From Rodentibacter caecimuris (lineage in GTDB: Bacteria; Pseudomonadota; Gammaproteobacteria; Enterobacterales; Pasteurellaceae), in NCBI RefSeq assembly GCF_001019715.1, contig NZ_BBXJ01000001.1, forward strand, positions 1,984,001-2,048,000: a stretch of DNA of 64,000 nucleotides, read 5' to 3'. Under the pieces are notes generated by a model that was not told the DNA's origin, searched no databases, and was given only the letters and a program-made list of their open reading frames with translations. Made by a program: the position numbers and the translations under genes. Position 1 is the stretch's first letter. Each line of letters begins with the position of its first letter. Below are positions 1-64,000 of this stretch, in pieces.

Positions 1-125
1 GGGATTGGCGAGATGAAAAACTGCGAGAGGTTATACCATCAAACAAGCCAAAATTTGACGATACGCAGACGGGTTGGTCTGCCGGAATGAAAATCACCGT
101 GGATGGGCAACAATGGGAACTTTAG
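1..125 (+). CDS. C-terminal end of a phage replication protein (O-like), partial
   Basis: An open frame enters from the left edge (first full codon at base 3) and stops at 123-125 after about 40 residues ending in GQQWEL. Its end overlaps the start of the next gene by 13 bases. The partner downstream is lambda P-like, and in lambdoid phages the gene before P is the origin-binding protein O. That position is the only reason for the O-like label; the visible residues have no diagnostic motif. Its start and functional domain lie outside the window. Confidence 0.5.
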   Translation, partial: DWRDEKLREVIPSNKPKFDDTQTGWSAGMKITVDGQQWEL

Positions 126-748
126 CGACACAATCTCAATTAAATCAAATTTCGCCGGAGCGTGCGCAACGTGCCGAAGCGATGATTAATTGGCTCTTTC
201 AGGAGTTGAAAGGTATTTTCCCCGGCTGGCGTACTGCATTTGAGACCGAAGCGGATTATCTTTCGGCAAAACAAACTTGGTTGCGTGTGTTGGTGCAAGA
301 AAAAATCACAAAATCCCAGTTGCAGGATGGGCTAAATGCCGCAGAGAAATCCAAGGATAAATTTTTGCCAAGCGTAGGGTTGTTCGTTTCTTGGTGCAAA
401 GCACTTGACTATCACGCGCTAGGCTTACCAAACGAAACGGAATTATACCAACGCTACCAAACTTTCTTAGGCTATGCCAGATTCAATCTGGACGAATTTC
501 AATATCGCTCAAAAGTGGAGTATTGGTTGCTGAAAAATCTCTACGAAAAGTGCAAGAAAAAATCGGAAGAGGACACGTTGAAAGCCATTCCGAAATTACT
601 CACGGAAGCGGCGGAAAAAGTGCGGTCAAATTTCCCTTTTGAGGAGATTCCAAAAGGGATTCCGGAGCAACCAAGTTTTTACGACAAGGACCGAGCAAAT
701 CAAGCAAGAGACCGTTTAATGGCTGAAGTACGAGGAGCAATGCAATGA
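113..748 (+). CDS. Phage replication protein P-like (helicase loader)
   Basis: The protein has about 211 residues from the ATG at 113. A TTG at 74 extends the frame, but the ATG fits better because it overlaps the stop of the preceding gene, as in coupled phage operons. The pattern FPGWRTAF followed by LRVLVQEKITKSQLQDGL resembles the lambda P family, which recruits host DnaB helicase to the O-bound origin. The last bases overlap the next start (ATGA type, 745-748). An uptake signal lies inside at 618-626. The family call rests on residue pattern and position and was not checked by a search. Confidence 0.75.
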   Translation: MGTLATQSQLNQISPERAQRAEAMINWLFQELKGIFPGWRTAFETEADYLSAKQTWLRVLVQEKITKSQLQDGLNAAEKSKDKFLPSVGLFVSWCKALDYHALGLPNETELYQRYQTFLGYARFNLDEFQYRSKVEYWLLKNLYEKCKKKSEEDTLKAIPKLLTEAAEKVRSNFPFEEIPKGIPEQPSFYDKDRANQARDRLMAEVRGAMQ

Positions 749-1338
749 CCGAATTTAACAAAGACCACTATCGCACGCCGAAGTATTTTTTTAACTGGTT
801 ACAAAATAAATTTGGCTCGTTCGATCTTGATGGTTGTGCGGATTACCAAAACGCATTGTGCTATCGCTACATCGGTGAGCCTGCACCGGAAGGATATGGC
901 AACGATGATATTCCGTTTCCGGACAATATTTCGATTGCCCCTGATTTTTTGGCGGATGATTTATTTGACAAGCTACTTGATGAAGTAGCCGAGCGTTGTT
1001 ATTTCCCATTGCGAATTTATGTTAATCCGCCTTACTCAAATGTTACGCCTTATCTTCAACGTGCAAAAGAATTAAGAGATGCCGGCTATATGGTGGTGAT
1101 GTTACTCAACAATGATAAATCTACCAAATGGTATCAAAACCATATTCATGGTGTGGCAAACGAAGTGATTGATATTGCCGGTGGACGAATTAATTTCTTG
1201 CATCCAGTTACAGGCAAAGAAGCGAAGGGAAACAGCAAAGGTCAAATGGTAATCGTGTTCGATCCAAGTATGGAAGATTTTGTGACTCGTTCAGTGAGTT
1301 TGGATTTTGTGAAAAAGGTCGGTGGGTATGGAGCATAA
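745..1338 (+). CDS. Phage DNA N6-adenine methyltransferase (Dam-like)
   Basis: This 197-residue protein belongs by pattern to the phage Dam family. It opens with HYRTPKYFFNWL, carries FDLDGCAD near residue 27, and has the catalytic NPPYS motif near residue 95, followed by GGRINFLHP. Members transfer a methyl group from S-adenosylmethionine to adenine N6, usually to protect phage DNA or adjust host regulation. It overlaps the preceding gene by 4 bases and the following ninB by about 11, so the cluster is translationally coupled. No endonuclease lies beside it, which suggests a solitary methylase. The recognition sequence cannot be read from the protein. Confidence 0.85.
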   Translation: MTEFNKDHYRTPKYFFNWLQNKFGSFDLDGCADYQNALCYRYIGEPAPEGYGNDDIPFPDNISIAPDFLADDLFDKLLDEVAERCYFPLRIYVNPPYSNVTPYLQRAKELRDAGYMVVMLLNNDKSTKWYQNHIHGVANEVIDIAGGRINFLHPVTGKEAKGNSKGQMVIVFDPSMEDFVTRSVSLDFVKKVGGYGA

Positions 1339-1756
1339 TTATCCTCCAATGTATTTAGTCAATGAATCGGTAAGAAATAGAGTGATTGAGACTATCCGCC
1401 AGTTACCGATTAACGACTCAGATCCGCTTGTAGTGGAAATTAAAGTTAAAACCCGTTCAATGGAACAAAACGATAAGTTTCATGCCATGTTGGGTGATAT
1501 ATCAAAACAGGCGTTATGGCAGGGTGATAAGTACGATTTATACGGCTGGAAAAACCTTTTAGTAAGCGGGCATACGATAGCGACTAAACTTCCTTATAAA
1601 TTGGTTGTTGGTATTGAGGGGGAGTTGGTCAATGTACGAGAGCAAACATCTAAAATGGGGGTGAAGCGTATGGCAAGCCTTATTGAATATACGACCGCTT
1701 GGGGCGTTCAAAACGGTGTGAAATTTAACGACAGATGGGGATTTTGGGGAAGATGA
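1328..1756 (+). CDS. ninB: NinB-like recombination protein
   Basis: The protein has 142 residues from the ATG at 1328; a GTG at 1322 is an alternative. The segment VKTRSMEQNDKFHAMLGDISKQ is typical of NinB/Orf, a lambda protein that binds single-stranded DNA and SSB and can replace host RecFOR. It sits in the usual nin order between a methylase and ninG, overlapping the gene before by about 11 bases. The end overlaps the extended ninG frame, but the preferred ninG start at 1753 leaves only a 4-base overlap (ATGA). Confidence 0.85.
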   Translation: MEHNYPPMYLVNESVRNRVIETIRQLPINDSDPLVVEIKVKTRSMEQNDKFHAMLGDISKQALWQGDKYDLYGWKNLLVSGHTIATKLPYKLVVGIEGELVNVREQTSKMGVKRMASLIEYTTAWGVQNGVKFNDRWGFWGR

Positions 1757-2313
1757 GAACTAAATCACTCAAACCAAAGAAGTGTAAATCCTGTGGCAAA
1801 TCGTTTACCCCGTTTAACTCACTACAAAAGGCTTGTTCACCTAAATGTGCTATTGAGTTAGTCAGAAATAACGCACAGAAAGCACGACATAAAGCCGAAA
1901 AACAAAAACTAAAGGAACGTAAGGCGAAATTAAAAAGCCGCTCAGAATGGTTGAAAGAGGCGCAATCGGTATTTAATAAATTTATCCGCCTACGAGATAA
2001 AGACGAACCTTGTATCAGTTGCGGTCGATACCATCAAGGGCAATGGCACGCAGGGCATTATCGAAGTGTTGGCGCAGCACCTGAATTAAGATTTTGTGAG
2101 TTGAACGTCCATAAGCAATGCCAACCCTGTAATAACCACAAAAGCGGCAATGCCATTGAGTATCGGATTCATCTCGTGAAAAAAATCGGTGTAGAGAAAG
2201 TCGAGTGGCTAGAACGCCAAGATCACGACCCGAAAAAATACACCATCGAAGACTGTAAAGAAATTATCAAGTATTACAAAGAAAAGGTTAAGGAGTTGGA
2301 ACAATGCGTATAG
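1753..2313 (+). CDS. ninG: NinG-like recombination protein
   Basis: The protein has 186 residues from the ATG at 1753, chosen over 1735 because GGGGA lies just upstream and the overlap with ninB becomes 4 bases. It starts with a zinc-finger-like CKSCGKSFTP motif and a CSPKC pair, has a highly charged helix around residues 45-70, then CISCGRYH and CQPCNNHKSG cysteine pairs. This is the NinG/Rap layout. Lambda Rap is a structure-specific nuclease acting on recombination intermediates. The last 10 bases overlap the start of the Q-like gene. Confidence 0.9.
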   Translation: MRTKSLKPKKCKSCGKSFTPFNSLQKACSPKCAIELVRNNAQKARHKAEKQKLKERKAKLKSRSEWLKEAQSVFNKFIRLRDKDEPCISCGRYHQGQWHAGHYRSVGAAPELRFCELNVHKQCQPCNNHKSGNAIEYRIHLVKKIGVEKVEWLERQDHDPKKYTIEDCKEIIKYYKEKVKELEQCV

Positions 2314-2669
2314 CGGGTGATATTAAAACGATAGCAAAACGATATGGAATATGGGCGAACACCCGAACCGGTACCGAATATCCATCTATTCAACCATTTA
2401 TGCGTGAAGTTGGTTATTCTAACCGCCATCAGGGGGAGCCTCTTAGTGATGATGCAGCAATGATTGTTCACGATTGCACATTAAAAATGCGTGCCGTTAC
2501 TCCAGACCTCTATAATGTCTTTATGCATCGATATGTCTCAGGGCTAGAGCCTGCTCAAGTGTGCAAAGAAATGAAAATCGGTTCAAAAACATATAAATGC
2601 TATATTTATGCTGCATTGCAATCTTTAAAGTTACTGCTCACTGAAAATAAATGTATTTTTCTTGCTTAA
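2304..2669 (+). CDS. Antitermination protein Q-like
   Basis: This 121-residue protein follows ninG with a 10-base overlap. The N-terminal pattern (RYGIWANTRTGTEYPSI) and a helix-turn-helix-like C-terminal half (GLEPAQVCKEMKIGSKTYKCYIYAALQSL) match the short phage-82/antiterm-Q family, which lets RNA polymerase read through terminators ahead of late genes. Lysis or structural genes would normally follow; here an inverted repeat and a reverse-strand lipoprotein gene follow instead. The family call is good. The late operon it should control is not in the window. Confidence 0.8.
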   Translation: MRIAGDIKTIAKRYGIWANTRTGTEYPSIQPFMREVGYSNRHQGEPLSDDAAMIVHDCTLKMRAVTPDLYNVFMHRYVSGLEPAQVCKEMKIGSKTYKCYIYAALQSLKLLLTENKCIFLA

Positions 2670-2675
2670 CAAATA

Positions 2676-2702
2676 AGCCTATCAGACAAAGCTAGATAGG
2701 CT
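2676..2702. terminator. Hairpin between converging genes
   Basis: An 8-bp perfect stem (AGCCTATC / GATAGGCT) with an 11-base loop sits between the Q-like gene and the convergent lipoprotein gene. The T tract is weak on both strands, so efficiency is uncertain. Confidence 0.55.
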
Positions 2703-2714
2703 ATTTGAGCCATA

Positions 2715-3179
2715 TTAGTTTAGTTTTTGTGGATCTATTTTGGTTTTCGTATTAGTTTTAATTGTCGGATCAGCTTTTTGTAAAGCATAGTTTAATACTT
2801 TTCCATTTCTGACAAGAATATCTAAAGTTTTAGTCATTGAGCTTTGTTTAATATTATTCTGAAAATCAGAGAGAGAGCCAGTCATATAGGTAGGAGATTC
2901 AAACTGCATTTTAGTATGGAAGTAATTCCATTTTGTATCTTTTTCATTTAACACAAGTTTCATATTTGGTTCACCGAACATAGCGATTAACTGTTGCTCA
3001 GTAGTTTTACCTTTGATGATTTTTGGCACTAGGTTTTCGTTAAAGTCATTTCCAAACTCATTTGTTTGAACGTTCGTTGATGCTTTTTGTATATCTTGAA
3101 AAACTTGCGAGTTATAAGGCGATTGGATACAACCAGCTAATAGCAAAGATACAGCACTGATAAGGAATAGTTTTTTCAT
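2715..3179 (-). CDS. Prophage-encoded lipoprotein with BamE/SmpA-like region
   Basis: A 154-residue lipoprotein precursor. The signal peptide MKKLFLISAVSLLLAGC has a clean lipobox (LAGC), so the mature N-terminus would be a lipidated Cys at about residue 17. The stretch GKTTEQQLIAMFGEPNMKLV resembles the SmpA/BamE-like fold seen in many small outer-membrane lipoproteins. It is the only gene on the reverse strand in the prophage part and has its own upstream region. That is the pattern of a moron, a gene expressed from the prophage for the host's benefit. The residue after Cys is Ile, giving no inner-membrane retention signal. Confidence 0.75.
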   Translation of the reverse strand: MKKLFLISAVSLLLAGCIQSPYNSQVFQDIQKASTNVQTNEFGNDFNENLVPKIIKGKTTEQQLIAMFGEPNMKLVLNEKDTKWNYFHTKMQFESPTYMTGSLSDFQNNIKQSSMTKTLDILVRNGKVLNYALQKADPTIKTNTKTKIDPQKLN

Positions 3180-3242
3180 AGAAATCTCCTGTTTACTTAT
3201 TACTTAGGTAACATCATTTTACAAAATTAAATTTTTTTTGAT

Positions 3243-3258
3243 AGTGATCTAAATCACA
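3243..3258. promoter_or_regulatory. CRP-type binding site
   Basis: AGTGATCTAAATCACA matches the CRP dyad TGTGA-N6-TCACA with one mismatch, and the T/A-rich flanks also fit. It lies between the lipoprotein gene (reverse) and the first C4-like/KilA-N unit (forward). Possible -35 and -10 boxes (TTGATA at 3239, TATACA at about 3261) surround it, so it could affect either direction. Confidence 0.55.
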
Positions 3259-3281
3259 TTTATACAATAACTTTTTTAATT

Positions 3282-3310
3282 CCACCTTTACAAGGTGGGA
3301 TTTTTATTTT
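3282..3310 (+). terminator. Intrinsic terminator or attenuator
   Basis: CCACCTT / AAGGTGG forms a tight hairpin followed by GATTTTTATTTT. It lies directly downstream of the candidate promoter/CRP site, so transcripts starting there would be short unless antiterminated. Confidence 0.6.
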
Positions 3311-3355
3311 AGTATCTCTGTTAAGGTCTCAAAACCTAATACAGTAAGCGGAAAT

Positions 3356-3388
3356 CCGCGCCCGATAGCATAGCGGTTTTTTTATGCC
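3356..3388 (+). terminator. Intrinsic terminator before the first C4-like element
   Basis: CCGC ... GCGG followed by seven T residues and ATGCC. A very similar ending (GCGGTC, six T, ATGCC) precedes the second C4-like element near 10497-10511, so this block is part of the repeated layout. Confidence 0.55.
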
Positions 3389-3454
3389 TAAAATTAGTGA
3401 TCTCTTTTCTCTCTTCCTACGAATTTTGATTGTGCATACCTAAAATTTATCTAT

Positions 3455-3549
3455 GCCGAGAGGGCGAGGAATACAATACCCGAAAGGGGAATAACTCCAG
3501 CCGACTTACTGCGGTTTTTGAGCCTCTCGGCGCCACTCTCAAAAGTGGC
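3455..3549 (+). ncRNA. C4-like antisense RNA element 1 (upstream of KilA-N gene 3581)
   Basis: A closing stem of 9 bp (3455-3463 with 3523-3531) encloses a CCC-GAAA-GGG hairpin (3479-3488) and the conserved string AATACAATACCCG. Inside, CTTACTG (3505-3511) is complementary to CAGTAAG (3565-3571), which contains part of the ribosome-binding site of the gene at 3581. TTTGAG (3517-3522) is complementary to CTCAAA at 3554-3559. A 3' hairpin (GCCACT/AGTGGC) shows a second CTCAAA in its loop (3538-3543). Layout and position resemble C4 antisense RNA of phages P1 and P7, which blocks antirepressor translation. The family assignment is from memory of that motif and needs a covariance-model check. Confidence 0.75.
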
Positions 3550-3580
3550 TAATCTCAAATAAAACAGTAAGGACAGTCCC

Positions 3581-4189
3581 ATGACTACTCAATTATCAAT
3601 TCTTAACAATTCTATCCGTACTTTTGAAAATTTATTTTCTTTAACAGACTTACATAAAGCAAGTGGCGGTGAAAATAAACATAAACCAACGTTTTTCTTA
3701 CGTCTAGATCAAACTAAGGATCTTATTGCTGAAATTGAAGTAAATACCGAGTTGCAGATCTGTAACTCGGTAAAAGTGATTCACGGAGGACCAAATTCAG
3801 GAACCTATGCCTGCGAAGAACTTGTTTTAGCCTATGCAACTTGGATCAGCCCGAAATTCCACTTAGTCGTATTACGTGCTTTTCTAAATATGCACAAAAA
3901 TGAGCAGTTGCAAAAAACGCAACAACTTGCTTTGCTTAAGCCTCAAATTGATCCGAATGAATTAAAAACATTATTAAAAATCTATCAATATGCTAATCGT
4001 TGGAAAGAATTTCAGCAAGCGATAGGCAACTGTGGTGAAACCTCAAATGATGTATTAAAACAAGAAATTGCGACATTATGCTCGCATTGTGGAGATAATG
4101 ATGGCTATCTTTTTATCTTTAGCCCAAATGTTGAAAGAGATGTACAGCAAGCAGGCGAGCTATTAATGCGATTAGTAAAAAACCAATAA
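3581..4189 (+). CDS. KilA-N domain protein, putative antirepressor 1
   Basis: A 202-residue protein whose first ~105 residues are a KilA-N domain (FSLTDLHKASGG, then GTYACEELVLAYATWISPKFHLVVLRAF). KilA-N is a DNA-binding fold in phage antirepressors and regulators. The C-terminal half has four cysteines/histidines in CSHCGDNDG and adjoining positions and is otherwise unassigned. AAGGA at 3569-3573 is a good ribosome-binding site, and it lies in the region targeted by the upstream C4-like RNA. By analogy with P1 ant the protein may trigger induction by disabling a repressor. That role is inferred. Confidence 0.8.
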   Translation: MTTQLSILNNSIRTFENLFSLTDLHKASGGENKHKPTFFLRLDQTKDLIAEIEVNTELQICNSVKVIHGGPNSGTYACEELVLAYATWISPKFHLVVLRAFLNMHKNEQLQKTQQLALLKPQIDPNELKTLLKIYQYANRWKEFQQAIGNCGETSNDVLKQEIATLCSHCGDNDGYLFIFSPNVERDVQQAGELLMRLVKNQ

Positions 4190-4193
4190 TCCC

Positions 4194-4220
4194 AACCCGC
4201 CATAGTGCGGGTTTTCTTTT
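4194..4220 (+). terminator. Intrinsic terminator after the first KilA-N gene
   Basis: AACCCGC / GCGGGTT stem with a CATAGT loop, followed by TTCTTTTT. Confidence 0.8.
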
Positions 4221-4225
4221 TAAAT

Positions 4226-4239
4226 TTGACTTAAATCAA
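4226..4239. promoter_or_regulatory. FNR-like dyad
   Basis: TTGACTTAAATCAA differs from the FNR consensus TTGAT-N4-ATCAA at one position. It lies about 110 bases upstream of the operator-promoter at 4335. Chance occurrence in A+T-rich DNA is possible. Confidence 0.3.
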
Positions 4240-4334
4240 TTTCTTTTCCCACAAAAGTCAAATCTATCAACAAGGGCTTTCTGCACCCAATCCATGATTA
4301 AAAATCAACCAACCAAACAAAAAATCTATTTTAT

Positions 4335-4376
4335 ATAGTTTTTTCTATTTACATATTATAGAAAAAACTATACAAT
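4335..4376 (+). promoter_or_regulatory. Early-operon promoter overlapped by a 14-bp-arm operator
   Basis: A -35 box TTTACA (4348-4353) and a -10 box TACAAT (4371-4376) are separated by 17 bases. They are embedded in a perfect inverted repeat ATAGTTTTTTCTAT / ATAGAAAAAACTAT (4335-4348 and 4358-4371, 9-base spacer). A repressor on this dyad would cover the promoter. It is well placed to be the promoter of the integrase-directed early operon starting at 4414. No CI- or Cro-like gene is visible in the window. Confidence 0.75.
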
Positions 4377-4413
4377 ACTCCCATAAAAACAAAACACCCA
4401 CTAAGGAAATAAC

Positions 4414-4614
4414 ATGACAGCTAAACAACTCCTCGAAAACAAAGATTTCTTTTTAATGGCATTAGTAGAAAGCATCAAGCTAATGGCGCAGAAAAGCGGC
4501 AAAAGCCCTCAAGAGTTATATAGTCTATATCAAAAACAAGAGAGTGGATTTATGGACGAGCTAACGAAAAATATCAAAGCCTGTGCTGAAATCACCGCTC
4601 AAGCCCTCGCTTAA
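4414..4614 (+). CDS. Small phage protein, first gene of the early operon, unknown function
   Basis: A 66-residue, probably all-helical protein (MTAKQLLENKDFFLMALVESIKLMAQKSGK...). A good ribosome-binding site (AAGGAAATAAC) precedes the ATG. It is the first gene after the operator-bearing promoter, the place lambdoid phages use for regulators such as N-type antiterminators. The sequence lacks the arginine-rich N-terminus of N proteins, so I assign no function. Confidence 0.6.
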   Translation: MTAKQLLENKDFFLMALVESIKLMAQKSGKSPQELYSLYQKQESGFMDELTKNIKACAEITAQALA

Positions 4615-4623
4615 GAATTTTTA

Positions 4624-4974
4624 CCAAGCTCTTTGAGGAGGGCTTGAATAAAGGTTCTGCCTTTACCACCCGAGCAGGCGAAAGTTGAGAGATAAGCAGA
4701 GACGGTGGTTTGAATGTTCTTTAAAAATCTATATACCGTAAGAGGTTAAGAGATTGTTGTACTTAATCTGTTATCTACGGTTGCGACACAATTTAGTTAA
4801 GTGGAATCGGGTTAACTTGTTTAATGACCCCCACGCTGAACGGCAGTAAAACAAGGCTTATTTCAAACCGCGATTACTCTCTTAAATAACGAGAAATGAA
4901 TTTGACGGTAACAAGGTTACACTGAAATGACAGAGTATCGGATTTATCACATTGTAAGTGCGGTTTGAAATAAG
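4624..4974 (+). ncRNA. Long structured leader with boxA-like site (candidate antitermination or regulatory RNA)
   Basis: This gene-free stretch before the ORF at 4989 holds several stems. They are CAAGCTC/GGGCTTG (4624-4645); ACCGTA/TACGGT (4735-4740 with 4776-4781) around TTAAG/CTTAA; and a perfect 15-bp stem (4857-4871 with 4960-4974). The last encloses GATTACTCT/AGAGTATC (one bulge) and a GTAAC/GTTAC hairpin. TGTTCTTTAAAAAT at 4715-4728 resembles the rRNA/lambda boxA that binds NusB/NusE. A nut- or put-like site is one reading; a separate small RNA is another. An uptake signal (4956-4964) falls in the 3' arm of the long stem. Confidence 0.5.
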
Positions 4975-4988
4975 AGAGGAGAAAGAGT

Positions 4989-5237
4989 ATGAACATCACA
5001 AAATCGGTTAATCCGGCAAAAAACTTTAAGCGGGCTAAACGTATCGCTCAAAAGCAAAAAGCTTTAATTGCTAAACCAATCGGCAACAAGGTTGAAAAAG
5101 CGATAAATCTTGCCGGCAGAGACAAAAAGCTAATTGATATTGCCAACTATAACTATGTAAAAGGCAAAATCAAATCCGGTCAAGTCAGAGCCAAAGAACG
5201 CCGACAAATGGGTTGTCGGGAGTTAGTGAGAGTTTAA
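4989..5237 (+). CDS. Small basic phage protein, unknown function
   Basis: An 82-residue protein very rich in Lys/Arg (NFKRAKRIAQKQKALIAK..., ending RAKERRQMGCRELVRV). Such charge suggests nucleic-acid binding, possibly RNA. It directly follows the structured, boxA-bearing leader, so it could act on that RNA as small basic antiterminators do. This is a positional inference; I recognise no family. GAGGAGAAAGAG gives a strong ribosome-binding site. Confidence 0.65.
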   Translation: MNITKSVNPAKNFKRAKRIAQKQKALIAKPIGNKVEKAINLAGRDKKLIDIANYNYVKGKIKSGQVRAKERRQMGCRELVRV

Positions 5238-5252
5238 AAGAGGAAACTACAA

Positions 5253-5720
5253 ATGGAAACAATCACAATTTCAAAGTCGGAATATGACGAGCTAATCCGA
5301 CAATCTAAGCGAATGAAATTCATTGAACATTACCGCCCTACACTTGCTCAAGATATAGATACCGGAGAATATTCAGTTACTGTACACGAAAATGGAATTA
5401 TTGACACATTACGGTATGGAAAAGGGATTGAATGCATTGATAAAGCAATTGAAGATATTCAAGAAATGCAAAAAGCCTTCTGGATTGGAGAAGAAAGCGA
5501 AATCTTTGCCGGTCGCACTGTTGAAGAAATTCTTATTGAGCTCTTTGATGAAAAAGAACGAGAGGAAGTCTTAAGGGAAGGGTGGTATGGCCCAGTTGAT
5601 TTAAGTCTTAAAATGACTGTAACTGATAGTGAAACAGGTATTAAAAAGCTAACAACGATTAGCAAATTAATAAATGAAATTGTCGTGTTCCCTGAATTAA
5701 TATTAACCGCATATAACTAA
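5253..5720 (+). CDS. Phage hypothetical protein
   Basis: A 155-residue acidic protein starting METITISKSEYDELIRQSKRM, with no membrane segment, signal or known motif that I can see. The start has GAGGAAAC upstream and is 15 bases after the preceding stop, so it is co-transcribed. The opening phrase (ISKSEYDELI) is common in small phage proteins with an N-terminal helix. No function is assigned. Confidence 0.6.
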   Translation: METITISKSEYDELIRQSKRMKFIEHYRPTLAQDIDTGEYSVTVHENGIIDTLRYGKGIECIDKAIEDIQEMQKAFWIGEESEIFAGRTVEEILIELFDEKEREEVLREGWYGPVDLSLKMTVTDSETGIKKLTTISKLINEIVVFPELILTAYN

Positions 5721-5754
5721 CTTTTGCTTGAGCCTTACAAGCCTAACTCTATGG

Positions 5755-5983
5755 TTTATAGATAAAGAGCTAAGGTAAGCTATAAACTAAAGCAGATTCA
5801 GGTACTTGCACTACTTTAATCGGAGATACTGCGTGCTTTAAGCCGATCCTCGCAAGGAAAAGCATATAAACCCAGTTAGCCTTTCTGTAAAAAAGGCAAT
5901 CATCAAAAACCGCTCTCAAAACCCTGTGCGAAGCAATTCGCCCAATCTTCTTGAAACCTCTAAACCGAGAGCGGTTTTTGATG
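5755..5983 (+). ncRNA. Structured non-coding stretch with a 17-bp perfect stem
   Basis: The 344 bases between the genes at 5253 and 6065 hold no ORF of note but strong inverted repeats. They are GTTTATAG/CTATAAAC (5755-5762 with 5781-5788) and a perfect 17-bp stem (5901-5917 with 5967-5983). The long stem's 49-base loop contains GCGAA/TTCGC. The stem has no clean T tract after it, so it is not an ordinary terminator; it could be a processed small RNA or an RNase III substrate. Confidence 0.45.
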
Positions 5984-6010
5984 GTTTAACCATCGTTCCT
6001 TAGGTTATTT

Positions 6011-6036
6011 GCCCACTGTAACAGGTGGGCTTTTTT
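6011..6036 (+). terminator. Intrinsic terminator directly before gene 6065
   Basis: GCCCAC / GTGGGC hairpin followed by six T residues; the next gene's ribosome-binding site (AAAGGAAAAA) follows within 25 bases. Confidence 0.8.
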
Positions 6037-6064
6037 ATACCCAAAATTCAGTAAAGGAAAAACT

Positions 6065-6319
6065 ATGTGCGAATGTATTAATGATTACAAATTAAAACTA
6101 GCCGAACATTTGAGAAAACAAGGCATTGAATTGGTTGGAGGTGTATCTCTTAACACCGTATTTCCGACTAGAAATTGGAAAGTTATTGGAGAAAGAACTG
6201 TAGTAGAAGTTCAATATTTTGAGAAAAAAACTGCAAGAAACGGAAACGTTCGTGAAGTAAAACGTAAAACAAAAGTTATCAACGACTATTGTCCATTTTG
6301 TGGCAATAAATATGAGTAA
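6065..6319 (+). CDS. Small phage protein with zinc-ribbon-like cysteines
   Basis: An 84-residue protein with cysteines near both ends (MCEC at residues 2 and 4, CPFCGNKY near 76-79). The paired cysteines suggest that the termini could together bind one zinc. The middle (VVEVQYFEKKTARNGNVREVKRKTKVI) is strand-rich and basic. No homologous family is recalled with confidence. It starts a new translation block after a terminator. Confidence 0.6.
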   Translation: MCECINDYKLKLAEHLRKQGIELVGGVSLNTVFPTRNWKVIGERTVVEVQYFEKKTARNGNVREVKRKTKVINDYCPFCGNKYE

Positions 6320-6328
6320 GGAAACAAC

Positions 6329-6736
6329 ATGAACAAACGACAAAAACGAACCGGAAAAAAGAAACCGGAACAACCTGCTATGCGTTCCCGCACCATATTT
6401 CTCAACGAACCACCAAAAAAGGACACCACTATGCACAAATCCATTCTTGAATTTCTCGCCTTTCTTGGCAAATGTCTCCTTATTCTACTCACTACCGCAG
6501 CCGTATTGATTGTCGTTTTTAGTGTCTCACAAGCGTGGGGCAACCCAACCGACTGGCACAATAACGAAGTCAGCGAACAAATCAGCCTTGAAACCCGTTG
6601 CGAACTGAAAGGCGGTGTGTATGAAAACGGGCTTTGCTTACCGCCTAATTTAACCCCACAAGCAGAACAAGAACTGCGAATTTATACCGCTCAAAAACAA
6701 GCGGAAATTGACCGCACTTTGAGGGCTAAAAAATGA
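6329..6736 (+). CDS. Phage membrane protein, single spanning segment
   Basis: A 135-residue protein with a basic N-terminus (MNKRQKRTGKKKPEQ) and one clear membrane segment around residues 45-66 (FLGKCLLILLTTAAVLIVVF). A C-terminal part with two cysteines (CELKGGVYENGLC) would lie in the periplasm. A second ATG at 6431 with AAAGGAC upstream would give a 101-residue form without the basic tail, so two products are possible. It overlaps the next gene by 4 bases (ATGA). Function unknown; an uptake signal lies at 6711-6719. Confidence 0.6.
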   Translation: MNKRQKRTGKKKPEQPAMRSRTIFLNEPPKKDTTMHKSILEFLAFLGKCLLILLTTAAVLIVVFSVSQAWGNPTDWHNNEVSEQISLETRCELKGGVYENGLCLPPNLTPQAEQELRIYTAQKQAEIDRTLRAKK

Positions 6737-7218
6737 AAGTTGAAAGTTACAAAATGCACGTTCTTTTTAATGCTGATTCGAAAAAATATCACGGTGAACT
6801 CTGGGTAAATAATAAACGGGAAATTCGCACTTATCCTCTTATGAACGAAATGGTTGCGATTAACGCCTTAAACAAACGAATTGATTCATTCAATTTATTA
6901 AATAGTACAAAAATTCCGCATTATGAAAAAGGAAAGACGAATATGAAAAAAATTGAACCAAAACCTGTTAAACCCGAATCACCCAAAATTGAATTAACAG
7001 GAACAACACCGAAGCCAGCCACGCTGCAAAAACCGGCACGAAAACCACATCGCAAGCCTTTCACGCCTTATGGATTAACCGGTTATTTAGTGGATAAACA
7101 CGGCAACATCCGCCTACATTTAGACCGCCGTGCAAGCGCACGCACCATTGTACTTGAACCGGCAATGTTCGCAATGTTGGCAGAAATGGTAAAAGCCACA
7201 CAGGAGCAAGCAAAATGA
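6733..7218 (+). CDS. Phage hypothetical protein with proline-rich linker
   Basis: A 161-residue protein overlapping its neighbours by 4 bases on both sides. The N-terminal ~60 residues are strand-like. Residues about 73-105 form a Lys/Pro-rich linker (EPKPVKPESPK), and a basic C-terminal part (KPFTPYGLTGYLVDKHGNIRLHLDRRASARTIVL) follows. An internal ATG at 6943 with GGAAAGACG upstream could start a shorter C-terminal product. No function recognised. Confidence 0.55.
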   Translation: MKVESYKMHVLFNADSKKYHGELWVNNKREIRTYPLMNEMVAINALNKRIDSFNLLNSTKIPHYEKGKTNMKKIEPKPVKPESPKIELTGTTPKPATLQKPARKPHRKPFTPYGLTGYLVDKHGNIRLHLDRRASARTIVLEPAMFAMLAEMVKATQEQAK

Positions 7219-7508
7219 AACCTTTTCTCGCCACAGCCCATCAAGAACACCTAGACAACCTCGCCGGCTATGAAATTGCCCTCGAACAAGAAATAGAAGC
7301 CATCAAAGCCGATGCTGAAAATGAAGATGAAAACGTTATTTATGCGATTAATGAATACATTGCCTACAACGATGAAGAGTTAGCATTGCACGATTTAGCT
7401 ATCGGTTCCGGTGCTTTTTATAAGCTCACCGAAGTGCGAGAGCGAGCTATTGCTTATGTAGCAAAGCAACGTCTAGATAAACGAATGAATGAGTATGCCC
7501 CTGATTAA
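7215..7508 (+). CDS. Small acidic phage protein
   Basis: A 97-residue helical and strongly acidic protein (EIALEQEIEAIKADAENEDENVIYAINEYIAYNDEE). It is translationally coupled to the gene before (ATGA) and lies 12 bases before recT. Small acidic proteins beside recombinases can be DNA mimics such as Gam-like inhibitors, but nothing in the sequence proves this. Confidence 0.55.
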   Translation: MKPFLATAHQEHLDNLAGYEIALEQEIEAIKADAENEDENVIYAINEYIAYNDEELALHDLAIGSGAFYKLTEVRERAIAYVAKQRLDKRMNEYAPD

Positions 7509-7520
7509 GTGAGGTGAAAA

Positions 7521-8459
7521 ATGACAGATAACAAAACAGAAAGCAAAGAAAAAAAACTAACGCCGATAGAACAACGAAAAGTCGATATCAAACATTATAT
7601 TGGTAGTGCAGGTATCCAAAGCCGAATTAAAAGTTTGCTCTCAGATCCAAACAAGAAAGAGAAATTTGCAGCCACATTACTCAATGTGGCGCTTGATGAT
7701 TCGCTTGTCTATTGTACCCCTGAAAGCATTGTGAAGTCCGGTTTACAAGCGGCAGAATTAGACTTGCCACTCAATAAAAATATGGGGCTTGCTTATATCG
7801 TTAAGTACAAAAAAGATGCCGAATTTCAGATTGGCTACAAAGGATGGCAATTATTAGCCAAACGTGCCGGCATTAATTTACGTGCGACACCTATTTTTGA
7901 CTGCGATCAATTTGAAATGGTAAGCGATGGATTTGACACTGTCGTCAAACATATCCCTGATGTTGATAACCAAAAAGATTATGAACCGGCTTGGGTTGAA
8001 GGTCATCTCCGTGGCGTTTTGGTTTCCACAAAAGAAAACAATGAAATTTCTCACCGCTTTGTGAGTTTTGGCAAAATCCTACAAATTGCCGGAGTCAGCC
8101 CAAGCAAGAAAAATGGCAGCTATTCGCCTTACACCTTGTGGAATTTGGAAATGTACATTGGGAAAGCCATTAAATATGTTCTCAGTAAAATGCCAATGGA
8201 AGAACGTCAGGAACAAATCGCAAGAGCGGTTGAAATTGAAAATGGAAACGACAAATACCGCATTGATGAAATGGACAAGCAAGAGGGCGGCAAAAAAGAA
8301 GAGGATAACATCATTACAGTTGTTGATGAGGAAACCTTTGAACAATGCAAACAAAACATCATCAACGGTGAAACCACACTACAAGAATTGTGTGATAGTG
8401 GGATGTATGAGTTCAGCAAAGAACAGTATGACGAATTGGAGAAGTTGGAGAAACTATAA
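7521..8459 (+). CDS. recT: RecT-family single-strand annealing protein
   Basis: A 312-residue protein of the RecT type. It contains the family region ALDDSLVYCTPESIVKSGLQAAELDLPLN, then GLAYIVKYKKDAEFQIGYKGWQLLAKRAG, and HRFVSFGKI further on. RecT anneals complementary single strands produced by a partner 5'-3' exonuclease; the partner here is the YqaJ-type nuclease at 11554. The C-terminal ~60 residues are acidic and probably mediate partner or SSB contacts. GAGGTGAAAA precedes the ATG. The two recombination genes are separated by more than 3 kb, including a toxin-antitoxin pair and a KilA-N unit. Confidence 0.9.
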   Translation: MTDNKTESKEKKLTPIEQRKVDIKHYIGSAGIQSRIKSLLSDPNKKEKFAATLLNVALDDSLVYCTPESIVKSGLQAAELDLPLNKNMGLAYIVKYKKDAEFQIGYKGWQLLAKRAGINLRATPIFDCDQFEMVSDGFDTVVKHIPDVDNQKDYEPAWVEGHLRGVLVSTKENNEISHRFVSFGKILQIAGVSPSKKNGSYSPYTLWNLEMYIGKAIKYVLSKMPMEERQEQIARAVEIENGNDKYRIDEMDKQEGGKKEEDNIITVVDEETFEQCKQNIINGETTLQELCDSGMYEFSKEQYDELEKLEKL

Positions 8460-8534
8460 CGTCAGAAATTCTTATTCTTTATTTAAAATTAAAAATTAAG
8501 TACTATAACCACACTAGTCAAAAGAGGAAAATCA

Positions 8535-9092
8535 ATGCTCATCACTCACAATAGAGAAAAATTGTTACAAGTAATTACTTTTTTTTCTCAAAATGTTGAA
8601 AAGTTAGGGAAAATAAAGCTCTTTAAGTTGCTTTATTTCCTTGATTTTGAGCATTACAAACAAGTAGGGCGTTCCGTAACAGGGCTTGATTATTCTGCTT
8701 GGAAAATGGGACCTGTACCTGTCGATTTACATGAAGAAATTAAACAGCCAGAAGCCGATTTTCTAGCTAAAATCAAAATTGAACAAATTCCCATCCGTAA
8801 AGGAAGACAAGAAATGCTGAAATTTAATGCCTTGTCTGAATTTGATCAAACCCATTTTTCTAAACGAGAATTAAAAATACTTAATACATTAGCACAGCAA
8901 TATAAAAATGCATTTGCTGATGATATGATCGAAGCAACCCACCTTGAACGTTTACCGTGGCATCAAATCTATGAAGTTGAAGGCAAAAAGAAAGAAATAA
9001 TTCCTTATGAGTTAGCATTACCAAGCCAAAATAGGGAGTCAATGCACAAGGACAGTATTGAACGTCTAGCACTGCTTGAGGTGTTAAAGTAA
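8535..9092 (+). CDS. Panacea (DUF4065/SocA-like) antitoxin
   Basis: A 185-residue protein with the Panacea signature KLLYFLDFEHYKQVGRSVTGLDYSAWKMGPVP (residues about 30-61). Panacea domains neutralise diverse toxins in PanAT systems, and related SocA acts as a proteolytic adaptor. The stop overlaps the start of the next gene (TAATG at 9090-9094), the usual tight coupling of a toxin-antitoxin pair. The 75 bases upstream, unlike most gaps here, contain an A+T-rich stretch with a possible -10 (TATAAC), so the pair may have its own promoter. Confidence 0.8.
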   Translation: MLITHNREKLLQVITFFSQNVEKLGKIKLFKLLYFLDFEHYKQVGRSVTGLDYSAWKMGPVPVDLHEEIKQPEADFLAKIKIEQIPIRKGRQEMLKFNALSEFDQTHFSKRELKILNTLAQQYKNAFADDMIEATHLERLPWHQIYEVEGKKKEIIPYELALPSQNRESMHKDSIERLALLEVLK

Positions 9093-9502
9093 TGCTTCAG
9101 TTGGGTTCAATCTTATTTCATCCTAAATTCAAGTTTAATGATGGCGGAGAGCGTGATAAATACCTAATTATTTTGGGTATGACATCACAAAAATTGATTG
9201 TAGCTAAAACCACTTCAAAGGGGTGGAGATATACCCTTGAATATGGTTGTCAGTTAAATACGCATCAAGCATTCTTTTTGCCACAAAATAGTAACCCTAT
9301 ACTGAGTAAAAATACTTGGATTTGTTTTGATGAATTTTATGAACTTGATAAAAATGAATTGGGCAATCGAATAGGTAATTCTGAATTATTTCATTGTGGA
9401 ATATTAGTTAATGAACATCTAAAATATATTCAACAATGTGCATTGCAATCAGACGATATTTCAGCACACCAAGAGCTAATTATTCGACAATCACTAATCT
9501 AA
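9092..9502 (+). CDS. Putative toxin partner of the Panacea antitoxin
   Basis: A 136-residue protein fused at the start to the Panacea stop (TAATG). The N-terminal pattern LGSILFHPKFKFNDGGERDKYLIILG recalls the first strands of PemK/MazF-like toxins (GDIxxVxF...KxRPxxIL), but the rest diverges. I consider it a distant PemK-like or unrelated toxin. Its role is inferred from the coupling and order of PanAT loci. No signal peptide or membrane segment is present. Confidence 0.6.
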   Translation: MLQLGSILFHPKFKFNDGGERDKYLIILGMTSQKLIVAKTTSKGWRYTLEYGCQLNTHQAFFLPQNSNPILSKNTWICFDEFYELDKNELGNRIGNSELFHCGILVNEHLKYIQQCALQSDDISAHQELIIRQSLI

Positions 9503-9506
9503 ACAT

Positions 9507-9587
9507 TTGACACCCACCGCCCTTTATTCTAGACTATGCCTACTTTCAACAGAAAGTCGGCAAGCCACAATTAAGTGGCTTTTTTTG
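9507..9587 (+). ncRNA. Promoter plus two-hairpin short transcription unit (candidate small RNA)
   Basis: TTGACA (9507-9512) and TAGACT (9530-9535) are separated by 17 bases, a near-consensus promoter. Only about 50 bases later AGCCAC/GTGGCT followed by seven T forms an intrinsic terminator (9562-9587). A first stem ACTTTC/GAAAGT lies between. The unit would make a short RNA, or a leader for the gene at 9610 if read through. Confidence 0.5.
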
Positions 9588-9609
9588 TATCTGAATTTTG
9601 AGGCGTGTT

Positions 9610-10407
9610 ATGACAGAACCATTTACAGTAATCGATGAGAATATGAAATTACAAATTTACTTACATAATGATAAACCAGTGGAGTTATCCACCTTATGTC
9701 AAAGTTTAGATGGCATTTCAAAAGAATATTCACGCTTTATTCAAAACTCTACACCAGAACAAAATTTACAACCTTGTGATAGTAACATCTACGTTACACA
9801 AATTACCAAAGGTAGCATTATTGTCGAGTTAGGAACTTATGTTGCCGCAACTTACACACTTATTGAACATAGCAATGCTATTTTTGAGTTTGGAGAACGT
9901 CTTGCTCAAACATACGGCTGGCTACAAGGAAAGCGACCACAGCCCGACAATATAAATGTAAGCGAATTGCGCCATCTAAGCCACGCCTTAGAACCTGTTG
10001 CAAATGACCCAAAAGCAAGCATTTCTATCGGCTCAATCAAAGTTGATGGTGGTATTCATATTCACTTTGAAGCCGACAATATGAAAGCGAATGCATTACA
10101 GCATCTAATCGGCAAGAAAATGGATGAAATGAAAGAACCGATTGTCGGATTGCAAAAAGGTTGTGTAATGCAATTAGCCGTTACAGCTGCAGATAAACAG
10201 ATCGACAAAGCTATTATCGAAGCCTTTACTAAAAAAGCGATTAAAGTGAGTTTTGAAACAAACGAGCTTAAACAGACGATGGTAATGCGAGAACACCCCT
10301 ACCACAAACTCTTTATTGTTGATGTAATGGTTCACACGGTAGACGACAAAATCGTGCTTTACCACATCAAAAATTTAATTGATATTTTAGATAAAAATGA
10401 AGTCTAA
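9610..10407 (+). CDS. Phage hypothetical protein, 265 residues
   Basis: The ATG at 9610 is preferred (TTGAGGCGTG upstream); a TTG at 9598 extends the frame by four residues. The protein has no signal peptide. The region ITKGSIIVELGTYVAATYTLIEHSNAIFEFGERLAQTYGWLQGK looks like a strand followed by a long amphipathic helix. The C-terminal half has strand-rich, adhesion-free character with a lysine-rich helix. I recognise no family. Its end is about 115 bases upstream of the second C4-like element, so it and the KilA-N gene may form one regulatory cassette. Confidence 0.6.
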   Translation: MTEPFTVIDENMKLQIYLHNDKPVELSTLCQSLDGISKEYSRFIQNSTPEQNLQPCDSNIYVTQITKGSIIVELGTYVAATYTLIEHSNAIFEFGERLAQTYGWLQGKRPQPDNINVSELRHLSHALEPVANDPKASISIGSIKVDGGIHIHFEADNMKANALQHLIGKKMDEMKEPIVGLQKGCVMQLAVTAADKQIDKAIIEAFTKKAIKVSFETNELKQTMVMREHPYHKLFIVDVMVHTVDDKIVLYHIKNLIDILDKNEV

Positions 10408-10524
10408 TTTGACAACCCCAACACTTTATACTACTATCCGCCCCAAGGTGTCGAAACCTTTTTCAAGTGGCGGTAGTAAACGGATCGCCAAAGTGCGGTC
10501 TTTTTTATGCCGAAATCTCGTTAA

Positions 10525-10624
10525 GTCGAGAGGGCGACTAATACAATACCCGCAAGGGAAATACGTCCAGCCTAACCACTTGAAGGCTTTCGAACCTCTC
10601 GGCACCATTTGTCGAAAAATGGTG
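10525..10624 (+). ncRNA. C4-like antisense RNA element 2 (upstream of KilA-N gene 10656)
   Basis: The layout is the same as element 1: a 9-bp closing stem (10525-10533 with 10595-10603, one G-U pair), AATACAATACCCG, and a CCC-GCAA-GGG hairpin. The antisense blocks differ but stay matched to their own target. CCACTTGA (10576-10583) is complementary to TCAAGTGG (10639-10646) at the ribosome-binding site of the 10656 gene. TTTCGA (10588-10593) is complementary to TCGAAA (10630-10635). The 3' hairpin (CACCATTT/AAATGGTG) again carries the second-block target TCGAAA, at 10612-10617. This co-variation with element 1 is the main evidence for function. Confidence 0.75.
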
Positions 10625-10655
10625 AATTATCGAAAATATCAAGTGGAGAGTCAAA

Positions 10656-11348
10656 ATGACAAATATCATCACCGCCGATTACAACGGCACTCAAGTTTTC
10701 TTCCAAGATGACGCATATCTTAATGCAACGGCTATTGCAAAACATTTTAATAAACGTCCTAATGACTGGCTAACGTTACCGACAACTCAAGAATATATTG
10801 AAACCCTTTGCAAAAAGACCGAAACCAGAAAATCTGGTAACGCTGCCAAAGTAGGGAAATCCCACTTCGTAAAAACAATCAAAGGTGGTAAAGATTTATC
10901 TCAACAAGGCACTTGGCTACACCGTCGTCTTGCTGTTCCATTTGCTCGTTGGTTAAATGTTGAATTTGCTATTTGGTGTGATGAACAAATTGAAAAAATT
11001 CTAATTGAGAAAAATCAGCCAAAACAACTCGCCTTGCCCGAGCCGGAAAAGAAATTCAAGTTTGAATTTACCGAGTACGAACTTCAACTACTGCCGTGGA
11101 TATGGTTTATCGCCTTACGAGGCACAGAAACTTGCCGAATGATTTATCCGGCAATGGAAACTATCGGTTCAAAATATTCCGGTGCAATCTACGGACAAGC
11201 CTACGAATATAAGCACACTATTCGGGAAGTTCATAAGCTACTGAAACGCCTTACAGCCGATTTCAAATACGACTATGAGAGTAACTGGCGAGTGCTAAAA
11301 CACCTCGAGAATTACAACCCGAAATCTAATAACTACCAAGTAATCTAA
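10656..11348 (+). CDS. KilA-N domain protein, putative antirepressor 2
   Basis: A 230-residue protein. Residues about 1-120 are KilA-N (DDAYLNATAIAKHFNKRPNDWL, then GTWLHRRLAVPFARWLNVEFAIWCDEQIEKIL). The C-terminal ~90 residues are a separate domain (YELQLLPWIWFIALRGTETCRMIYPAMETIGSKYSGA...) unlike that of the first KilA-N protein. GGAG at 10645-10648 is the ribosome-binding site and sits in the antisense target. The two KilA-N proteins are only distantly alike, so they are probably separate switches, not recent duplicates. Confidence 0.8.
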   Translation: MTNIITADYNGTQVFFQDDAYLNATAIAKHFNKRPNDWLTLPTTQEYIETLCKKTETRKSGNAAKVGKSHFVKTIKGGKDLSQQGTWLHRRLAVPFARWLNVEFAIWCDEQIEKILIEKNQPKQLALPEPEKKFKFEFTEYELQLLPWIWFIALRGTETCRMIYPAMETIGSKYSGAIYGQAYEYKHTIREVHKLLKRLTADFKYDYESNWRVLKHLENYNPKSNNYQVI

Positions 11349-11364
11349 AACTTAATCAAAACCG

Positions 11365-11404
11365 ACCGCACTTTTCCCCGTGAAAATCGTGTGGCGGTTT
11401 CTTG
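11365..11404 (+). terminator. Terminator-like hairpin before the small ORF at 11434
   Basis: ACCGC ... GCGGT pairing followed by TTCTTG; the 5' arm contains an uptake signal (11365-11373). The T tract is imperfect, so the strength is unclear. Confidence 0.4.
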
Positions 11405-11433
11405 CACCCAAATTTCAGCAAAAGGAAGAAAAA

Positions 11434-11544
11434 ATGTTCAAGAAAGGTTTAAAAATTGTGCTTGCCGTGTTTGTGATTATCAGCGCATATCAACTGGATC
11501 TCACCCACGACTACGATGGGAAAATTTCTCACATTCAACAATAA
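11434..11544 (+). CDS. Very small phage membrane peptide
   Basis: A 36-residue ORF, MFKKGLKIVLAVFVIISAYQ followed by a polar tail LDLTHDYDGKISHIQQ. One hydrophobic segment is flanked by N-terminal lysines, so it should sit in the inner membrane with the tail outside. AAGGAAGAAAAA precedes the ATG, and it ends 10 bases before the exonuclease gene, making co-translation likely. The function is unknown. It is short but has a sound start signal. Confidence 0.55.
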   Translation: MFKKGLKIVLAVFVIISAYQLDLTHDYDGKISHIQQ

Positions 11545-11553
11545 GGAATAACG

Positions 11554-12198
11554 ATGTACCAATTCAAAGCCAGATGTTCAGGTCTTGCTGACTTAATGCC
11601 ACAGAAGAGAGGCGGAGAAGGACTTTCCGACACCGCCAAAAGTGCGGTCAGAAAGATCGCTAAATTCGATCTGTTCGGTTATCAAGATTTTGAAGGCAAC
11701 AAATACACCGAAAAAGGGAATCTTCTGGAAGAACAAGCCATTAAATTAAGTGGCAGAAAACGAGGCTTGCCCCTCAAGAAAAACACTGAACGCCGAGAGA
11801 ATGAATGGATCACGGGAGAGTGTGATATTTACGTTCCCTCTCGCAAGCTCATTATTGATACAAAATGCTCGTGGGATATTGGCACTCACCCGTTCTTTAC
11901 AGACGAAGCCGAAGATAAAGCGAAAAAAGCCGGTTATGACATTCAAATGCAAGGCTATATGTGGCTATGGGATTGTGAAGAAGCACAAATTGATTTTGTC
12001 CTCTTCCCTACTCCTTACGAAATGCTCAGTAGTTATGATAGCCCCGAACGCTACATTGATTTAGTCGAACAAATTCCGCAAGACAAACGGATCACTACCG
12101 TGACCGTCAAACGTGATAACGCCATCATCGACAAAATCAAAGAACGTGTTAGTGCTGCCCAAGAATATTATCAACAGCTCATTCAGGAAATGAGCTAA
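11554..12198 (+). CDS. YqaJ/lambda-Exo-type recombinase nuclease
   Basis: A 214-residue protein with the PD-(D/E)XK layout of YqaJ nucleases: GNLLEEQAI near residue 55, ITGECDIY near 91, and IIDTKCS near 106 (the D-x-K element). These enzymes resect double-stranded ends 5'-3' to give single strands for a RecT partner, here the gene at 7521. An uptake signal lies at 11640-11648. The start has AAGGAATAACG upstream. Length agrees with the family. Confidence 0.88.
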   Translation: MYQFKARCSGLADLMPQKRGGEGLSDTAKSAVRKIAKFDLFGYQDFEGNKYTEKGNLLEEQAIKLSGRKRGLPLKKNTERRENEWITGECDIYVPSRKLIIDTKCSWDIGTHPFFTDEAEDKAKKAGYDIQMQGYMWLWDCEEAQIDFVLFPTPYEMLSSYDSPERYIDLVEQIPQDKRITTVTVKRDNAIIDKIKERVSAAQEYYQQLIQEMS

Positions 12199-12217
12199 TC
12201 CCATTCTGAACCACACC

Positions 12218-12241
12218 GCCCACTTAACCGTGGGCTTTTTT
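12218..12241 (+). terminator. Intrinsic terminator after the exonuclease gene
   Basis: GCCCAC / GTGGGC with TTAACC loop and six T, ending about 15 bases before the next ATG. Confidence 0.8.
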
Positions 12242-12255
12242 ATAGGACAAACAAA

Positions 12256-12912
12256 ATGCAAAAGAAATACGAACTGTTGAAAGATGACACCAAAGAATAT
12301 TTGGGCAGAACGCTATATCGCATTAAAGCCCTAATCTCTTTTGGTGCAGTAGTTGCCGGCGAACTTGGCGGCTATATCGAAGCAGAGAAAAATTTAGATC
12401 AATCTGGCAACGCTTGGGTATGTGGCAACGCTCGGGTATTTGGCAACGCTGAGGTATATGGCAACGCTCGGGTATATGGCAACGCTCGGGTATTTGGCAA
12501 CGCTGAGGTATATGGCAACGCTGAGGTATATGGCAACGCTGAGGTATATGGCAACGCTTGGGTATATGGCAACGCTTGGGTATGTGGCAACGCTCGGGTA
12601 TTTGGCAACGCTCGGGTATATGGCAACGCTCGGGTATATGGCAACGCTCGGGTATATGGCAACGCTCGGGTTAGTTCTTGCGCCATTGTTTCCGAGCGAA
12701 AAATGATTTTCTGGGCGAGTAATGTCGGTACCGAGAACGGTACACTCACAGTGTTTAATGGCAAGGATGACTTAATCGTTACAAGAGGTTGTTTTACCGG
12801 CACAGTCGATGAGTTTTTAGCAAAATCGGCGAAAGTACATGACGAGAAAACCAAACGCGAGTATCAACTATTGATCGAAGTGGCGAAGAGCAGAATTTTA
12901 GGACAAGGATAA
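12256..12912 (+). CDS. Hexapeptide-repeat (left-handed beta-helix-like) phage protein
   Basis: A 218-residue protein in three parts. The N-terminal ~50 residues (KKYELLKDDTKEYLGRTLYRIKAL...GELGGYIEAEKNLDQS) are followed by fifteen uninterrupted six-residue repeats of the form GNAxVz at residues 51-140. The C-terminal ~75 residues contain FNGKDDLIVTRGCFTGTVDEFLAKSA. Repeats of this period with a small residue and a valine build left-handed parallel beta-helices, as in hexapeptide acyltransferases, but no catalytic His is obvious. The function is unknown; it may be a structural or binding protein. Confidence 0.75.
   Translation: MQKKYELLKDDTKEYLGRTLYRIKALISFGAVVAGELGGYIEAEKNLDQSGNAWVCGNARVFGNAEVYGNARVYGNARVFGNAEVYGNAEVYGNAEVYGNAWVYGNAWVCGNARVFGNARVYGNARVYGNARVYGNARVSSCAIVSERKMIFWASNVGTENGTLTVFNGKDDLIVTRGCFTGTVDEFLAKSAKVHDEKTKREYQLLIEVAKSRILGQG
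12406..12675 (+). repeat. Fifteen tandem 18-bp repeats inside the hexapeptide gene
   Basis: Unit GGCAACGCT-NNN-GTA-TNT repeated 15 times without indels. Variation is confined to codon 4 (CGG, GAG or TGG) and the middle base of codon 6 (TAT, TTT or TGT); the last unit ends GTT AGT. All other positions are identical between copies, so expansion or gene conversion is recent. The 18-bp period keeps the frame when copies are lost or gained. Confidence 0.95.
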
Positions 12913-12923
12913 GGATAAGAAAA

Positions 12924-13241
12924 ATGAACATAAATGAAACGCTACAAGAGCGTGAAGAAACGCACGGGAATTTCCATACCGGTGCACTTATCTTCAGCGA
13001 TATTTTAAAGCATATCGAAAAATCCAAAAATCTTGATAGCACGCACAAATATGCCATCACGATGATTGCGACAAAACTGGCCCGAATATTAAACGGCAAT
13101 CCGCACGAAGTCGATCACTGGCGTGATATTGCAGGTTATGCAACGCTAGGCGGACGATTAGATATACCGGAAGAATCGTTATCACCGCAACCGCTCAATG
13201 CGTTTGTTGAGTTGCCGGTAGTTAGTCAAACTCGCTCTTAA
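12924..13241 (+). CDS. DUF6378-like phage protein
   Basis: A 105-residue protein with the features of the phage family that has TLxERExTHGNF at the start and an EVDHWRDIAGYATLGGRL segment near residue 53. The spacing and the His/Asp residues suggest a compact helical fold related to nucleotide-handling MazG-like proteins, but activity is not established. The stop codon lies inside the palindromic terminator that follows. Confidence 0.65.
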   Translation: MNINETLQEREETHGNFHTGALIFSDILKHIEKSKNLDSTHKYAITMIATKLARILNGNPHEVDHWRDIAGYATLGGRLDIPEESLSPQPLNAFVELPVVSQTRS

Positions 13242-13256
13242 TTAAGAGCATTTTTT
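13234..13256 (+). terminator. Palindromic terminator overlapping the DUF6378 stop
   Basis: GCTCTTAATTAAGAGC is a perfect 16-base palindrome that includes the upstream stop codon, followed by A and six T; the rdgC ribosome-binding site is 5 bases further. Confidence 0.75.
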
Positions 13257-13270
13257 ATGAGGAATAAATT

Positions 13271-14176
13271 ATGTTTTGGTTTAAAAATGCCATTATCTAT
13301 CGCTTAACAAAAGCATTAGATTTTTCAAATCTTGAACACGCATTACAAGAATGTAAATTCGTTGAATGTAGCGCAAATGAGGCGAGTAAATTTGGTTGGA
13401 CAAATCCGCTTGCAACAAGCGAACAGCTGTTTTTTAACGGCAACGGATATATTTTACTTGTTGCTCAAAAAGAAGAGAAAATCTTGCCGACAAGCGTTAT
13501 TCAAAAAGAAACTGATTCTCGCATTTCCGCCTTAGAGGAAAAAGAACAGCGGAAACTCAAGAAAACAGAGAAGCAGATAATCAAAGATGATGTCGTTGCA
13601 ACATTACTTCCCCGTGCATTCAGTAAATATCAGCATATGGCACTTCTAATTGATGTTGCACGTCAACTTATTTATGTTGATACAGCCTCAGCGAAGCGCG
13701 CCGAAGATGTGTTGGCTTTGTTGCGTAAATCTCTCGGTTCATTACCTGCTGTTCCGGTTAGCTTTGTGTGTAACCCGGCAGAAACAATGACAAGCTGGAT
13801 CGGTGGTCGAATGCCGGACTGGTTGATGTTGCAGGAAGAATGCAAATTAAGGTCGATCTATGCTGACGGGCAAGTGATATTTAAACATCAGGACTTAGAA
13901 AGCGAAGAGGTTTATGGATTGCTGCGAGCTAAAAATGTTGTCACGAAATTAGCACTAGATTGGGAAGATCACATCAGTTTTGCACTAAGTGAAACCGGCT
14001 CGCTTTCTAAAATTAAGTTCGCTGATGTTATTCGGGAGAAAAATGACGACATTCTCAAAGAAGATGTAGCTCAACGCTTTGACGCGGATTTCTTCTTGAT
14101 GACATCAGAGCTAGGACAGCTTTTCGATAATTTGACGACCGAGTTTTGTGGGCTTAAACAATCAGACGAAGAATAG
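13271..14176 (+). CDS. rdgC: RdgC-like recombination-associated protein
   Basis: A 301-residue protein with the RdgC start MFWFKNAIIYRLT, the KFGWTNPL region near residue 40, and LLPRAFSKYQ near 114. The length equals the bacterial family (about 300). RdgC forms a ring around duplex DNA and limits RecA filament formation and exchange. A phage copy inside a RecT/exonuclease operon may favour the phage's own annealing pathway or modulate RecA-dependent induction. GAGGAATAAATT precedes the ATG. The call is confident; the purpose in the phage is inferred. Confidence 0.9.
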   Translation: MFWFKNAIIYRLTKALDFSNLEHALQECKFVECSANEASKFGWTNPLATSEQLFFNGNGYILLVAQKEEKILPTSVIQKETDSRISALEEKEQRKLKKTEKQIIKDDVVATLLPRAFSKYQHMALLIDVARQLIYVDTASAKRAEDVLALLRKSLGSLPAVPVSFVCNPAETMTSWIGGRMPDWLMLQEECKLRSIYADGQVIFKHQDLESEEVYGLLRAKNVVTKLALDWEDHISFALSETGSLSKIKFADVIREKNDDILKEDVAQRFDADFFLMTSELGQLFDNLTTEFCGLKQSDEE

Positions 14177-14205
14177 CAACTTGCTAAAATATTTTGAGTT
14201 TAACT

Positions 14206-14238
14206 AAACCGCTCTTAGGGGCGGTTTTGTTTTTAAGA
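14206..14238 (+). terminator. Intrinsic terminator after rdgC
   Basis: AAACCGC / GCGGTTT stem, then TTGTTTTT, directly followed by the AAGAGG ribosome-binding site of the next gene. Confidence 0.75.
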
Positions 14239-14246
14239 GGTGAATT

Positions 14247-14510
14247 ATGAGAAAGATGATTGCAGAATTTCATTTTGAAGATAATAAAAGTGTGCGGTAT
14301 TTGACGAATTTACACATAAATAAACAAGATGGCTTTAAAGTTGTTCGCATAATAGAGAATAATGTTATTGAGAAATACGAGTTGCTAGAAGAATTATTTG
14401 ATGATGAAACTATTCAGTTTTTACTTCTATGTCGAAACAAAACCCCAAAAAGATTTGAGGCTCTTATTAAAAATCTGAATGAAAGTATTTCAGGAAATAA
14501 TGAATATTAG
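14247..14510 (+). CDS. Small phage protein, unknown function
   Basis: An 87-residue protein (MRKMIAEFHFEDNKSVRYLTNLHIN...) with strands in the first half and a helix rich in Glu/Leu in the second. AAGAGGTGAATT precedes the ATG. Its stop codon (TAG at 14508-14510) is part of the stem of the next terminator. No family recognised. Confidence 0.6.
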   Translation: MRKMIAEFHFEDNKSVRYLTNLHINKQDGFKVVRIIENNVIEKYELLEELFDDETIQFLLLCRNKTPKRFEALIKNLNESISGNNEY

Positions 14511-14540
14511 ACCGCCTACTTTCAATGGGCGGTCTTTTTT
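14509..14540 (+). terminator. Intrinsic terminator between two small phage genes
   Basis: AGACCGCC / GGCGGTCT stem followed by six T. Confidence 0.85.
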
Positions 14541-14579
14541 CAGGGAGTAAATGCGGAAAAGTAAAAAGAGAGGGAGAAA

Positions 14580-14732
14580 ATGAAAGGTAACTTTGATGAA
14601 TGCTTTCTTGAAAGTATTAAACGGCACAAACTGACAGTAATAGAAAACACCGAACACACCAAAGTTTTTCACTTCGCCGATCCGAACACTATTGCACTGT
14701 CTTGCACGATTATCTATGCGGCGAATATCTAA
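14580..14732 (+). CDS. Very small phage protein (50 residues)
   Basis: ATG at 14580 with AGGGAGAAA upstream, encoding MKGNFDECFLESIKRHKLTV and continuing through FHFADPNTIALSCTIIYAANI. The last part is strand-like with a serine/cysteine pair. There is no membrane segment by usual length. The strong ribosome-binding site and phage-typical spacing support a real gene; function unknown. Confidence 0.5.
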   Translation: MKGNFDECFLESIKRHKLTVIENTEHTKVFHFADPNTIALSCTIIYAANI

Positions 14733-14824
14733 ATTTGATAAAGAAAAAATGAAAGCTGTATTTCACCCAAATGTAATAGAGGCTGTAATACATACAATAG
14801 ATTTAACTGAAAGAGGTATAAATT

Positions 14825-15499
14825 ATGCTAACAGAAGAAATTAAACAAAAATTATTAAATGGTGCTTATGGTGTTACTAAAAATGGTACTAAAGTTAAGT
14901 ATATTGGTAAATTAATGGGGAATACAAAATATCCTTTAGTATTTGCAACATATAACAAGAATGGTGATTATGAAAATACAATCTGTTATACAAAAAATTT
15001 TACCTATTGTTTAGATTCAGAATTTGTACATGATATTGTAGGTTTATGGCAAGATAAACCAGAACCTTTCAACTTAGAACGAGCATTAACAGGACAAGGT
15101 ATTCAATACAAAGAAGGTGATACGGACTATCCTTCTCATATTGTTGGCAAATCATATATTACAGATGAGTATTATTTAGAAATTTCAGAAGGTGAATGTG
15201 TAAGTATTACTTTAAATGATTTACAAAAAAATTATGTAATGTGGAAAGAGCCTGAAAAATCACAGGCTCAATATAAAGAATTGCCGAAACCAATTACGGA
15301 GTTCGGGGATTTAGAAAAGGCTTGGTTTGTTGGATCTATGCCTAGCTGTCTTTTCCCAGCTTATTATTCTTCAAAAAATTTTAATGATTTAGATGTTAAA
15401 TTACGTTTACAAAATAAGCAGTTATTTGCAACAGAACAACACGCTCAACTTTGGTGCGATGCTTTGAGTGGCAAACTCAAAGTCGCCATCGTTGATTAA
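14825..15499 (+). CDS. Phage hypothetical protein, 224 residues
   Basis: The protein starts MLTEEIKQKLLNGAYGVTKNGTKVKYIG and is rich in Asn/Tyr/Lys in its first 150 residues, in contrast to the more typical last 60 (ATEQHAQLWCDALSGKLKVAIVD). The two halves also differ in codon choice: the first part is strongly A/T-ending. It may therefore be a fusion or hybrid of an imported N-terminal part with a phage-common C-terminal motif. GAGGTATAAATT precedes the ATG. No function recognised. Confidence 0.6.
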   Translation: MLTEEIKQKLLNGAYGVTKNGTKVKYIGKLMGNTKYPLVFATYNKNGDYENTICYTKNFTYCLDSEFVHDIVGLWQDKPEPFNLERALTGQGIQYKEGDTDYPSHIVGKSYITDEYYLEISEGECVSITLNDLQKNYVMWKEPEKSQAQYKELPKPITEFGDLEKAWFVGSMPSCLFPAYYSSKNFNDLDVKLRLQNKQLFATEQHAQLWCDALSGKLKVAIVD

Positions 15500-15575
15500 T
15501 CCCTGATTTGCCAATCAAATTCCGTTGTTTTTGATTAACAACGGAGTTTGTTTATCAACAATGAGAGACTAACCG

Positions 15576-15606
15576 ACCGCTTACAGAAATGTGAGCGGTT
15601 TTATTT
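15576..15606 (+). terminator. Intrinsic terminator before the C5-methylase gene
   Basis: ACCGCTTACA / TGTGAGCGGT (one G-T pair) with a GAAA loop, then TTTATTTTATGG. A second stem CCGTTGT/ACAACGG lies just upstream near 15522-15545. Confidence 0.75.
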
Positions 15607-15618
15607 TATGGAGAGAAA

Positions 15619-17016
15619 ATGTTTACCTACGGCTCAATCTGTTCGGGCATTGAGGCGGCAAGTGTAGCGTGGAAAGGATTGGGAAAGCCATTATGGTTTT
15701 CTGAAATTGAACCGTTCCCTTGCGCTGTACTTGCTCACCACTTTCCTGATATTCCAAATCTTGGCGATATGACCGCCTTACCTGAAAAAATCCTTAATCG
15801 TGAAGTGCCGGCACCGGATGTTCTAGTTGGTGGCACTCCTTGCCAAGCCTTTTCAGTTGCAGGCAAACGGGAAAGTTTAAACGATGACAGAGGGAATTTA
15901 ACCCTTGCTTTAATTCATATTTTAGAGGCTATTGATTATGTCAGAAACCAAGACGGACAACCACCTTGCATCCTCGTGTGGGAAAACGTACCGGGTGTCT
16001 TATCCACTTCGGACAACGCATTCGGATACTTTTTGGCTGGGCTGGTTCAAGAAAGTCAGCCATTACAACCAACAGGGAAACGATGGACAAACTCTGGTTA
16101 TGTGCATTCAAGAAGAACTGTCGCGTGGCGAACCTTCGATGCTCAATACTTCGGACTTGCCCAACGACGTAAAAGAGTGTTTGTTGTGGCAAGTGCTCGA
16201 AGACGAAGTATCGCAGAAATACTCATTGAGCAAAAAAGCGTGTCAGGGGATATTGAACCGAGCAAAATTACGCAACAAAACGCTACCATTGATTTTAGAA
16301 AAGGCTCTCTTGCAAGCGGTGAATCAGTAACAGGCACACTACTCGCAAACTGCGGTACTAAATGGCTTGGAAATCAAGAGGCCTTTAGTGGCGACTTCTT
16401 TATCGTTAAAAATGGTTTTTCTTCATTTTCTCAGGAAACCATCAGTGGAAAATTGCGTTCTAGTGGTGGAGATTGTGGTGGCGGGAGTGAAACTTTTATT
16501 GTTCACGGTACGCAAGACCCGATTATTAGCAATACGACCGCACATTGTTTGGGACGAAATGGCGGGCAGGAAAATATCGTGTTTGATATTGCACATCGTT
16601 CCGATGTTGTGAGATTACAGGAATGCGACACAACCCCCACACTGACAGCAAGAATGGGAACAGGCGGTAATAATGTTCCTTGTGTTGCTCTTGCAGGCAA
16701 TACGATTGGGCAAAAACCTGAAAACGGCGGTAACGGCAATGGTTTTGATGAAAGCGGGGTAAGCTATACCTTAACAAGCACCGATGTTCATGCCGTGACT
16801 ACAGCTACAGTTATTAGAAAACTTACTCCAATTGAATGTGAACGGCTACAAGGCTTTCCGGATAACTGGACGAAAATCCCGTATCGCAATAAACCTGCGG
16901 AAGACTGTCCTGATAGTCCACGCTATAAAGCGATTGGAAACTCAATGGCCGTGCCGGTAATGCGGTGGATTGGAGAAAAGATGATTAATTACTTAAACAA
17001 GCCTAGCGAAAGCTAG
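15619..17016 (+). CDS. Phage DNA (cytosine-5) methyltransferase
   Basis: A 465-residue enzyme with the C5-methylase motifs in order: motif I variant GSICSGIEAAS (residues 5-15), catalytic GGTPCQAFS with Cys75, ENV at 122-124, QRRKRVF at 182-188, a target-recognition region of about 200 residues, then LTPIECERLQGFPDNW and AIGNSMAVPV near the C-terminus. It transfers methyl groups to cytosine C5, probably to evade host restriction. No endonuclease gene is adjacent, so it is a solitary phage enzyme. The recognition region is long, so the target may be more than one sequence. The stop codon is inside the following terminator. Confidence 0.95.
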   Translation: MFTYGSICSGIEAASVAWKGLGKPLWFSEIEPFPCAVLAHHFPDIPNLGDMTALPEKILNREVPAPDVLVGGTPCQAFSVAGKRESLNDDRGNLTLALIHILEAIDYVRNQDGQPPCILVWENVPGVLSTSDNAFGYFLAGLVQESQPLQPTGKRWTNSGYVHSRRTVAWRTFDAQYFGLAQRRKRVFVVASARRRSIAEILIEQKSVSGDIEPSKITQQNATIDFRKGSLASGESVTGTLLANCGTKWLGNQEAFSGDFFIVKNGFSSFSQETISGKLRSSGGDCGGGSETFIVHGTQDPIISNTTAHCLGRNGGQENIVFDIAHRSDVVRLQECDTTPTLTARMGTGGNNVPCVALAGNTIGQKPENGGNGNGFDESGVSYTLTSTDVHAVTTATVIRKLTPIECERLQGFPDNWTKIPYRNKPAEDCPDSPRYKAIGNSMAVPVMRWIGEKMINYLNKPSES

Positions 17017-17023
17017 GTTTTTT
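17002..17023 (+). terminator. Intrinsic terminator overlapping the methylase stop codon
   Basis: CCTAGC-GAAA-GCTAGG followed by six T; the TAG stop lies in the 3' arm. Confidence 0.85.
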
Positions 17024-17036
17024 ATTGGAGCAGAAA

Positions 17037-17297
17037 ATGATAAACCTCAAAGCGAACAATATCAAATTTCACGAAACTGAAATTTTATGTTTCAAGGGTC
17101 ATAAAAAATCGTGGAATTTCCGGCAAATGAAGAAGATTTATAAACGAGCTTTCGCTGAAATGGCAAATCAAAATCAGTGGCTAACAAATCGTTGGAAGCC
17201 TAAACATATCCGCCTTAAGTGGTTGAGATTTGAAGCACAACACGCTCGAAAGTTTGAAAAAGTATTATTACGGCTGATGAAATCAAAGTATTTTTAG
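17037..17297 (+). CDS. Small basic phage protein
   Basis: An 86-residue protein from the ATG at 17037, preceded by GGAG; an in-frame TTG at 17025 lies upstream of that site and is less likely. It is rich in Lys, Arg and Trp (FKGHKKSWNFRQMKKIYKRAF...). A basic, aromatic small protein next to int/xis suggests nucleic-acid binding, but no family is recognised. Confidence 0.6.
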   Translation: MINLKANNIKFHETEILCFKGHKKSWNFRQMKKIYKRAFAEMANQNQWLTNRWKPKHIRLKWLRFEAQHARKFEKVLLRLMKSKYF

Positions 17298-17306
17298 GGA
17301 GAGAGT

Positions 17307-17606
17307 ATGGAAGAAACCCTAACAATCAAACAGGTTGCAAAATACTTAAACCTTAAAGAAAGAACCGTTCGAAACCATATTTATGATTGGGGATTTTTCA
17401 AAATGACAGGTTCTCGCGTTTGGCGTATTCATAAGTCCGATCTTGATCTACTCAAAAAACGATCTGATAATGCTGATAGATTAGCTTTGTCGGTCGAAGA
17501 GGTACAACTATGTCGATCTACAAAAGAAACGAAAATGGTCCGTGGTGGGTTGATCTCGCAACCCCAAGCGGTAAAAGAATTAGACGCTCAACTGGCACGA
17601 CTATAA
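17307..17606 (+). CDS. Excisionase-like helix-turn-helix protein
   Basis: A 99-residue protein with an N-terminal MerR/excisionase-type winged helix: LTIKQVAKYLNLKERTVRNHIYDWGFFKMTGSRVWRIHKSDLD (residues 5-48). Such proteins direct excision or act as small regulators. The last 97 bases overlap the integrase start in another frame, so the C-terminal ~32 residues are constrained by the integrase's first residues. A 99-residue length with this overlap is unusual. The functional part is probably the first ~70 residues. Confidence 0.7.
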   Translation: MEETLTIKQVAKYLNLKERTVRNHIYDWGFFKMTGSRVWRIHKSDLDLLKKRSDNADRLALSVEEVQLCRSTKETKMVRGGLISQPQAVKELDAQLARL

Positions 17607-18565
17607 AAAAGGAAGCGCAACAATATCACGATAGGCTTAAAGCTGAAATGTGGAAAATTGATAAACTTGATGCTCCGCCAGAGTATATTTTTGAAGAAGC
17701 ATTACTGCATTATGTGCGCTCTGCTGAAGGTCAAAAAGATACTGCAACTAAAAAACGGCACGCCATCTACTGGCGTAGCAAATTCTCAGGACGAGTATTA
17801 AGCTCTTTAACAACACAGGAAATTTTACAACATATTCCCACCAAGAATATGAACACTAAAAAACCTCTTGCTAATGCTACCCAAAACAAATATATCAAAT
17901 CTATTTCTTTGATCTTGAATCTTGCACATAAAGCGGGGATACTAGACAAAGTGCCCTATATCCCTAAGAAAAAAGAGCCGCCAATCCGAGTGCGTTGGAT
18001 CACTAAAGAACAAGCACGAGAATTAATTGGCAAACTTAGCCAAGATTGGATGCGAGCAATATGCTCATTTGCTTTAATGACAGGAGCAAGGCGTACCGAA
18101 ATCCTCACTTTAACATGGGATAAAATCGACTTCGTGCGTAAAGTAGCATTGGTTACTAACGATGTCGCTAAGTCTGGAAAAGCTCGCTCATTATTACTCA
18201 ATGATGAAGCCATCACCTTACTTAAATCCATTCGTAACAGGCATTCCAAATATGTGTTTGTCGGTAGAAACAGTAATCCGCTAACGGATATCAACCGAAA
18301 GTCTTTCACGCTAGCAACGAAAAAATGCTTTCTAGTTGATTTCCATTTCCACGATTTGCGGCATACTTGGGCAAGCTGGCACGTTCAAGCAGGTACACCG
18401 CTATTCACGCTCAAAGAATTAGGCGGTTGGGAAACTCTCGAAATGGTCAAGAAATATGCTCATTTGAATGCGGATCATTTGTTGGAACACGCAAACAAAG
18501 TAGAATTTCACGGCACATTTACGACACACCCAAAGCCTAAGACACATTTAAAACTTGTTGCGTAA
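17510..18565 (+). CDS. int: Tyrosine-family phage integrase
   Basis: A 351-residue site-specific recombinase. The N-terminal arm (IYKRNENGPWWVDLATPSGKR) precedes a SAM-like core-binding domain (about 60-150) and the catalytic domain. Catalytic residues visible: Arg194 in TGARRTEILTL, His281 and Arg284 in HDLRH, Trp307 in GGW and the nucleophile Tyr316 in KKYAH. It reads toward the tRNA-Arg gene 31 bases further, the standard int-attachment layout. GAGGT at 17499-17503 supports the ATG at 17510 despite its long overlap with the preceding gene. Confidence 0.95.
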   Translation: MSIYKRNENGPWWVDLATPSGKRIRRSTGTTIKKEAQQYHDRLKAEMWKIDKLDAPPEYIFEEALLHYVRSAEGQKDTATKKRHAIYWRSKFSGRVLSSLTTQEILQHIPTKNMNTKKPLANATQNKYIKSISLILNLAHKAGILDKVPYIPKKKEPPIRVRWITKEQARELIGKLSQDWMRAICSFALMTGARRTEILTLTWDKIDFVRKVALVTNDVAKSGKARSLLLNDEAITLLKSIRNRHSKYVFVGRNSNPLTDINRKSFTLATKKCFLVDFHFHDLRHTWASWHVQAGTPLFTLKELGGWETLEMVKKYAHLNADHLLEHANKVEFHGTFTTHPKPKTHLKLVA

Positions 18566-18596
18566 CATATAACTTTTTGAAAAATAAGACTTTTAA

Positions 18597-18673
<77 letters not shown>

Positions 18674-18725
18674 ATGTTAAGGATGGTATCTTTTTTATGA
18701 AGTTCCAAGAGAAATATAAAAGAAA

Positions 18726-18802
18726 TGGTCGGCGAGATAGGATTTGAACCTACGACCCACTGGTCCCAAACCAGTTGCGCTACCAAGCTGCGCTACTCGC
18801 CG
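18726..18802 (-). tRNA. tRNA-Pro (anticodon TGG)
   Basis: The reverse strand shows acceptor stem CGGCGAG, anticodon stem ACTGG/CCAGT with loop TTTGGGA (anticodon TGG), T-arm AGGTTCAAATCCT, and an encoded CCA. It lies 52 bases upstream of the tRNA-Arg gene in the same orientation, so both are probably co-transcribed. Confidence 0.95.
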
Positions 18803-18940
18803 ATAAGTGTGCCTAATTATAGTGAGGTTTCTTATTCAGTCAATCAATTTTTATTATTTTTGTATTTGACTGCTCAAAATTATTTCAATTTCCCCATGCA
18901 GCATATTTGATTTTGTAAATTTCCCATTGTTAGATAAAAT

Positions 18941-18956
18941 AGCAAACGTTTACGTT
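18941..18956. promoter_or_regulatory. PurR-type operator upstream of folD
   Basis: AGCAAACGTTTACGTT matches the PurR box core (GCAAACGTTT...) and is 20 bases before the folD start. FolD supplies 10-formyl-THF for purine synthesis, so purine control is sensible. Confidence 0.6.
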
Positions 18957-18976
18957 TCCATTATTAAGGACTTTTA

Positions 18977-19825
18977 ATGACAGCACAAATTATCTCGGGA
19001 ACTCAGCTTTCTAAGCAGATAAAATCTGAAATTTCAAAAAAAATTACCCACTATCGCAATGAAGATAAACGCGTTCCCGGACTTGCCGTTATTCTCGTTG
19101 GCTCAGATCCCGCCTCTCAAGTTTATGTGGAAAGTAAACGTCGCAGTTGTGAGGAAGTCGGGATTAATTCTAAATCTTATGATTTGCCGGAAACCACAAC
19201 CGAACAGGATTTGCTTGATTTAATCGACCAATTAAATACCGATGAAACCATTGATGGTATTTTGGTACAGCTTCCCCTTCCAAAACAAATCAATCCAGAA
19301 GCCATTATTGAACGTATTGATCCGAGAAAAGATGTGGATGGTTTTCATCCTTATAATGTCGGGCGTTTATGCCAGCGAATCCCAACCCTACGTGCTTGTA
19401 CACCCTATGGCGTAATGAAATTGTTAGAAACAACCGGCGTTGATTTACACGGTAAACATGCGGTTATCGTTGGTGCCTCAAATATTGTGGGTCGCCCAAT
19501 GTCTTTGGAATTATTACTTGCCGGTGCAACGGTTACGGTTACTCACCGTTTTACAAAAGATCTGGAAAGCCATGTACGCCAAGCCGATATTTTGGTTGTC
19601 GCGGTTGGTAAACCTAACCTTGTACCGGGTGAATGGGTAAAAGAAGGGGCTGTTGTCATTGATGTCGGTATTAACCGAATTGAAGGAAAATTAGTGGGTG
19701 ATATTGGATTTGAAGCCGCAGCCCAAAAGGCAAGCTACATTACACCGGTTCCCGGGGGCGTAGGTCCAATGACAGTCGCAATGTTGATGTATAACACACT
19801 ATACGCTTACGAGCATAATAATTGA
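18977..19825 (+). CDS. folD: Methylene-THF dehydrogenase/cyclohydrolase FolD
   Basis: A 282-residue bifunctional enzyme converting 5,10-methylene-THF to 10-formyl-THF with NADP+. Family motifs: [15 protein letters not shown] with the catalytic lysine (about residue 56), [19 protein letters not shown], the nucleotide-binding GASNIVGRP near 166, and [14 protein letters not shown] at the end. Length is normal. It stands alone and converges with ndh, the two separated by a paired uptake-signal terminator. Confidence 0.97.
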
Positions 19826-19834
19826 GTGTAATAA

Positions 19835-19864
19835 AAAAGTGCGGTTATTTTTGACCGCACTTTT
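19835..19864. terminator. Bidirectional terminator formed by inverted uptake signals
   Basis: AAAAGTGCGGT / ACCGCACTTTT stem between convergent folD and ndh, with T tracts on both strands. Confidence 0.85.
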
Positions 19865-19873
19865 GCTTTGGGA

Positions 19874-21208
19874 TCAATGTAATTTCAATCTCGGTTTTAA
19901 ATAGCGATTAATTTTATCCACCAAAATAATCAATCCAATTTTAGTACAGCCATGTAATGCGTGTTGGTGCATACGATAAAGTGATACATAAGCAAATTGG
20001 GCAAATTTACCGTGCACGGTTAATGGATTCTTACCAAATTTATTGGTTAAACTCCCCAACGCCGTAAAACTGGAAAGCGATACTAAAGTGCCTTTATCAT
20101 TGTATTTAAACGCTTTCATCGGTTTATTATCAAAGATGGCAAAAATATTTTTTGCACAAGCCTTTGCCATTTGGTGGGCGGCTTGAGCACGTGGGGGAAC
20201 TAACGTGCCGTTGCTCTGAGTCAATGCCGCACAGTCTCCAATAGCAAAAATACTCTCGTCCACTGTGGTTTGTAGCGTATCTTTCACCACTAATTGATTA
20301 GTGCGGTTAATCTCTAAACCGTCAAAATTGTGGGTTACTTTTGAAGTACGCACCCCTGCCGCCCAAACAATTAAATCGGCTTTGATTTCCTCGCCGTCTT
20401 TTGTAATTAAAGTATTAGGTCGCGCTTCAGTGATCATCGTGCCGAGTTTGACATTCGCCCCCATATCCTTTAATTCGTCTAAAACGGCCACAGACAAATC
20501 TTCCGGTAATGCCGGTAATAAACGAGGGCCGGCTTCAACTAAGGTTACCTGCAAACAAGAATTATCAATTTTGCCATAGCCGTAAGAAGATAAATCTTCA
20601 GTAGCATGATAAAGCTCCGCCGTCAATTCCACACCTGTCGCCCCACCACCGACAATGGCAATATTGACTTTATGTTCATCAACCAATTTTTGTTTAAATT
20701 CTGCCTCGCCAATATCATCCAATGCACGGTTTTCAGAGAATTTCAAAAAGAGTTCCAACACTTTTCGCTGGAAGCGTAATGCTTGCTCGGAACTATCCAA
20801 GAAAATACAGTTTTCCGCCACGCCTTTAGTGTTAAAATCATTGGATTTACTGCCAATAGCCAAAACTAAATAATCATAAGGAATGCGGCGTGCAATCACC
20901 AATATATCCCCTTCTTGACCATAAATAGGTGCCAGTTCCACATACTTTTGTTCACGGTTAATACGGGTAATCGAGCCTTGTTCAAAGCTGAAATGATGAT
21001 TTTTACCATGCGCACGGTAGCTTAAAGAATCAATACCGTCATCCATCACGCCAGTTGCAATTTCGTGTAATAAGGGTTTCCAAAGGTGGGTGGCATTGCG
21101 ATCCACAAGCGTTATTTTGGCTTTTCCTTTGCGACCAAGTTTATTCCCCAAAAAAGTCGCCAGTTCAACACCGCCGGCACCGCCGCCAACGACTACGACG
21201 TTCTTCAT
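19874..21208 (-). CDS. ndh: NADH dehydrogenase, type II (NDH-2)
   Basis: A 444-residue membrane-associated flavoprotein passing electrons from NADH to quinone without proton pumping. Two dinucleotide folds are visible: VVGGGAGGVELA at the N-terminus (FAD) and VGGGATGVELTAEL near residue 170 (NADH). The late FAD motif IFAIGDCAAL lies near 315. The C-terminal amphipathic segment (RMHQHALHGCTKIGLIILVDKINRYLKPRLKLH) attaches NDH-2 to the membrane. Length agrees with the E. coli enzyme (434). Confidence 0.95.
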   Translation of the reverse strand: MKNVVVVGGGAGGVELATFLGNKLGRKGKAKITLVDRNATHLWKPLLHEIATGVMDDGIDSLSYRAHGKNHHFSFEQGSITRINREQKYVELAPIYGQEGDILVIARRIPYDYLVLAIGSKSNDFNTKGVAENCIFLDSSEQALRFQRKVLELFLKFSENRALDDIGEAEFKQKLVDEHKVNIAIVGGGATGVELTAELYHATEDLSSYGYGKIDNSCLQVTLVEAGPRLLPALPEDLSVAVLDELKDMGANVKLGTMITEARPNTLITKDGEEIKADLIVWAAGVRTSKVTHNFDGLEINRTNQLVVKDTLQTTVDESIFAIGDCAALTQSNGTLVPPRAQAAHQMAKACAKNIFAIFDNKPMKAFKYNDKGTLVSLSSFTALGSLTNKFGKNPLTVHGKFAQFAYVSLYRMHQHALHGCTKIGLIILVDKINRYLKPRLKLH

Positions 21209-21308
21209 ATTGCTCTCCTAAATAAAATATTGTTAAAAATGTTAAATCTTTGTAATGATAACATAACTAAATAAATGATAAGAAAAACTTTCACGAAAAT
21301 GACCGCAC

Positions 21309-21932
21309 TTACCGATGGCAACGTTCATAAAGAGGTTGTAATCCCCGAATGGTATTTACAGTAAAAGTCACAGTATCCATATTTTGCAATGCGTTTTTTT
21401 CAATATTGTGACCGATACACCAAAAATCCTTACCGGAATGTAGCAATAAATCTTTTGTCTCTAGTTGATTAACCTGACGAAAATCGTTGTACTCACTTTC
21501 ATCGCCACGCCATACATCCCAATGGGAAAAAGCGTTAAAATCAAACTCATCCAGCCATTGATTGTATTGTTGCAAGTTAATTTGCGAACGATCCGCACGG
21601 TAGCAATGCCAGTCTAAGCTCACCGATAAACGGCGCCGATTTAACAAAACCGAAAAAATTGCCGCCGAATTTTGATTGAATTCATATTTAAAATAGGCAA
21701 AAAAATGCGCTCTGACCTGCCAACCGTTTGTCCAACTTTCGATATGGGGTTTTGCAAAAGGCGTACCAAGTTGTTTCGCCACCTCTTGAATAATGGCTTT
21801 CCAATTATCCCAATGGCGTTTGTAATTAGCTTTAATTGAGGGAATGTCTTCTGGACAGAATTTTTTCATTTGTGCAAATTGATAAAAAGGAATATCAAAA
21901 AGCTCGCACGATTCGGCTGTGAGAGAAAGCAT
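21309..21932 (-). CDS. HI_0552 family protein
   Basis: A 207-residue protein of the conserved Pasteurellaceae HI_0552 family, placed as in H. influenzae next to apaH. There is no signal peptide or membrane segment. It is rich in aromatic residues (HWDNWKAIIQEV, WTNGWQVRAHFFAYFKYEF, SHWDVWRGDE). The biochemical role is not known to me. It follows apaH on the same strand with a 10-base gap, so it should be co-expressed with the rsmA-apaH genes. Confidence 0.8.
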   Translation of the reverse strand: MLSLTAESCELFDIPFYQFAQMKKFCPEDIPSIKANYKRHWDNWKAIIQEVAKQLGTPFAKPHIESWTNGWQVRAHFFAYFKYEFNQNSAAIFSVLLNRRRLSVSLDWHCYRADRSQINLQQYNQWLDEFDFNAFSHWDVWRGDESEYNDFRQVNQLETKDLLLHSGKDFWCIGHNIEKNALQNMDTVTFTVNTIRGLQPLYERCHR

Positions 21933-21942
21933 TTATTGCTCC

Positions 21943-22770
21943 TTAAAAAATACGGTAATTTTTAACCGCACTTTGTGTAAAGCATTGTTTGTCTTCCCAA
22001 CGTATCATCGTCATTCTATTGTTCCACACACAGCCTGTATCCAACGCATAAATACCGTTTGGTGTCGGCTCGTCCACTAAACTTGCCCAATGGCCGAAAA
22101 TAATCGGAATTTCTTGATAAATAGGATTATTTAAGTTAAACCAAGGTGTGAGTTCCGGCGGTGCATCTTTCAGTGGCAATTTACAGGCAAAATCAAGTCG
22201 ATGATCCCAATAGCAAAAACGCATACGGGTAAAAACATTAATGATATAGCGAAGGCGATCGAGCCCTTGTAATTCGGGCGACCAACGATCCGGTTGTTCT
22301 GCATACATATTTTCCAGTAAATAACGAATATCACCTTGTCTTAAGACACTTTCCACTTCCTTTGCACAAGCTTTCGCCGTCGCCAGATCCCAATCAGGTG
22401 AAATACCGGCGTGACACATCACAAAATGTTGTTTTTCATTGTGTACAAGCAAAGGTTGATGACATAGCCAGTCAATCAGCTCATCAAAATCAGCAGCTTG
22501 AAAGAGCGCCTCTAACCGATCCTTTGATTTCACTTTTTTAATGCCAAGAGCGGTGGAAATTAAATGTAAATCATGATTACCCAACACTGTTTGTGCGGCA
22601 CTGCCCAAGGATTTCACAAAACGCAAACATTCCAGCGATTTATCTCCCCTCGCCACTAAATCTCCGACAAGATATAATTTATCCTGCGTAGGCTCAAACG
22701 CCACTTTTTCCAGCAAAAGTTGCAATTCATCATAACAGCCGTGCAGATCGCCTACAAAATATGTCGCCAT
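21943..22770 (-). CDS. apaH: Bis(5'-nucleosyl)-tetraphosphatase, symmetrical
   Basis: A 275-residue metallophosphatase that splits Ap4A into two ADP and also decaps Np4-capped RNA. Metal-binding motifs are clear: GDLHGCYDE (residues 7-15), [10 protein letters not shown] (36-45), GNHDLHL (65-71) and [10 protein letters not shown] (about 119). Length equals other ApaH. It lies 17 bases after rsmA; rsmA-apaH pairing is conserved in enterobacteria as well. Confidence 0.97.
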
Positions 22771-22787
22771 TTTTAACCGCTCTTTAA

Positions 22788-23651
22788 TTAATCATCCCTA
22801 TCAATAATTTCCGGCTTATTCGTTTCTTCCGGTGGATTATCCGCCAACCAATTCGCTAACCGAGCATAATCGGCAATAGAAAGATTTTCCGCACGTGCAT
22901 TTAAATCAATCCCAAGTGCGGTCAAATTTTCTGCCGAAAATAAGGTGGATAACGCATTACGCAAGGTTTTGCGGCGTTGATTAAAAGCTTGTGAACATAC
23001 TCTATTCAACCAATATAAATCTTTCACCGGATGTGGCAACACTTGATGAGGAATTAAACGCACTACGGCCGAATCCACTTTTGGTGCAGGTTTAAAAGCT
23101 GTAGGTGGCACTTCCAACACCGGCATCACTTGACAAAAATACTGTGCCATAATGGTTAAACGCCCGTAAGCCTTGCTATTCGGTGCAGCACATAAACGTT
23201 TTACCACCTCTTTTTGCAACATAAAGTGCATGTCTTGAATAATGTGATGATATTTAAAAAGGTGGAACATCAAAGGCGTAGAAATGTTATAGGGTAAGTT
23301 TCCAAAGATACGTAATTTCCGCCCAGCCTCGGCTAAATTTTCTTGACGATAAAGTTCGCCAAAATCAAATTGCATCGCATCATTTTCGATTACAGTGATT
23401 TTATGATGTAGAAACGGGTGGTGGCGCAGACGTTCCGCCAGATCGCGATCCAACTCCACTACGGTTAAATGCTCGATTTGTTCGGCGACCGGCTCGGTTA
23501 ATGCCCCAAGTCCAGGCCCGATCTCCAATAAAAATTGATCCTTTTGCGGATAAATCGCCGCAACAATATTCTGAATGACATTGCTATCGTGCAAAAAGTT
23601 TTGCCCGAAACGTTTGCGGGCGGTATGCCCTAAGTGTTTTTTGGAACTCAT
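22788..23651 (-). CDS. rsmA: 16S rRNA (adenine1518/1519-N6) dimethyltransferase
   Basis: A 287-residue KsgA/RsmA that dimethylates two adjacent adenines in 16S helix 45 during small-subunit maturation. Visible motifs: [10 protein letters not shown] near the start, the SAM-binding [13 protein letters not shown] (about 43-55), the catalytic NLPYNIST (about 118), and a lysine/arginine-rich C-terminal domain ([11 protein letters not shown]). It is the first gene of rsmA-apaH-HI_0552 and diverges from infA. Confidence 0.97.
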
Positions 23652-23766
23652 AGTCTTCTATCTTTTATCAAATTGCGGTTATTATAGAGCGTGATTTGGG
23701 TTTGTAAATCATTGAACTATTGAATCCTCCCCTACACAAAGAGATTATTTTTTCAACACAATTTGA

Positions 23767-24087
<321 letters not shown>

Positions 24088-24106
24088 TTTTAGACAAAAG
24101 AAGAAA

Positions 24107-24131
24107 GCCGATATAAATTATCGGTTTTTTA
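24107..24131 (+). terminator. infA terminator
   Basis: AGCCGATA / TATCGGTT stem followed by a T-rich tract (TTTTTTATT). Confidence 0.8.
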
Positions 24132-24192
24132 TTGCCTAAAAAAACTGCAAATCAGTTGCAAAAAACAAAAATTTCGATATAATCCGCAACCC

Positions 24193-24255
24193 TTAGTCAC
24201 ATTCAATTTTTCGTTCCTTGCCTTTGCAGATTGGTGACTAATCTACGTCAAAGGC
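24193..24255 (+). promoter_or_regulatory. rpsF leader with mutually exclusive helices (S6:S18-type leader candidate)
   Basis: TTAGTCAC (24193-24200) pairs perfectly with GTGACTAA (24234-24241). GCCTTTG (24220-24226) pairs with CAAAGGC (24249-24255), extended by AGATT/AATCT. The loop of the second structure contains the 3' arm of the first, giving a pseudoknot or a switch. rpsF operons are autoregulated by S6:S18 in many bacteria. Whether this fold is that leader needs a model search. Confidence 0.45.
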
Positions 24256-24278
24256 TGATTAACCCGTAAGGAGCAGTA

Positions 24279-24642
24279 ATGCGTCACTACGAAATCGTGT
24301 TTATGGTTCATCCGGACCAAAGCGAGCAAGTACCAGGTATGATTGAACGTTACACAGGTTCTGTTAAAGAAGCCGGTGGTCAGGTTCATCGCCTAGAAGA
24401 TTGGGGTCGCCGTCAATTAGCATACCCAATCAACAAATTACACAAAGCACATTATGTGCTTATGAATGTAGAAGCGCCTCAACAAGTCATCGACGAGCTA
24501 GAAACGACTTTCCGTTATAACGATGCTGTATTACGCAGTCTTGTTATTCATACTAAGCACGCCGTAACAGAAGCGTCCCCAATGGTTAAAGCAAAAGATG
24601 ATCGTAAAGCTTTAGCTGAAGTTGAAAACAACGATTTTGAGG

Positions 24643-24656
<14 letters not shown>
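24279..24656 (+). CDS. rpsF: Ribosomal protein S6
   Basis: A 125-residue protein with the S6 pattern ([25 protein letters not shown], then [21 protein letters not shown]). It has an acidic C-terminal tail ([12 protein letters not shown]), like E. coli S6, whose tail is extended with glutamates by RimK. It heads the rpsF-priB-rpsR-rplI operon. Its end overlaps priB by 14 bases. Confidence 0.97.
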
Positions 24657-25211
<555 letters not shown>

Positions 25212-25226
25212 GAAGGAGAAGGTCAA

Positions 25227-25676
25227 ATGCAAGTTATTCTTTTAGATAAAATTGCTCACCTAGGTAACGTAGGTGATCAAGTAGATGTTAAGTCAGGTTT
25301 TGCACGTAACTTCTTAATCCCACAAGGTAAAGCGGTTATGGCAACTAAAGCAAACATCGAACACTTTGAAGCACGTCGTGCTGAGTTAGAAGAAAAAGCA
25401 GCTAAGTCACTAGCGGCGGCAGTCGACCGCGCAGAGCGTTTAGAAGCGTTAGAAAAAGTCACTATCGCATCTAAAGCCGGTGATGAAGGTCGTTTATTCG
25501 GTTCTATCACTACCCGTGATGTAGCTGAAGCAGTTACTTCTGCTGGCGTTGAAGTAGCGAAAAGCGAAGTTCGTTTACCAAACGGTCCAATTCGTACCCT
25601 TGGTGAGCACGATGTTCGTTTCCAACTTCACGGTGAAGTGTTTGCATCATTAAACATCGTTATTGTTGCGGAATAA
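25227..25676 (+). CDS. rplI: Ribosomal protein L9
   Basis: A 149-residue protein. The N-terminal domain [37 protein letters not shown] binds 23S rRNA. A long connecting helix (about 42-75) leads to the C-terminal domain ending [16 protein letters not shown]. It is the last gene of the operon, followed by a strong terminator. Confidence 0.97.
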
Positions 25677-25691
25677 TTTATCCGTAAACAA

Positions 25692-25716
25692 AAACCCGAC
25701 TTCTGTCGGGTTTTTT
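25692..25716 (+). terminator. rplI operon terminator
   Basis: AACCCGAC-TTCT-GTCGGGTT followed by six T. Confidence 0.92.
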
Positions 25717-25764
25717 ATTGCGAAGTTCAGTAAAAGTGCGGTCAAAAATTTCGCATTTTTCCAT

Positions 25765-26133
25765 TTATTTTATTGCTGAAGGCAAAGTACCTCGTTCGAC
25801 AATGACTCCTACACCATGAGCCTGTGCCACGGCTTTAGGCTTACTTAATTTCAAACGCAGCCATGGAATAGAAAAACGTTTTTGTAATTGTTCGGCAACC
25901 TCATAGGCAACACGCTCAACAAGTAAAAAGGGCTTTGCCTGCACATAATCCAAAACAAATCGGCTAACTTCCGCATAATTAAGACAATATTGCACATCAT
26001 CGGTTTCTGCTGCCTTTTTACAATCCCAGGCCATTTCAATATCAAACACTAATTTTTGTTGAATTTGCTGTTCCCAATCATAGACACCAATTTGGGCAAA
26101 TGCCGTTAATTCTTCAATAAAAATACGATCCAT
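25765..26133 (-). CDS. folB: Dihydroneopterin aldolase
   Basis: A 122-residue enzyme of folate synthesis releasing glycolaldehyde from 7,8-dihydroneopterin. Family features: MDRIFIEELTAFAQIGVYDWE (the catalytic Glu in the GVYDWE segment) and LKLSKPKAVAQAHGVGVIVER with the active-site lysine. Length is typical. It diverges from plsY with an 85-base gap, the same arrangement as in E. coli. Confidence 0.95.
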   Translation of the reverse strand: MDRIFIEELTAFAQIGVYDWEQQIQQKLVFDIEMAWDCKKAAETDDVQYCLNYAEVSRFVLDYVQAKPFLLVERVAYEVAEQLQKRFSIPWLRLKLSKPKAVAQAHGVGVIVERGTLPSAIK

Positions 26134-26218
26134 ATCAGATTCCTCTAAAATTATAGTAGGCGTATGCTAGCAAGTTTAGGTAAAATAGCGAGGAAATTTT
26201 ATCATTCCGGGGGATTAA

Positions 26219-26839
26219 ATGAGCCTATTCGCTATTATTTACATGATTTTTGCCTATCTCTTAGGATCGATTTCCAGTGCAATCTTAATTTGTAAAGTAG
26301 CGGGCTTACCCGATCCCCGTCAATACGGTTCTCACAATCCCGGGGCAACAAATGTATTTCGTATCGGTGGACGCTGGGCCGCACTTGCCGTACTCATTTT
26401 TGATATTTTAAAAGGTATGTTACCGGTTTGGGCAGGTTATTACCTAGGATTAACTCAATTTGAGCTAGGTATGGTCGCTCTCGGAGCCTGTTTGGGACAT
26501 ATTTTTCCTATTTTTTTTCGATTTAAAGGCGGAAAAGGAGTTGCTACGGCATTTGGCGCAATTGCACCAATTGCATGGGCAGTAGCAGGATCGATTTTTG
26601 GTACTTGGTTTATCGTTTTCTTAGTCAGTGGTTATTCTTCTTTAAGCGCAGTCGTTACTGCATTACTGGCACCTTTTTATGTCTGGTGGTTTAAACCTGA
26701 ATTTACTTTCCCTGTGGCGTTGGTGAGCTGTTTATTGATTTACCGCCATCATGATAACATTCAACGCTTATGGCGTGGGCAAGAAGACAAAATATGGTCA
26801 AAATTAAAGAAAAATAAAGGGACTATTCCAGATAACTAA
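26219..26839 (+). CDS. plsY: Glycerol-3-phosphate acyltransferase PlsY
   Basis: A 206-residue membrane enzyme transferring acyl groups from acyl-phosphate to glycerol 3-phosphate. It has about five membrane helices and the conserved loops [27 protein letters not shown] (residues 37-52) and [15 protein letters not shown] (about 101-115). Length and motifs fit. It stands alone, with a decayed transposase gene starting 30 bases after the stop. Confidence 0.95.
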
Positions 26840-26869
26840 CAAATTTCCCATTTAGGATAAAACGTTCTA

Positions 26870-27348
26870 ATGAGGAAAAGTTATTCAAGTCAGCACAAAC
26901 AACATTACCTTCATAGAGCATCTTCCAGTTGGGTCTACTTAGCCTAACTGTCGCTGAACTCGTGAATTTAAACAAAATACCCCCGTATTTTATTTCCATC
27001 GTTTACATCTTGCTCATTTAAAAAAATCCTCATTTAGATGTCTTATAGTGAAACTGAAGCCGATGAAAGCTACATTTCGGTAACACTAGCAAAGGCCAAC
27101 AAGGGCGAGTAGGTAAAGTTGCGATGTTTGTGCTTATCAAACGTAATGATAAGATTTAGACCGTTACCGTACCGAATACACAAGCAGTAACATTATTACC
27201 GATTATTCGAGAGAAAGAACCCGACTGTATTTTTTACACCAATACTTATCGTAATAATGATATCTTTGATGCAAACGAATTTAATCGCAGGGACATAAAG
27301 TCCCAGATTTCAATTTTAAAACTGTTAATTAAGAATGACTTATCCTAG
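26870..27348 (+). pseudogene. Decayed IS1595/ISXO2-type transposase (IS1016-like)
   Basis: Fragments in more than one frame spell a transposase. It starts MRKSYSSQHKQ at 26870, then ETEADESY near 27055 and GRVGKVAMFVLIKRNDKI followed by a stop. TVTVPNTQAVTLLPIIREKEPDCIFYTNTYR and DIFDANEFNRR come next. These match the order of the ISXO2-like domain (EADESYFGG, VFGLLKRNGKVYTVTVPNT, IVYTDxY). Stops and frameshifts make it inactive, and the C-terminal third is missing. A palindrome TCCTAG/CTAGGA near 27343-27358 may be an insertion end. The rest of 26840-27459 holds nothing else that I can identify. Confidence 0.85.
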
Positions 27349-27459
27349 CTATCTAGGACAGACTCACAATAAAGTAGGATATATTTTTGACGATTAATAG
27401 CCCCATCTCCCGCTTATTTTATATATTGAGACAACCCCAATGAAGTCTGCACATCGGAT

Positions 27460-28509
27460 TTAATCTTCCGGTAGCGCATTGAGTACGGCTTTGACTAATG
27501 TTGCCAACGGAATGGCAAAAAATACGCCCCAAAATCCCCATAGACCGCCAAAAATGAGGACGGAAATAATGATAATTAAAGGGTGTAAATTCACTGCTTC
27601 AGAGAATAAATAAGGGACTAATAAATTTCCGTCCAGTAACTGGCTCACGGCAAAGGCGATAATGATATACCAGAAAGTCGGGCTAATACCGAATTGAAAC
27701 AAAGCAACAAGCGCTACAGGAATAGTCACTAGAACGGCGCCAATGTAAGGTACTAATACGGAAAGTCCTACGGCAAAGGCCAATAAGAGCGGATAATTTA
27801 AGCCGAAAATTAGGAAAATAACGTAAGTTACCAAAGTGACAATTAAAATTTCTAATAATTTTCCGTGAATATAATTGGCAATTTGTTGTTGCATTTCCGT
27901 CCATACTTTGAAAGCGAGGTTGCGATTACGTGGTAGAAAACGGCTCACACCTTGTAAAAGTTCGCTTTTATCCTTCAACATAAAAAACATCATTAATGGT
28001 ACTAAGAACGCATAAATACCAAGTGAAACCAAGTTCATTATAGAGGCAAGCGAAAGTTTGACGGCTGACTCACCAAAACCGAGGATTTTTTCCCGTACAG
28101 AATTAAAAATGGCATCTACCATGGAATAATCGATCAGTTCCGGATAATGCTCCGGCAGGCTAAGTAGCCATTCATTCAGTTTATTGAACATTGCCGGTAA
28201 ATCGCTTAATAAAGAAACGGTTTGATTCCATAACATCGGCACTAACACAAGGAAAAAAATGGTTGCTACGCCAATGAAACTGCCAAAGATAATCACCGTT
28301 GCTAACATTCGTGGAAATTTCAAATGATTTGTCAAAAAGTGAATTGGCATTTCTAACAAATAGGCAAGTACAACCGCAATGAGAAATGGTGCAATTAAAT
28401 TTCCGAAAAAATAAATCGCAACAAAACCAAAAAGCAAAATAGCCAATAGCCCCATTGCTTGCGGATCGCCTAAACGGCGTGCATACCAGCTTTTCAACAT
28501 TTCTAACAT
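27460..28509 (-). CDS. AI-2E family transporter (PerM-like)
   Basis: About 349 residues if started at the ATG at 28509 ([17 protein letters not shown]); upstream in-frame codons reach 28563 without support. It has roughly eight membrane helices and the family's conserved C-terminal core ([40 protein letters not shown], then [37 protein letters not shown]). Members export small molecules or act as Na+/H+ antiporters; the substrate cannot be told. The stop is followed by the decayed transposase region. Confidence 0.85.
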
Positions 28510-28587
28510 TATCAACATCCAAAGTGAGCATTTTCCAGCATTATAAGTTAAAATTTCTTTCAATTATAGCCAGCTAAAGGAAATTCT

Positions 28588-28938
28588 ATGTCAGTTATTA
28601 TTTATCACAATCCTCGTTGCTCCAAAAGCCAGGAAACGTTAGCGTTAATAGAAGAAAAAGGTATTCAGCCAAACATTGAACTTTATTTACAAAAACAATA
28701 TTCCGTTGCCGAACTGCAACAACTTGCGAATAAATTAAACATCACGGATATTCGCCAAATGATGCGGGTGAAAGATGAGCTTTATCAATCCTTAAATCTT
28801 GCTAATTCGGCATTGACGAATGCCGATTTATTGACGGCGATAAGTGAGCATTCCGCTTTGCTTGAACGCCCGATAGTGGTGAATGGTGACAAAGCAAAAA
28901 TCGGGCGACCACCGGAAAGTGTTCTTGATATTTTGTAA
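28588..28938 (+). CDS. ArsC/YfgD-family thioredoxin-fold protein
   Basis: A 116-residue protein, MSVIIYHNPRCSKSQETLAL, with the redox Cys of the ArsC family (NPRCSKS, about Cys11) and the conserved RPIVVNGDKAKIGRPPESVLDIL tail. True arsenate reductases are longer (about 140), and the NPRCSKS form is that of YfgD. No arsenic genes are nearby, so detoxification is not certain. It diverges from the AI-2E transporter. Confidence 0.8.
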   Translation: MSVIIYHNPRCSKSQETLALIEEKGIQPNIELYLQKQYSVAELQQLANKLNITDIRQMMRVKDELYQSLNLANSALTNADLLTAISEHSALLERPIVVNGDKAKIGRPPESVLDIL

Positions 28939-28963
28939 TTTTAAGGTTTACCCGTATAATACA

Positions 28964-28995
28964 GCAGCCGTGAAAATGTCTTCACGGCTTTTTTA
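28964..28995 (+). terminator. Terminator between yfgD-like gene and arfA
   Basis: AGCCGTGAA ... TTCACGGCT with six T, just ahead of the arfA ribosome-binding site (AAGGAAAA). Confidence 0.85.
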
Positions 28996-29005
28996 AGGAA
29001 AAATG

Positions 29006-29251
29006 ATGGCAAAGAAACAAAAAAGTGCGGTTGAAAATCAAACCGTTTATCGGCACACAAGAGGTGTCGTAAAAGATAATGCGATCATGGCATTATTACA
29101 TGACAAATTATTCCGTCAGCGTATTGAGAAAAAACGTAAAGGAAAAGGCAGTTACCAACGCAAAGCAAAGCATGTAGGGAAACGTTTTGAAAAACCCGAT
29201 TATAAATTTTTTGATTTCAGAAACTTTATAATCGGGTTTTTCTTAAAGTAA
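29006..29251 (+). CDS. arfA: Alternative ribosome-rescue factor ArfA
   Basis: The protein has about 81 residues (two adjacent ATGs at 29003 and 29006). The core [38 protein letters not shown] matches ArfA, which recruits RF2 to ribosomes stalled without a stop codon. As in E. coli, the 3' part of the gene contains an intrinsic-terminator hairpin, so most mRNA should lack a stop and be tagged by tmRNA-SmpB unless that system fails. The truncated active form would end near the KRFEKPD segment. An uptake signal lies inside the 5' part of the gene. Confidence 0.93.
29191..29241 (+). terminator. Intragenic terminator/RNase III-type hairpin within arfA
   Basis: A 16-bp perfect stem (29191-29206 with 29225-29240), 18-base loop, then T's; it ends before the arfA stop codon. 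It is the expected switch that makes arfA mRNA non-stop. Confidence 0.85.
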
Positions 29252-29273
29252 TCGGCGTAACGAGAGGTAAAAT

Positions 29274-29570
29274 ATGTCAAATAAAACAGAAACATTATTC
29301 AATACAACATGGAATGTGCGCATTAGTGATCCGGGTGAAGAAGGTGCGCACAGCCATTTTTTTGAAACCGTTTATTTAACCCTTACTGCACATTTTGAAG
29401 AAAATGGGATTCGCTATGAATTTGTCCGCAGAGTAGAAGATCAAGTCAAAGTACAACGTTCATTTACAGAATTAAACGAACTGTTCAAATTTCTCGGCGA
29501 TTATTTAGATGCGGTTTCTCTCGGCGTGCTAGGAGTGAAAATTGGCAATTTAGGGGTAAAAGCCGAATAA
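29274..29570 (+). CDS. Conserved Pasteurellaceae protein (possibly DUF5377)
   Basis: A 98-residue protein (MSNKTETLFNTTWNVRISDPGEEGAHSHFFETVYLTLTAHFEENGIRYEFVRRVEDQ...) that resembles a small conserved Pasteurellaceae family. It has no signal peptide; it looks like a strand-rich core followed by a hydrophobic C-terminal segment. It follows arfA by 22 bases, so its expression depends on read-through of the arfA hairpin or on its own start. Function unknown. Confidence 0.6.
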   Translation: MSNKTETLFNTTWNVRISDPGEEGAHSHFFETVYLTLTAHFEENGIRYEFVRRVEDQVKVQRSFTELNELFKFLGDYLDAVSLGVLGVKIGNLGVKAE

Positions 29571-29580
29571 TTTAAAAGTG

Positions 29581-29609
29581 AAAGTGCGGTTGAAATTAAC
29601 CGCACTTTT
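29581..29609. terminator. Terminator from inverted uptake signals
   Basis: AAAGTGCGGTT / AACCGCACTTT stem followed by TTAATT, after the 98-residue gene. Confidence 0.85.
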
Positions 29610-29614
29610 AATTA

Positions 29615-29999
29615 TCAGGTAACATCTGAGCATAAAAATATACGCTATACATATGTAATCAAAAAGATTAAGCAGTGAGCAAAATAAAATCCACCTATAA
29701 TGAATAAGGCTGACAAGCAAAAATTCAACATATAGAAGGATAAGTCATGGCCAGTAAATCCAATGACGATTCAGGTCTATCACACACAAGATGGAACTGT
29801 AAGTATCATATAATCTTTATCCCGAAGTATCGAAGACAGGTAATTTATGGAAAATTGCGAGTAGATATTGGAGGAATATTAAGACAGTTGTGTAGTTATA
29901 AAGAAGTCGAAATTCTAGAGGTTCACGCAATAAAAGAGAATATTCATATGTTTTTGAAGATTCCCCCCAAATTGGCAGTATCAAGTTTTATGGGATAGT
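29615..29999 (+). mobile_element. IS200/IS605-type element, 5' fragment
   Basis: The stretch shares its left end and non-coding leader with the copy near 55497 (for example TGAGCATAAAAATATACGC) up to TATGGGATA at 29997, after which the two diverge sharply. About 385 bases are left; the right half of the element is missing. Confidence 0.85.
29747..29998 (+). pseudogene. Truncated IS200-type transposase TnpA
   Basis: 83 residues remain of a Y1 transposase (HTRWNCKYHIIFIPKYRRQVIYGKLR...). The HUH pair is changed: the segment reads ENIHMFLKIPP, with Asn where the first histidine is expected, and the Tyr-bearing half is gone. It cannot be active. The other copy keeps HIH and the Tyr region but is frameshifted in its first half. 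Confidence 0.85.
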
Positions 30000-30360
30000 T
30001 TGCGGCTAAGAGACAGTCTTTATGGTAAAAACGACGGATTTTTAAGATAGTTTCCATGCAAAGCATACTAGGTTATTCTCTGTTTAAGTAGCAAGGCATT
30101 TATAAAAAGACACAGTGGTTTACTTTTCGATGATCTTCCAGCGTCAGCCTGGTTCATTTTTGCATTGATCATAACACTAGTTTAAGTCTCTCTTCCTAAT
30201 CTGTTAAATTTGCTATTTAGGGAAAGTTTTTCCTGCTATAAAAATAGGATTTGCATTACGTAGAGCCTCATTTCATAATGGTCTTGGACAAATTAATCCC
30301 ATTTAATTCAACCTACGTCCTAGTTTTTCATTTTTTTTGTCAAAATTTTTAGTTTTCTTC

Positions 30361-30516
30361 CGATATTGTGTAACAGTTGCACAAAACTGATATTCTCATG
30401 TGATCGCGGGGATACAGTACACGCAACATCAATAATTTCAATAGCTGCGGAGCATACGTAGTATGCTCCTACATTTTGTATAAATTTTTATCTTTTGCGT
30501 TTGCTACATAATACCG
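30361..30516. repeat. Intergenic inverted-repeat element, copy B
   Basis: Ends CGATATTGTGTAACAGTTGC and GCTACATAATACCG are near-inverted copies of each other and match the ends of copy A at 36523-36633. The middle carries GGAGCATAC/GTATGCTCC and CCTACATTTT. Its right end reaches into the last codons of the kef gene (stop at 30504-30506). Bases 30000-30360 show no gene or other feature to me. Confidence 0.65.
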
Positions 30517-32332
30517 TTTTCTTCTTGTTCTTTTTCTTTCGCTCTTAGCAAGATTTCTTGAATATCTGCCGCCATTTTTTGGTCGCATTCCCTCGCAATA
30601 TCTTGTAATATCGGGCTTTTAAAGAATTCTGATTTTGGCTCATAAACTTGAGACATTAATTTCACTTCATGACGATCAGCATGGAAATAATATTCCGCAA
30701 TTTCTTTTGCCACTTCAGGTTCCATACCTAACCCTTCTAATGCGGTACGTCCGGTACGCACTGCAGAATCGAATGTTTCACGTATAACGTCATTTGCCCC
30801 GGAATTATATAAATCAAATGTATGAAAACGGTCATAAGAACGAGCAATAATTTTAATATTCGGGTTCACTTCACGGGCAAAGTGCACTATATCGGAGGCT
30901 TGTGCTTTATTATCAATTGCCACAACAAGCATTTCTGCCTGTTCCAATCCTGCCGCAATTAAAAACTCACGGCGGGAAGCGTCGCCAAAATAAGATTTAA
31001 TGCCATATTCATTAAAACCTTTAATCATCGTTGGATTAAGATCTACCACTGTTGTGGCATAACCACTTAAACGGAGCAAGTCATTTACGATTTGTCCAAA
31101 ACGTCCCATACCGATAATAAGTATCGGATGCTGTTCATCAATTTCATCGGGTTCAATTTCTTCTGCAATTTCTTTCGATCCATATTTTTCATAAAGCACA
31201 AGAATGAGCGGCGTCATCACCATAGAAAGCACAACAATTGCCGTCATATTGGCATTTACCGTTTCATCAATCACTCCTTTTGACAGGGCTGCCGCAAAAA
31301 GCACAAAAGCAAATTCCCCACCTTGTGCCATTAAGAGCGCTCGTTCTAATGCTGTTTTATGAGTACTTTTAGCAACACGTGCTACAACATAAATACAGAC
31401 ACCTTTGGTGAGCATTAATACAATCACGCCTAAAAGGATTAATTGCCAGTTTTCTGCAACGACTTTTAAATCTAACGCCATTCCCACGCCAAGGAAGAAA
31501 AGCCCCAGCAATAAACCACGGAAAGGCTCAATATCCGCCTCCAATTGATGGCGGAAGGCAGATTCGGAAAGCATTACACCTGCTACAAAAGCGCCCATCG
31601 CCATGGATAAGCCGGCTTCTTCCATTAATAATGCGGCCCCCAATACCACAAAAAGTGCAGCAGCAGTCATGACTTCACGGGCTTTAGCATTCGCCAAAAT
31701 ACGGAAAACCGGATTTAAAATGAAACGGCCAATAAACACTAATACCGCTAAGGCGAGCATAGCAATGCCCGCAGATTGCCACCAAGGCATGGAAGCTTCT
31801 GTTTTTTCAAAAGGAGAGAGGGAAGCAACAATAGCAAGTAATGGGACAATCAGAAGATCTTCAAATAATAAAATTGAGACGATTTTTTGACCGCGTTTGT
31901 AGAAAGTTCTTTGCGTTCACCTAATACTTGCATCACAATTGCGGTGGATGTCAATACAAAACCTGCGGAAGAGACAAACGCCACTTCCCAAGATACACCA
32001 AATTGCGCTCCCACGATCGTCATTAAAATAGCAGAAATGATCACTTGCATACTGCCTAGTCCAAAAATTTGACGACGTAATCCCCAAAGGTGTGAAGGCT
32101 TCATTTCAAGTCCAATCACAAATAAGAACATCACGACACCAAATTCAGCCAGATGAATAATTGCGTGAGGATCACCAATCACCTGTAAACCATAGGGGCC
32201 AATAGCCAATCCGGCAGCGAGATACCCCAACACCGATCCCAATCCTATGCGTTTAAATAATGGCACCGCCACCACTGCGGCACCCAGCAATGCCACCACT
32301 CGAATTAAATCACCTGAACTTTCCGCTGCCAT
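30504..32332 (-). pseudogene. KefB/KefC-type glutathione-gated K+ efflux antiporter, frameshifted
   Basis: Read in two frames this is a full antiporter: membrane domain from MAAESSGDLIRVVALLG (start about 32332), then a cytosolic TrkA-N domain (IIGMGRFGQIVNDLLRLSG, GDASRREFLIAAGLEQAEMLVVAIDN). The frames meet at 31896-31898. Reverse-strand ACAAACGC lacks one A relative to an ACAAAACGC that would keep KRGQKIVSILLFEDLL in frame. The remaining pieces are otherwise intact, so this is a recent inactivation or a base-call error. Kef proteins acidify the cytoplasm under electrophile stress. Confidence 0.88.
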
Positions 32333-32544
32333 AGTCACTCCTAAAAAAATTAAACAAGTAAAAAACAGGGGCATTTTACTTGCTTTCAGTTAAGATTTGT
32401 AGGAATAAACCGAGTATTTTTTAAATAACCAATAGCATTGGTGAACATTCATTATGTGATTTTTTACAAGAAAAGTTTCGTGCTGTAAAAAATCCTTGTT
32501 CGTAATGAAACGTAACAAGGATTCCTGTTTTGCTATTTATGTGT

Positions 32545-33032
32545 CTAACGTAATTTATTGGGAACTTGAGGTGCCGGTAAACGTTTTAATACGCTACCAT
32601 CAAGATTAATATCACTAAAACGAGGGGGACCGTTATTCCAATCTTCAACGGCCTGCTCCAATGCCTCTTTACTGCCCGCCACAAAGTTCCACCACATCAC
32701 TGTTGAGTGTGGCAATGGCTCACCGACTAACAACATAATATGTGTTCCTGCCTCTTCCCATAGGTTTAATGCCATATTTGCATGTTGGCAATCAAATAAA
32801 ACCGCCAGTTCATCGGCTTTATAACTCACCCCATTTACTTTTATTTCGCCTTTTAAGACTAAAATGCCGTATTCAAAACTTGGTACACGATCAATCTCAA
32901 ATGCCTGTGCGTGTTTAAATTGCATATCGCTCCCAACTAATGGGCTAAATTGCTTTGTGGTTCCGGCAACAAACGTTCAATGGGAATACCACCTATATTT
33001 TGGGGTTCGACTAAAATTTTATCAACACTCAT
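32545..33032 (-). pseudogene. Pirin-family protein with internal deletion
   Basis: The start MSVDKILVEPQNIGGIPIERLLPEPQ at 33032 runs to a stop at about 32939. A second frame then continues PLVGSDMQFKHAQAFEIDRVPSFEYGILVLKGEIKV to 32545. In intact pirins about 110 residues separate these two parts and carry the metal-binding histidines. The junction at about 32940 therefore marks a deletion that also shifts the frame. The C-terminal cupin half could be made separately from the ATG at 32925 but would lack the metal site. Confidence 0.82.
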
Positions 33033-33323
33033 TTTTTTATTACTTATATTTACTATGTTTTGTGTGATCATTAACGCATAGATAATGATAGTGCGTATTT
33101 TTATATGGATAGCCGTGTACCTTTAAAATTCATGAGGTAGTTTGCCCGATTTAATCCAATAAGAAATTTCCCCTTTCTGGTATAGACGCATCATAAGTAA
33201 AGCAGTTGAGAAACTTGGGTTGCAATAAATTCTGCGATCAATCAATATGCTTTTCACATTTTGTGCGATTTATGGTATTTTATCGCCCAATTTTCAACTT
33301 AAGTTTAATAAGGAAAACATCAA

Positions 33324-33617
33324 ATGGAAGCTCAAAGCCCAATGTCCACATTAGTTATTTTCGTGATTTTCGGTTTAATTTTTTACTTTATGATTTATCG
33401 CCCTCAAGCGAAGCGTAACAAAGAACACAAAAAATTAATGTCTGAATTAGCCAAAGGCACTGAAGTGCTCACTGCCGGCGGTATGATGGGCAAAATCACC
33501 AAAGTAATTGAAGATAATAACAGTGTGGTGATTGCATTAAATGAAACGACGGAAATCACAATCAACCGTAACTATATTGTGACTATTCTTCCAAAAGGTT
33601 CTGTAAAGACTCTTTAA
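33324..33617 (+). CDS. yajC: Sec translocon accessory protein YajC
   Basis: A 97-residue protein with one N-terminal membrane helix (residues about 9-26, LVIFVIFGLIFYFMIYRPQ) and a cytosolic domain with the typical GTEVLTAGGMMGKITKV. It associates with SecDF and YidC. AAGGAAAACATCAA precedes the ATG. The next gene, secD, follows by 24 bases, and the three form one operon. The 290 bases upstream hold only a TATTTT-type -10 near 33278 that I can see. Confidence 0.96.
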   Translation: MEAQSPMSTLVIFVIFGLIFYFMIYRPQAKRNKEHKKLMSELAKGTEVLTAGGMMGKITKVIEDNNSVVIALNETTEITINRNYIVTILPKGSVKTL

Positions 33618-33641
33618 TCCTCCATTCATAAAGGGACAACC

Positions 33642-35492
33642 ATGTTAAATCGTTACCCATTATGGAAGAATCTAATGGTGATCCTCGTGGTCGCCATTGG
33701 TGTTTTATACTCTCTTCCAAATATTTATGGTGAAGATCCCGCTGTGCAAATTTCAGGTACTCGCGGGCAACAAGCCAATACGACTACACTAGGACAAGTT
33801 CAAGAGGTGTTAAAAGCCAATAATCTTTCAACAAAATCGATTGTTCTTGAACAAGGCTCTATTTTAGCCCGTTTCAATAATACGGACGATCAATTACTTG
33901 CTAAGGATAAAATTGCCGAAAAACTCGGTACGAACTATAGCACGGCTTTAAACCTTGCACCGGCAACCCCTACTTGGTTAAGCAGTATCGGAGCAAACCC
34001 TATGAAATGGGGCTTAGATCTACGCGGTGGGGTTCGTTTCTTGATGGAAGTGGATATGAACTCCGCACTGGCAAAACGTCAAGAGCAATTACAGGACACA
34101 TTGCGTAACGATCTTCGTAAAGAAAAAATTCAATACACGGGGATTAAGAATGCCGATCATTTCGGTACAACCATTACGCTTGCCAATCCCGAACAACTCT
34201 CAAAAGCGACCCGTATTATTCGCCAAGCTCACCCAACCTTAGAAGTGAGCGATTCAGGCAACGATACGCTAAATTTATCCCTATCTACGACCGCACTTAA
34301 TGAAGCACGCGATTTAGCGATTGAGCAAAACTTAACAATTTTGCGTAAACGTGTTTCGGAATTAGGCGTAGCAGAAGCAGTAATACAGCGTCAAGGTGCA
34401 GAACGTATCGTTATTGAATTGCCGGGGGTACAGGATACTGCACGTGCGAAAGAGATTCTTGGCGCAACAGCAACTCTTGAATTCCGAATGGTGAATTCTA
34501 CGGTAAATGCAGAAGCGGCAGCTCGCGGTATTATCCCGTCTGATTCAGAAGTGAAATATAACCGTGAAGGTCGTCCCGTTGTCTTGTTAAAACGCCCGTC
34601 TTTAGGCGGTGAACATATCATCAACTCAAGTGCAGCACTCGATCATCAATCTGGAACGCCACAGGTAAGTGTCACTCTAGATAGTGAAGGTGGGGAGCAA
34701 ATGCTTCAACTCACCAAAAAATACTATAAAAAACCAATGGCAACCCTTTATGTTGAATATAAAGACAACGGCAAGAAAGATGAGAACGGTAAAACCATTC
34801 TTGAGAAAAGCGAAGAGGTTATCAACGTAGCCACGATTCAGGCTCGCTTTGGCGCAAACTTTCAAATTACCGGTGTTGGCAGCCTGGCGGAAGCCAATAA
34901 TCTTTCCACTTTATTAAAATCAGGTGCGTTAATCGCTCCGATACAAATTGTGGAAGAGCGCACGATCGGTCCATCACTTGGTGCACAAAATGTTGAGCAA
35001 GGTATGAACGCCAGCTTTTGGGGATTAATCTCTGTTATCGTATTTATGCTTATCTACTATAAGCTTTTCGGTATTATCGCAAGCCTTGCAATGGTTATTA
35101 ATATTGTCTTGTTAGTCGGTTTAATGTCTATTCTTCCGGGGGCAACATTGTCTATGCCGGGGATTGCAGGTATCGTGTTAACCCTTGGGATGTCGGTGGA
35201 TGCCAACGTATTGATCTTTGAGCGAATTAAAGAAGAGATTCGTAACGGACGCCCTATCCAACAGGCTATTAATGAAGGTTACAACGGAGCATTTACCTCT
35301 ATTTTCGATGCAAACCTAACCACTATCTTAACGGCCATTATTCTCTACGCAGTGGGAACCGGCCCGATTCAAGGTTTTGCAATTACCCTTTCACTGGGTG
35401 TGGCAATTTCCATGTTTACCGCTATTACCGGAACTCGCGCTCTGGTAAATGCAATCTATGGTGGTAAACGTGTTGAAAAACTTTCTATTTAA
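33642..35492 (+). CDS. secD: Protein-export membrane protein SecD
   Basis: A 616-residue RND-related protein with six membrane helices, one N-terminal and five after a large periplasmic region. Motifs include WGLDLRGGVRFLMEVD (about residues 123-138) and the D-box region GIVLTLGMSVDANVLIFERIKEE near 510. With SecF it uses the proton gradient to pull exported proteins into the periplasm. Length equals E. coli SecD (615). Confidence 0.97.
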   Translation: MLNRYPLWKNLMVILVVAIGVLYSLPNIYGEDPAVQISGTRGQQANTTTLGQVQEVLKANNLSTKSIVLEQGSILARFNNTDDQLLAKDKIAEKLGTNYSTALNLAPATPTWLSSIGANPMKWGLDLRGGVRFLMEVDMNSALAKRQEQLQDTLRNDLRKEKIQYTGIKNADHFGTTITLANPEQLSKATRIIRQAHPTLEVSDSGNDTLNLSLSTTALNEARDLAIEQNLTILRKRVSELGVAEAVIQRQGAERIVIELPGVQDTARAKEILGATATLEFRMVNSTVNAEAAARGIIPSDSEVKYNREGRPVVLLKRPSLGGEHIINSSAALDHQSGTPQVSVTLDSEGGEQMLQLTKKYYKKPMATLYVEYKDNGKKDENGKTILEKSEEVINVATIQARFGANFQITGVGSLAEANNLSTLLKSGALIAPIQIVEERTIGPSLGAQNVEQGMNASFWGLISVIVFMLIYYKLFGIIASLAMVINIVLLVGLMSILPGATLSMPGIAGIVLTLGMSVDANVLIFERIKEEIRNGRPIQQAINEGYNGAFTSIFDANLTTILTAIILYAVGTGPIQGFAITLSLGVAISMFTAITGTRALVNAIYGGKRVEKLSI

Positions 35493-35503
35493 TTGAGGTG
35501 ACT

Positions 35504-36478
35504 ATGGCACTTTTCGCAAGAGATAAAAACGGACATCTCATCAAAGAAATTAACGGAATTAAACTTCCGTTCCCGTTAGCCGAATTTATGAAAATACGTA
35601 AATGGGGCTACGTTGTTTCAGCACTTTTTATGGCGATTTCAATGTTTTTTATCGTCACAAAGGGCTTTAACTGGGGGTTAGATTTTACCGGCGGTGTAGT
35701 ATTCGATACTCACTTTTCTCAAACGGCAAATCTTGAGCAGATCCGCAACAAACTGAAACAACACGGTATTGAAAGCCCTGTTGTGCAGACTACCGGCTCC
35801 GTTCAGGATGTGATGATTCGCTTACCGGCCTCTGATAATGATTCAGGTATTGGTGATCGGGTAAAATCAATGTTAGTAGAACTCGACTCCGGTATTAAAA
35901 TTAAAAGTATCGAATTCGTTGGACCTAACGTAGGGGAAGAATTGGCACAAGGAGCGGTTTATGCCACTTTAGCCACACTGGCTATGATGCTAATTTATAT
36001 CGGCTCACGTTTTGAATGGCGTTTAGGCTTAGGGGGAATCGCTTCTCTCGCCCACGACGTTGTGATTACTCTTGGTGTATTCTCAGCTTTACAAGTGGAA
36101 ATGGACTTAACTTTCGTAGCGGCAATTCTTTCCGTAGTGGGCTATTCCATCAATGATAGTATCGTCGTGTTTGACCGGGTTCGTGAAAATTTCCGCAAAA
36201 TCAGACGATTGGATACAATTGATATTATTGATATTTCCCTGACCCAAACTTTATCAAGAACAATTATGACTTCTGCAACTACGCTTATTGTCGTTATTGC
36301 ACTGTTCTTCTTCGGCGGCCCGTCTATTCATAACTTCTCCCTCGCATTGCTTGTCGGGATTGGATTCGGTACTTATTCCTCCATCTTTATTGCAATTGCC
36401 ATTGCTTATGATGTCGGATTGAGACGTGAACATATGATTCCGCCAAAAGTAGATAAAGAAGTGGATGAACTCCCTTAA
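35504..36478 (+). CDS. secF: Protein-export membrane protein SecF
   Basis: A 324-residue protein from the ATG at 35504 (GAGGTGACT upstream; a GTG at 35498 is less likely). It has six membrane helices, the N-terminal GLDFTGGVVFDTHF motif and the conserved VVGYSINDSIVVFDRVREN near residue 210. It is translated 11 bases after secD. A terminator made of inverted uptake signals follows the stop. Confidence 0.97.
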   Translation: MALFARDKNGHLIKEINGIKLPFPLAEFMKIRKWGYVVSALFMAISMFFIVTKGFNWGLDFTGGVVFDTHFSQTANLEQIRNKLKQHGIESPVVQTTGSVQDVMIRLPASDNDSGIGDRVKSMLVELDSGIKIKSIEFVGPNVGEELAQGAVYATLATLAMMLIYIGSRFEWRLGLGGIASLAHDVVITLGVFSALQVEMDLTFVAAILSVVGYSINDSIVVFDRVRENFRKIRRLDTIDIIDISLTQTLSRTIMTSATTLIVVIALFFFGGPSIHNFSLALLVGIGFGTYSSIFIAIAIAYDVGLRREHMIPPKVDKEVDELP

Positions 36479-36484
36479 TCAATG

Positions 36485-36514
36485 AAAGTGCGGTCAAAAT
36501 TAACCGCACTTTTT
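36485..36514. terminator. secF terminator from inverted uptake signals
   Basis: AAAGTGCGGT / ACCGCACTTT with five T. Confidence 0.88.
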
Positions 36515-36522
36515 CAAGTAAG

Positions 36523-36633
36523 CGGTATTATGTAGCAGTTACACAAACAAGCTTTTGAAATCATTTAATTTTTACGGACGCCAGTGGCACCCCTACATTT
36601 TCCTTTAAATGGTGCATTCGCTACATAATGCCG
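36523..36633. repeat. Intergenic inverted-repeat element, copy A
   Basis: Ends CGGTATTATGTAGC and GCTACATAATGCCG are inverted copies (one mismatch). Inside are GTTACACAAAC, CCCCTACATTTT and a short GGACGCCAGTGGCACC stem. The same ends and CCTACATTTT occur in copy B at 30361-30516 with a different centre. Confidence 0.7.
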
Positions 36634-36742
36634 TAAATAAGAGGCAGTTATCCTGCCTTTTCTTCTTTCTAAAAGTTAAAATACAAAGAACATACTCTCT
36701 AAAACAGAAAGTTATATGTTGTACAACTTTTACCCTTTTATA

Positions 36743-36774
36743 TAAAAAAATAAGCGGCGATATTCACCGCCGCT
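36743..36774 (-). terminator. glyA terminator
   Basis: On the reverse strand AGCGGCG ... CGCCGCT is followed by TTATTTTTTTATA. Confidence 0.9.
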
Positions 36775-36802
36775 AACACACAATCCGCTTCCTAAATATA
36801 TA

Positions 36803-38068
36803 TTATGCAGGGTAAACAGGAAGACGTTTACAAATTGCTAATACTTTTTCTTTGGTCGCTTCAATAACTTGTTCTTCGTTTTCTTTACCAAGGACATCTA
36901 AAATATCACACATCCAACCGGCTAAATCACGACAATCTTGTTCATTAAAACCACGACGGGTTACTGATGGAGTCCCCACTCGAATACCCGAAGTCACAAA
37001 TGGCTTTTGCGGATCATTTGGTACCGAGTTTTTATTCACGGTGATGTTTGCTTTCCCTAATGCCGCATCGGCAGCTTTACCGGTTAAGCCTTGTTTGATG
37101 AAACTCACCAAGAACAAGTGATTTTCCGTACCGTTTGATACTACATCAAAACCACGTTGTTTAAATACTTCTACCATCGCTTTCGCATTTTTCAATACGT
37201 TGGCTTGATACACTTTGTATTCCGGCTCTAAGGCTTCTTTAAAACATACTGCTTTTGCTGCAATAATGTGAACTAACGGACCGCCCTGATTCGCCGGGAA
37301 TACGGAGGATTGTAATTTTTTATAGATTTCTTCATCACCACAAGAAGAAAGAATTAAACCGCCACGTGGGCCGCCTAGGGTTTTATGGGTCGTTGTAGTC
37401 ACTACGTGGGCGTGCGGTAATGGATTTGGATATAATCCCGCAGCAATTAATCCTGCGACGTGTGCCATATCCACAAATAAATATGCCCCAACTTCATCGG
37501 CAATTTCACGCATCTTCGCCCAATCAACTACCTGAGAGTAAGCAGAGAAACCGGCTACAATCATCTTTGGTTTAGATTCCAATGCTTTTTGGCGCACATC
37601 TTCATAATCAATCAAACCGTCCGCTGTGATACCATAAAGCACCGAATTATAAATTTTACCGGAGAAACTTACTTTTGCACCGTGTGTTAAGTGGCCGCCG
37701 TGCGCTAGATCCATTCCTAAAATAGTATCACCGGCATTAATCAATGCGCCATACACTGCCGCATTGGCTTGAGAGCCGGAGTGCGGTTGAACATTCACAT
37801 AATCGGCACCGAATAACTCTTTTGCACGATCAATAGCGAGTTGTTCCACAATGTCCGCATATTCACAGCCGCCATAATAACGCTTACCCGGATAGCCTTC
37901 AGCATATTTATTGGTAAACTGCGAACCCTGTGCTTCCATCACACGCGGGCTGGCATAGTTTTCAGAAGCGATTAATTCGATATGTTCTTCCTGACGGCGG
38001 TTTTCATCCTGAATCGCTTGCCATAATACCGGATCGTAGTCAGCGATATTCATATTTTTAGTAAACAT
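36803..38068 (-). CDS. glyA: Serine hydroxymethyltransferase
   Basis: A 421-residue PLP enzyme making glycine and 5,10-methylene-THF from serine. The PLP lysine is in [14 protein letters not shown] (about residue 230); other family motifs are [18 protein letters not shown] near 55 and [18 protein letters not shown] near 200. It supplies one-carbon units to FolD and glycine to the purine genes purD/purH downstream. It is followed by its own terminator and has a 145-base gap to the DUF711 gene. Confidence 0.97.
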
Positions 38069-38213
38069 TGTGTTCTCCTGTTATGTGATTGCGATCTATA
38101 GTGTAACCGCTTATTGGTTTAAATTTAATTAAAATTTAGTACATATTTTTTCATCTAAGGAATGAAAAAGATTCATAGGAAAAGTGCGGTCATTTTCTCA
38201 ATATTTTCTACTC

Positions 38214-39437
38214 TTAGTATGGAATGTCCAAAATGCGACAATTACAAAGATCATCGCTTTCAAACTCAGATATTTCACCGACAATTTTGTTCGGAATAGG
38301 GAATAAACGCACGGTCAATGGCTTATTTAAACGAAATGCCATCGTCCCTGTATCACGCATAATCGCAGCAATACTTGCTGCACTAGCGTTACCAGCCACA
38401 GGTACCGTATCTAAGCCTATACCGCATACAGCACTATAAGTAAGCAATGAGCGAATATCAAACTGTTCCTGTTGTGTAGCTTGTGCTAAACCGAGATCTT
38501 CCGTTACTGCCAACATTAGACCTGAGAATCCCACCAACGGCACGTTTTGCACAGATTTAAATACTTTGGTTAGTAATGCCGATACTTCAATCGTACCGGC
38601 AGCCCCCAAATATGGTACTCCCATAAGCTCATACAATTCCGTTATAGAAGCACAGTTTTTCGATGGTGCCGCCGAGCTATCAATACCGACAAATTCAAAA
38701 TTGCCGGATAATTTAACCGCACTTAACGTGGTAAGAATTTCATCTACATGATGTTGTAGTGCTTTCAGCATAGACTGATAACAATCGGCATAAAACTGAT
38801 TATGAGAGGATTTTGAAACTGATTTTAACGCAGCGACCAACAAATCCGGTGTTTCCAAACCAATAACAAAACTATTCGGCAAATGGCTCAAATGATAACC
38901 TGCGGGAAAATAGGGAATAAAGGGTTTGCAGTTAAAATTTACAGTAAAATTGAAATTACCTTCAGCACGTGGGGTTATTTGAGCAATACGTTGCACCGCA
39001 CTAACGGATTGCTCAATTAAATGATTATCTAAAATACCATTTTCATCTAACGGTACATTTACGCAAGCATTACATAAATCACCATAATCAGCAATAAGTT
39101 CAGGCAGCAATGCAATTTCGTATACATTGCTTGCGGCGCCAATCGCAAATCGGATACGTACGCCACTTTCATTTAATTTATTGAGTAACCCCGTTAAATA
39201 CTGTAAATCCGCTTTTGCATTGTTCACATCAGTTAAATCTAAATATTCACCGAAAGGATTGGTAATAATCCGAATGGATTGCAAAACATAACCGGATTTT
39301 TGTATCGCCGGCAACAACAAATCGACTTCATGTTTCACTGAACGGAGTGCGGCTTCCCATTGTGTTTTATCCTTACGTAATGTTAAGAAAAAACTAATGG
39401 TACGAATGCGACAGAGTGATTTGTTCTTGTAATCCAT
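38214..39437 (-). CDS. DUF711 (UPF0210) family protein
   Basis: A 407-residue protein of the DUF711 family. Members are often next to an ACT-domain protein in Gram-positives but occur alone here. Sequence features: MDYKNKSLCRIRTISFFLTL at the start, FVGIDSSAAPSKNCASI near residue 254, GFSGLMLAVTEDLGLAQA near 305 and GIGLDTVPVAGNASAASIAAIMRDTGTMA near 345. The DTVPV and glycine-rich stretch could be a ligand site. I know of no firmly assigned reaction. Start at 39437 fits the usual N-terminus. Confidence 0.75.
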   Translation of the reverse strand: MDYKNKSLCRIRTISFFLTLRKDKTQWEAALRSVKHEVDLLLPAIQKSGYVLQSIRIITNPFGEYLDLTDVNNAKADLQYLTGLLNKLNESGVRIRFAIGAASNVYEIALLPELIADYGDLCNACVNVPLDENGILDNHLIEQSVSAVQRIAQITPRAEGNFNFTVNFNCKPFIPYFPAGYHLSHLPNSFVIGLETPDLLVAALKSVSKSSHNQFYADCYQSMLKALQHHVDEILTTLSAVKLSGNFEFVGIDSSAAPSKNCASITELYELMGVPYLGAAGTIEVSALLTKVFKSVQNVPLVGFSGLMLAVTEDLGLAQATQQEQFDIRSLLTYSAVCGIGLDTVPVAGNASAASIAAIMRDTGTMAFRLNKPLTVRLFPIPNKIVGEISEFESDDLCNCRILDIPY

Positions 39438-39495
39438 GTCATTTTCCTATTTAGGTGAATGAAAAAAATTAACGCCAAGTGCGGTTATTTTTCCA

Positions 39496-40785
39496 TTATT
39501 TTTGTGTTTCACGAGCAACCGCACGATAACCAATATCACGACGATAAAAACGACCGTTCCATCGGATTTGTTCTGCTAGTTTCAACGCTTTTTGTTGTGC
39601 TTCAAATACGCTGTCGCCTAAGGCTGTGGCACATAATACGCGACCGCCATTGGTAAGCAATTTCCCCTCTTTGGCTTCTACGCCCGCTAAGAAAACTTTT
39701 TCATTTTCAACCGCACTTTGCGGCAAACCGATAATTTCATCGCCTTTGCGATAATCCCCCGGATAGCCTTCCGCCGCTAATACAATGCCCAATGAAGCTT
39801 TTGGATTCCATTGGGATTGAATTTCATCTAACTTACCCTCACAGGCTTTAAGACAAAGTTCAACTAGATCTGACTCCAAACGCAACATAATTGGTTGGGT
39901 TTCCGGATCACCAAAACGGCAGTTAAATTCGATCACTTTCGGTTGACCGTTCGGCATAATCATCAAACCGGCATATAAGAAACCGGTGTAAACATTACCT
40001 TCCGCCGCCATGCCGTTTACAGTCGGATAAATGACTTCCTGCATAATGCGATCGTGAATCTCAGCTGTAACCACCGGTGCAGGTGAATAAGCGCCCATTC
40101 CCCCTGTATTCAACCCGGTATCGTTCTCACCCACGCGTTTATGATCTTGACTGGTTGCCATCGGTTCAACATTTTTGCCATCCACCATCACAATAAAACT
40201 GGCTTCTTCACCATCTAAAAACTCTTCGATCACCACTCGGCTACCCGCCTCACCAAAGGCATTGCCCGATAACATATCACGTACCGCCTCTTCCGCTTCC
40301 TGTAGTGTCATCGCTACAATCACGCCTTTACCGGCAGCCAAACCATCTGCTTTCACGACAATTGGCGCGCCTTTTTCCTGCAAATATGCTAATGCCGGTT
40401 CTACCTCTGTGAAATTTTGATATTCCGCTGTTGGAATTTTGTGGCGAGCTAAGAAATCTTTAGTAAAAGCTTTCGAACCCTCTAATTGGGCTGCCGCTTG
40501 TGTTGGCCCGAAAATTTTTAATCCTGCCGTACGGAATGCATCCACCACACCGATAACTAACGGAGCTTCAGGCCCAACAATGGTTAAGCCGATTTGATTA
40601 TCTTGCGCGAATTTAACAAGTGCCGGAATATCAGTAACTGCAATATTAACGTTTTCAATGTTGCTTTCCAGTGCCGTTCCTGCGTTGCCGGGTGCGGCAA
40701 AAACTTTTTTGGCTAGTGGAGATTGAGCCGCTTTCCAAGCAAGCGCGTGTTCACGACCGCCGTTTCCGATGATTAAAATATTCAT
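39496..40785 (-). CDS. purD: Phosphoribosylamine-glycine ligase
   Basis: A 429-residue ATP-grasp enzyme, second step of purine synthesis (PRA + glycine + ATP to GAR). Family marks: MNILIIGNGGREHALAWKAAQS, the ATP-binding region PIVVKADGLAAGKGVIVA (about 137-154), and NCRFGDPETQPIMLRLESDL (about 286). In many gamma-proteobacteria purD follows purH directly; here about 550 bases with a large inverted repeat separate them. An uptake-signal copy lies in the first bases after the stop. Confidence 0.97.
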   Translation of the reverse strand: MNILIIGNGGREHALAWKAAQSPLAKKVFAAPGNAGTALESNIENVNIAVTDIPALVKFAQDNQIGLTIVGPEAPLVIGVVDAFRTAGLKIFGPTQAAAQLEGSKAFTKDFLARHKIPTAEYQNFTEVEPALAYLQEKGAPIVVKADGLAAGKGVIVAMTLQEAEEAVRDMLSGNAFGEAGSRVVIEEFLDGEEASFIVMVDGKNVEPMATSQDHKRVGENDTGLNTGGMGAYSPAPVVTAEIHDRIMQEVIYPTVNGMAAEGNVYTGFLYAGLMIMPNGQPKVIEFNCRFGDPETQPIMLRLESDLVELCLKACEGKLDEIQSQWNPKASLGIVLAAEGYPGDYRKGDEIIGLPQSAVENEKVFLAGVEAKEGKLLTNGGRVLCATALGDSVFEAQQKALKLAEQIRWNGRFYRRDIGYRAVARETQK

Positions 40786-40859
40786 GATGATCCTTATAAT
40801 GTTTATGTTGTGGTTGTCAAAAGTGTTTTTTGATTTTATTCGGGTTTCGCCAATGACGA

Positions 40860-41285
40860 CTTACTTTTTCTTTGCTTTGCCAAAGAAAAAGTAAGCAAAA
40901 AGAAAGGCAACCCTGCTTTTCCTTATTTCCTTTGTTTCATTGAATTTGCTTAACGGAAATTTTCTGAACTCGCTATGCTCAAACAGACGAAAATTTCCTA
41001 CAAATTCAACTCCACAAAGGCGGAAAAGAAGGGAACCCGACTTGTTCCTTCTATAAACCTTCAAAGTGCGGTCAGAATTCGTTATATTTTCCATGGAATA
41101 AAACCATTTTAAAATTAACCGCACTTTTACATTAAATGCACTGACAAACTTAGTCCCCATATAAATCGCCTTTGCGAGTTCAGAAAATTGCCGTTAAGAA
41201 AATTGAAACCAAGCAAAGAATAGCGATTTAACTGGGGGTGTGTTTCTTTTGCTTACTTTGCTTTGCACAAGCAAAGAAAAGTAAG
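40860..41285. repeat. Composite palindromic element between purD and purH
   Basis: Two similar hairpins (40860-40895, perfect 15-bp arms; 41252-41285, 14 of 15 paired) share CTTACTTT and mark the outer ends. Inside, a 25-base segment at 40949-40973 recurs inverted at 41174-41198 with one mismatch. The block is therefore a nested inverted repeat about 425 bases long. A reverse ORF of 99 residues falls within it but has no protein character. It looks like a mobile-element relic or a dispersed intergenic repeat. Confidence 0.7.
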
Positions 41286-41337
41286 TCGCCCAATCGGGCG
41301 AAATCCGATTTCAATTAACTAATAAACACGACTATTC

Positions 41338-42936
41338 CTAGTGTCTAAAATGCCTCATCCCCGTCAACACCATCACCATTCCATGCTCGTCCGCCGCATC
41401 AATCACTTCCTGATCACGCATTGAGCCACCCGGATGGATCACGCATTGGATTCCCACTTTCGCCGCGGCATCAATGCCGTCACGGAATGGAAAGAACGCA
41501 TCGGAAGCCATTACACAGCCTGAAACTTCTAACCCTTCGTCCTGCGCTTTAATACCGGCAATTTTAGCGGAATAAACACGGCTCATTTGGCCTGCGCCAA
41601 TGCCGATGGTTTGGTTATTTTTGGCGTAAACGATCGCATTGGATTTCACGAACTTCGCTACTTTCCAACAGAATAATAAATCTTTGAGTTCCTGTTCCGT
41701 CGGTTGACGTTTGCTCACTACTTTTAAATCGTCCAAACCGACCATGCCTAAATCCGCATCTTGTACCAATAAACCGCCATTTACACATTTGAAGTCTAAA
41801 CGCTGAGTACGTTCTTGCCATTCTCCGCATTCAAGCAGTCGGACATTTTTCTTACGTTTTACCACCTCGACAGCTTCCGCTGATACTTTCGGTGCAATAA
41901 TCACTTCCACAAATTGGCGGTCTACAATTTCAGTCGCGGTTTTTTCGTCCAGTTCACGGTTAAAGGCGATGATTCCACCAAAAGCGGAAGTCGGATCGGT
42001 TTGATAAGCACGGTTGTAGGCTTCTAAAATATCTTTTCCTAATGCCACGCCACACGGATTAGCGTGTTTCACGATAACACAAGCGGGCTCATCAAATTCT
42101 TTCACACATTCAAGGGCGGCATCAGTGTCAGCAATATTGTTATAAGAAAGCGCTTTACCTTGTAATTGTGTCGCCGTTGCCACGCTCGCTTCTTTCACGT
42201 TAAGATCCACATAAAACGCCGCATTTTGATGAGCATTTTCACCATAACGCATGGTTTGTTTTCGCACAAAATTCAGATTTAATGTGCGAGGAAATTGACC
42301 GCACTTAGCATTAGTATCTTCTTCCGCCGCCACATGATAAGGTTTAACGAGCTGACCAAAATAGTTTGCAATCATTGAATCGTATTGCGCTGTATGTTCA
42401 AAGGCCTTGATGGCAAGATCAAAGCGGGTTTCCAATGTAAGGCGATTTTGATGTTGATCCATTTCTGCAAGAATGGCATTAAAATCATGATTATTGACAA
42501 TAATCGCTACATCTTTATGATTTTTTGCCGCCGAACGTACCATGGTCGGCCCGCCGATATCAATATTTTCCACGGCATCTTCCAACGTGCAATTGAGTTT
42601 CGCGACAGTTTGTGCAAAGGGATATAAATTGACCACCACCATATCAATGCCTTCAATATCATGCTGTTGCATGATGGCGTCATCCGTTCCACGACGCCCC
42701 AGAATCCCACCATGTACTTTTGGATGCAACGTTTTCACACGACCATCCATCATCTCAGGAAATCCCGTATAGTCAGACACTTCGGTCACAGGCAAACCAT
42801 TTTGTTCTAAGAGTTTTGCCGTGCCGCCGGTAGAAAGCAATTTTACTCCACGTTGAATAAGCCCTTGGGCAAATTCCACAATACCGGTTTTATCTGAAAC
42901 ACTTAACAAAGCCTGACGAATAGGGCGATCTATCAT
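41338..42936 (-). CDS. purH: Bifunctional AICAR formyltransferase/IMP cyclohydrolase
   Basis: A 532-residue enzyme of the last two purine steps. The N-terminal IMP cyclohydrolase domain (1-200) has [17 protein letters not shown] and [18 protein letters not shown]. The C-terminal AICAR formyltransferase domain has [11 protein letters not shown] (about 290) and [15 protein letters not shown] near 475, with [12 protein letters not shown]. It uses 10-formyl-THF from FolD. A PurR operator lies just upstream. Confidence 0.97.
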
Positions 42937-42985
42937 TATATTTTCCTTTCATAGATGGGTTAAAAAAATAAGCGCGCAGATTATA

Positions 42986-43001
42986 ACGCAAACGGTTGCG
43001 T
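42986..43001. promoter_or_regulatory. PurR operator upstream of purH
   Basis: ACGCAAACGGTTGCGT is a near-perfect 16-base palindrome matching the PurR box, 50 bases before the purH start. Confidence 0.85.
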
Positions 43002-43121
43002 AAATATAGAAAAGATTCAACAAAAATAAGCGGCAAGTAAAGTGCGGAGAAGTGAAATCGTTTTAAAGAAAGCCCACATTACGTGGGCTATTTGAGAGGT
43101 ATAAAGTGTTAAACCTAAAAG

Positions 43122-43526
43122 TTAGTTTTTCTTAAATTTATTGTCTAATGACAATGCTCCGGCACCTGCAAAAACAAAATAGAAGAAAACAACAGAATAA
43201 AGTAATGCCAGTTCGCCGCCATTTGCAATTGGGAAGAATAAGTTCCCTTTGCCTGCTACGTGCATAAAGAAATAGGCATACGCCATTTGACCGGATAAAA
43301 TAAAGGCTGCGGCTCTGGTAAACAAGCCTAACAACACTAAAATACCGCCGACAATTTCAATCACCCCACCGACAATCATTAATGGGTCGGTAACGGCGCC
43401 ATTGCCACCGGTCATAGAGATTGGAAATTCCCAAAATTTAGCAGTGCCGTGCAAGATAAACATATAAGCAACAACAATGCGTAGTAAGGCTAAAACATAA
43501 GGACGAAATTTTTCAAGATTGTTCAT
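43122..43526 (-). CDS. DoxX family membrane protein
   Basis: A 134-residue protein with four membrane helices: LALLRIVVAYMFILHGTAKFWEF, LMIVGGVIEIVGGILVLLGLFTR, AAAFILSGQMAYAYFFMHV and ALLYSVVFFYFVFAGAGALSLDNKF. These fit the DoxX/YphA fold. The LHGTAKF and GALSLD motifs are typical. The role in heterotrophs is unclear; some members have been tied to redox or thiol stress, and the neighbour dsbD is a thiol-redox gene. That link is only positional. Confidence 0.88.
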   Translation of the reverse strand: MNNLEKFRPYVLALLRIVVAYMFILHGTAKFWEFPISMTGGNGAVTDPLMIVGGVIEIVGGILVLLGLFTRAAAFILSGQMAYAYFFMHVAGKGNLFFPIANGGELALLYSVVFFYFVFAGAGALSLDNKFKKN

Positions 43527-43637
43527 AAAGTTTCCTTGTTAAAAGATAAATTAAAAAGCCTGTAGATCATATCTATTCGCATTTTGTTAAACAAGCGCAA
43601 AGTTTGAAAAAGACTTTTTACTCTACGTCAAAAATAG

Positions 43638-45377
43638 TTAATGGATGACGAATTTATTTAGCCAATTTAAAAATACTTCCGCCTCCATAAAACCGGTTAC
43701 ACGGCTACCTTGTATTTCCTTGCCTGTTTGATCCAAAAATAAAATCGTTGGTAAACCTAACACCTGATAGCGTTCCATTATGGCTTTATTTTCAGGGCTG
43801 TTTTTTGTCATATCCACTTGGAGCAAAAGTACATTTTCAAACGCATTTTGAACCTGTTTGTTACTGAATGTATATTGCTCAAATTCTTTACAAGCTACAC
43901 ACCAATCGGCATACAGATCCAGCAATGCAATCCGATGAGGATTGTTTGCCAGAGCCTCATTTAATTCCTGCAGATTTTGAACGCGCTGAAATTTAACATG
44001 AGAAATGTCCGTATTATTAACCGCACTTTGAGTAACAGATTGGTGTTGCCAAAGCAGATTTTGTAGAGGCTGTACAGTGACCATTGCACAAACAAAAGCC
44101 AGCACTTTTACGCCATAACCTAAGCCGTTTTTAGGCATTTGTAAGGCAAACCAAACAAAAAAAGTACTTGCTAATAACGCCCATAAACGCGGTTCCCAAG
44201 TTTCGGGCAAAATACGGGACAGCAAAAATACCGGCAATGCCAGCATAACAAAACCAAAGCTGTGTTTAACCGTATTCATCCATTCGCCTGATTTTGGCAA
44301 AATTTTATTGCCGAATAACGTGATAAGCATTAACGGAATGCCCATCCCTAATGCCAACAAATAGAGCGTCATTGCCCCTGTAACAAGATCGCCGCTTTGT
44401 GCGACATAAAGCAAGGCACCGGAAAGTGGCGCTGAAGTGCAAGGCGAGGCAACCAGCCCGGCGATCATCCCCATGAAAAACGCACCGCCAAAAGCACCCG
44501 ATGTTTGCTTTTGGCTCCATGTATTAAGTTTAGTTTGTAAGGAGCTTGGCAATTGTAAGGTAAATACGCCAAACATCGATAATGCAAGCAGCGTAAACAG
44601 CACGGAAAGCCCGATCATCACATAAGGGTGTTGTAATGCAATTTGAAATGGCAAGCCTATTGCCGCAACAGTGAGCCCGAGCAAGGTATAAGTGAGCGCC
44701 ATCCCTTGAACATAAAGAAAACTTAAAGAAAAAGCCCGCAGCATATTCGGACGTTGTTGCTGACCAATTACGATAGAGGAAAGCAATGGCAGCATAGGTA
44801 ATACACAAGGTGTAAAAGCCAATCCCAGCCCAAGTAAGAAAAAGCCGAATGCCGCATATTTACTTTGGAACAAGCCTGCCGCTAAACGATCTTGTTCCGT
44901 TAAAAGTGCGGTTGAATTTTGCGGTGTTTTTTCTTCCGCCGAGGCGATAGGCAAATCGCTGACTTTCAACGTTCTGACTTCCGGCGGATAACAAAATCCT
45001 TCCGTACATCCCTGATAGGAAACTTCAATACTCTGATTATCCCCAAAGGTTTCACCGGAAAAATAAGCCACCAAAGGTTTTGTAAAAACGGCGACGTGTC
45101 CGAAATAGGGATCGTCGTGTATTTCAGCATTTTGGTTGAAATTCACTGAAAGTGGTTGAAGTGCGTTACTCACCTTAGCTGTGATTTTTTCTTGGTAAAG
45201 GTAGTACCCTTCGGCAATATCCCAACGAACAGATAACTGTTTTTTATCCGATGAAATTTGAGCTGAAATAGGAAAGGCCTCATCAATACTCAAAAAAGCG
45301 GATTTACTATTGAATAACCCTGCTTGACTTGCAAACACGGTAAAAATCAGTGTAAAAAAAAGAACGTATTTTTTCAT
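43638..45377 (-). CDS. dsbD: Thiol:disulfide interchange protein DsbD
   Basis: The preferred start is the ATG at 45377, which begins a signal peptide (MKKYVLFFTLIFTVFASQA), giving 579 residues; the frame extends to 45416. Order: periplasmic N-domain with CTEGFCYPP, an eight-helix membrane domain with TPCVLPMLPLLSS and SPCTSAPLSG cysteines, and a thioredoxin-like C-domain with YADWCVACKEFE. Electrons pass from cytoplasmic thioredoxin through these to DsbC/DsbG-type proteins and cytochrome maturation. An uptake signal lies inside the gene near 44016-44026. Confidence 0.95.
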   Translation of the reverse strand: MKKYVLFFTLIFTVFASQAGLFNSKSAFLSIDEAFPISAQISSDKKQLSVRWDIAEGYYLYQEKITAKVSNALQPLSVNFNQNAEIHDDPYFGHVAVFTKPLVAYFSGETFGDNQSIEVSYQGCTEGFCYPPEVRTLKVSDLPIASAEEKTPQNSTALLTEQDRLAAGLFQSKYAAFGFFLLGLGLAFTPCVLPMLPLLSSIVIGQQQRPNMLRAFSLSFLYVQGMALTYTLLGLTVAAIGLPFQIALQHPYVMIGLSVLFTLLALSMFGVFTLQLPSSLQTKLNTWSQKQTSGAFGGAFFMGMIAGLVASPCTSAPLSGALLYVAQSGDLVTGAMTLYLLALGMGIPLMLITLFGNKILPKSGEWMNTVKHSFGFVMLALPVFLLSRILPETWEPRLWALLASTFFVWFALQMPKNGLGYGVKVLAFVCAMVTVQPLQNLLWQHQSVTQSAVNNTDISHVKFQRVQNLQELNEALANNPHRIALLDLYADWCVACKEFEQYTFSNKQVQNAFENVLLLQVDMTKNSPENKAIMERYQVLGLPTILFLDQTGKEIQGSRVTGFMEAEVFLNWLNKFVIH

Positions 45378-45441
45378 AGGCGAAAGCATAAATTGAGAGG
45401 GGAAAAATTCTAACATAAAGACATTCTAAAAACTAAAAAAG

Positions 45442-45457
45442 TATGATTTAGATCATA
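45442..45457. promoter_or_regulatory. FNR/ANR-type dyad between dsbD and arcA
   Basis: TATGATTTAGATCATA is a perfect palindrome and resembles the FNR site TTGAT-N4-ATCAA with ATGAT/ATCAT half sites. arcA is FNR-regulated in E. coli. It is 105 bases before arcA and 65 before dsbD. Confidence 0.5.
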
Positions 45458-45561
45458 AAAATGAAAAGATCATAAAAAATAACCGCACTTTTCCGTTGTT
45501 ACAACAATGTTACAAAGATAAAATAGGGCATCACTCAAAGTAAGTAAAAAGAGGGCGAAAT

Positions 45562-46275
45562 ATGGCGATACCACAGATTCTCATTGTTGAAGATGAAATC
45601 GTTACCCGCAGTACATTGAAAGGAATTTTTGAAGCGGAAGGCTATACCGTTCTTGAAGCGCAAGATGGCGTACAAATGCACGAAATTTTAAAAAATAGCA
45701 AAGTTAATTTAATCGTGATGGATATTAATCTACCGGGTAAAAATGGTCTCCTATTAGCTCGGGAATTGCGTGAATATGATAATCTGCCTCTTATGTTCTT
45801 AACCGGTCGGGATAATGAAGTAGATAAAATTTTAGGACTGGAAATCGGTGCGGATGATTACCTTACTAAGCCTTTCAATCCTCGTGAATTAACTATTCGC
45901 GCCCGCAATTTATTACATCGTGTGATGTTACAGCATGAAAAAGAGAACAATAGTGAACGTGAGTTTTATCGTTTCAACGGTTGGACATTGGATTTAAACG
46001 GTCACAATCTTATCAATCCGGAAGGAGAAATATTTAAATTACCCCGTAGTGAATTCCGTGCGATGTTACACTTCTGTGAAAATCCGGGTAAATTACAAAC
46101 CCGTGAAGAACTATTAAGAAAAATGACCGGACGTGAGCTTAAACCCCAAGATCGTACCGTAGATGTAACGATTCGCCGTATTCGTAAACATTTTGAAGAT
46201 CATCCCGAGACTCCTGAAATTATTGCGACAATTCATGGTGAGGGGTATCGATTCTGTGGCGAAATTGAATCGTAA
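45562..46275 (+). CDS. arcA: Response regulator ArcA
   Basis: A 237-residue OmpR-type regulator. The receiver domain has ED at 10-11, phosphorylation site Asp54 in [12 protein letters not shown] and Lys103 in TKPF. The C-terminal winged helix has [24 protein letters not shown] and [15 protein letters not shown]. It matches ArcA, which with ArcB controls respiratory metabolism under low oxygen and affects serum resistance in Haemophilus. GAGGGCGAAAT precedes the ATG. Confidence 0.95.
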
Positions 46276-46331
46276 AACAGTGCTTTCCCTTCCTTTTTCT
46301 GGGCGAATCCAGTTCGCCCCCAACCTCAATA

Positions 46332-47621
46332 TTAAAATGTCTTTTCAAAAATAATGGTAAGATTCTGCGTTTTATAATGATAAAGGGTCTTTAAATTACT
46401 CTGCTGTTTTCGCCATTCAAAAGTTAATTTAGGTGTAATGCCATAGAGATGCCAGTCCCGTTTCCATATTTGAGCAAGAAATGTATAAATTTTATCTTTT
46501 CGAGTCTTACCAAGAGGAATTATGCCGCCAAGTACGGCATCCGCTTTAAATTGGCGTTGGATAAACCCAGTGTTGAGTTTTGTTGAAATTCCCCATTGAT
46601 ATTCTTGCAGCCAGCCTAGTCTGATATTTTTAATCATTGAACTATATTGGCGTTCTAGCGGTTTTTCTTCTGCTAACGCCGTACCGATATACAAAATTTG
46701 TTTGGGATTGCGATACCAAATAAAGGTCGTGGAAATAGTATTAATTCGACCGGCTTGGGGATTATCTTTAAAAAAATGCCTTTTCTCGCTAGAAAGTGAT
46801 GTTTGATTTTGCCAATTTTGTGATAACCACAGGCTATAGCTTAATTCAATGCCATTTGACCAATGAAATGCCTCACCACCATACCAACGCTTTTCAAAAA
46901 AGGGTTGGATTCGGAAGATAAAATCATTCTTTTTGTAAGCATAACCAAGTAAAGTGCGGTTAAAAAGATCATCAAATTGATGATTATCCCAGTAGGTTTT
47001 ACCGAGAATATCGTTACTTACACTCAAATAATGGGAATTGACTAAATTAAAATCACGATTCACGCCGAAAGAATATGCTACACCTGTGGCTTTTTGAGGT
47101 AACATTTTTGAATTTTTGACAAACCCTGTATTTTCAATGGCCGGTGAAGAGGAAACATTGTCAACATTATTTGTTTTAAGAAACGCAATACTGCCCTCAA
47201 CTTGCCAGGCGTTACGCTCATTAATCGCGTCAATATAACGATTAATCCGTTCATAAGCGGAAGCGGGTAAATCTTTAACGCTTTTCACTTTATCCAGTTG
47301 CAATCTCGCCGCCCAGTCTTGACGATCAACAAATAACGCAATGGCTAGTTCCATACGGATAGAATGAAGCTCAGGACGTTCGCTAATGATTTGTCTATAA
47401 ATTTTAATAGCTTGCCCATAATCTTGGCGTAAAAACGCTAACTTAGCTTGGCTGTAATCAAGTAACGTTTTATCCGTGTGTGGCTGAGCTTGATACTGCA
47501 CAAGCAAATTTTGAATATGGGTGGTATCTCCTTGATAAATAGCTTGCTTGAGCGATTCTTCAAGCTCACTTGAATGGACAACGGAACTGACTAAACAGAA
47601 AAAAAGAATAAAATATCGCAT
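46332..47621 (-). CDS. Slam-type outer-membrane protein (surface lipoprotein assembly modifier)
   Basis: A 429-residue protein with a signal peptide (MRYFILFFCLVSSVVHSS). The N-terminal periplasmic helical TPR-like domain (residues about 20-150, repeated alpha-alpha pairs such as YSQAKLAFLRQDYGQAIKIYRQI) is followed by a C-terminal barrel of about 14 strands. It ends in Phe (TIIFEKTF), the outer-membrane insertion signal. This is the layout of Slam (DUF560), the outer-membrane part of type XI secretion, which displays TbpB-like lipoproteins. The lipoprotein gene 49 bases upstream on the same strand is the likely client. The intervening bases contain no terminator of note. Confidence 0.85.
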   Translation of the reverse strand: MRYFILFFCLVSSVVHSSELEESLKQAIYQGDTTHIQNLLVQYQAQPHTDKTLLDYSQAKLAFLRQDYGQAIKIYRQIISERPELHSIRMELAIALFVDRQDWAARLQLDKVKSVKDLPASAYERINRYIDAINERNAWQVEGSIAFLKTNNVDNVSSSPAIENTGFVKNSKMLPQKATGVAYSFGVNRDFNLVNSHYLSVSNDILGKTYWDNHQFDDLFNRTLLGYAYKKNDFIFRIQPFFEKRWYGGEAFHWSNGIELSYSLWLSQNWQNQTSLSSEKRHFFKDNPQAGRINTISTTFIWYRNPKQILYIGTALAEEKPLERQYSSMIKNIRLGWLQEYQWGISTKLNTGFIQRQFKADAVLGGIIPLGKTRKDKIYTFLAQIWKRDWHLYGITPKLTFEWRKQQSNLKTLYHYKTQNLTIIFEKTF

Positions 47622-47670
47622 AATAAAAAACTGCCTATTAATTTCTAAAAATCATAGGCAGCCAAACAGG

Positions 47671-48273
47671 TTAGTAACGGACACCACCAAAAGAGGTATC
47701 ATAGCTATCATTGTTAAAATCAACGATACCCGCAGCTTCTTTTGCCCCATTACCGAATAATCCGCCTTGATAAGTGCCTTTTTCTAACAAGGTAGACGCT
47801 TCTCCCTTAAATTCCGTTCCATTGAGCCGGGTTTTATGTAGCGTAATATCTTGACTACGTCCGTCATTTAACAAACTAAATTCAATTTTTCCATCGACAG
47901 ATTTTTGATCAAAATCTACATTTAAGGTTGTTTTTCCGCCTCGACTTGGATTGCCTGTCATTCCACTTACCCAATAGGCATCGCCTACATAAGTTGCCGA
48001 ACCGGAAGGTAAATTGGTTGCTTTCGTACCTTGAAAGCGGGTTTCTTTTACTGTTTTGGCGTCATTTATCCAAAGACCGTAGAAGGAGTCATTATTATTT
48101 TTGCCATAAAACTCGCCATCAGCGGTTTTTGCTGACACGTGTCCTTTTGGACTATTCGTCAAATCAATTTTGGTGCCATCGGGTGTCGTTGCAGTACCAG
48201 TACCAGCACCACCGCCGCTACCACAAGCAGTCAAAAATCCGGCAAGAATAATAGAAAGCAAATATTTTTTCAT
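47671..48273 (-). CDS. Surface lipoprotein with TbpB-like beta-barrel domain (probable Slam client)
   Basis: A 200-residue lipoprotein precursor: MKKYLLSIILAGFLTACGSGGG gives a lipobox (LTAC) and a glycine-rich spacer typical of surface-exposed lipoproteins. The C-terminal half ends GLFGNGAKEAAGIVDFNNDSYDTSFGGVRY, the FGxxAKExGG-type closing segment of TbpB/fHbp-like barrels recognised by Slam. It is small for TbpB, closer to one-barrel proteins such as fHbp or hemophilin. Ligand (haem, host protein) is not readable. Confidence 0.8.
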   Translation of the reverse strand: MKKYLLSIILAGFLTACGSGGGAGTGTATTPDGTKIDLTNSPKGHVSAKTADGEFYGKNNNDSFYGLWINDAKTVKETRFQGTKATNLPSGSATYVGDAYWVSGMTGNPSRGGKTTLNVDFDQKSVDGKIEFSLLNDGRSQDITLHKTRLNGTEFKGEASTLLEKGTYQGGLFGNGAKEAAGIVDFNNDSYDTSFGGVRY

Positions 48274-48319
48274 AGGAAACCTCTTAAATGAGTGAAATAT
48301 AGAAATTTTACGGGTTACC

Positions 48320-48364
48320 TATCTATAGATAAGTAAACAAATTTAATTTCACTTATCTATAGCT
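48320..48364. promoter_or_regulatory. Paired operator-like palindromes between the lipoprotein and XRE genes
   Basis: TATCTATAGATA (48320-48331) is a perfect 12-base palindrome. TTATCTATAG recurs at 48353-48362. The centres are about 33 bases apart, or three helical turns. They lie in the divergent region and are likely sites for the XRE protein. Confidence 0.6.
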
Positions 48365-48423
48365 CTGTTTTCAAGCCTAAAAAACGACAAAATGTGAATA
48401 AATGAGTATTTTGAAGATTAATA

Positions 48424-48771
48424 ATGGCACAGTTATTGGCAGCAGCGGCAGATAAATCAATTGGGCAGCGCATTCAACAAAAAAGAAAAGAATTTGGCTA
48501 CTCTGCAGAGAGGTTATCGGAATGTATCAATTTATCTCAGCAGCAACTTTCTCGTTATGAACGTGGCGTAAGTAAAATCAATGTAAATCATTTGATTGAT
48601 ATTGCGATCTTTTTTAACACCCCTATCAGTTGGTTTTTTCAAGATTGTATGCCCGCGGCATTAATGCAAGAAGAATTAAAAGAAGTGGAAATCAATCAAA
48701 AATGGGATAACTTATCCAATCTGCAAAAACGAGCCTTTGTGGCCTTTTTGGATACGCTGAATAAGGGGTAA
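48424..48771 (+). CDS. XRE-family transcriptional regulator
   Basis: A 115-residue protein with a Cro/CI-type helix-turn-helix at residues about 17-66 (IGQRIQQKRKEFGYSAERLSECINLSQQQLSRYERGVSKINVNHLIDIAIFF). The short C-terminal part may dimerise. Divergently placed from the Slam/lipoprotein pair with two palindromes between, it is a probable local regulator of that pair. The alternative is a stand-alone regulator of unrelated targets. Confidence 0.82.
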   Translation: MAQLLAAAADKSIGQRIQQKRKEFGYSAERLSECINLSQQQLSRYERGVSKINVNHLIDIAIFFNTPISWFFQDCMPAALMQEELKEVEINQKWDNLSNLQKRAFVAFLDTLNKG

Positions 48772-48906
48772 TAAAGTCAGTTTTTTAGCTTGGTTTCCTT
48801 ATTTTCAGTTTAAATTCTCTCCATTCCTCTCTCTTTTAATTACCCGACTTTGCGATCAAGAAACATATTCGGTAAAATCAGCAAAAATTTAAACACATAA
48901 TGAGTT

Positions 48907-49389
48907 ATGACAAAAAAGAAAGTAAAACCGGGTTCAAATACTATCGCCCTTAATAAACGAGCCCGCCATGATTATTTCATTGAAGATGAAATTGAGGCAG
49001 GGCTGGAATTACAAGGCTGGGAAGTCAAATCCATGCGTGCGGGTAAGGCAAATATTAGCGACAGCTACATTATTTTCAAAAATGGAGAAGCCTATTTATT
49101 TGGGGCGACTATCCAGCCACTCAGTTTGGCTTCAACCCATGTCGTATGTGATCCTACTCGAACCCGAAAACTCCTACTCAACAAGCGGGAATTAGAATCG
49201 CTTTTTGGTAAAGCCGGTCGTGACGGATTCACCATTGTTGCTCTTTCTCTTTACTGGAAAGGTGCTTGGGCAAAAATTAAAATCGGTTTGGCTAAAGGGA
49301 AAAAACAACATGATAAACGCGATGACATTAAAGATCGCGAATGGCGAGTAGCAAAAGAGCGAATTATGAAAAATGCCAATCGTGGATAA
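48907..49389 (+). CDS. smpB: SsrA-binding protein SmpB
   Basis: A 160-residue partner of tmRNA in ribosome rescue. Motifs: [40 protein letters not shown] and the basic C-terminal tail [24 protein letters not shown] that enters the empty mRNA channel. It works in the same task as ArfA, 20 kb away; loss of tmRNA-SmpB would release ArfA. Terminated by a paired uptake-signal hairpin shared with convergent obgE. Confidence 0.97.
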
Positions 49390-49408
49390 TTTTTCTATCT
49401 AAAAAAAT

Positions 49409-49448
49409 AAAGTGCGGTCGATTTTAACAATGAAATCAACCGCACTTT
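49409..49448. terminator. Terminator between smpB and obgE
   Basis: AAAGTGCGGT / ACCGCACTTT with an inner GATTT/AAATC pairing; T's on both sides. Confidence 0.85.
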
Positions 49449-49459
49449 TGTTAGACGGA

Positions 49460-50665
<1,206 letters not shown>

Positions 50666-51589
50666 TTATTTCGCATTGTGCGGTGATAGTAATTTATGTC
50701 CGATTGCAGATAAAATTGCTCCGCATACTACAACAAATGCCCCGATATAGCTAATGCTATTTAGTTCCGGCGCCGCAAAATGATTTGGACTTATATTATG
50801 GCTGATATGAGAAAATAAAATCGTGAAAAGCGGCACTAACATCACCACAACACTCACTTTCGAAACATCCCAGCGATTTAATGCTTCTGCGTAAGAGCCA
50901 TAACCGATTAATGTATTGAGACAGCAATAAATAAAACAAATCAGGGTAAAAGGAGTTAAGTCTTGTACCTGTGAAAACTCAGCCATAGGCGTAAACACAA
51001 TCACACAGCCAAAATACATCATTAATAAAATTTGTTGCGAACTAAATTTACGTAACATTAACTTTTGTGCCATTCCGTACGCAACCCATACCAACGAAGC
51101 CGTAACACTTAAAATAACGCCAATTGAATACTGATTAAGTTCGGTAAAAATATTAAGACGATCATTAAAAAATAACCCAAGACCGATTAGTAAAAGCAAG
51201 ATTCCAACTTTTTGGTGTAACCCTAGCTTTTCCTTAAAAATAATCACACTACTGATTAACATCCCAAAAGAGGATAGATGAATGAAAATTTGTGCAACTG
51301 AGGGGTCAATATAATTTAATGAATGGCTAAAGAGCAAAAAATTACCGGCGAGTCCAAGTACTCCGATGATTGCAAGCCAAGCATATCGCCCAATTTTCCT
51401 AAATTCGGGCAATTTCTTTTTATAAGCCAGCAAAATAAAGAGAGCAATCGTAGCAACAACAAAACGATACCACACAATAGTTTGCGCATTCATTGCCGAT
51501 AATACTTGTTTCAATGCGATAGGTAATGATCCCCAAGCCATTGCTGTAATCAATGCAAAAGTAAAGCCTAATAGCGGTTGTTGTTTCAT
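50666..51589 (-). CDS. EamA/DMT-family transporter
   Basis: A 307-residue membrane protein with about ten helices in two EamA repeats: GFTFALITAMAWGSLPIALKQVLSAMN at the start, and IGVILSVTASLVWVAYGMAQKLML in the second half. Drug/metabolite transporters of this kind often export amino acids or nucleotides; the substrate is unknown. It lies between rpmA and obgE on the same strand, a position that holds a DMT gene in many Pasteurellaceae and enterobacteria. Confidence 0.88.
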   Translation of the reverse strand: MKQQPLLGFTFALITAMAWGSLPIALKQVLSAMNAQTIVWYRFVVATIALFILLAYKKKLPEFRKIGRYAWLAIIGVLGLAGNFLLFSHSLNYIDPSVAQIFIHLSSFGMLISSVIIFKEKLGLHQKVGILLLLIGLGLFFNDRLNIFTELNQYSIGVILSVTASLVWVAYGMAQKLMLRKFSSQQILLMMYFGCVIVFTPMAEFSQVQDLTPFTLICFIYCCLNTLIGYGSYAEALNRWDVSKVSVVVMLVPLFTILFSHISHNISPNHFAAPELNSISYIGAFVVVCGAILSAIGHKLLSPHNAK

Positions 51590-51672
51590 AGTTACTCGCT
51601 TTGTTAGAAGTTAAAAAGACAAAAACGCCCCACAAAAGTTTTGCAGGGCGCTTCAATCAAATAAGTTTTAAA

Positions 51673-51930
51673 TTATTCAGTAACAATACTTACATATTTA
51701 CGGCTTTTTTCGCCTTTTACTTCAAATTTAACTTTACCATCTGCAGTTGCAAATAGGGTGTGATCTCTCCCCATACCTACATTGCTACCGGCATGGAATT
51801 TCGTGCCACGTTGACGAACGATAATGCTGCCTGCTAATACAGATTCGCCACCGAAACGTTTAACACCAAGGCGTTTAGCTTCAGAATCGCGACCGTTACG
51901 GGTTGAACCACCAGCTTTTTTAGTTGCCAT
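51673..51930 (-). CDS. rpmA: Ribosomal protein L27
   Basis: An 85-residue protein ([48 protein letters not shown]...) whose N-terminal tail reaches the peptidyl-transferase centre. It lacks the N-terminal extension that Gram-positives cleave. It follows rplU by 20 bases as in nearly all bacteria. Confidence 0.98.
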
Positions 51931-51950
51931 CTATTTGATCTCCTCTGAAA

Positions 51951-52262
51951 TTATGCTTGAATCCCAGTGATTTTCACTTCAGTGAACCACTGGCGATGAC
52001 CTTGTTGTTTACGGCTGTGTTTGCGACGACGGAATTTAACGATTTTAACTTTCTCGCCACGACCTTGTGCAACTACTTCAGCCACTACTTTTGCACCCGC
52101 AACTACCGGTGCACCAATTTTAACATCTTCACCGTTAACGACCATCAACACTGAATCGAACTCAACTGTTGCACCAGTTGCAAGTTCAAGTTTTTCTAAA
52201 CGAACAACCTGACCTTCGCTCACACGGTGTTGTTTACCGCCACTTTGGAAAACTGCGTACAT
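51951..52262 (-). CDS. rplU: Ribosomal protein L21
   Basis: A 103-residue protein from the ATG at 52262 ([42 protein letters not shown]), ending with the [26 protein letters not shown] core. An upstream in-frame extension to 52319 overlaps the structured leader and lacks family support. GCGGAGTATTT is the ribosome-binding site. First gene of rplU-rpmA. Confidence 0.98.
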
Positions 52263-52279
52263 AAATACTCCGCTTAATT

Positions 52280-52307
52280 GTGTTTCTCTGCCCTTGGCAG
52301 CCCACAC
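52280..52307 (-). promoter_or_regulatory. rplU leader hairpin (L21-leader candidate)
   Basis: Reverse strand GTGTGGG-CTGCC-AAG-GGCAG-AGAAACAC forms a compact two-part stem 20 bases upstream of the rplU start. Leaders of this kind regulate rplU in many proteobacteria. Assignment is by position and shape. Confidence 0.4.
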
Positions 52308-52476
52308 TTCAAAATTCATATAAAATAGGTCGCAAATTCTATGAGAAAAACGATCTCATAGCAAGAATTTATTTACAATAAAATAAAAAAATTCCCTTTT
52401 CTAACGGATTAATTTTAGAAAAAATAAAAACTCAGGTAAAATGTACCGCACTTTTATTTGGGAACAAGCGTAAAAG

Positions 52477-53466
52477 ATGAAAAAACAAGATTTAATGGAT
52501 ATGCGCGCCATTCAACAATTAGCTGAGCCTGATATGCAAAAAGTCAATCAGAATATTCTTACTCAGCTTGATTCCGACGTCGCACTGGTTAACCAGCTCG
52601 GCTTTTACATCGTTCAAGCCGGCGGAAAAAGGATCCGGCCGTTGATCTCCATGCTTGCGGCACGATCTTTAGGTTTCCAAGGGGATAACGCTATTACTTG
52701 TGCCACTTTCGTGGAATTTATCCATACCGCTTCCCTATTACACGATGATGTCGTTGATGAATCGGATATGCGCCGTGGTCGTGCTACCGCAAATGCCGAA
52801 TTCGGGAATGCCGCAAGCGTGTTGGTCGGTGATTTTATTTATACACGCGCATTCCAACTTGTTGCTCAATTGGAATCCTTAAAAATTCTTCGTATCATGG
52901 CTGATGCCACCAATGTCCTTGCGGAGGGTGAAGTGCAACAGTTAATGAACGTGAACGATCCGGAGACCAGTGAAGCCAATTATATGCGTGTGATCTACAG
53001 CAAAACCGCACGTTTATTTGAGGTCGCAGGCCAAGCTGCGGCAATTGTTGCAAATGCAACGGAAAGCCAAGAAAAAGCCTTACAAGATTATGGTCGTTAT
53101 CTTGGTACAGCATTTCAGCTTGTTGATGATGTGCTAGATTATAGTGCAAGCGCACAAGATTTGGGTAAAAACATCGGTGATGACTTGATGGAAGGAAAAC
53201 CGACCCTACCTTTATTGCACGCCATGCGCCACGGCAATACCGAACAGTCTGCCTTGATTCGTGAAGCGATTGAACAGGGCGGTAAACGTGAGTGTATTGA
53301 TGAAATATTGGCAATTATGGCGGAGCACAAATCACTGGATTATGCAATGGAACGGGCAAAGCAAGAAGCACAAAAAGCCGTTGATGCGATTTCAGTTCTA
53401 CCGGAAAACCAATACACACAAGCATTAATATCCTTGGCATATTTATCCGTAGATAGAACTTACTAA
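52477..53466 (+). CDS. ispB: Octaprenyl diphosphate synthase
   Basis: A 329-residue trans-isoprenyl diphosphate synthase making the C40 side chain of quinones. The first Asp-rich motif is DDVVD (residues 90-94, before ESDMRRGR); the second is in [22 protein letters not shown] near 49-57 is the pyrophosphate-binding start. An in-frame ATG at 52498 is an alternative start. It diverges from rplU, a conserved neighbourhood. Confidence 0.95.
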
Positions 53467-53512
53467 CAATTGGAATATTTTATTCCTTTTTCTACTTTTA
53501 GATGATCACTTT

Positions 53513-54235
53513 ATGAATAACGTGAAAACACAGAATACAACTCATTTTCAACCTACACGATCTAAGAAGGTTCGCAAAGATCCTAATGCACCTTTTATTC
53601 GCGAAAAGTTAGAATTACCGAACGGACACAATAAGCTTCTTCTTCATTCTTGTTGCGCCCCTTGTTCCGGTGAAGTTATGGAGGCAATTCTAGCTTCCGG
53701 TATTGAATTTACGATTTATTTTTACAACCCAAATATTCACCCATTAAAAGAATATTTAATCCGTAAAGAAGAAAATATTCGTTTTGCCAAAAAATTCGGT
53801 ATTCCGTTTATTGATGCGGATTACGATCGCCAAAATTGGTTTGACCGTGCCAAAGGTATGGAATGGGAACCGGAGCGCGGTATTCGCTGTACCATGTGTT
53901 TTGATATGCGTTTTGAAAAGGCGGCTGAATATGCTCATAAACACGGTTTTCCTGTTTTTACCAGTTGTCTTGGCATATCCCGTTGGAAAGATATGAACCA
54001 AATTAATGGTTGCGGTCACCGGGCGGCTGAAAAATATGATGATGTCATTTACTGGGATTACAACTGGCGTAAAGAAGGCGGTTCGCAGCGAATGATCGAA
54101 ATCAGTAAACGTGAACGTTTTTATCAACAAGAATATTGTGGCTGTGTCTATTCGTTACGCGATAGCAATAAATGGCGTGAAGAAACCGGTCGTCATAAAA
54201 TTGAAATAGGAAAACTCTATTACTCACCAGATTAA
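53513..54235 (+). CDS. queH: Epoxyqueuosine reductase QueH
   Basis: A 240-residue enzyme reducing epoxyqueuosine to queuosine in tRNA. QueH motifs: [15 protein letters not shown] with Cys47, Cys48 and Cys51; [30 protein letters not shown]; and EYCGCVYSL. It is a [4Fe-4S] enzyme with an extra metal, unrelated to cobalamin-dependent QueG. Use of QueH suggests that the organism avoids a B12-dependent step. The start follows a short gap after ispB. Confidence 0.92.
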
Positions 54236-54319
54236 AATACGAGAAAAAATGACCGCACTTTCGCCAAATACCGATTAGCCTGTAAATATTTTTTACTGAA
54301 AAATAAACGAAAGAAAAAA

Positions 54320-54736
54320 ATGGAAGAGAACCAATTAGAAAAATTACCGGCATTTGTTATTAACATACTTAAATATGTATTAAGTACGGCACTTATCGCA
54401 CTTTCTATTGTTTTGATCATTGCCTTAGCCAAAATCACTTATTCTCTTGCCTTAATGGTGATAAATCCTTCTACAGTGGTGCCTTATGCTTTGGCAGAAC
54501 AAGCTGTAATGTTTTTCTTGTATTTCGGTTTTATCGGCTTAATTGTTCAATATTTTAAAAGCGGCTATCATTTTCCATTACGTTATTTTATTTATGCCGG
54601 TATAACGGCAATGCTCCGATTAATAATTGTGAGTCATGAAAATGCAGTAGATACTCTTCTATTTGCCGGTGCAATTTTAATTATGGTACTTGCACTCTGT
54701 TTAGTGCTTTATTCCAATAAATTAAAAAATTTCTAG
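54320..54736 (+). CDS. psiE: PsiE-family membrane protein
   Basis: A 138-residue protein with four membrane helices (INILKYVLSTALIALSIVLIIALAKITY, AVMFFLYFGFIGLIVQYF, FPLRYFIYAGITAMLRLIIVSH, LLFAGAILIMVLALCLVLYS). The pattern YFKSGYHFPLRYFIYAGITAMLRLIIV is characteristic of PsiE, induced by phosphate starvation in E. coli; no molecular function is known. An A+T-rich gap and an uptake signal separate it from queH. Confidence 0.85.
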   Translation: MEENQLEKLPAFVINILKYVLSTALIALSIVLIIALAKITYSLALMVINPSTVVPYALAEQAVMFFLYFGFIGLIVQYFKSGYHFPLRYFIYAGITAMLRLIIVSHENAVDTLLFAGAILIMVLALCLVLYSNKLKNF

Positions 54737-54789
54737 AAAGAAAATACACAACAATATAGTGTATTTCAGGTTGATAAGATGGTTAAAAT

Positions 54790-55497
54790 AACAATCCGCC
54801 CTAAAACGAGCGATTTTTAGGCTACTCTATAAGTGCCTAGTACTTCACATGCCCCTTGAGGGGCATGTGAAAAGACCGACAACCACACTATAACTTTATG
54901 GCTTACCCCTTAAAGGGGTCTACATATTCTTTCTTCTATAAATTATCCTGAATCATATCTTCTTTTTCTTGATTCCTTATATATTCTTCGACTACTTTTG
55001 TATTTACCCCTACCGTACTTACATAGTACCCCTTTGACCAAAAGTGTCTATTTCCATATTGATATTTCAGATTCACATGCCTTTCAAATATCATCAGCGA
55101 AGATTTACCTTTCAAGTATCCCATAAAACTTGATACTGCCAACTTTGGGGGAATCTTCAAAAGCATATGAATGTGAGATATTTCATTGCATGAGCTTCCA
55201 GAATTTCGACTTCTTTATAACTACACAGCTGTCTTAATATTCTTCCTAATATCTACTCGCAATTTTCCATAAATTGCCTTTCTTCAATACTTCGGGATAA
55301 AGACTATATGATACTTACAGTTCCATCTTGTGTGTGACTTGAATCGTCATTGGATTTACTTGCCATGACTTGTCCTCCTATATGCTGAATTTTGTTTGTC
55401 AGCCTTATTCATTATAGGAGGATTTTATTTGCTCACCGCTTAAGCTTTTTGATTACATATGTATAGCGTATATTTTTATGCTCAGACCTTGCCTGAG
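54790..55497 (-). mobile_element. IS200/IS605-type element, nearly full-length remnant
   Basis: The left end (CTCAG...CTGAG hairpin near 55481-55497) and leader match the truncated copy at 29615. The probable right end lies near 54790. A perfect 12-bp stem at 54845-54870 (loop TG) and a CCCCTT/AAGGGG stem near 54905-54919 sit beyond the gene. These are the subterminal hairpins used by such elements. The exact right boundary cannot be fixed from one copy. Confidence 0.75.
54936..55371 (-). pseudogene. IS200-type transposase TnpA, frameshifted in the first half
   Basis: Against the copy at 29747 this one lacks three bases after GATTCA, gains a base at GATATTAGG, and differs around the HUH region, so the N-terminal half is out of frame. 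From NEISHIHMLLKIPP on it is open to 54936 and keeps the HIH pair and the catalytic-Tyr region HFWSKGYYVSTVG. It is probably inactive but is the better-preserved copy for the C-terminal part. Confidence 0.82.
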
Positions 55498-55573
55498 TAT
55501 AACAACACCTAAAGGCAATCGTTGAAACGATTGCCTTTAAGTTAAGAAAGACAGTGGAATTTTTGATGATAGA

Positions 55574-56653
55574 TTATCGTCTTACACGGAATTTTTTCTG
55601 TGCTTGATCGACTTTCAAAAGATAGTTCCGGGCTTGTGATGACGGATGCATTGTTGTAAGAATACGATAAATCTGCTCCGGATACATTTGATTGATTTTG
55701 TAAATAGCTTCATCTTTATCGTTATCAAACACACGTAATACCGCACCCGCACCGCTATTATAAGCGGAAATCATTGCAAATCGTTTGGATGCAGGGTTCG
55801 TAATACCATCCAAGTATCGATTTTGTAGAAGCCATAAGTAGGATACACCGGCATCAATATTATTCGCCGGATCGTACAGATAACGTGCGGAAGGCTGACC
55901 GCCTCGCCCTTTCATGGCAAAAACATCACGTCCTGCTGTGTGTGGTACGACTTGCATTAAGCCGATAGCATTAGCATAGCTAATCGCATAAGGATTGAAA
56001 CTGGATTCGGTTTGCATAATCCCTAAAATCAAACTTTCATCAATACCATAGCGTTGTGCTGCTTTTCGTATTAATGGTAAGTATTTTTGTGCACGAACTT
56101 CAACGTGGTTAGCAATCATTGGAATCGCAACAAACTGTACCATATTACCGTTTTGTAGGCGGCGGGTTTGTAGTTTGTTTTGAATTAAATAGGTAGCAAA
56201 ATTGCCGGCAATAAATTGGTTTGAAATTTGTTGTCCGTTGTTATCGACTACTTGCCCTAAAAGGAAGGGTCTAGAACTAATCGGCACATCTCCTGAGGCA
56301 AATAAATCGATCCCTTTTGCATCAGACCCCATTAATAAAGTGTGTACAATGGCATTATGTAATCGATTGAGGTCTCTTTGTGTCTCAATCACTATGTTGC
56401 CTTCATCAAAACTCACATGGCTACGAGTATAGAAAGAATCTGTATATTTCACGTAGTCTTTACGGCTGGCGACGAGTAATTCGTTTACCCCCCAAATGCG
56501 GTCAATATTGTGAGAGAACTGTCCGGTGAGAATATCTAAGCCTTGCGTATCTTTCGCAAACACTTCATCGTAATTAATACCTCGATGACGGTTAGAAGAA
56601 TCACCACAGGCATACAAAAATGGCAGTAATGCCAATAACAAATACTTTTTCAT
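55574..56653 (-). CDS. mltC: Membrane-bound lytic murein transglycosylase C
   Basis: A 359-residue outer-membrane lipoprotein: signal peptide [16 protein letters not shown] with lipobox LYAC. After a family-specific N-terminal domain ([33 protein letters not shown]) comes a Slt-type lysozyme domain with catalytic Glu in [15 protein letters not shown], then [15 protein letters not shown] and [13 protein letters not shown]. It cleaves peptidoglycan to anhydro products. It is downstream of mutY-yggX, as in E. coli. Confidence 0.96.
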
Positions 56654-56667
56654 TATCTTATTGCCGA

Positions 56668-56940
56668 TTAATTTGATGGAGGAGTATAACCTTCAATATG
56701 GACTTCTTTACCTTCAAACAAAAAATTTATCATCTCTTGTTCGAGTAGTTTACGGTGTTCCGTATTCATCATATTGAGTTTTTTCTCATTGACGAGCATC
56801 GTTTGTTTTTTTATCCATTCTCCCCAAGCCTGTTTACTGATTGAATCGAAAATTCGTTTACCCAATTCCCCCGGATAAAGCTGGAAATCTAAACCTTCGG
56901 CTTCTTTTTTGAGATATTCACAAAATACTATCCTCGCCAT
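56668..56940 (-). CDS. yggX: YggX-family Fe(II)-trafficking protein
   Basis: A 90-residue protein ([57 protein letters not shown]). It has the conserved Cys7 and WGEW segment of YggX, linked to iron traffic and protection of Fe-S clusters from oxidants. It overlaps the mutY end by 23 bases. MutY is itself an Fe-S enzyme, so coupling is fitting. Confidence 0.94.
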
Positions 56941-58051
56941 CATTACTCCTTACAAATTGTGTTAATAAATTTTTTACAGGTTGGGCTAACCCGATATGTT
57001 CGGGATTTTTCGGATCATACCAATATTTGACCGTACTTGATAGATTTGGTTTATATTCTTTTGTTTTTTCCATCAATTTATGCCAATCTCGATTTTCCTG
57101 TTCGGCTCGAATATTGTTGACTTCAGCGTAAATCGGGTGAATATCTAAATGAAAATGGCTGAATGTGTGGCGAAAACTCGGCCAAGCTTGATAGTGAGAA
57201 ATACCTTCGCTTGATAAATAAGTCAGCAAATCTTCTTGTGATTCAAATTGCGGAAAACAAAATAATCCCCCCCATATCCCCGAGTTTTCCCGTTGTTCTA
57301 GCCATACTTTGCCATTTTTCGACAAAATCAAAAAATAAGTCTCTTTTTCCGGTAACGTTTTTTTAGGCTTTTTACCGGGAAATTGTGCCCAACTTTCATC
57401 TTTATGGGCTAAGCAATTTTTTTTCAGAGGACAAAGATCACATTTGGGTTTTGTTCGCGTACAAACCATCGCACCAATATCCATCATTGCCTGATTAAAA
57501 TCTGCCACACGCGCTGTCGGGGTGACTTGCTCCGTTAAATGCCACAAATGATTTTCTACCTTTTTTTCGCCCGGCCAACCATTCACTGCAAAATAACGTG
57601 AGAGTACGCGTTTTACATTACCGTCTAATATCGGGTATGGTTGATCCAATACGGAAGATAAAATAGCACCGGCGGTAGAACGCCCAATCCCTGGTAATGC
57701 CCAAACTTGTTCAAAGTCTGTTGGAAAAACTCCATTAAATTCATCCCGAATTTTTTGTGCCGTCTTATGTAAGTTTCGTGCCCGTGCGTAATAGCCTAGC
57801 CCTGTCCATAAATGAAGCACTTCATCTTGTGAAGCATTTGCAAGTGCGCTCAAATTTGGAAAGGTTTTAATAAATCGTTCGAAATAGGGAATAACTGTTG
57901 TAACTTGAGTTTGTTGTAGCATAACTTCCGAAAGCCAAACGCCATACAGTGTTTTGTTTTGTTGCCAAGGCAAATGTTTACGTCCGAATTTGTCGTACCA
58001 TCGTAGTACGACTTTAGTAAAAGGTGAATTAGGGGGAGATTGAGCTATCAT
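56918..58051 (-). CDS. mutY: A/G-specific adenine glycosylase MutY
   Basis: A 377-residue repair enzyme removing adenine opposite 8-oxoG. Features: [10 protein letters not shown] with Glu42, helix-hairpin-helix [13 protein letters not shown] (about 119-131), catalytic Asp143 in LDGNVKRVL, and [4Fe-4S] ligands Cys197, Cys204, Cys207 and Cys213 in [17 protein letters not shown]. The C-terminal MutT-like domain (about 230-350) recognises 8-oxoG. Order mutY-yggX-mltC is conserved in gamma-proteobacteria. Confidence 0.97.
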
Positions 58052-58152
58052 AACTTTCCTAAATTACTAGATTAAAAGTGCGGTCAAAAATTAAATGAAT
58101 TTTTATTATTTCTTTAAAGAAAACAGAGGCTGATTTTACCATTTAGCCCCTC

Positions 58153-58180
58153 TTGATCAATCTCATTTTTCCAGTATAAT
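58153..58180 (+). promoter_or_regulatory. rpmE promoter
   Basis: -35 TTGATC (58153-58158) and -10 TATAAT (58175-58180) with a 16-base spacer, about 100 bases before rpmE. Confidence 0.7.
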
Positions 58181-58220
58181 CTGCAGTCTATTTGGTGCCG
58201 GATAACGGCGATTATTAACT

Positions 58221-58256
58221 CACGCGGTGTAGGAAGAGAGTTCCTATAGCGGCGTG
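58221..58256 (+). promoter_or_regulatory. rpmE leader hairpin (L31-leader candidate)
   Basis: CACGC / GCGTG closes a stem-loop whose tip is AGGAA-GAGAG-TTCCT. It lies between the promoter and the start codon, where L31 autoregulatory leaders are found in gamma-proteobacteria. Confidence 0.55.
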
Positions 58257-58276
58257 GCTTCATTTTGAGGTTTTCT

Positions 58277-58489
58277 ATGAAACAAGGTATTCACCCAGAA
58301 TATAAAGAAATTACAGCGACTTGCTCATGTGGTAACGTGATTAAAACCCGTTCAACTTTGGGCAAAGACATCAATCTTGATGTGTGTGGTAACTGCCACC
58401 CATTCTACACCGGTAAACAGCGTGTTGTAGATACAGGCGGTCGTGTTGAACGTTTCAACAGCCGTTTCAAAATCCCAAGTTCAAAATAA
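58277..58489 (+). CDS. rpmE: Ribosomal protein L31 (zinc-binding form)
   Basis: The ATG at 58277 gives 70 residues ([20 protein letters not shown]...). Cys16, Cys18, Cys37 and Cys40 form the zinc site of the C+ type. Such forms are replaced by a Zn-free paralogue under zinc limitation in many bacteria. An upstream TTG at 58265 is not supported. A terminator follows at once. Confidence 0.97.
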
Positions 58490-58502
58490 TTTGGATTTTT
58501 CA

Positions 58503-58530
58503 GAACCCCGTCGTTTGGCGGGGTTTTGTT
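58503..58530 (+). terminator. rpmE terminator
   Basis: AACCCCG ... CGGGGTT with a short loop and TTGTTTTGT. Confidence 0.88.
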
Positions 58531-58614
58531 TTGTGTAAAAAATGTGTAGGATATGACTAATTTCACTCTAAATAAATTTAAAATATATTTCTATTAAGAA
58601 AATCAAGGATACAC

Positions 58615-59499
58615 ATGTTAAAGATAATATTATTTTATTTGGGTTTATCAAAACGTTTAAGAATTAATGAAAGAATTCAAAAACTATATTCTTGGCGTAA
58701 ACCGATTAAACCTTATGCATTTATTCGTGTTTGTAATGAAATAAAAACTATAGATGCTGCTTTAAAAAGTGTATTGCCTGTTTTAAAAGGTGGTGTAATT
58801 GGATTTCATTCATGTACTGATGGAACAAAGGAATATGTTTTACATTTTTGTAAAAAATATCCACAATTCATTCCTGTAGAATATCCTTATGATGTTATTC
58901 CTGCTAGCAATAAGATCTATATGGAAGATTCTATAGATATAAAGAATAGACTTGACTCATACTATAATTTTGTATGGGAAAAATTACCCAAAAATGAATG
59001 GATAATAAAGATTGATGGAGATCATATTTGGATACCCCAATTTTTAGAGGACTTATGTCGGATTCCATTTAGAAAAAGAGATTGTATTATTTTAAGTAGA
59101 TTAAACCTACATTGTCACGAAGGAAAATGTTATATACACAAAAAATACCCGATTTTAGAAAATGGAGACTCTTGGATTCTATACAATCGAAATGTAAACT
59201 TTGAGTTTTGGAGAGGTTGGATTGATAACAAATTTGAAGCTTATGAAGTACTCCATCTACCTAAGAAAGAGAGAAAGAAAATCTTTACTATATGCACTAA
59301 TTGGCATTTTCCTATAGTGAAAAATCATAGAAATAACTTTAATAGCGAAGAATGGGTGTTGCTTCAAGATTTTGATGTAAGGAAATATTTAAAGGAACAT
59401 AAATTAGAAGGTAGAATTCAAGACTATATGATTAATGAAAGCAATATATTAGAAGCATTTTCTAGATTTAATCATTCTGGTGAGAAAATATTACCATGA
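58615..59499 (+). CDS. Glycosyltransferase, CgtA-like beta-1,4-GalNAc transferase type
   Basis: A 294-residue protein. A GT-A-like start, KPYAFIRVCNEIKTIDAALKSVLPVLKGGVIGFHSCTDGTKEYVLHFCKKYP (residues 32-84), is followed by IKIDGDHIWIPQFLEDL, whose DGDH is a DxD-like metal site. This resembles the Campylobacter CgtA group, which adds GalNAc to lipooligosaccharide. No signal peptide; the short N-terminal hydrophobic part may touch the membrane. It begins an A+T-rich three-gene group without visible uptake signals, so recent import is likely. Donor and acceptor are unknown. Confidence 0.75.
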   Translation: MLKIILFYLGLSKRLRINERIQKLYSWRKPIKPYAFIRVCNEIKTIDAALKSVLPVLKGGVIGFHSCTDGTKEYVLHFCKKYPQFIPVEYPYDVIPASNKIYMEDSIDIKNRLDSYYNFVWEKLPKNEWIIKIDGDHIWIPQFLEDLCRIPFRKRDCIILSRLNLHCHEGKCYIHKKYPILENGDSWILYNRNVNFEFWRGWIDNKFEAYEVLHLPKKERKKIFTICTNWHFPIVKNHRNNFNSEEWVLLQDFDVRKYLKEHKLEGRIQDYMINESNILEAFSRFNHSGEKILP

Positions 59500-59511
59500 C
59501 GAGATAATATT

Positions 59512-60663
59512 ATGAAGATCTTGATATTACATAAATGGTTAGTAACTGGTGGGGTTGAAACTATACTAAAAAACTATGGGAAGATTCTAGAAAACTCAGG
59601 TTATGATGTAGATATACTAATAACTTATAATATAAACTCAAAAATAGACAGTAATAACATAAGATTTGTTTTTACTAGTAAAGACTTTAATTTAATCTAT
59701 AGTAAAGAAAACAATTTATATCAAAAAACACTAAGAGAGCTTTATAAACTTTATCAAAAACTATATTACTATAATCTGATAAATTCAGTATATCATAAGT
59801 ATGATTATATTATTGATTTTAGTAACTGTTTAGACTCCTATACTAGAAATCCACTTTTTAGAAAGAGTGATATAAAGACAATTAGATGGGTTCATAATCA
59901 ACTGTCAACAAATTTAGTTTTAAACAAAAAAGAAAAAAAGAAATATTACAATATTTTTAGAAATCATCATAAAGTTGTCGCTTTATGCAAAGAAATGAAA
60001 AACTTAATATTAGAACAAGTTGGCATAGATAAAAATAAATTATTAGTTTTAAGTAATCCAATTGACATTCATGGAATTAGGGAAAAAGCTAATACCAGTA
60101 ATACCGAAATAAATCATTTTGTAAGTGCTGCCCCCTACCTTTTACAAGTATCGAGATTAACTCATGGAAAAGGACATGAACAGCTTATAGATATTTACTA
60201 TGAATTAAAGAGAAAAGGCATAAATCATAAACTGTATTTCATTGGGGATGGAAATAATAGAAAAAATCTTGAGAATAAAGTTTTATCACTAAGTTTGGAA
60301 AATGATATTTTATTCTTAGGAGAAATGGAAAATCCATATCCCTATTTCAAAAACGCAAAATTATTCTTGCATTGCTCTGAGTCAGAAGGATTACCAACAG
60401 TAATACTTGAAAGCATGGTGTTTGGCGTTCCTGTTATCGCGATGGATTGCCATACTGGACCAAAAGATATACTTGGAGAAAAGGGAGAATTTGGTAAGCT
60501 CATTCCAATGTATGATAAAACTAAATTCATAGCAGAAACGTTAGAGTTATTAACTAACGATGATATATATAAAAAATACAGTAATAAATCCTTAGAACGC
60601 ATTAAGCAGTTCTCAATGGAAAAAATCGCTTTAGGTTTAGATAATTTGTTTTATGAGAGGTAA
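59512..60663 (+). CDS. Glycosyltransferase family 4 (GT-B) protein
   Basis: A 383-residue GT-B protein. The N-terminal Rossmann half opens MKILILHKWLVTGGVETILKNYGKIL (GGVE loop). The C-terminal half has LLQVSRLTHGKGHEQLIDIYYELK, FIGDGNNRKNLENK and the retaining-GT4 motif HCSESEGLPTVILESMVFGVPVIAMDCHTGPKDIL (EX7E type with the GLPT segment). It follows the first transferase by 12 bases. It probably adds a core or branch sugar to lipooligosaccharide. Low G+C like its neighbours. Confidence 0.85.
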   Translation: MKILILHKWLVTGGVETILKNYGKILENSGYDVDILITYNINSKIDSNNIRFVFTSKDFNLIYSKENNLYQKTLRELYKLYQKLYYYNLINSVYHKYDYIIDFSNCLDSYTRNPLFRKSDIKTIRWVHNQLSTNLVLNKKEKKKYYNIFRNHHKVVALCKEMKNLILEQVGIDKNKLLVLSNPIDIHGIREKANTSNTEINHFVSAAPYLLQVSRLTHGKGHEQLIDIYYELKRKGINHKLYFIGDGNNRKNLENKVLSLSLENDILFLGEMENPYPYFKNAKLFLHCSESEGLPTVILESMVFGVPVIAMDCHTGPKDILGEKGEFGKLIPMYDKTKFIAETLELLTNDDIYKKYSNKSLERIKQFSMEKIALGLDNLFYER

Positions 60664-60679
60664 AATATGGAGACATCGA

Positions 60680-61438
60680 ATGTTTGCTTCCAATAATAGT
60701 AAAGTACCAATATATATTATTAACCTAGAAAAATCAAAAGATCGAAAAGCCTATATGCAGGCACAGTTTGATAGTCTATTTGAGCATAATTCAAAGCAAG
60801 AAATCTATTTTTTTAAAGGTATTAACGGAAAAGAAAATCCCAACCACCCATTATTTCAACGTTACAATGATAAAAAACGGTTAAATGTAAAAGGTTACTC
60901 TCTAACTTTCAGCCAACTAGGCTGTTATGCAAGCCATTATTCTATGTGGGAAAAATGCGTAGAGCTTAATCGACCTATTATTATTTTAGAGGATGATGCC
61001 AAATTTAAAGAGAATTTTTTAGATGTACTTGCTTTTATTAATAGTGATAAAAACATTTTTGAATTTTTTTGGTTACAGCCCGATAGATTAAAAAATAAAA
61101 GAAAATTAGTAGCAGATTTTGGCGATTTCTCAATTCAACAATTTAGCAAAGGCTTTATTGGTACTACAGGGTATTACTTAACTCCAAAAGCAGCAAAAAA
61201 ATTTTTAGTACAAAGCAAAGAATGGTATTTAACCGTAGATGTAACGATGGATCGTTTCTTTGAAAATAAAGTTCCTCCTTATGCTATTGTTCCGTTTTGT
61301 TTAGAGACCGATTATGAGATTGAATCAACAATCTTTGAAAAACAAAAGAAAGTAAAATCATTTAAAATAATTATAGCAAGAGAGTTATTTAATATAAAAA
61401 CAATAATTAAGAGACTCATTTATAATATATTGAATTAA
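60680..61438 (+). CDS. Glycosyltransferase family 25 (lipooligosaccharide) protein
   Basis: A 252-residue protein from the ATG at 60680 (GGAG 8 bases upstream); the frame reaches 60653, overlapping the previous gene. GT25 marks: VPIYIINLEKSKDRKAYMQAQ at the start, SLTFSQLGCYASHYSMWEKCVEL, PIIILEDDAKF (the E-D-D metal site), and FIGTTGYYLTPKAAKKFLVQ. This family includes Lic2A/LpsA/LgtB/LgtE galactosyl- and glucosyl-transferases of Haemophilus and Neisseria. No tetranucleotide phase-variation tract is seen. Confidence 0.88.
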   Translation: MFASNNSKVPIYIINLEKSKDRKAYMQAQFDSLFEHNSKQEIYFFKGINGKENPNHPLFQRYNDKKRLNVKGYSLTFSQLGCYASHYSMWEKCVELNRPIIILEDDAKFKENFLDVLAFINSDKNIFEFFWLQPDRLKNKRKLVADFGDFSIQQFSKGFIGTTGYYLTPKAAKKFLVQSKEWYLTVDVTMDRFFENKVPPYAIVPFCLETDYEIESTIFEKQKKVKSFKIIIARELFNIKTIIKRLIYNILN

Positions 61439-61455
61439 AAATTCTACCCAATTAA

Positions 61456-61481
61456 TTTCTCTTTTTAGGAGAGAAAAATTG
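61456..61481 (+). terminator. Terminator after the glycosyltransferase group
   Basis: TTTCTC ... GAGAGAAA stem with flanking A/T, about 20 bases after the GT25 stop. The rest of the gap to metJ (to 61637) shows an AATGAAAATGATAGCAAA run, a weak match to Fur hexamers, and no ORF of note. Confidence 0.45.
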
Positions 61482-61637
61482 TATCTGTATAATATTAACT
61501 AAATGAAAATGATAGCAAAACGTATCGCTATGATAGTACCAAAAACTTATCATTTAGCCATCTAGATTGTTATTTGGTTCTTTTTTCATTAGAATAACCA
61601 CATATGATTTAGTTTTCTTATTGATTGCAAGGTATTT

Positions 61638-61955
61638 ATGGCAGATTGGAATGGTAAGTATATTAGCCCTTATGCGGAACACGGAAAGAAAAGCGAGCAG
61701 GTTAAAAAAATTACAGTGTCAATTCCCATTAAGGTATTGGAAATTTTAACCAATGAACGTACCCGTCGCCAATTAAAAAGCCTACGCCACGCCACCAATA
61801 GTGAGTTGCTTTGTGAGGCTTTTCTTCATGCTTTTACCGGTCAACCGTTGCCGACAGATGCTGATTTGATAAAAGATCGTCATGATGAAATTCCGGAAGA
61901 AGCAAAAGAAATTATGCGTCAATTAGGCATCGATCCGGAGAGTTGGGATTATTAA
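61638..61955 (+). CDS. metJ: Methionine repressor MetJ
   Basis: A 105-residue ribbon-helix-helix repressor using SAM as co-repressor. The strand [50 protein letters not shown] is diagnostic. A well-formed Met box (AGACGTCT) is not visible upstream, so autoregulation is not evident. It converges with cueR; the two stops overlap by 4 bases. Confidence 0.95.
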
Positions 61956-62344
61956 TTTTCCTTTTTTAATCCGTCCAAAATTGAACATTCGGGGCAATCA
62001 TTGCCTTGGCATATGTCGTACCAACGTTGTAGTTTGCCTACCATTTCTTCTAATTGTTTAATTTGTTGATTTAATGTAGTGATATGTTTTGCCGTTAATG
62101 CTTTCACTTCACCGCTGCTACGGGCAGGGTTATCTTGAAGGGCGAGTAATTGCCCGATTTGCTGTAAGGAAAACCCTACATCTCTTGAATGACGAATAAA
62201 ATGTAATCGTTCAATATCTTTTTCTTCATAATGACGATAGCCGGAGAAGTTTCTCTGTGCAGGTTTAATTAAACCTAATTTCTCGTAATCCCGAATTTGT
62301 TTTGCGGTAAGACCGCTTAATTTTGCAGCTTCACTGATATTCAT
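61952..62344 (-). CDS. cueR: Cu(I)-responsive MerR-family regulator CueR
   Basis: A 130-residue protein. The MerR winged helix ([49 protein letters not shown]) is followed by a dimer helix and a metal-binding loop with Cys112 and Cys120 (CQGNDCPEC). Ser77 is present as in copper-sensing members; Hg- and Zn-type members have Cys there. It diverges from copZ-copA with the expected 19-base-spacer promoter between. It activates these genes when Cu(I) binds. Confidence 0.94.
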
Positions 62345-62353
62345 AAAAACACC

Positions 62354-62384
62354 TTGACCTTTACCTTAAGTTAAAGTTTATAGT
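62354..62384 (+). promoter_or_regulatory. CueR-controlled copZ-copA promoter
   Basis: -35 TTGACC (62354-62359) and -10 TATAGT (62379-62384) are separated by 19 bases, 2 longer than usual, the hallmark of MerR-family promoters. The spacer carries a dyad CTTTA-N8-TAAAG (62359-62376). Confidence 0.85.
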
Positions 62385-62424
62385 AGCCAGTATTAATTTT
62401 TATTCAATAGAAAACAAGGAGAAA

Positions 62425-62634
62425 ATGATGAAAAATGTTCGTTTAACCGTAACAGGGATGCATTGTGGCGGCTGTGTAAAAAGTGTAACGCGCGTATTAA
62501 AAGAATTAGATGGCGTAGCGCAAGTGAATGTTGCCCTTGAGGGGTATGCAGATATTCAATTTGATGAAAGTAAAGTTTCTGTCACCCGGTTAATTGATGC
62601 TATAGAGGAGGCAGGGTTTGACGCAACAGAGTAA
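62425..62634 (+). CDS. copZ: Copper chaperone CopZ
   Basis: A 69-residue heavy-metal-associated domain with GMHCGGC (Cys14 and Cys17 with both ATGs counted; a second ATG is at 62428). It carries Cu(I) to the ATPase encoded next. GGAGAAA precedes the start. The last 17 bases overlap the copA start, so the two are translated together. Confidence 0.94.
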   Translation: MMKNVRLTVTGMHCGGCVKSVTRVLKELDGVAQVNVALEGYADIQFDESKVSVTRLIDAIEEAGFDATE

Positions 62635-64000
62635 AAAAATTGCTCTCCAAATTGAAGGTATGACTTGCCAATCTTGTGCCAGCAGAATTGAAAAAGTTCT
62701 CAATAAAAAAACTTTTGTGGAGCAGGCAAATGTGAATTTTGCGGTAGAAGAGGCGCAAGTGGTATTTGATTCGACACAAGCAACCACAGAAGATATTCTT
62801 GATATTCTTCATAAAACGGGGTTTAAAGGGATTTTAAAAAACGACCGACAACCTCTGCTACGGGAGAACAAAAAAACGCCTTGGCGACTTTGGCTATTAT
62901 TGTTAATTAATATTCCTTTTTTAGTTGGGATGATTGGAATGTTGATTGGCAATCATCACTTGATGTTACCCCCTATGTGGCAATTTGTGTTGGCAACCAT
63001 TGTACAATTTGGTCTCGCTATTCCGTTTTATCAAGGTGCGATTGGGAGTATCCGTGGTGGGTTAGCAAATATGGATGTACTCGTTAGTAGCGGTACACTA
63101 ACTATTTATTTGTATTCCTCTTATATGCTGTTTTATCACACTGCACAAGGGCATGATGCATTGCATCACATCTATTTTGAAGCCGCTGTTATGGTGATTG
63201 GCTTTGTTACTCTTGGTAAGTTTTTGGAAGATCGAACCAAAAAACATAGCTTAAACAGTCTGGATTTATTATTACAACTTACCCCGAAAAAAGTGAATGT
63301 TTGGAATGGTGAAACATGGCAAGCGATTCCGCTTGATCAAGTGAAGGTAGGTGATGTATTACTTGCCAATTATGGGGAGCGTATTGCTGCGGATGGCGTT
63401 GTTGAAGTCGGTTCAGGGTGGTGTGATGAAAGCCATTTAACCGGTGAATCCATGTCTGAAATGAAGCAAGTTCAAAGTACGGTATTGGCCGGCTCAATGG
63501 TGACTGAAGGCAGTTTAACTTATCGTGCCAATCAACTTGGTTCGCAAACGTTGCTTGGCGATATGATGAAGGCGCTTTCCGAAGCACAGGGCACAAAAGC
63601 ACCGATCGCCCGTTTTGCAGATAAAGTTGCTAGTGTTTTTGTCCCTACAGTTCTCATTATTGCGGCGATAACGTTCGGTCTAACTTGGTGGAGTACGGCA
63701 GATATTGGTATGGCAATTATTCATTCGGTCGCGGTGTTAGTGATCGCCTGTCCTTGTGCCTTGGGGCTTGCCACGCCGGCCGCTATTATGGCGGGAATAG
63801 GAAAAGCAGTGAATACCGGTGTTTGGTTTAAAGACGCTGCAGCCATGGAAGAAACTGCCTATGTAGATACTGTTGTGTTAGATAAAACAGGCACATTAAC
63901 GACTGGTAAACTGACAGTCGCGACAGTGTGGCAACCTGAAAGTGCGGTTATTTCCGAAAAAGATTTGTATCGTGTAGCTGCTGCGGTAGAACAACACGCT
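62618..64000 (+). CDS. copA: Copper-exporting P1B-type ATPase CopA, cut by the right edge
   Basis: The frame is open from the TTG at 62618 to the window end (461 codons). GAGGAGG at 62605-62611 is a strong ribosome-binding site ahead of the TTG; no ATG is available before the metal-binding motif. Parts in order: one N-terminal HMA domain with GMTCQSC (Cys17, Cys20), membrane helices, LTGES actuator motif, ACPCALGLATP in the sixth helix, and DKTGTLTTG phosphorylation site. It pumps Cu(I) out of the cytoplasm. The nucleotide-binding domain and C-terminus lie outside. Confidence 0.95.
   Translation, partial: MTQQSKKIALQIEGMTCQSCASRIEKVLNKKTFVEQANVNFAVEEAQVVFDSTQATTEDILDILHKTGFKGILKNDRQPLLRENKKTPWRLWLLLLINIPFLVGMIGMLIGNHHLMLPPMWQFVLATIVQFGLAIPFYQGAIGSIRGGLANMDVLVSSGTLTIYLYSSYMLFYHTAQGHDALHHIYFEAAVMVIGFVTLGKFLEDRTKKHSLNSLDLLLQLTPKKVNVWNGETWQAIPLDQVKVGDVLLANYGERIAADGVVEVGSGWCDESHLTGESMSEMKQVQSTVLAGSMVTEGSLTYRANQLGSQTLLGDMMKALSEAQGTKAPIARFADKVASVFVPTVLIIAAITFGLTWWSTADIGMAIIHSVAVLVIACPCALGLATPAAIMAGIGKAVNTGVWFKDAAAMEETAYVDTVVLDKTGTLTTGKLTVATVWQPESAVISEKDLYRVAAAVEQHA

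What the first reader, a model, noticed from the sequence alone, without database searches (positions are those of the whole stretch)
3455..3571. Two C4-like antisense RNAs, each matched to its own KilA-N gene
Elements at 3455-3549 and 10525-10624 share a closing stem, the AATACAATACCCG string and a CCC-GNRA-GGG hairpin, and each ends just ahead of a KilA-N gene. Their antisense blocks have changed together with their targets. CTTACTG pairs with CAGTAAG at the ribosome-binding site of gene 3581. CCACTTGA pairs with TCAAGTGG at that of gene 10656. The blocks do not cross-match, so one prophage would hold two orthogonal antirepressor switches. C4 is established for P1/P7; a paired, insulated set beside KilA-N genes in a Pasteurellaceae phage is, to my knowledge, not described.
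Basis: partly seen in the sequence, partly recalled or inferred. Interest (0 to 1): 0.88.

Follow-up and report, generated by a model that had tools for sequence, protein, structure and literature searches.

The report
Two C4-type antirepressor antisense RNA switches
One bacterial prophage carries two small RNA switches, each with two short antisense blocks that match the start of its own antirepressor gene, and relatives show that antisense and target have changed together many times.

Summary
Both elements are hits to Rfam RF02221 (sRNA-Xcc1; 81.3 and 67.1 bits, cut-off 53), not to the C4 model, yet each unit is laid out like phage P1 c4: promoter, upstream target copy, terminator-like hairpin, antisense RNA, target at the ribosome-binding site, antirepressor gene. 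There are two antisense blocks, not one: the P3 loop against the RBS and the J3/1 strand against a site ahead of it. Over 156 distinct relatives both match their own leader far better than permuted ones (z 20.7 to 28.3); 29 of 50 sister pairs changed loop and target together without cross-match. Both units lie in one 47.7-kb prophage. Downstream genes are antirepressors of many families, in four cases SymE toxins. Held papers treat RF02221 as a virulence or orphan sRNA; I found none linking it to C4. So: C4-type by mechanism, another RNA family by membership. Weak points: insulation of RNA 1 is modest by duplex energy, the same element 2 recurs elsewhere in the genome, processing is untested, and the terminator switch is modelled only and fits element 1, not 2.

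The parts
3287..3315 (+). sigma-70-like promoter of unit 1 (TTTACA, 17, TAGTAT)
   Evidence: 9 of 12; same place in relatives: 75 of 111 have 9 of 12 or better just before a1, mononucleotide shuffles 4.9%
3324..3337 (+). a1-like hairpin; CTCAAAA (3328-3334) complements J3/1 of RNA 1
   Evidence: J3/1 versus upstream window z 20.8
3342..3348 (+). b1-like upstream copy of the target, CAGTAAG, followed by CGG
   Evidence: P3 versus upstream window z 23.1
3348..3383 (+). GCGG / CCGC / GCGG-T7: alternative hairpins, antiterminator 3348-3359 or terminator 3356-3376
   Evidence: modelled terminator probability 0.53 free, 0.99 with b1-CGG blocked; not found by the standard terminator scan, whose loop limit is 8 nt
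3455..3531 (+). RF02221-type antisense RNA 1 (P1, P2, P3)
   Evidence: 81.3 bits, E 2.4e-13 (model match 3455-3539)
3505..3511 (+). antisense block 1 (P3 loop) CTTACTG
3515..3522 (+). antisense block 2 (J3/1) TTTTTGAG
3532..3549 (+). 3' hairpin with a2 target CTCAAAA (3538-3544); starts with GCCA, an RCC(A) signal directly after P1
3554..3559 (+). second, linear copy of the a2 target, CTCAAA
3565..3571 (+). b2 target CAGTAAG at the RBS of gene 3581
3581..4189 (+). KilA-N protein, probable antirepressor 1
10409..10437 (+). sigma-70-like promoter of unit 2 (TTGACA, 17, TACTAT)
   Evidence: 10 of 12
10445..10460 (+). a1-like hairpin; TCGAAA (10451-10456) complements J3/1 of RNA 2
10463..10470 (+). 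b1-like upstream copy of the target, TCAAGTGG, followed by CGG
10482..10507 (+). terminator-like hairpin (10482-10501) and T-run
   Evidence: formed with or without b1 blocked in the model (0.91 and 0.99, on the identical element L004)
10525..10603 (+). RF02221-type antisense RNA 2
   Evidence: 67.1 bits, E 5.7e-10 (model match 10525-10611)
10576..10583 (+). antisense block 1 (P3 loop) CCACTTGA
10588..10594 (+). antisense block 2 (J3/1) TTTCGAA
10604..10623 (+). 3' hairpin with a2 target TCGAAA (10612-10617)
10630..10635 (+). second, linear copy of the a2 target, TCGAAA
10639..10646 (+). b2 target TCAAGTGG at the RBS of gene 10656
10656..11348 (+). KilA-N + P22_AR_C protein, probable antirepressor 2
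17510..18565 (+). integrase; prophage end
18595..18641 (.). attR: 47-bp perfect repeat overlapping tRNA-Arg; the other copy lies 47,656 bp upstream, outside the window
   Evidence: tRNA, Arg by the records matched

Best explanation
Each locus is a self-contained C4-type antirepressor switch. A promoter directly ahead of the upstream target copy makes a leader that holds, in order, a1, b1, a terminator-like hairpin, the antisense RNA, a2, b2/RBS and the antirepressor. Inferred: the roughly 77-79-nt RNA is cut out of the read-through transcript (RNase P at the 5' end, guided by the RCC(A) that follows P1) and acts in trans. Shown by comparison: its P3 loop is matched to the RBS (b2) and its J3/1 strand to the sites ahead of it (a2). 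Inferred: this two-point pairing shuts off translation of the KilA-N antirepressor and so keeps the prophage silent. The same RNA is predicted to pair more strongly with the a1/b1 copy near the start of the leader; in many relatives, element 1 included, this would release a terminator and so damp the whole unit. The two units of this prophage carry different codes, so in principle each gene answers to its own RNA.
For: RF02221 hits above cut-off. P3-RBS z 28.3, P3-upstream 23.1, J3/1-downstream 20.7, J3/1-upstream 20.8 on 156 elements, 10,000 permutations each; at least one block matches downstream by 6 nt or more in 139 of 156, both in 97. The match ends a median 9 nt before the start codon, 105 of 110 within 0-15 nt. 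Sister pairs: 29 of 50 co-changed without cross-match. Within 12 genomes, P3-RBS run of 7 or more: own 32 of 47, cross 10 of 154. P1 phage record: same order a1, b1, c4, a2, b2, ORF. RCC after P1 in 136 of 156, shifted controls 7, 6 and 2. Promoter before a1: 75 of 111 at 9 of 12 or better, mononucleotide shuffles 4.9%. Terminator-like hairpin upstream: 83 of 156, shuffles 42 of 1560. Mean duplex energy own upstream -25.1, own downstream -19.2, cross upstream -18.4, cross downstream -14.0 kcal/mol. Downstream genes: Bro-N, P22_AR, KilA-N, Rha, AntA.
Against: No expression, processing or pairing data for this genome. 17 of 156 elements match neither block by 6 nt downstream and 14 of 156 neither upstream. 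21 of 50 independent sister pairs fail the strict criterion; over all 346 overlapping pairs 164 do not have both own matches. Only 4 of 20 neighbour groups are free of any 6-nt cross-match with all own matches present, and the window pair is not among the four. Permutations ignore phylogeny, and the SD-complementary letters are shared widely. RNA 1 against the downstream leader of gene 2 is -14.0 against -15.3 for its own. In the model the terminator of element 2 does not switch (0.99 free, 0.91 blocked). RNAduplex ignores internal structure. 15 of 20 small downstream proteins looked at one by one have no Pfam family, so 'antirepressor' does not cover all targets.
Confidence: 0.86

Rival explanations
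1. Cis-acting leader: the element is never cut out; the P3 loop and J3/1 fold onto the RBS of the same transcript, and the upstream copy competes for them. A riboswitch-like leader, not a trans-acting RNA.
For: The matched RBS site lies about 20-50 nt after the element on the same strand in most relatives; the upstream copy is predicted to bind more strongly (137 of 156), so it could be a cis competitor.
Against: An 88-nt sRNA-Xcc1 was seen by Northern blot and RACE in Xanthomonas (PMC2996969, passages) and an 89-nt sRNA-Xcc1 is in a list of expressed EHEC RNAs (PMC5331693, one table row). RCC after P1 in 136 of 156 fits RNase P release. In G012 the first of two tandem elements matches the RBS beyond the second.
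Confidence: 0.12
2. Transcription attenuation is the main step, as described for P4 CI RNA with seqA and seqC: the RNA binds the upstream copy, which prevents the GCGG-CCGC antiterminator and favours the terminator; RBS pairing is secondary.
For: Upstream site holds or is followed by CGG in 110 of 132, downstream site followed by CGG in 1 of 121; modelled terminator probability 0.34 free, 0.76 with the site blocked, 0.32 with a control block, n = 76; at least 2 of 3 CGG bases paired with the RNA in 100 of 110 best duplexes; up stronger than down in 137 of 156. P4 precedent as told in PMC4825925 (passage).
Against: Element 2 does not switch in the model; 42 of 76 rise by more than 0.2, 4 of 76 fall; blocking the CGG opens the rival hairpin by design. 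The RBS site co-varies at least as strongly (z 28.3 against 23.1), so it is under selection too.
Confidence: 0.35
3. The upstream copy is a sponge: a short terminated RNA (IsrK-like) soaks up the antisense RNA and turns the antirepressor on.
For: Promoter-like and terminator-like sequences flank the upstream copy; IsrK activates anrP translation in Gifsy-1 (PMC4825925, passages); the a1b1 region of P1 gives a sub-threshold isrK hit (35.1 bits, cut-off 50).
Against: No isrK or c4-a1b1 hit in the two window leaders; no expression data. Compatible with the best explanation as an extra layer.
Confidence: 0.25
4. Chance or shared ancestry: matches reflect the common SD complement and common descent.
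For: The CTT / AAG part is shared by many loops and RBSs (seen); permutations ignore relatedness.
Against: Permuted partners carry similar SD letters and score 4.50 against 6.58 nt; sister elements with near-identical leaders differ mainly in loop and target, e.g. L002/L003, L055/L056 and the two of L166.
Confidence: 0.02

Closest known systems
C4 antisense RNA of phages P1 and P7 (Rfam RF01695, clan CL00128) with c4-a1b1 (RF03163)
   Same: Order a1, b1, c4, a2, b2, operon with antirepressor; three-helix RNA; P3 loop against the RBS, J3/1 strand against a site just after the RNA, read directly in the P1 sequence; RCC after P1.
   Different: No model-level match either way: C4 not in the window units, RF02221 not in the P1 c4 region, all at E up to 10; shorter P1 stem; P2 with conserved AATACAATACCC-GNRA-GGG; RF02221 is listed without a clan.
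sRNA-Xcc1 (Rfam RF02221)
   Same: Both elements are members by covariance model.
   Different: Described in the held papers as an Xcc, integron or Xylella vesicle sRNA with virulence suggested (passages); here members sit before antirepressors and match their RBSs.
P4 CI RNA with seqA and seqC; Gifsy-1 IsrK
   Same: Antisense RNA flanked by an upstream and a downstream target (P4), as told in PMC4825925 (passage); like IsrK, an upstream segment that activates or controls an antirepressor operon.
   Different: No RF01394 hit in the window leaders; P4 was not compared by sequence here.
sar antisense RNA of P22
   Same: Antisense control of an antirepressor (PMC12197685, passage).
   Different: Not compared by sequence; the passage does not mention two blocks or an upstream copy.
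c4-2 (Rfam RF02944)
   Same: By name another C4-type family.
   Different: No hit at E up to 10 in the window leaders; I saw only its name, in a table of PMC11701678.

Membership tests
sRNA-Xcc1 RF02221 | Covariance-model score above the gathering cut-off | tested here: met
   81.3 and 67.1 bits, cut-off 53
C4 RF01695 | Covariance-model score above cut-off | tested here: not met
   no hit at E up to 10 in either region; the P1 control scores 68.8
C4 RF01695 | P1 closing stem with two hairpins P2 and P3 | tested here: met
   RF02221 model alignment; single-strand folds show P1, P3 and the GNRA hairpin
C4 RF01695 | Two antisense blocks complementary to a and b sites of the next gene's leader, b at the RBS | tested here: met
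C4 RF01695 | Additional a1/b1 target copy upstream of the RNA | tested here: met
C4 RF01695 | Antirepressor encoded downstream | tested here: met
   KilA-N and KilA-N + P22_AR_C by Pfam; antirepressor activity itself not tested
C4 RF01695 | 5' end made by RNase P | not testable with these tools
   only the signal (RCC after P1, 136 of 156) was seen
C4 RF01695 | Trans-acting repression and immunity | not testable with these tools
   needs reporters or lysogens
isrK RF01394 / c4-a1b1 RF03163 | Covariance-model hit in the upstream segment | tested here: not met
   no hit at E up to 10

The most novel reading that the evidence does not exclude
RF02221 as a whole is a second, independently recognised C4-type class: a modular two-block antisense code with its own promoter, a terminator gated by the RNA itself and an RBS lock, re-coded many times so that one prophage or genome can run several separate switches, and carried over to other targets such as SymE toxins. 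The 'virulence' sRNAs sRNA-Xcc1 and sXF of Xanthomonas and Xylella would then be phage-type switches.
Probability: 0.6. Interest if true: 0.76.

Novelty: new variant of a known kind. Interest (0 to 1): 0.62.

Why it matters
It gives an RNA family that is found in about half of the Pasteurellaceae genomes searched (69 of 140), and is discussed in plant pathogens as a virulence sRNA, a specific and testable mechanism and a readable target rule. It shows antisense and target evolving together in dozens of natural pairs, a ready-made set of two-block RNA switches, and suggests how several prophages in one cell keep their antirepressors apart, or share control where the element is identical.

Tried and rejected
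Filing the elements as C4: rejected, the C4 model does not hit. Filing the upstream segment as isrK or c4-a1b1: no hit. A universal terminator switch: rejected, element 2 and others do not switch in the model. That the finding might straddle two prophages: rejected, 47-bp att repeats bracket one prophage. The Xanthomonas relatives L167 and L169: the upstream site matches, the downstream RBS does not; reported, not explained.

Biases. Elements were found by an exact core pattern or as top-scoring model hits and had to pass my own pattern and P1 filter, so diverged members are under-sampled; the filter recognised 12 of the 28 RF02221 places of G087. Of 232 places, 171 were distinct; 11 with a weak P1 and 4 with short flanks were dropped. 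Permutations treat elements as independent. The promoter control is a mononucleotide shuffle. The first RCC count (138 of 156) came from a stem search that rewarded RCC; it was redone without that reward (136 of 156). A joint count printed was wrong through a script slip and was redone. The terminator model blocks the CGG by design, so its gain is partly built in. 16 of 156 elements had no downstream ORF by my rule. The neighbour test covers the groups I chose and fetched: 23 groups, 3 of which had only one distinct loop; it is not every pair.

Full report
What is there. Rfam places both in RF02221, sRNA-Xcc1, at 81.3 and 67.1 bits against a cut-off of 53. The C4 model does not reach E = 10 in either region, while it scores 68.8 bits on the c4 region of phage P1, where RF02221 in turn is absent at E up to 10. 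The genes are KilA-N (3581) and KilA-N with a P22_AR C-terminal domain (10656).

One prophage. A 47-bp perfect direct repeat lies at 18595-18641, overlapping a tRNA gene, and 47,656 bp upstream. Between the copies lie structural genes and a cI-like repressor on the minus strand (my reading of the ORFs, not a family search), then P-like helicase loader, DNA methyltransferase, NinB, NinG, Q, unit 1, RecT, unit 2, exonuclease, a recombination-associated exonuclease and integrase. The genus is Rodentibacter by inference: contigs of two same-genus genomes (G127, 230,459 bp; G120, 48,185 bp) have the lengths of two named Rodentibacter contigs.

Anatomy of a unit. Promoter-like hexamers end 7-8 nt before a hairpin in both units. 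The hairpin loop (a1) and a run of 7-8 nt soon after it (b1) repeat the target. Then come a terminator-like hairpin with a T-run, the antisense RNA with RCCA directly after P1, a hairpin whose loop holds a2, a linear second copy of a2, b2 at the SD, and the start codon. The P1 record annotates the same order a1, b1, c4, a2, b2, icd/ant, and its sequence shows the P3 loop opposite b2 and the J3/1 strand opposite a2.

Are the matches more than chance. I used 236 loci and the window: own-genome, Pasteurellaceae and class-wide model hits, IMG/VR and GTDB pattern hits, and took out 232 element places, 171 distinct, 156 used. Longest exact complement, own against permuted partners: P3 to RBS window 6.58 against 4.50 nt (z 28.3), P3 to upstream window 6.79 against 5.04 (23.1), J3/1 to downstream 6.22 against 4.51 (20.7), J3/1 to upstream 6.22 against 4.55 (20.8). 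Downstream, both blocks match by 6 nt or more in 97 of 156, one in 42, none in 17; upstream 101, 41 and 14. Of 110 matches with a called start, 105 end 0-15 nt before it, and 95 hold or touch an SD-like triplet.

Relatedness. Among 50 non-overlapping sister pairs with near-identical cores and different loops, 29 changed loop and target together with no cross-match of 6 nt; 21 did not meet that bar. Over all 346 pairs, 182 have both own matches and 138 of those no cross-match. In the window's own genome L002 and L003 share almost the same leader and differ in loop and target.

Insulation. In 12 genomes, P3-RBS runs of 7 nt or more: own 32 of 47, cross 10 of 154 (the places fetched and recognised, e.g. 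12 of 28 in G087). In 20 groups of neighbours within about 50 kb: own 30 of 45, cross 6 of 60, but only 4 of 20 groups are clean by the strict rule, and the window pair is not one of them. For the window pair the loops are distinct at the RBS, yet duplex energies give RNA 1 only a small preference at the downstream sites (-15.3 own, -14.0 other); RNA 2 is clear (-19.1 against -10.8). Element 2 recurs unchanged at two further places of the genome, one on the small contig, so control across prophages is expected there. At least 24 of the 64 genomes with listed places have two within 50 kb of each other (a lower bound, as cut its list).

The upstream copy. It is predicted to bind its RNA more strongly than the RBS does in 137 of 156. 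A likely reason is that the pairing extends into a CGG that goes with b1 in 110 of 132 upstream sites and in 1 of 121 downstream sites. In 76 elements with a terminator-like hairpin, blocking that stretch raises the modelled terminator probability from 0.34 to 0.76, a control block gives 0.32; 42 of 76 rise by more than 0.2 and 4 fall by more than 0.2. Element 1 goes from 0.53 to 0.99, element 2 from 0.99 to 0.91. This is a proposal for many members, not for element 2. P4 CI RNA with seqA and seqC, as told in PMC4825925 (passages), is the precedent.

What is controlled. Of 140 distinct downstream proteins, in two scans of 101 and 39, Bro-N is found in 41, P22_AR_C in 30, P22_AR_N in 22, KilA-N in 19, Rha in 10, ORF6C in 8, AntA in 6 and SymE in 4 (a protein can match several, and some match none: 15 of 20 small ones checked singly). 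The SymE cases are L201, L208, L210 and L233. Their P3 runs downstream are 9, 6, 8 and 8 nt; the 6-nt run of L208 lies between the SD and the start codon rather than over the SD; J3/1 gives 7 nt in all four. Named phages: Aaphi23 carries the element between q and ant with downstream runs of 7 (P3) and 6 (J3/1) nt, Rac-SA53 before ant with 6 and 7.

What is known. Seen as passages: sRNA-Xcc1 was found by Northern blot and RACE as an 88-nt RNA (PMC2996969); Xylella Temecula1 has seven copies, discussed as vesicle and virulence RNAs (PMC12189769); in Xanthomonas integrons it lies upstream of symE and the authors suggest a divergent mechanism (PMC12444791); Weinberg 2010 lists c4 antisense RNA and c4-a1b1 in proteobacteria and phages (PMC2864571), and Acinetobacter has a group of C4-like RNAs with C4-like processing, whose authors cite Pasteurellales among the predicted carriers (PMC5320573); Rfam 15 lists RF02221 and c4-2 among revised structures (PMC11701678); an 89-nt sRNA-Xcc1 is in a table of EHEC RNAs (PMC5331693, column headings not seen). 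Searches for sRNA-Xcc1 alone, C4 antisense RNA, sRNA-Xcc1 with antirepressor or KilA-N and others, C4 with antirepressor, c4-2 and C4 with symE gave no paper that, in what I saw, connects RF02221 with C4. Most listed papers were seen as listings only, and the library holds only CC-licensed papers; the 2011 sRNA-Xcc1 paper is not held, so prior recognition is possible.

Verdict. What it works like: C4, with strong comparative support. What it is a member of: RF02221, not RF01695. Two units close together are common in this family rather than unique to this prophage. The new part is the assignment of mechanism to RF02221, its two-block code, and the upstream copy with its possible terminator switch.

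Noticed in passing
L201, L208, L210, L233: RF02221-type elements directly upstream of SymE-type toxin genes with block matches in the symE leader; suggests a C4-type antitoxin RNA for SymE.
   Followed up: partly
L167, L169 (Xanthomonas): Upstream copy matches the P3 loop by 8 nt but the downstream gene's RBS does not; the target may lie elsewhere or be lost.
   Followed up: no
L287 (G012:C22): Two elements in tandem; the first one's loop matches the RBS beyond the second by 8 nt, the second's loop only by 4.
   Followed up: no
L306 and window 7796-18641: The small second contig of the genome (19,236 bp) is 99.76% identical to the right part of this prophage, element 2 included; a second near-identical prophage or an assembly fork.
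   Followed up: no
G087 (Pasteurellaceae): 28 RF02221 and 27 RF01695 matches in one genome, many with identical scores.
   Followed up: no
G121:C18, G051:C16, G099:C64, G139:C1: True C4 (RF01695) hits that come in pairs about 500 nt apart.
   Followed up: no
3244-3257: GTGATCTAAATCAC palindrome resembling a CRP site (recalled motif) ahead of the minus-strand lipoprotein-like gene 2715-3179 next to unit 1.
   Followed up: no
12256-12912: Protein with many GNARVYGNA-type repeats beside the recombination genes, with long repetitive ORFs on both strands.
   Followed up: no
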